Source of the DNA: Bacteroidota bacterium
GTDB lineage: Bacteria; Bacteroidota; Rhodothermia; Rhodothermales; UBA10348
Direction of reading: 5' to 3'
NCBI GenBank assembly: GCA_018623785.1
Contig: JAAZVD010000008.1
Span: 1 to 15,443 of the forward strand
DNA: 15,443 nucleotides
Shown here one piece after another: positions 1 to 15,443 of the stretch. Each line of letters starts with the position of its first letter. The stretch's first letter is position 1. The position numbers were made by a program, and so were the translations under genes. Under the pieces are notes generated by a model. That model was not told the DNA's origin and made no database searches. It saw only the letters and a list, made by a program, of their open reading frames with translations.

Positions 1-2
1 AG

Positions 3-104
3 ACGGTCCGGGTCATGCTGGAAGAAGACGCCATTTTCGACGGCGAGAAGGTGACCTACATCGACCCCAGGCAGGAAGAGCTGCTGCTCATTCCGCGGCA
101 GTAG
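3..104 (+). CDS. C-terminal end of an unidentified protein (5' truncated by window edge)
   Basis: An open frame runs in from the window edge and ends at TAG 102-104, giving 33 residues that begin TVRVMLEEDAIFDG and end LLLIPRQ. The composition is acidic and strand-like, as in the last beta strands of a globular domain. No motif allows a family call. The end overlaps the stop of the converging lipoprotein gene by 17 bp, a normal tail-to-tail arrangement. That this frame is coding is inferred from its protein-like composition; the rest of the gene lies outside the window. Confidence 0.5.
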   Translation, partial: TVRVMLEEDAIFDGEKVTYIDPRQEELLLIPRQ

Positions 105-837
105 CGCCCGTTCGTGTTACCTCAAACGTCGAGAAGTGCAGGTTGAGCGCGTGGTTCACCCGAAAGCCGACGATGCCGTCGGTGGGCAGAGCGCCTTTTT
201 CCTGCGAGTGGACCACCTGATTGTTGACCATGAAGGAAATCGTGTCTCCTTCGGTCTGGATGCCCAGTTCGTTGGCCGTCGGGTCGTTCTCAACTGACCA
301 GGGCAGGATGGCCTCGTGGGATGTCCACCCTACAACATTGGCCGTTTCCGCTCCGATACGCTGTTTGACCAAGAACTCGCCGCTCTTGCGGATCAGGAAG
401 TAAAGGTATGCCTGCCCGTCGCCTGCCAGATCTGATCCTCCCACGAACAAGCCGAAGGCCTCGTTGCGCGGTCCCGGGTCGAACTGAAAGATAGTGGCCG
501 AGGCGTTGTAATCGCCTTCAGCGGTACTGGCCGGATGCCAGTAGATAGCCGCTGGTCCCGACGTCACATGCCAGCCAGGCGCCATGTTGGTAAAGAAGAT
601 GTCCGGGTTGGCCACGGACGAGTCCCCGGCCACGACGTAGTCATCCGAGGGCCGATCGAAGCGGATTTCCCAGTCGGCTGGCGAGGCAAGATTGCCGGGT
701 AAAGGATTGTCAGCGTCAGGACGGGGGGAGACCGCCACGGCATCAGCCATGCCGGAAGGGGCGTCCGCTTCGGGCGATGCACAACCGGCAATCAGTAGGG
801 CCAAGAGAAGTGGGAAGGAAGCCAGTCTAGTCTTCAT
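88..837 (-). CDS. Secreted lipoprotein with LamG/DUF1080-like jelly-roll domain
   Basis: Predicted 249 aa envelope lipoprotein. From the ATG at 837 it starts MKTRLASFPLLLALLIAGC, a compact lipoprotein signal with lipobox LIAGC and lipidated Cys19. An in-frame ATG at 861 would add eight residues ahead of the signal, and neither start has a clear ribosome site. After a low-complexity linker, residues of about 55-245 read as a beta-sandwich: WEIRF near the start, an EAFGLFVGG strand, YLYFLIR, GEFLVKQR, GDTISFMVN and a closing GIVGFRVNHALNLHFSTFEV. This order resembles concanavalin-like/LamG and DUF1080 domains, which bind or cleave sugars. I see no catalytic residues, so binding is likelier than hydrolysis. 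It lies 46 bp behind the metallo-hydrolase gene on the same strand (22 bp if the upstream ATG is used) and is probably co-transcribed. Confidence 0.75.
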   Translation of the reverse strand: MKTRLASFPLLLALLIAGCASPEADAPSGMADAVAVSPRPDADNPLPGNLASPADWEIRFDRPSDDYVVAGDSSVANPDIFFTNMAPGWHVTSGPAAIYWHPASTAEGDYNASATIFQFDPGPRNEAFGLFVGGSDLAGDGQAYLYFLIRKSGEFLVKQRIGAETANVVGWTSHEAILPWSVENDPTANELGIQTEGDTISFMVNNQVVHSQEKGALPTDGIVGFRVNHALNLHFSTFEVTRTGATAAE

Positions 838-883
838 GGTGTGGGTGCATGGGTGGTTCATGGTACGTTCAGTATACAGCGCC

Positions 884-1801
884 TTATTCTTTGACGGTGG
901 TCATTTCCTCGAATACCGTGGCAATGTTGCCCGCAATACCGTCCGGGTTGCCTTGGAGCACATGACTCTGGAACCCTTCAAGTCCGTGCGCGCCTGTTTC
1001 GATGGCTGACATGCCGGCGTTGATTCCGGCCTCAGCCGCGTCCCGCAACGCGCCGAGGTAATCCCGCATCACCAGCAGATTTTCTCGTCGGCCCAGGACG
1101 CCGTTGGCCGGGTTGCCGTGACCGAAGATGAAAACGGTGTTGTCCGTGAATTGGTCGTGAGCCCGCTCCAAAACCGTCATCCAGTTGGCAGTATCCGCAC
1201 CGGCACCCAGATCGATGTAGGCGTGCCGGTAATTGAATACCAGATCGCCCATGTGGACCACGTCGGCTTTCTCGAAGTGAATGATGGCATCGCCCGCCGT
1301 GTGGGCCGGACCAAAGTGATAGAGGCGAACGGTTTCGTCCCCGATCTCTTGGTGCCACGACTCCGCAAATGTCGTGTTCGCGTACGTCTGCGCATCCAGC
1401 GTTCCGCGCTGCTCGGCCTGCATGCGCTGCAGCATGGGTACCTTGTCATGCGCCACGATGTGCTTGGCGTCAGCGCCAAGCACGCTGTTACCCCCCGTAT
1501 GATCGCCGTGGTGATGGGAGTTGATGAGCAGGTCTACAGTACGCCCCGAGCGTTTTTGCAGTCCGTCGCGGCATTCAGCGGCCGACTCCGGAAACTGGGA
1601 GTCCACGACAACCAAGGCATCGTCATTCATCAACCAGCCGATGGTGCCACCCCGGGATTCGAAGCGGCCCGCACCGCGACGGATGGGAGTAAACAGGCCT
1701 GCTCCTGGCCGTAGGTTAGAGGCGGGGAGCGGCAGGGCGCTCATGCCAAGGCTAACGCCTGCCAGGGTCGATGCGGTTCTCAGAAAGCGTCTTCGATGCA
1801 T
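884..1801 (-). CDS. Tat-exported MBL-fold metallo-hydrolase
   Basis: Predicted 305 aa zinc hydrolase of the metallo-beta-lactamase fold. The start at 1801 gives MHRRRFLRTASTLAG, a twin-arginine signal (RRRFL at residues 3-7), so the enzyme is probably exported folded with its metal. An in-frame ATG at 1840 adds 13 residues before the twin arginines and would leave almost no room for the divergent gene's control region. The metal motif HHHGDH is at 96-101 (His96, His98, Asp100, His101), with later ligands His167 (GPAHTAGD), Asp186 (HMGDLVFN) and His228 (FGHGNP). This complete set matches glyoxalase II / class B3-like enzymes; the substrate cannot be told from sequence. The lipoprotein gene follows on the same strand, suggesting a two-gene unit. 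Antibiotic lactamase activity is possible but not implied by the fold. Confidence 0.9.
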   Translation of the reverse strand: MHRRRFLRTASTLAGVSLGMSALPLPASNLRPGAGLFTPIRRGAGRFESRGGTIGWLMNDDALVVVDSQFPESAAECRDGLQKRSGRTVDLLINSHHHGDHTGGNSVLGADAKHIVAHDKVPMLQRMQAEQRGTLDAQTYANTTFAESWHQEIGDETVRLYHFGPAHTAGDAIIHFEKADVVHMGDLVFNYRHAYIDLGAGADTANWMTVLERAHDQFTDNTVFIFGHGNPANGVLGRRENLLVMRDYLGALRDAAEAGINAGMSAIETGAHGLEGFQSHVLQGNPDGIAGNIATVFEEMTTVKE

Positions 1802-1890
1802 GACGGTGTGTCGGGTTTTGACAGCGTGATCGGAGTACAAACATGATACCCGAGGAACCGCCGTCGGGTTCGGCGCTTAATGCATGGCCT
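1802..1890. promoter_or_regulatory. Divergent control region between metallo-hydrolase and serine hydrolase genes
   Basis: With the signal-peptide starts at 1801 (minus) and 1891 (plus), this 89-bp gap must hold both promoters. On the plus strand TTGACA at 1818-1823 is followed after 18 bases by CATGAT at 1842-1847, a fair sigma-70-like pair. On the minus strand CATGTTTG (1838-1845) resembles the TAnnTTTG element of Bacteroidota promoters but has no convincing upstream partner. The two candidates overlap. The existence of the region is well supported; the exact boxes are a guess. Confidence 0.4.
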
Positions 1891-3309
1891 ATGAGACGAT
1901 TGAAATTCATTCTTTCCGGTGCCCTATTCGGGGTGCTACTGTTGTCGGTAGCCCGGGTGGCCCCTGCGCAGGACCTGAGCCGTCTGATCGAGGAGGCCGA
2001 AATTACCGGTGCCGTACTCGCTGTCATTGAGGATGGCGAGGTCGTCCGCGTGGACGCGGCCGGCGTGCGCAGCACGCAGACCAATCCGCCGATTACGGAG
2101 GACACGGTGTTTGAGGCTGAATCCCTCAGCAAGCTTATCGTAGCCTGGATTGCCCTGCGGCTAATGGAGGAGGACGTGTTGGATCTGGACCAGCCGCTTT
2201 CGGAATTGGCTCCTTGGCCCGACGCGCAACACGATGTGCGCTATCAGCGGATTACGCCTCGCATGGTACTCTCCCATACGTCCGGATTCCCCAACTTTCG
2301 AGCGTCGGGCCAGCAACTGCCTATCCTCTACGAGCCCGGGACCTACTTTACGTATTCAGGAGAGGGATTCCTCTTCCTGCAACACGTCATGGAGGCTGTG
2401 ACGTATTCGAGCCTGGAGGAACTGGCCCGCAAATACGTTTTCGAACCTTTCGGGATGACGTCGTCCAGCTTCATCTGGCAGAGTGATTTCGGCTCCCGTA
2501 TCGCTGTAGGCCACACGGATATGGACGAGGCCCTCGACAAGTTTGTCCCCCAATCGGCCAACGCAGCGGTTGGTCTCCATACCACGGCCCGCGACTACGC
2601 CCGGTTCATGACGGGCGTTCTGGCTTCCGACGAACTGGGCCGTCGACTGAGGCGGGAGATGTCCCTGGCGCAGGTAGATGCGCTCGATGGCATCTTCTGG
2701 GGCCTTGGATTCGGCATCCAGCCCACCCTAGACGGCTCGGCCCTCTGGGAGTGGGGCGACAATGCGGGCTACAAGTCATTCGCCTACATCGAGCCCGATG
2801 CCTCGAAGGGGTTGGTCTATCTTTCAAACAGCGCCAACGGCATGCTCATCCTGCATGAGCTCTTTGAGGAAGTCATCAGCGGCCCACAGACGGCGGTGCG
2901 TTGGCTGAATTACCAGCAGTATGACGACCCGGTGTACCAGCTTGGACGGCGGCTGCATTACGAATTGCTTGCTGGAGGCATGGACGCCGTCCGAGCCGAT
3001 TATGATGTGGCAACGACCGAGCTGCCTGCGGAAGCTTTCGAGGAAGGTGCGCTCAATGCCCTCGGGTACCGGCTCTTGCGTCAAGGCATGGTTGAGGAGG
3101 CCGTGGATATTTTCCGCTTCAACGTGGAGCTCTACCCGGAGTCAGGCAACCCATACGACTCTCTCGGCGAAGCACTCATTGCAGCAGGGGACCTCGAGGG
3201 TGCATTGGAGAACTATGAGACGAGCGTGCGTCTGGACCCCGGTAATGACAACGGCGTGGCCATGATCAGTTATCTCGAAGCGCAGCTCGAAGCGGCCACA
3301 GGGCGGTAG
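1891..3309 (+). CDS. Secreted serine hydrolase (beta-lactamase/class C-like family) with C-terminal TPRs
   Basis: Predicted 472 aa exported serine hydrolase of the class C beta-lactamase/esterase/D-alanyl carboxypeptidase superfamily. I use the ATG at 1891 because it begins a clean signal (MRRLKFILSGALFGVLLLSV...APA, then Gln27); the frame is open back to an ATG at 1843, but that adds 16 non-signal residues. The nucleophile motif is SLSK at 78-81, followed by YSG at 155-157 (the YxN-equivalent Tyr) in a YSGEGF context. The third motif is non-standard: WGDNAGYKS around 288-296 stands where KTG or HxG normally sits. Residues 389-454 form about two TPR units (GMVEEAVDIF..., GDLEGALENYE...), so the protein may act in a complex or bind peptide. 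It diverges from the metallo-hydrolase gene and converges on the multicopper oxidase gene. Substrate unknown. Confidence 0.88.
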   Translation: MRRLKFILSGALFGVLLLSVARVAPAQDLSRLIEEAEITGAVLAVIEDGEVVRVDAAGVRSTQTNPPITEDTVFEAESLSKLIVAWIALRLMEEDVLDLDQPLSELAPWPDAQHDVRYQRITPRMVLSHTSGFPNFRASGQQLPILYEPGTYFTYSGEGFLFLQHVMEAVTYSSLEELARKYVFEPFGMTSSSFIWQSDFGSRIAVGHTDMDEALDKFVPQSANAAVGLHTTARDYARFMTGVLASDELGRRLRREMSLAQVDALDGIFWGLGFGIQPTLDGSALWEWGDNAGYKSFAYIEPDASKGLVYLSNSANGMLILHELFEEVISGPQTAVRWLNYQQYDDPVYQLGRRLHYELLAGGMDAVRADYDVATTELPAEAFEEGALNALGYRLLRQGMVEEAVDIFRFNVELYPESGNPYDSLGEALIAAGDLEGALENYETSVRLDPGNDNGVAMISYLEAQLEAATGR

Positions 3310-3365
3310 CCTCAGGTTGTCCCCGCAAAAGCTCAGGGTCAGCCTCTGGCGCTACACCGCCGGGG

Positions 3366-5099
3366 TTATCGTCCCACCTGAGGACCTGCGCCCCGTTCAT
3401 GCACTTCGAAGCCCAGCATCATGCCTGCGTGCAGGTGCTCGGCAATGTGACAGTGCGCCATCCATCTACCCGGATTGGAAACGTCGACCAGAATATCGAC
3501 GGTTGACCCGACCGGAATGATAGTTGTGTCTTTCCAACCCATGTTGCGGTTCTCTACGCCATCGATGTGCGTGACCACGAAACGCTGCCCGTGCACATGG
3601 AAGGGGTGGTTCATGGGGTGGAACGAGGAGGGGTCGTTGAAGATGCGGATCTTGACCACATCGCCAATTTCCCACTGCCAGTTGATATCCATGCTTTTCT
3701 TACCGGTATCCTCGTCGAGGAGTACCCAGCGGGCCTCCTCGCCCGTGGACAGCCAGTTCATCATGGGCATGCCTTCGTTCCACTCAATGGGCGGGAAGTA
3801 GAGCGTATCCACTTCCATCATGCGCATCGTCATGGGATGAAGATCCTTCGTCTCAATGGTCAGGCGCAGGTTGTGGTCGGGCGCCTTGTCGAAATAGCGG
3901 CGGAAGGTGTCGATGTCGGCAATCGTGTCCTCGTTCGTACGCGCTTCGGCAAAAGCGTCGGCGTGGTCCTCTGACGTGGCGCCGGTGGCAGTAATTGTAC
4001 CCAAATCGTGGGTTTCCGGCACGAAAATGCCCCGGAAGTGGTCGATGGCCTGGATGGAATTGGTGATGGTGTAGGTGCGGGCCTCATCGAAATACACATC
4101 CACGATGTAGCGCTCGGCCGGCGCAATGATGACACTCGATACGAACTGCTCGCGTTCCAGCTTGCTCACGTCGTCGGCAATGACTTTGATGCGGGCGCCA
4201 TCGAAGGTCACGTTGAAGGTGCGCGTATTGGCCACATTGGTCAGGTAGAAGCGCACAACGTCGCCGGCCTGGATATCCAGATTGTAGTCCGTGATACCGT
4301 TGACCAGCATGATATTGCCGAAGCGGCCCATCAGCGCGTGCGTCGGGGCCTCTTCGCCGTAGGGGAAGAGGCCGTTGGCATCGACCAGGATATCATCGAG
4401 GATGAGTGGTACTTCCCGGTTGACCGGGGCGTAGTAGCCCTCTTCCGTGGGGTCAACCAGCATGTTGCCGTAAAGGCCAAGATCCTGCTGCACGTCCTCG
4501 CGCATGTGCGGGTGATACCAGTACATGCCCGTGTCGGGGAATTTCAGCTCATACGTGAAGGACTCGCCCGTTTCGACGGGATCCTGAGTCAGTCCCGGGA
4601 TACCGTCGTAGGCGTTGTCCAGCCGTAGGCCGTGCCAGTGCACGGTTGTGGGCATGTCGATGTTGTTCGTGAACTCCACGACGACTTTGGACCCACGATC
4701 GGCCCGGATCAGGGGACCGGGATACATCCCGCCGTAGGCCATCATCACATACTCTTTACCGTTGATGGTTCGTCGCACCAGGGAGGCGTCCATGTGGAGG
4801 GTATCCCCATCGGCCATATCAATGATTTCAGAAGGCCTGGCCTCGGGATACATGGATACATCCATACCGAATCCTGGCAGGAAGGCGCCAACGTCCGGAA
4901 TATCGTCCATCATACCCGGCATCATGGGCATGGTCATGCCGTCCATGGGGGCCATGCGCCAGACCAGACTATCGCCCATGGGCATGGCATGATTGTGGTG
5001 CATGTGCATCGAGTGATCCATCTCCTGGGCACGGATCTGCGTGACCGGGAATAGAGAGGCGACCAATACGAGCAGGCCAGCGAATCGGTAGGAATACAT
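3366..5099 (-). CDS. Secreted multicopper oxidase with Met/His-rich N-terminus
   Basis: Predicted 577 aa exported laccase/CopA/CueO-type oxidase that would couple oxidation of a phenol or metal ion to reduction of O2 to water. The start at 5099 gives MYSYRFAGLLVLVASLFPVTQIRA with Gln26 after the cleavage site. The frame stays open to 5405, but that part is the neighbouring gene read out of frame. Copper motifs are complete: HWHG (154-157), HPH (196-198), HPMNHPFHVHG (494-504) and HCHIAEHLHAGM (549-560), with type 1 Cys550, His555 and axial Met560. Residues 27-64 are packed with Met and His (MDHSMHMHHNHAMPMG, then PMDGMTMPMMPGMM), a stretch resembling copper-binding segments of copper-resistance oxidases. 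It lies 37 bp behind the small exported protein gene, likely co-transcribed. Copper detoxification or cuprous oxidation is the best guess; laccase activity on phenols is the alternative. Confidence 0.93.
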   Translation of the reverse strand: MYSYRFAGLLVLVASLFPVTQIRAQEMDHSMHMHHNHAMPMGDSLVWRMAPMDGMTMPMMPGMMDDIPDVGAFLPGFGMDVSMYPEARPSEIIDMADGDTLHMDASLVRRTINGKEYVMMAYGGMYPGPLIRADRGSKVVVEFTNNIDMPTTVHWHGLRLDNAYDGIPGLTQDPVETGESFTYELKFPDTGMYWYHPHMREDVQQDLGLYGNMLVDPTEEGYYAPVNREVPLILDDILVDANGLFPYGEEAPTHALMGRFGNIMLVNGITDYNLDIQAGDVVRFYLTNVANTRTFNVTFDGARIKVIADDVSKLEREQFVSSVIIAPAERYIVDVYFDEARTYTITNSIQAIDHFRGIFVPETHDLGTITATGATSEDHADAFAEARTNEDTIADIDTFRRYFDKAPDHNLRLTIETKDLHPMTMRMMEVDTLYFPPIEWNEGMPMMNWLSTGEEARWVLLDEDTGKKSMDINWQWEIGDVVKIRIFNDPSSFHPMNHPFHVHGQRFVVTHIDGVENRNMGWKDTTIIPVGSTVDILVDVSNPGRWMAHCHIAEHLHAGMMLGFEVHERGAGPQVGR

Positions 5100-5136
5100 G
5101 CGATCAGGTGGGATGCTGTTCAGGGAAAAGTGCGCC

Positions 5137-5700
5137 CTAGTAGCCGTAGACGGCGCACGGTTCGGACTCGAATGGGCCGTGACCGGCCATCGTATGCATG
5201 AGACCGCTGCGGGACATGCCGCGAGAGACAACAGGGCCTGTCCACATGGCTCCCGGCTCTTTTTCAGCCGGTTCCAGTGTGATGACGAGCAGGAATTTGT
5301 TGAAATCGGTTTGGCCCGAAACACGCAGGTTCTCATCGAGGATGCCGAGCGCCCGGATCTGATCCAGCTGCGGGGTCGTGATCCAGGCCACGAGCACCTT
5401 GTCATCGTCCAGGCGGACGTTGCTCATCGATACGTCAATATTGATATGAAACGAGCCTGACTCAGATACGGAAATGCCGAAGGGAGAGGCGACGTAGGTT
5501 ACTTCGCCTTTACCCTTGGCCAGACGCGCGCCCGGCACTTTGCGCGTGGTCACGAGCTCGATTTCGTAGTAGTCGGGCGAGGATAGCGTAGTGCAGGCAG
5601 GTGTAGCCTCCGAGGGCGAACTGTCCGCGTCCAAGGTAGGCGATGCCAGTACAGCAACAGCCAGCATCAGGAGCGATCCGAAGTAACGTAGGATGGGCAT
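5137..5700 (-). CDS. Small exported protein of unknown function, upstream partner of the multicopper oxidase
   Basis: This 187 aa protein starts MPILRYFGSLLMLAVAVLAS, an apparent Sec signal peptide. I do not recognise a named family. Cys36 and Cys182 bracket the mature chain and could form a disulfide after export. The core (about 85-160) has the order VLVAWITTP, ALGILDEN, NKFLLVITLEP, MWTGPVV, which recalls the C-terminal beta domain of RskA-type anti-sigma factors, but there is no transmembrane helix or zinc finger, so that is only a resemblance. Near the end, RSGLMHTMAGHGPF places His169, Met171 and His174 close together, a possible copper site given the downstream oxidase. Co-transcription with the oxidase (37 bp gap) suggests a shared role such as copper handling or redox partnering. 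Confidence 0.75.
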   Translation of the reverse strand: MPILRYFGSLLMLAVAVLASPTLDADSSPSEATPACTTLSSPDYYEIELVTTRKVPGARLAKGKGEVTYVASPFGISVSESGSFHINIDVSMSNVRLDDDKVLVAWITTPQLDQIRALGILDENLRVSGQTDFNKFLLVITLEPAEKEPGAMWTGPVVSRGMSRSGLMHTMAGHGPFESEPCAVYGY

Positions 5701-5780
5701 GGGGAAGACGAAGCGATTGGACCTTATACACTAATGCCTGAGCTGAGAACGGGATCCGCCGCTGATCGCTTCCCGCGTAC
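5701..5780 (-). promoter_or_regulatory. Probable promoter region for the oxidase gene pair
   Basis: The strong terminator just upstream ends transcription from the propeller operon, so the oxidase pair needs its own promoter in these 80 bases. On the minus strand TATAAG (5723-5728) is a possible -10 box about 22 bases before the ATG; no good -35 partner is seen. The location is inferred from the terminator and gene layout, and the box itself is weak. Confidence 0.3.
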
Positions 5781-5816
5781 AAAAAAGGGCGGGGCGCCTG
5801 CCGGCGCCCCGCCCTT
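5781..5816 (-). terminator. Intrinsic terminator of the seven-gene propeller operon
   Basis: Read on the minus strand, arms GGGCGGGGCGCC (5803-5814) and GGCGCCCCGCCC (5787-5798) form a perfect 12-bp stem around a four-base loop. Two more A-T pairs extend it, and a run of six T follows (5781-5786). It begins about 21 bases after the stop of the last propeller gene. The plus-strand side lacks a T tract, so it works in one direction, separating the propeller operon from the oxidase pair. Confidence 0.92.
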
Positions 5817-5837
5817 GAAAATCGTTAGCTGTCGGTC

Positions 5838-7178
5838 TCAACGCGTTCCTTCCCGAGACTCCTCATCCCAGTGCTGCACGGACGATACGTTGGGCACGCC
5901 CCAATCCTCGCCATTCCACCCGTTGAAGCCTTCCATGCGGAAGGTCCAGAAGCCGGTTGTCATGTCGGAAATCACGATCAGGCCGTCTTCGTTACGCACA
6001 TCCACGCCGAAGGCTCCCTTTGCCACGTTGCCGGCCATGCCGCCGTTGTTGCGACTGCCCGTGAAGGTATCGAAGTAGGCTACCGTCCGCGGCTTCTTCG
6101 GATCCTCCATCGAGAACACTTGCAGCCCATCGTGATAGCCGCTTACGAAGACGTACGGCCAACGCACCTCATGATTATGCACCAGACCTTCCCAGTGCGG
6201 CGTCCATGCAGCGATGGGGCTGTTAATGTTGGACACCTCTCCATCGAGTCCAGGCTGCAGGTCGAAAATGCGTAGCGGGGCATATTTGTACTCCGTCTCG
6301 GCTACCGCATACCGACCATTCGGACCGGGCGTAAAGGTGTGTCCGCTCCGAACACCATTGATTCCCGTCAGGCTGACCAGCAATTCCGGGTTGTCGATAT
6401 CCGTGAAGTCATAAACGTAGTAGCCGCCCGTACCGCCGCCGTAGAAGCGATCCGTGCCGGTGTCGACGTGGTAACCGGCATAAAAGTCGTGGTAACCGCG
6501 GCGGCTTGACTCGGCCGGTGTGGGAATACGACCAACGAGCGCCTTTTCAACATCACCCTCGACTACCATTCCCAGATCATATACGTTGGCAAACGCATCA
6601 GAAACCGTGCTCAAGAGCAGCACCCGTCCCGATGAGTGCTTGTATACGAAGATGTTGTGGAACCCACCCGGCGTATCCGGCTCGTGGATGCGGGCCACTT
6701 CGCGTACGGTCGAAGGGTCGGGCAAATCAGTGACGTCGAGTACAACGGCGCCCAAATCGTGGTTTGGACCGCCAGCGCCGAATTGCAGGGATTGTACCAC
6801 ATAGTAGCGGTCTTTCCACTTGAAGTACTTTACGTCCATGCCGCCTGTACGCATGTGCAGGTCCTGGTTCTCAATGCGCCACCTGTAGATGACCTTTGGA
6901 TTGGACGGGTCGGAAAGGTCAATGATATCGGTCCCCTTTTCGCCCATTTCAGCGTAATGCATGCGGGCCACATACGCATATGGCCTGCTGACTTCCTGCT
7001 CCAGATCCATGTCTGCCACGCTCAGGCGGGGGCCGAGCGGAATGTGCCCGAGGACGTCAATGTTGTCGCTGCCCGGATTCGTGGGCGTCCAGGGGGTATC
7101 CTGGGCCTGGCCGTTCCGGGGCCCGAAAGCAAAGGCCATGATGAACAGGCCGGCAAGGATGAACGTGGTGCGTTTCAT
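5838..7178 (-). CDS. Secreted LVIVD-repeat beta-propeller protein, paralog 1 (last in operon)
   Basis: 446 aa exported propeller. The ATG at 7178 starts MKRTTFILAGLFIMAFAFGP...GQA with Gln26 next; the frame is open to 7250 but those 24 residues precede the signal. Mature protein: DNIDVLGHIPLG (39-50), then blades with LVIVD-like strands (TDIIDLSDPSNP 83-94, GGYYVYDFTDIDNP 251-264, GLQVFSMEDPKKP 351-363, GLIVISD 399-405). The five family-wide histidines are 174 (GGFHNIF), 181, 230 (GYHDFY), 280 (GHTFTP) and 336 (HNHEVRWP). The end is GFNGWNGEDWG (418-428) and a tail ending SREGTR, where the other four full-tail paralogs have SKEGTR. The loop 371-389 is rich in Gly and Asn. It is 83 bp from the gene upstream, the widest gap in the operon, and is followed by the terminator. 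Function unknown; ligand binding or metal-dependent catalysis are open. Confidence 0.87.
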   Translation of the reverse strand: MKRTTFILAGLFIMAFAFGPRNGQAQDTPWTPTNPGSDNIDVLGHIPLGPRLSVADMDLEQEVSRPYAYVARMHYAEMGEKGTDIIDLSDPSNPKVIYRWRIENQDLHMRTGGMDVKYFKWKDRYYVVQSLQFGAGGPNHDLGAVVLDVTDLPDPSTVREVARIHEPDTPGGFHNIFVYKHSSGRVLLLSTVSDAFANVYDLGMVVEGDVEKALVGRIPTPAESSRRGYHDFYAGYHVDTGTDRFYGGGTGGYYVYDFTDIDNPELLVSLTGINGVRSGHTFTPGPNGRYAVAETEYKYAPLRIFDLQPGLDGEVSNINSPIAAWTPHWEGLVHNHEVRWPYVFVSGYHDGLQVFSMEDPKKPRTVAYFDTFTGSRNNGGMAGNVAKGAFGVDVRNEDGLIVISDMTTGFWTFRMEGFNGWNGEDWGVPNVSSVQHWDEESREGTR

Positions 7179-7261
7179 GATCGAGTGAATGCTTGAGAGT
7201 GCGGGTTGAACGCCTTCCGAGAGAGGGTAGACGTCAACATGATGATTCAAGGGCAGGATTG

Positions 7262-8554
7262 TCAGCGAGTGCCCTCCTTGGACTCCTCATCCCATTCCTG
7301 AACGGAGGAGATGTTGGGAACGCCCCAATCCTCGCCGTTCCAGCCGTTAAAGCCGTCCATGCGAAAGGACCAGAAGCCGGTGGAGCCGTCCGAGATGACG
7401 ATCAGGCCGTCCGCGTTGCGGACATCCACACCGAAGGCGCCGTCCATGACACCGCCCGTGGCATTGATGATGGTGTCGTAGTACCCGATGGTCTGCGGGT
7501 TCTCGGGGTCCTCGAGCGAGAAGACCTGAAGGCCATCGAGATAGCCGCTTACGAACACATACGGCCAGCGCACTTCGTGGTTGTGGACCAGATTTTCCCA
7601 GTTGGCCGTCCACGCCGAAATGGGATAGTTGATGTTCTGGCGCTCACCGTCCAGGGCTGGCTGCAGGTCGAAGATGCGCAGCGGCGCATACTTGTACTCT
7701 GTTTCGGCAATGACGTAGCGGCCAGTGGGGCCCGGGGTAAACGTATGGCCGTAGCTGACGCCCGGGATGCCGGTCAGGGTGATGCGCAGTTCGGGGCTCT
7801 CGATATCGGAGATGTCATACACATAGTAGCCGCCGAAGCCGCCGCCGTAAAAGCGATCTTCGCCCGTGTCCGGGTGGAATGACGCGTAGAAATCATGGTA
7901 GCCGCGGCGCCCGCCTGTGTCGCCGGGAATGGGAATATTGCCGGCGAGCGCATCTTCGATATCTCCCGAAACGACCTTGGACAAATCATACACGTTGGCG
8001 CCCGGGCCGCGCACCGTAGTGATCAGGTACGGCGTGCCGTTCGAGTGCTTGTAGATAAAGATGTTGTGGAAGCCGCCCGGCATCTCGGATTCTCGGATGC
8101 GGGCTACTTCTACTACAGCGTCCGGGTCCGGCAGGCCCGTAACATCAAAGACAACAGCCCCCAGATCATAGTCAGGGCCTTGGCTGAATTGCGTGGAAAG
8201 GACCACATAGTAGCGTCCAGCGTGCTTGAACTGCTTGATATCGAGCGCGCCCACGCCGGCGTTCAAGTCATCGTTGCTGTTGATCCAGCGTTTGAGGAGG
8301 CGGGGGCGAGCAGGATCAGAGATATCGATGATATCCATACCGCGCGCATAATTGTCTCGGTAGCGAGCCTTGGCCACGTAGGCGTAGGGACGCTCCAGCT
8401 CCTGCTCGAGCTCGATATCGGCAACGGACTCGGGCGCACCCAGCGGCAGGTGACCCTGCACATGGATGTTGTCGCTACCCGGATTGGTAGGCGTTTGGGC
8501 CGAGGCACCGGCCACCCATCCGAGCATAAGCGCAACGCAGATCAGCCTGCTCAT
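7262..8554 (-). CDS. Secreted LVIVD-repeat beta-propeller protein, paralog 2
   Basis: 430 aa, the shortest paralog. The start ATG at 8554 shares bases with the TGA of the upstream paralog (ATGA overlap) and begins MSRLICVALMLGWVAGASA, with Gln20 after cleavage; the open frame to 8617 is only the neighbour's coding sequence in another frame. Blade strands include MDIIDISDPARP (73-84), GGYYVYDISDIESP (241-254), GLQVFSLEDPENP (341-353) and GLIVISD (383-389). Histidines 163, 170, 220, 270 and 326 are the family set. The ending (GFNGWNGEDWG 401-411, then SKEGTR) is intact. It shares PTNPGSDNI and the APLRIFDLQPxLDGE segment with paralog 1, suggesting these two are related by duplication, and NIN.PISAWTANWENL with paralog 5. 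The loop after YYDT (361-373) is the shortest in the family. Translation is probably coupled to paralog 3. Confidence 0.87.
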   Translation of the reverse strand: MSRLICVALMLGWVAGASAQTPTNPGSDNIHVQGHLPLGAPESVADIELEQELERPYAYVAKARYRDNYARGMDIIDISDPARPRLLKRWINSNDDLNAGVGALDIKQFKHAGRYYVVLSTQFSQGPDYDLGAVVFDVTGLPDPDAVVEVARIRESEMPGGFHNIFIYKHSNGTPYLITTVRGPGANVYDLSKVVSGDIEDALAGNIPIPGDTGGRRGYHDFYASFHPDTGEDRFYGGGFGGYYVYDISDIESPELRITLTGIPGVSYGHTFTPGPTGRYVIAETEYKYAPLRIFDLQPALDGERQNINYPISAWTANWENLVHNHEVRWPYVFVSGYLDGLQVFSLEDPENPQTIGYYDTIINATGGVMDGAFGVDVRNADGLIVISDGSTGFWSFRMDGFNGWNGEDWGVPNISSVQEWDEESKEGTR

Positions 8555-8568
8555 CGGGTACCCTCTTT
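8551..8568 (-). promoter_or_regulatory. Overlapping stop/start (ATGA) with embedded ribosome site for paralog 2
   Basis: The stop of paralog 3 (TGA, 8551-8553) and the start of paralog 2 (ATG, 8552-8554) share bases. The minus strand reads AAAGAGGG at 8561-8568, ending six bases before the ATG, a reasonable ribosome site in a region where few starts have one. These bases also encode the conserved Lys-Glu-Gly of the C-terminal tail, so one stretch serves both purposes. It decides the start at 8554 over the upstream in-frame alternative at 8617. Confidence 0.65.
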
Positions 8569-9900
8569 GGATTCCTCTTCCCAGTGCTGCACGGAAGAGA
8601 TGTTGGGCATGCCCCAATCTTCGCCGTTCCAGCCGTTGAAGCCTTCCATACGGAAGGTCCAGAAACCGGTAGACATGTCCGAAATGACGATCAGGCCATC
8701 CTCATTGCGCACATCCACACCGAAGGCGCCGTTATACATGCCGAACTCGCCTTCCATGAGTTTTGGCCCCGTGTACGTGTCGTAATAGGCCACCGTCGTC
8801 GGTGTCGAGGGATCCATCATCGAAAACACTTGCAGCCCATCAAGATACCCGGAGACGAATACGTAGGGCCAACGCACTTCATGGTTGTGGACCAGGTGCT
8901 CCCAGTTGGCGGTCCAGGCGGAGATGGGGCGTCGAATATTTTCAACCTCTCCGTCCATACCTGGCTTCAGGTCGAACATGCGCAAGGGTGCGTACTGGTA
9001 CTCCGTTTCCGTAACGGCATAGCGCCCATCCGGGCTGGGAGTGAAAGTGTGGCCCCATTGAACGCCCTGAATGCCCGTCATCTCGAACTCCATGGTCGGT
9101 TTGGCCACGTCAGTGACATTCCAGACGTAGTATCCCCCGGTACCTCCACCGTAGAACAGGTCTGCCTCCTTATCAGGATTCCAGGCAACATAGAGATCAT
9201 GATAGAACAAAGGAGACGGCAGTATGTCTTCTGCGCCAGCCGGTCCTCCGACCGCTTCGGGTGGTACGGGCACAGCGGCTACCAAGGCGTTTTCGACATC
9301 TCCAGAAACTACCTTTCCCATGTCATAGACACTGGCTTGTCCTGCGTTGACGGTCGTAAAGAGGTAGACATTGCCGTCGGAGTGCTGGTAAAGGAAGATG
9401 TTATGGAAGCCACCCGGCCAGCGGGATTCCGTAATGCGGGCCACCTCCACGACACTGTCCGCATCAGGCAGTCCGGTTACATCGAAAACGACAGCGCCGA
9501 GGTCATAGTTGGGACCTGGTCCAAACTGAAAGGACTGCACGACATACGTGCGGCCCTGCCACTTGAAATACTTGACATCCATGCCTCCAAGGCCGGTATG
9601 CAGGTATTCGTTTTCGATTCGCCATTCCATCAGAACCTGCGGCGAAGCGGGATCTGAGAGGTCAATGACGTCCATGCCTTTGGCCACGTATTCTCCCAGA
9701 TGCCCACGAGCCACGTACGCATACGGGCGGTCCATGTCCTGCTCCAGTTCCAAGTCCATGACACTGAGGACGCCTCCCAAGGGGATGTGACCCTCTACGG
9801 ATATGTTATCCGTGCCCCGCTTGTCCACCGACTGTGCGGTAGCCACAGTGGGCAACAGGAGCAGGGTCAACACGAAAAGGAAAGATGCCTGATGTTTCAT
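8551..9900 (-). CDS. Secreted LVIVD-repeat beta-propeller protein, paralog 3
   Basis: 449 aa exported propeller; start at 9900 gives MKHQASFLFVLTLLLLPTVATA and Gln23. It carries DNISVEGHIPLG (31-42), MDVIDLSDPASP (76-87), GGYYVWNVTDVAKP (255-268), GLQVFSMMDPSTP (355-367) and GLIVISD (402-408). Family histidines are 166, 173, 234, 284 and 340. It ends with GFNGWNGEDWG (420-430) and SKEGTR. It is closest to paralog 4: both have WNPDKEADLFYGGG where others have a His, ENIRRPISAWTANW, and GMPNISSVQ. It has a private insertion, roughly residues 213-232 (PPEAVGGPAGAEDILPSPLF), on a loop before the YHDLY strand. Spacing to paralog 4 is 55 bp with no clear ribosome site. Confidence 0.88.
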   Translation of the reverse strand: MKHQASFLFVLTLLLLPTVATAQSVDKRGTDNISVEGHIPLGGVLSVMDLELEQDMDRPYAYVARGHLGEYVAKGMDVIDLSDPASPQVLMEWRIENEYLHTGLGGMDVKYFKWQGRTYVVQSFQFGPGPNYDLGAVVFDVTGLPDADSVVEVARITESRWPGGFHNIFLYQHSDGNVYLFTTVNAGQASVYDMGKVVSGDVENALVAAVPVPPEAVGGPAGAEDILPSPLFYHDLYVAWNPDKEADLFYGGGTGGYYVWNVTDVAKPTMEFEMTGIQGVQWGHTFTPSPDGRYAVTETEYQYAPLRMFDLKPGMDGEVENIRRPISAWTANWEHLVHNHEVRWPYVFVSGYLDGLQVFSMMDPSTPTTVAYYDTYTGPKLMEGEFGMYNGAFGVDVRNEDGLIVISDMSTGFWTFRMEGFNGWNGEDWGMPNISSVQHWEEESKEGTR

Positions 9901-9955
9901 GGTAGTGCAGGTTGATACGGAAAGTGACGAGGCCTTCGAGCGGGATGGCTTGGGG

Positions 9956-11278
9956 TCAGCGTGTGCCTTCTTTCGACTCCTCGTCCCACTGCTGCACGGA
10001 AGAGATGTTGGGCATGCCCCAATCCTCGCCGTTCCAACCGTTGAAGCCTTCCATACGGAAGGTCCAGAAGCCGGTGGACATGTCCGAAATGACGATCAGC
10101 CCGTCTTCGTTGCGTACATCCACGCCGAAAGCGCCGTTACCGACCGCGCCGCCCATGGCACCCACGTCACGCGGGCCTGTGTACGTATCGTAGTAACCCA
10201 CCGTCACAGGATGCTCCGGGTCCATCATGGAGAAGATCTGCAGGCCGTCGTGGTAGCCGCTCACGAACACATAGGGCCAGCGGACTTCGTGGTTGTGGAC
10301 CAGGTTCTTCCAGTTGGCCGTCCAGGCCGAGATGGGGCGACGGATGTTTTCCGTTTCGCCATCCATGGCCGGCTTCATGTCGAACATGCGCAGCGGTGCG
10401 TACTGGTATTCCGTTTCCGTGATGGCGTAGCGTCCATCGGGGCTCGGTGTGAACGTGTGGCCCCAGTCAACGCCCGTGATACCGGTCATCGAGAACTCAA
10501 GCTCAGGGTTCTCGGGGTCTGAGATGTTGTAGACATAGTAGCCGCCTTGGCCACCGCCATAGAACAGATCGGCTTCCTTGTCTGGATTCCAGGCGGCGTA
10601 GAGGTCGTGGTAGAACCCGTATTCATCAACCGCAATCGGCACCGTGCCTACGTAAGCATCCTCGACATCGCCACTGACGGCTTTGCCAAGATCGTAGATG
10701 TTGGCGCCCGGCCCGTTGATCGTGGTCAGGAGCAGTACACGCCCGTCCGAGTGTTTGTAAATGAAGATGTTATGGAAGCCGCCTGGCAGGTCTGGCTCAT
10801 GGATGCGGGCCACTTCAAACACCTTGGAGGCGTCCGGCAGGCCGGTTACATCGAGGATATAGGCGCCCAGATCCTGATTCGGTCCCTGACCGAACTGCGT
10901 GGACTGAACGACATAGTAGCGCCCGTCGTACTTGAAATATTTGATGTCCATGCCGCCTAGCCCCGTGTGCAAGTCCGGGTTTTCCATGCGCCAGCGCAGG
11001 AGCACCTTGGGGTTGGACGGGTCGGCAATGTCGATGATGTCCGTTCCCCGCTCGGAGTTTGGTCCAACCGTGCCTCGAGCTACGTAGGCATAGGGACGGG
11101 ACATTTCCTGCTCAACTTCCATGTCCATCGTATTCAGGATACCACCAAGAGGAATATGTCCTTCTACCGAAATGTTGTCCGAACCGGGCTCGAGGGTTGT
11201 CCAGGGCGTCTCGTCCTGGGCGGAGGCCGGCAGGATCAGCAGCAAGGCCAAGGTCAACAGGGGGATCAGTCGTTTCAT
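9956..11278 (-). CDS. Secreted LVIVD-repeat beta-propeller protein, paralog 4
   Basis: 440 aa exported propeller. The ATG at 11278 begins MKRLIPLLTLALLLILPASA with Gln21; an open frame to 11413 overlaps the 3' end of paralog 5 in another frame and is rejected as the start. Landmarks: DNISVEGHIPLG (34-45), TDIIDIADPSNP (79-90), GGYYVYNISDPENP (245-258), GLQIFSMMDPEHP (345-357), GLIVISD (392-398), GFNGWNGEDWG (411-421), tail SKEGTR. Family histidines are 169, 176, 224, 274 and 330. It is the sister of paralog 3, with at least one identical 35-base run near the 3' ends, but lacks that paralog's insertion. The loop after YYDT (365-382) reads as Gly/Ala-rich. Most of the difference from paralog 3 sits in loops and in the N-terminal third. 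Confidence 0.88.
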   Translation of the reverse strand: MKRLIPLLTLALLLILPASAQDETPWTTLEPGSDNISVEGHIPLGGILNTMDMEVEQEMSRPYAYVARGTVGPNSERGTDIIDIADPSNPKVLLRWRMENPDLHTGLGGMDIKYFKYDGRYYVVQSTQFGQGPNQDLGAYILDVTGLPDASKVFEVARIHEPDLPGGFHNIFIYKHSDGRVLLLTTINGPGANIYDLGKAVSGDVEDAYVGTVPIAVDEYGFYHDLYAAWNPDKEADLFYGGGQGGYYVYNISDPENPELEFSMTGITGVDWGHTFTPSPDGRYAITETEYQYAPLRMFDMKPAMDGETENIRRPISAWTANWKNLVHNHEVRWPYVFVSGYHDGLQIFSMMDPEHPVTVGYYDTYTGPRDVGAMGGAVGNGAFGVDVRNEDGLIVISDMSTGFWTFRMEGFNGWNGEDWGMPNISSVQQWDEESKEGTR

Positions 11279-11331
11279 GAGGTAAGCTGAAAGAGTGGTT
11301 GAGTGCTCAAGTGAGAGGAATTCAGTGGGAA

Positions 11332-12651
11332 TCAGCGCGTGCCTTCCTTGGATTCTTCGTCCCATTTCTGGACGGAGGAAATATCGGGCTGTCCCCAGTC
11401 TTCGCCATTCCAACCGTTGAAGCCTTCCATACGGAAGCTCCAGAAGCCGGTGGTCATATCCGAAATGACGATCAGGCCGTCCTCGTTGCGGACATCGACG
11501 CCGAATGCACCGTTGATGACGGGCGAAAAGCCCTCGGTGTTCGTGCCGAGGTAGGTGTCATAGTAGCCCACCGTCTGTGGATTTTTCGGGTCCTCCAGGG
11601 AAAAGACCTGCAGGCCATCCAGGTAGGCGCTCACGAAGACGTAGGGCCAGCGGACTTCGTGGTTGTGGCTCAGGTTTTCCCAGTTAGCCGTCCAAGCCGA
11701 AATCGGCTGGTTGATGTTCAGGCGCTCGCCGTCGAGAGCCGGCTTGAGGTCGAAGATCCGCAGCGGAGCATACTGATATTCCGCCTCGGCCACGACATAG
11801 CGTCCGTCCGGGGACGGGGTGAACGTGTGGCCCCATGTCACGCCCGACACGTTTTGCAGCGTGACCCGGATTTCCGGATTGTGGATGTCTGTGATGTTCC
11901 ACACGTAGTACCCGCCGCTGCCGCCTCCGTAGAAGCGGTCCTCGCCCGAATCAGGGTGCCAAGCAGCGTAGTGGTCGTGATAGGAGCGGCGTTCCGTTTC
12001 GGGCTCGTACGTCGGGATCGTGGCCACGTAGGAGTTCTCGATATCGCCGGCCACGGCCTTATGCAGATCGAAGGCCTGGACCATGTCACCCCGCACGGTG
12101 GCCAGCAGGTAGATATTACCGTCCGAATGCTTGTAGATAAAGATGTTGTGCATGCCGCCCGGATTGTCCGGTAGCACCCATCGACCTACCTCTGTCAGCT
12201 TCTCAGGCAGATCGGTCACGTCGAAAAGCACGGCACCGAGCTCGTAGTGCGGGCCGCCACTGAATTCAAAGGACTGCACGACATAATAGCGGCCACCGGT
12301 CTTGAAATATTTGACATCCATGCCGCCACGGTTGGGAAGGAGATCCTGATACTCCAGGCGGTAGCGGTGGATGACCTCCGGGTTGGAGGGGTCCGAGAGA
12401 TCAATGACATCCATGCCTTTCGGACCGCCATCCACGATGGAGGCGCGGCTTACATAGGCATAGGGACGGTCCAGCTCTTGCTCGAGCTCGATGTCCGTGA
12501 CGCTCGAGTGCTTGCCAAGGGGCACATGTCCGAGCACTTCCATGTTGTCGGATCCGGGTTTAAGGGCCGTAGCCTGCCCCAGTGCAAGCGGGGCGAGCAG
12601 ACTGGATGCCGCCACTAGGGCGAACAATCGGAGAACCGGGTTGAATGTCAT
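11332..12651 (-). CDS. Secreted LVIVD-repeat beta-propeller protein, paralog 5
   Basis: 439 aa exported propeller; start at 12651 gives MTFNPVLRLFALVAASSLLAPLALG with Gln26 after a Gly at the cleavage site. Landmarks: DNMEVLGHVPLG (35-46), MDVIDLSDPSNP (80-91), GGYYVWNITDIHNP (246-259), GLQVFSLEDPKNP (345-357), GLIVISD (391-397), GFNGWNGEDWG (410-420), tail SKEGTR. Family histidines are 168, 175, 225, 275 and 331; the first sits in GGMHNIF, where most have GGFHNIF. It has SHNHE where others have VHNHE, and EAEYQY where others have ETEY. The segment 140-165 is shorter and more acidic than in paralogs 1-4 and resembles paralog 6 (DLPxxxTEVGR). Gaps of 42 bp before and 53 bp after place it inside the operon. 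Confidence 0.88.
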   Translation of the reverse strand: MTFNPVLRLFALVAASSLLAPLALGQATALKPGSDNMEVLGHVPLGKHSSVTDIELEQELDRPYAYVSRASIVDGGPKGMDVIDLSDPSNPEVIHRYRLEYQDLLPNRGGMDVKYFKTGGRYYVVQSFEFSGGPHYELGAVLFDVTDLPEKLTEVGRWVLPDNPGGMHNIFIYKHSDGNIYLLATVRGDMVQAFDLHKAVAGDIENSYVATIPTYEPETERRSYHDHYAAWHPDSGEDRFYGGGSGGYYVWNITDIHNPEIRVTLQNVSGVTWGHTFTPSPDGRYVVAEAEYQYAPLRIFDLKPALDGERLNINQPISAWTANWENLSHNHEVRWPYVFVSAYLDGLQVFSLEDPKNPQTVGYYDTYLGTNTEGFSPVINGAFGVDVRNEDGLIVISDMTTGFWSFRMEGFNGWNGEDWGQPDISSVQKWDEESKEGTR

Positions 12652-12693
12652 GTCAGATATGCGGGTGATAGGTGGGTGATATCGGTGGGAGGC

Positions 12694-14070
12694 TCACTCC
12701 TCGAGCATGCCTTCCCAATTCTGTGCGCTCGAAACGTTGGGCATGCCCCAATCGTTGCCGTTCCACCGGTGGAAGCCTTCCATCTTCAAGGCCCAGAAGC
12801 CGGTGGTCATGTCGCTGACCACGATCAGGCCGTCAGCGTTGCGGACATCGACGCCCCAGGCGCCATCATAGACCTGCCACGTGTACGGGCTGCCCATGCG
12901 CTCCATAGCCGCGCCGCGGTCGTTGTGGATGCCGTTGAACGTATCGTAGTAGGCTACGGTGTAGGGATTCTCGGGATCGACCATGTTGAAGACGCCGAGG
13001 CCGGTCTGGTAACCGCTCACAAAGACATAGGGCCAGCGGACTTCGTGGTTGTGGGCGATGCTTTTCCAGTCGGCATGCCAAGCCCCCACGGCGTGGTCGA
13101 TGTTCTTGTCGGGAAGCGTCCCATCGAGCGCCGGCCGCAGGTCAAAGATGCGCAGCGGCTGGTACTGAAACTCGGTTTCTCCGATCGCAAAGTTTCCATC
13201 GGGTGTAGGGGTAAACGTGTGGCCCCAGGCAACGCCCGGGACGCCGACCATGGTTGCCAGAAGGTCAGGGTTGTCCAGATCCGTCACGTTGTAAACGTAG
13301 TAGCCACTGCCACCGCCACCGTAGAAGCGGTCCTGACCGCTCTCGGGATGATATTGCACCATGAAGTCATGATAACCCCGCGACCACATACCCTCGGTCT
13401 CATGCACGGGAATCCGGGCTACGAGCTCCCGGTTGTCATCGCGCAGAAGGGGGTCCATCTCGGTCTGATCGCCATCTACAAATCGGGCCATATCGAAGAC
13501 CTTGGCATACCCCGCCGATGTGGCAAACAGCAGGGGCTTGCCCGAGCTGTGGTTGTACATGAAAATGTTATGGAAGCCTCCGGGTGCGTCCGATTGCCGC
13601 ATTCGGCCCACTTCGGTCATGGAGCCGGGTAGATCGGTCACATCGAACACGATGGCACCGACATCCGAGTTGGGACCGGACTGCCTGAGCTGCATGGACT
13701 GCACGTAGTAGTAGCGCCCGTTGTGCTTGAAATACCGGCCGTCCATGGCGCCGCCCGCATGCAGGTCTTCGTTCTCGATCCGCCAGCGGTGAATGACCTT
13801 GGCATGGTCCGGGTCGCTAAGGTCTATGACATCGAACCCAATGGCACCGTTGCGACGGGCTACGTAGGCATAGGGCCGTGACATCTCCTGCTCGATCTCG
13901 ATATCGGATATCGTACCCGCTGCACCGAGCGGAATATGGGACATCACCGTGATGTTGGCCGAACCGCGCTGTCCGGGTGGGGGTGGATGGGGTGGCTGTT
14001 CAATACCCATCTGGGCCGTAGCAGGTACTGCGGTAAGCAGGGCCGCAACAAGGAGGTACAGTGGTTTCAT
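12694..14070 (-). CDS. Secreted LVIVD-repeat beta-propeller protein, paralog 6 (diverged tail)
   Basis: 458 aa, the longest paralog. The ATG at 14070 begins MKPLYLLVAALLTAVPATA with Gln20, and GAGGTGG lies five bases before it; an in-frame GTG at 14079 would add three residues and lies within that ribosome site. A Pro-rich linker (PPHPPPPG, 26-33) follows the signal. Landmarks: NITVMSHIPLG (39-49), FDVIDLSDPDHA (79-90), SGYYVYNVTDLDNP (255-268), GLGVFNMVDPENP (357-369), GLIVVSD (414-420). Family histidines are 167, 174, 233, 284 and 342. The end departs from paralogs 1-5: GFHRWNGNDWG (432-442), then SSAQNWEGMLEE, with no EGTR. Two insertions stand out: about 199-230 (DGDQTEMDPLLRDDNRE...) and the long loop 378-403. 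It begins two bases after the stop of paralog 7, so translation is probably coupled. Confidence 0.88.
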   Translation of the reverse strand: MKPLYLLVAALLTAVPATAQMGIEQPPHPPPPGQRGSANITVMSHIPLGAAGTISDIEIEQEMSRPYAYVARRNGAIGFDVIDLSDPDHAKVIHRWRIENEDLHAGGAMDGRYFKHNGRYYYVQSMQLRQSGPNSDVGAIVFDVTDLPGSMTEVGRMRQSDAPGGFHNIFMYNHSSGKPLLFATSAGYAKVFDMARFVDGDQTEMDPLLRDDNRELVARIPVHETEGMWSRGYHDFMVQYHPESGQDRFYGGGGSGYYVYNVTDLDNPDLLATMVGVPGVAWGHTFTPTPDGNFAIGETEFQYQPLRIFDLRPALDGTLPDKNIDHAVGAWHADWKSIAHNHEVRWPYVFVSGYQTGLGVFNMVDPENPYTVAYYDTFNGIHNDRGAAMERMGSPYTWQVYDGAWGVDVRNADGLIVVSDMTTGFWALKMEGFHRWNGNDWGMPNVSSAQNWEGMLEE

Positions 14071-14072
14071 GA

Positions 14073-15371
14073 CTACCACCTCGTTGATCCTGTGGGACCG
14101 TTGTCCCAGTCCTGGACGGTGCTGACGTTGGCAAAGCCCCAGCCGCGGCCATCCCAGCCTTCAAATCCTTCCATGCGGATGAGCCACAAGCCCGTATTGA
14201 CGTCTGTGACGGCAATCAAGCCGTCATGATTCCTGACGTCAACATCCCAAGCACCGTTTCGGTGCGTACGCTCATTGGAGAGCGATGCTCTTGGCCCGTC
14301 CCAGGTATCGTAGTAGCCGACCGTGTAGGGTTCAAACGGGTTCATCATATTGAACACCTGCAGCCCGTCGTCCATGGCCGCCGTGAATACAAAAGGCCAG
14401 CGCAGTTCATGGTTTTCAGCCAGATTGCGCCAGTCGGCGGTCCAAGCGCCGGCAGCCACGCGGATGCGAGGCACCATACCCTCGAAAGCGGGACGCAGGT
14501 CAAAAATGCGCATGGGGGCCGTGCGATAGCCTGCAGCCGTCACCAGGTGCGTGCCATCCGGGGTGGCTGACACCGCATGGCCGATCTGTACGGCTGCTGA
14601 ACTGACTTCCGTAATGAGAGACGGATTGGCAGGAGATGAGATATCAAATACGTAGTAGCCTCCCGCACCTGCTGCATAGAGCCGGTCCGTTTCGGAGTCT
14701 GCATGCCACTGTGCGGTCATGGCGTGGTAGCCGTAGTCTACGTTGACCACCGTTTCCGGTAGGGCGTAGGACGCTGTTGGATCCGTGACTCCCTCGAGCA
14801 GCTGCTGGATGTCATAGACATCGATGGGGCCGCCACCCGTGGCAAACAGATAGCTGCGCCCGTTGGAGTGCCGGTAGGCAAATACATGGTGGTATCCCGC
14901 TGGACGTAAAATATCGGCTGCAGGGTCAAACTGGCCTTCATCGGGATCCGTGACCTCCCGGATGGAGAGTCCCTCCGAGTGCGTTGCAGCCAGGTAGGAG
15001 CGGGAGCCGAGTCGGAACAGCGTCAGATCTCCGATTTCCCGGGTTTGGAGACGCCATAATCCCACTTCGATCGGGCGCTCCGGATGGTTGATGGTGATAG
15101 CCACGACCTCGGAGCCATCACCATTATTTCGGGCCACAAACAGGAAGGGGCGACCCTTCTCCTGTTCCATAACGAGATGTCCGGTTCCGCGTCCGAGGGC
15201 CTCGAAACCGGCAGAGGGGGACTCGGTCGATTGCATGCCTCCGAGCGGGAGATGGCCCACTAATACCAAATTACGACTGCCCCGGGAGCCGTCCTGACGG
15301 GCCTCAGCCGGCACGACGCAATACAGCAGGAGGGCGACCACGCCAAGCGCCAGGGTCGGGTGAAAGCGCAT
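14073..15371 (-). CDS. Secreted LVIVD-like beta-propeller protein, paralog 7 (first in operon, most diverged)
   Basis: 432 aa exported propeller. The ATG at 15371 begins MRFHPTLALGVVALLLYCVVPAEA; the frame is open to a GTG at 15440, but that extension precedes the signal. It is recognisably the same family: NLVLVGHLPLG (34-44), EQEKGRPFLFVAR (69-81), GGYYVFDISSPANP (237-250), APMRIFDLRP (285-294), GLQVFNMMNPFEP (336-348), GLIAVTD (384-390), EGFEGWDGRGWG (401-412). The five family histidines remain (161, 168, 216, 265, 321), but the His two residues before the last, present in all others, is Glu319. The first blade is poorly conserved (VVAITINHPERP in place of MDVIDLSDP), and the end is STVQDWDNGPTGSTRW. 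It is the only paralog without Gln after the predicted cleavage site. It may be the oldest member or one with a different role. Confidence 0.85.
   Translation of the reverse strand: MRFHPTLALGVVALLLYCVVPAEARQDGSRGSRNLVLVGHLPLGGMQSTESPSAGFEALGRGTGHLVMEQEKGRPFLFVARNNGDGSEVVAITINHPERPIEVGLWRLQTREIGDLTLFRLGSRSYLAATHSEGLSIREVTDPDEGQFDPAADILRPAGYHHVFAYRHSNGRSYLFATGGGPIDVYDIQQLLEGVTDPTASYALPETVVNVDYGYHAMTAQWHADSETDRLYAAGAGGYYVFDISSPANPSLITEVSSAAVQIGHAVSATPDGTHLVTAAGYRTAPMRIFDLRPAFEGMVPRIRVAAGAWTADWRNLAENHELRWPFVFTAAMDDGLQVFNMMNPFEPYTVGYYDTWDGPRASLSNERTHRNGAWDVDVRNHDGLIAVTDVNTGLWLIRMEGFEGWDGRGWGFANVSTVQDWDNGPTGSTRW
14076..14082 (-). promoter_or_regulatory. Shine-Dalgarno-like site fixing the start of paralog 6
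   Basis: The minus strand reads GAGGTGG five bases before the ATG at 14068-14070. Most starts in this window lack such a site, so it is a useful marker. It lies in the last codons of paralog 7 (whose TAG is 14073-14075), suggesting that ribosomes finishing paralog 7 restart on paralog 6. It argues for the ATG over the GTG at 14079, which falls within the site itself. Confidence 0.6.
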
Positions 15372-15396
15372 GTGGGAGCAGAACTGAGTGAAAAAG

Positions 15397-15411
15397 TGGC
15401 TTTGAAAGCCA
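15397..15411. repeat. Short perfect palindrome upstream of the propeller operon
   Basis: TGGCTTT, one base, then AAAGCCA: a 7-bp inverted repeat centred 33 bases ahead of the first operon gene's ATG. It could be an operator half-site pair or a small hairpin in the leader. The surrounding 72 bases up to the window edge show no convincing promoter. A single 7-bp inverted repeat can arise by chance. Confidence 0.25.
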
Positions 15412-15443
15412 TACGGGGGGAATTCGACGTTACGAAGCACAGC

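Follow-up and report, generated by a model that had tools for sequence, protein, structure and literature searches.

What are seven exported beta-propeller genes doing side by side on one strand, and which selective force has kept every frame intact? The locus lies in a genome of the Rhodothermales, and the window is the whole analyzed stretch of 15,443 nucleotides. A sequence-only reading had described the seven genes as an operon with nothing else in it and had offered a panel of binders, parallel enzymes, or a hetero-oligomer as possible roles.

Layout and ends of the array

The minus strand between 5838 and 15371 carries seven tightly spaced paralogs of 430-458 aa (Table 1). Their open reading frames, ATG start codons in all seven, and a Sec-like leader on each, judged by eye, confirmed the claim of seven consecutive exported paralogs with intact frames. 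The coordinates place the genes -4 to 83 nt apart, with an overlap of 4 nt between g2 and g3, and identity to g1 ranges from 38 to 66% across g2-g7.

Only 72 nt of contig remain upstream of g7, which leaves the 5' end of the unit out of view. The seven genes are probably the whole array, because the propellers of the related loci L041, L042, and L043 begin with a g7-type gene, which is preceded, about 60-100 nt upstream, by a co-directional gene of a different kind. At the other end lies a terminator-like hairpin. Terminator-like sites in the window were no more numerous than in shuffled sequences, and the stem of this hairpin is by far the longest. A hairpin with a T-rich tail occurs at the equivalent place in L041, L045, and L113, with the gene starts for this comparison picked by a simple hydrophobicity rule. 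The statement that the unit holds nothing else was correct only inside its coordinates: the same strand goes on to encode a secreted protein of 187 aa and then a multicopper oxidase (MCO) at 5700-3366.

Table 1. Features of the propeller array and its partner genes in the window
Feature	Coordinates	Strand	Length (aa)	Description	Basis
Multicopper oxidase	3366..5099	-	577	Partner gene; Met/His-rich N-terminus	Pfam Cu-oxidase
Ig-like secreted protein	5137..5700	-	187	Partner gene	67 relatives
Hairpin	5785..5816	-		GC-rich 14-bp hairpin and T tail, intrinsic-terminator-like, between array and partner genes	
g1	5838..7178	-	446	Last propeller of the array	ORF
g2	7262..8554	-	430	Core propeller; every ring residue present	ORF and tree
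g3	8551..9900	-	449	Core propeller; every ring residue present	ORF and tree
g4	9956..11278	-	440	Core propeller; every ring residue present	ORF and tree
g5	11332..12651	-	439	Core propeller, position 3; every ring residue present	ORF and tree
g6	12694..14070	-	458	Position-2 propeller; every ring residue present	ORF and tree
g7	14073..15371	-	432	Divergent propeller at position 1, opening the array	ORF

A cassette with two partner genes

A neighborhood survey overturned the idea of a stand-alone array: the seven genes are the enlarged leading portion of a cassette consisting of one or more propellers, a secreted Ig-like protein of about 190 aa, and an MCO. Both partner genes lie downstream of the propeller in 58 of the 64 relatives with enough sequence. 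Among 79 genomes of the order, 31 contained the propeller together with the 190-aa protein, one the propeller only, and 47 neither, although these genomes are related and the counts are not independent. The 190-aa domain is fused to an MCO in nine minus-strand open frames and again in 3 of 3 loci drawn from 12 genomes with second matches to this domain; the frames accepted as fusions are these nine and three. In the lineage of the window, the terminator stands between the array and the MCO, which weighs against a shared function.

Other candidates were set aside. In L070, L073, and L092, the propeller lies within a long open frame that resembled a fusion; the part ahead of the propeller is by eye no plausible protein, and we treated these as GC-rich open frames. 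The first ~200 residues of a 753-aa frame in L062 were likewise implausible. In L062, a gene for a PhoD-like phosphatase precedes the propeller gene; it recurred only in seemingly closely related loci and was not counted as evidence.

The C-terminal tail of the 187-aa protein contains invariant Met, His, and Cys. Its model (m12cc803acaea) reached a pLDDT of 80.5, with the tail below 50, and the fold matches listed for the ~190-aa protein were dominated by Ig-like sandwiches. RskA_C matched the protein of the window with 19.5 bits, below the gathering score of 29.4, and matched 10 of 45 members of the family at E<=1. The MCO resembles laccase/CueO and, on a longer ORF, shows three Cu-oxidase domains in Pfam. 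Its copper-ligand stretches HWHG, HPH, HPxHxHG, and HCHIAEH...M are conserved in 65 rows, and we take their His to be individual ligands of type 1, 2, and 3 copper.

Copy number, orthology, and selection

The propeller gene was single in all 41 loci labelled as other phyla, and arrays of up to eight occur elsewhere. The member closest to these single-copy genes is g1, with a mean identity of 0.70 (7 genes) vs 0.40-0.66 for the other six. Gene order is kept among orthologs, and the tree showed positional orthology across genera: g7 forms a clade (SH-aLRT 98) with its position-1 counterparts from nine other arrays, and g6 belongs to one (SH-aLRT 100) that holds 25 position-2 genes. Purifying selection acts on each of the seven, with dN/dS of 0.020-0.057 per gene. 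Together with the cross-genus orthology, these values bear out the earlier suggestion that several distinct copies are selected for.

A conserved Asp/His center and divergent loops

In g1 numbering, the candidate center comprises D58, D117, H176, H232, H282, H336, and H338. The first five residues occur in 96 of 96 core rows and 25 of 25 position-2 rows, and H336 and H338 in 95 of 96 core rows (the exception being L054_8of8) and in every position-2 row. D233, E296, E298, and E339 are also near-totally invariant in core rows. All center positions are kept in g1-g6, while g7 is altered at two of them, with His replacing D58 and Glu replacing H336 beside an unchanged D117, H176, H232, H282, and H338. 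The position-1 member of the panel often lacks the center, because H336 was found in 0 of 22 position-1 genes and H176, H232, H282, and H338 together in only 5 of 22, g7 included. In g1-g6, the Asp/His set is likely a metal center common with choice-of-anchor B proteins.

Differences between paralogs are concentrated in the loops of the face that bears the center. With strand limits for the loop classes taken from the propeller model (pLDDT 76.7, 7 sequences), identity in ring-face loops was 0.83 within orthologs vs 0.47 between paralogs, and in opposite-face loops 0.78 vs 0.66. The ring-face contrast was matched by 0 of 368 circular label shifts and by 1 of 375 in a separate run; the single-pair ring-face values rest on four of ten paralog pairs, g1 with g2, g3, g4, and g5, the column being empty for the other six. 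Loop divergence on one face could also reflect different protein partners.

Proposed function of the panel

Among the three roles offered by the sequence-only reading, a panel with different targets, either binders or parallel enzymes, fits best because the likely metal center is kept in g1-g6 while the surrounding loops differ between paralogs. The hetero-oligomer in fixed ratio fits less well. The reading we prefer, and to which we give about an even chance, is that of an exported panel of propeller enzymes that depend on metal, have a common core but differing pockets, and act together with the MCO module. The array would encode seven-bladed propeller metalloproteins, most likely enzymes. 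In g1-g6, a common Asp/His center would lie where the inner strands of neighboring blades begin and hold one or two metal ions, and the loop set around it, distinct in each member, would give each its own substrate. With its altered center, g7 may serve another purpose. The panel would have arisen by tandem duplication of one ancestral gene, whose propeller would adjoin and cooperate with a two-part oxidase outside the inner membrane, made of the MCO and the Ig-like protein, the latter possibly with a copper site. The propellers may pass products or electrons to the MCO.

A broader version is put forward only tentatively, as somewhat doubtful: an expandable extracytoplasmic oxidation system in which an ancestral metallo-propeller beside a copper-oxidase module has expanded to as many as eight propellers in a set order, most sharing the reaction center, with different binding rims and all feeding one Ig-domain MCO. 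Array length would then set the substrate range outside the membrane.

Alternative explanations

The strongest alternative, which we nevertheless consider unlikely, is an extracytoplasmic binding panel for reception or scavenging, in which the metal is structural or bridges the ligand and the loops meet different ligands without catalysis. The loop and center data fit it, too. Of the 50 best entries by Z for the propeller model, most were WD40-type propellers, which in many cases are scaffolds for protein binding, and a binding role is therefore possible. Position-1 proteins, moreover, are retained though 17 of 22 are without at least one of H176, H232, H282, and H338. However, the near-invariant His/Asp/Glu set in core rows suits a reaction center better than a scaffold, and the sole PDB protein matched by both the array-family and the choice-of-anchor B profiles at E<1e-3 is a hydrolase.

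Copper handling is improbable. In that scheme, the MCO would act as a cuprous oxidase of the CueO kind and the 190-aa protein would shuttle copper, while the propellers, raised in number to add capacity, would bind or store copper in the periplasm. Capacity alone leaves the paralog-specific loops at each position, kept across genera, unexplained; a Pfam scan of 20 selected neighbor proteins named no copper transporter, chaperone, or regulator, and the sandwich matches of the presumed shuttle hardly exceed what a common fold would give.

That the propellers assemble in a constant ratio into a single hetero-oligomer is quite improbable: conserved gene order and tight spacing would suit it, but copy number varies from 1 to 8 and single members are absent in close relatives, with the g3 ortholog missing from the arrays of L042 and L043, and both g2 and g3 from L048 and L113, where the remaining members are present. 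Neutral tandem duplication of recent date, or selection for dosage among functionally equal copies, is hardly credible. The tandem layout and some lineage-specific extra copies such as L043_6of7 would suit it, but paralog dS of at least 1.18 in all 21 pairs and the low dN/dS led us to reject it, and orthologs across genera with differences focused on one face also speak against it.

Significance

Choice-of-anchor B propellers are abundant in these genomes, and the cassette ties a related family to an MCO, a tie resting on linkage, co-occurrence, and the fusion of the two partner domains. It also leads to the prediction of a defined metal center and a defined specificity face. If the panel of enzymes is real, it would be a clear natural example of a metalloenzyme scaffold diversified in tandem with its center fixed. 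The data suggest an undescribed set of extracellular enzymes with different targets in a little-studied bacterial group.

Comparison with known systems

The earlier statement that no such system had been described agreed with our literature searches, which returned no description of a propeller array of this build among the papers listed (10 of 165 in one search). Membership in LVIVD (PF08309) was not supported, as all seven proteins matched weakly with 11.4-18.2 bits, below the gathering score of 20.2. SBP56 (methanethiol oxidase) did not appear in the list of Pfam hits of the seven proteins at E<=10, where HMMER filters discard most matches above about 0.1.

The closest protein of known structure by sequence is the haloalkylphosphorus hydrolase, or phosphotriesterase, of Sphingobium sp. 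TCM1 (5hrm, 5ioj), reportedly a seven-bladed propeller with a binuclear metal center, judging by the title of its paper. Sequence searches of the PDB with the family profile (E 8.8e-5) and with the choice-of-anchor B profile (E 4.8e-5) both put 5hrm first, and Foldseek placed it second for the propeller model (E 1.8e-11, TM 0.40, rmsd 11.5), behind a yeast pre-ribosome propeller. The likeness is remote, with ~15% identity and a sequence match pieced together from short segments. Two blade starts of the phosphotriesterase (NIHM, GGFHS) have a His that aligns with ring motifs of one or other profile. Two His of the enzyme may be metal ligands, which was not counted as evidence.

The MCO is like CueO and bacterial laccases in its Cu-oxidase domains and copper-ligand motifs. 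It scored 159 bits against the CueO equivalog NF008205, with a cut-off of 525, and differs from CueO in its linked Ig-like domain, fused in a paralog, and its linked propellers.

The nearest relatives of the propellers are the choice-of-anchor B proteins (TIGR04312), with profiles that are homologous over their full length (hhalign probability 99.3, E 3.8e-20, 341 columns) and a match at E<=1e-3 in 45 of 47 aligned array-family members (best E 3.3e-17). A full-text literature search for the family name returned nothing, and no assigned function was found. Like the array propellers, they are multicopy in most of the genomes. Their invariants among 17 members, D105, H156, H214, H268, and H323, align with D117, H176, H232, H282, and H336 of the array, while D58 is unaligned with the choice-of-anchor B Asp at that place. 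Members g1-g6 carry this set, an Asp and four His where blades begin, and g7 has Glu in place of the fourth His. Membership itself was not borne out, as the array scored 34-53 bits (48.4, 45.2, 34.1, and 52.8 in the four shown) against a curated cut-off of 100. The array propellers form a family of their own, set apart by the motifs HNHEVRWP and GHTFTP and by their linkage to the MCO.

Organization of the propeller array

All seven paralogs, g1 to g7, are intact on the minus strand with gene-to-gene spacing of -4 to 83 nt, which bears out the sequence-only reading of seven intact tandem copies. Transcription runs from g7 to g1, the remaining six share 38-66% identity with g1, and a 14 bp hairpin with a T tail lies directly after g1. 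Past this hairpin, an exported, Ig-like protein of 187 aa and a multicopper oxidase (MCO) come next on the same strand. The window represents the entire contig C279 of a genome recovered in 327 contigs totalling 1.87 Mb at 62.6% completeness, and no eighth propeller copy was found in its available contigs. The three other matches in this genome were all weak and partial, including a choice-of-anchor B protein on contig C292. The closest named relative is the Rhodothermales genome L041, with a g1 that is 98% identical. Two further genes lie beyond the MCO in the window, and genes similar to them also adjoin the cassette in close relatives.

Coordinates of the array, its partners and neighbouring genes in the window and in loci of relatives
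Feature	Sequence	Position	Strand
Propeller array, g1-g7	Window	5838-15371	-
g3	Window	8551-9900	-
Small exported protein (187 aa)	Window	5137-5700	-
MCO	Window	3366-5099	-
Metallo-beta-lactamase-fold protein	Window	884-1840	-
Beta-lactamase-fold serine hydrolase with TPR repeats	Window	1843-3309	+
Co-directional upstream gene	L041	799-1713	+
PhoD-like phosphatase	L062	8217-9749	+
Fused Ig-like domain and MCO	L062	5802-8051	-
Fused Ig-like domain and MCO	L120	840-2921	-
Choice-of-anchor B gene	L124	7164-8375	-

Linkage to the small protein and the multicopper oxidase

Among the 64 loci of relatives whose sequence extends 3.5 kb or more downstream, the small protein was found in 59 and the MCO in 61, and both were present on the same strand in 58. 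The last count is conservative, as L078, L094, and L101 were scored without the small protein but encode it within a longer frame; L059 and L076 have neither partner downstream. The array belongs to a cassette of propeller(s), 190-aa protein, and MCO, and the earlier claim of a unit with nothing else in it holds only inside the noted coordinates. Of the 66 small genes with an assigned start, 39 began no more than 30 nt and 56 no more than 200 nt from the last propeller, a spacing from which a common transcript of both appears likely as a rule. Eight loci out of 68 had a hairpin meeting the set rule in this gap; those of the window, L041, L045, and L113 end in a T-rich tail and those of L043, L047, L111, and L115 in a poorer one.

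Genes upstream of the propellers were also observed. In L041, L042, and L043, the first propeller is preceded, at a distance of roughly 60-100 nt, by a co-directional gene that may share its promoter; the L041 copy of this gene had no Pfam match. The PhoD-like phosphatase of L062 is directly upstream of a single propeller, and related loci contain comparable frames that group with it. A choice-of-anchor B gene directly precedes the cassette in one genome (G036, locus L124).

Co-occurrence within the order was scored across 79 genomes, each at least 90% complete except the window's own. Of these, 32 encode the propeller family (E<=1e-90) and 31 the small protein (E<=1e-15), always together with the propeller; G069 alone carried the propeller without the small protein and 47 genomes had neither, counts that are non-independent events because the genomes are related. 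The small-protein domain was fused to the MCO N-terminus in nine minus-strand frames, from loci that look closely related. A second, weaker match to this domain lay within a frame of 472-781 aa in twelve genomes of the same set, and the three loci taken from these (L120, L121, and L122) all proved to be fusions with an MCO. Judging from these fusions, the small-protein domain and the MCO probably form one functional module. In L120, L121, L122, and L062, the Ig-like domain and MCO make up one protein of ~700 aa apart from the propeller cassette, and the gene next to it in L120 resembles uvrB by eye.

Copy number and history of the array

One genome per species was scanned with the seven-protein alignment, and the best 80 of 264 relative-encoding stretches were retained, giving 79 loci. 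By profile search of open frames, with partial copies counted and many loci cut by contig ends, at least two copies occurred in 31 and at least five in 15 of the 79 loci. One copy each was found in the stretch examined of 41 loci labelled Gemmatimonadota, Longimicrobiales, Gammaproteobacteria, Acidobacteria, or BD2-11. Within the window's family, 12 of 16 genomes (completeness >=90%) had at least five copies and all 16 at least three, counted per genome and not always on one contig. The two-contig genome G003 carries eight propellers consecutively.

A tree was built from the window and 39 of the 79 loci by quick search with SH-aLRT support only; it comprised 143 rows after removal of five partial ones and gave long-branch warnings for the position-1 (g7-type) genes. 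Orthologs clustered by array position: g6 belonged to a 25-member clade of position-2 genes (support 100), g7 grouped with nine other position-1 genes (support 98), g5 with position-3 genes, and g1 with the gene in last place at ten further loci (support 99), and g2, g3, and g4 each had a clade of their own. Last genes of some other arrays (e.g., L049, L053, and L077) were placed elsewhere within the core of g1-g5-type genes. Gene order is conserved and membership variable, as g3 is absent from L042 and L043, g2 and g3 are absent from L048 and L113, and L043 has an additional g4-like copy. Single genes labelled Gemmatimonadota, Acidobacteriota, and Pseudomonadota lie inside the core clade, and mean identity to seven of them was 0.70 for g1 and 0.40-0.66 for the other six window genes. 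As g1, beside the partners, is closest to the single-copy genes, the array probably expanded from a single gene adjoining the MCO module.

Purifying selection acts on all seven window genes (dN/dS of 0.020-0.057 against L041), which upholds the proposed selection for several distinct copies, and paralog dS was at least 1.18 in all 21 pairs. The lowest dS to an L041 ortholog was that of g3 (0.36 vs 0.57-1.5 for the other six); with its absence from L042 and L043, g3 may stem from a recent transfer or conversion.

A common predicted centre with copy-specific rims

The g1 model is a beta-propeller (pLDDT 76.7, pTM 0.81) in which D117, H176, H232, H282, and H336 lie near the start of the first strand in blades 2 to 6, respectively; H338 follows H336 on the same strand, and D58 is in blade 1. 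D58, D117, H176, H232, and H282 occurred in all 96 core and all 25 position-2 rows, and H336 with H338 in 95 and 25, respectively. All seven residues of this predicted Asp/His metal centre are kept in g1-g6; g7 keeps D117, H176, H232, H282, and H338, with His at position 58 and Glu at 336. H336 occurred in none of 22 position-1 genes, and H176, H232, H282, and H338 together in only five (window, L041, L042, L043, and L045), which argues that the first array member is an altered or degenerate propeller. In the three- and four-gene arrays of L051, L057, L067, L071, L072, L078, and L099, most centre histidines are gone from the position-1 genes, several of which lie on long branches; such losses and branches suggest a structural or pseudo-enzyme role for these first propellers.

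Identity within orthologs and between paralogs was compared for the five core groups (48 rows). In the propeller topology, the D-A and B-C loops are assigned to the face bearing the centre. Identity in these loops was 0.83 within orthologs and 0.47 between paralogs, compared with 0.78 and 0.66 in opposite-face loops and a difference of 0.16 in strands. The loop contrast was matched by none of 368 circular label shifts (1 of 375 in a first version), also with strand limits shifted by one residue or g6 added (0/368 each), and was present in the four paralog pairs with valid numbers (0-1 of 368). This pattern indicates that every core copy has its own conserved rim and a common predicted centre.

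Paralog-specific rims are the trace expected if the copies bind different ligands or interact with different protein partners. The function judged most likely, at about an even chance, is a panel of extracytoplasmic enzymes that depend on metal and differ in substrate, and the MCO could contribute product oxidation, electron-carrier recycling, or metal oxidation. A panel of binders, the second-ranked reading, is distinctly less probable, and a role of the cassette in copper handling, ranked third, is doubtful. A hetero-oligomer with the paralogs as subunits comes fourth and is very improbable.

Comparison with known propellers

The literature searched, with most subscription papers outside its reach, contained no account linking LVIVD proteins to an MCO, no mention of choice-of-anchor B proteins, no report of a Rhodothermales MCO, and no MCO with a beta-propeller in a Gemmatimonad. 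Such arrays were likewise absent from the LVIVD literature as far as titles and the beginnings of abstracts tell. Choice-of-anchor B proteins (E<=1e-60) occurred at least once in 59 of 60 genomes, with up to 11 per genome.

Choice-of-anchor B shows full-length profile homology to the propeller family (probability 99.3, E 3.8e-20), and its invariant D105, H156, H214, H268, and H323 pair with D117, H176, H232, H282, and H336, whereas D58 has no paired Asp. The best solved match of both the propeller-family and choice-of-anchor B profiles, as summed short pieces, was the propeller phosphotriesterase of Sphingobium sp. TCM1 (PDB 5hrm; E 8.8e-5 and 4.8e-5, respectively), which also ranked second in Foldseek for the propeller model (E 1.8e-11, TM 0.40, rmsd 11.5).
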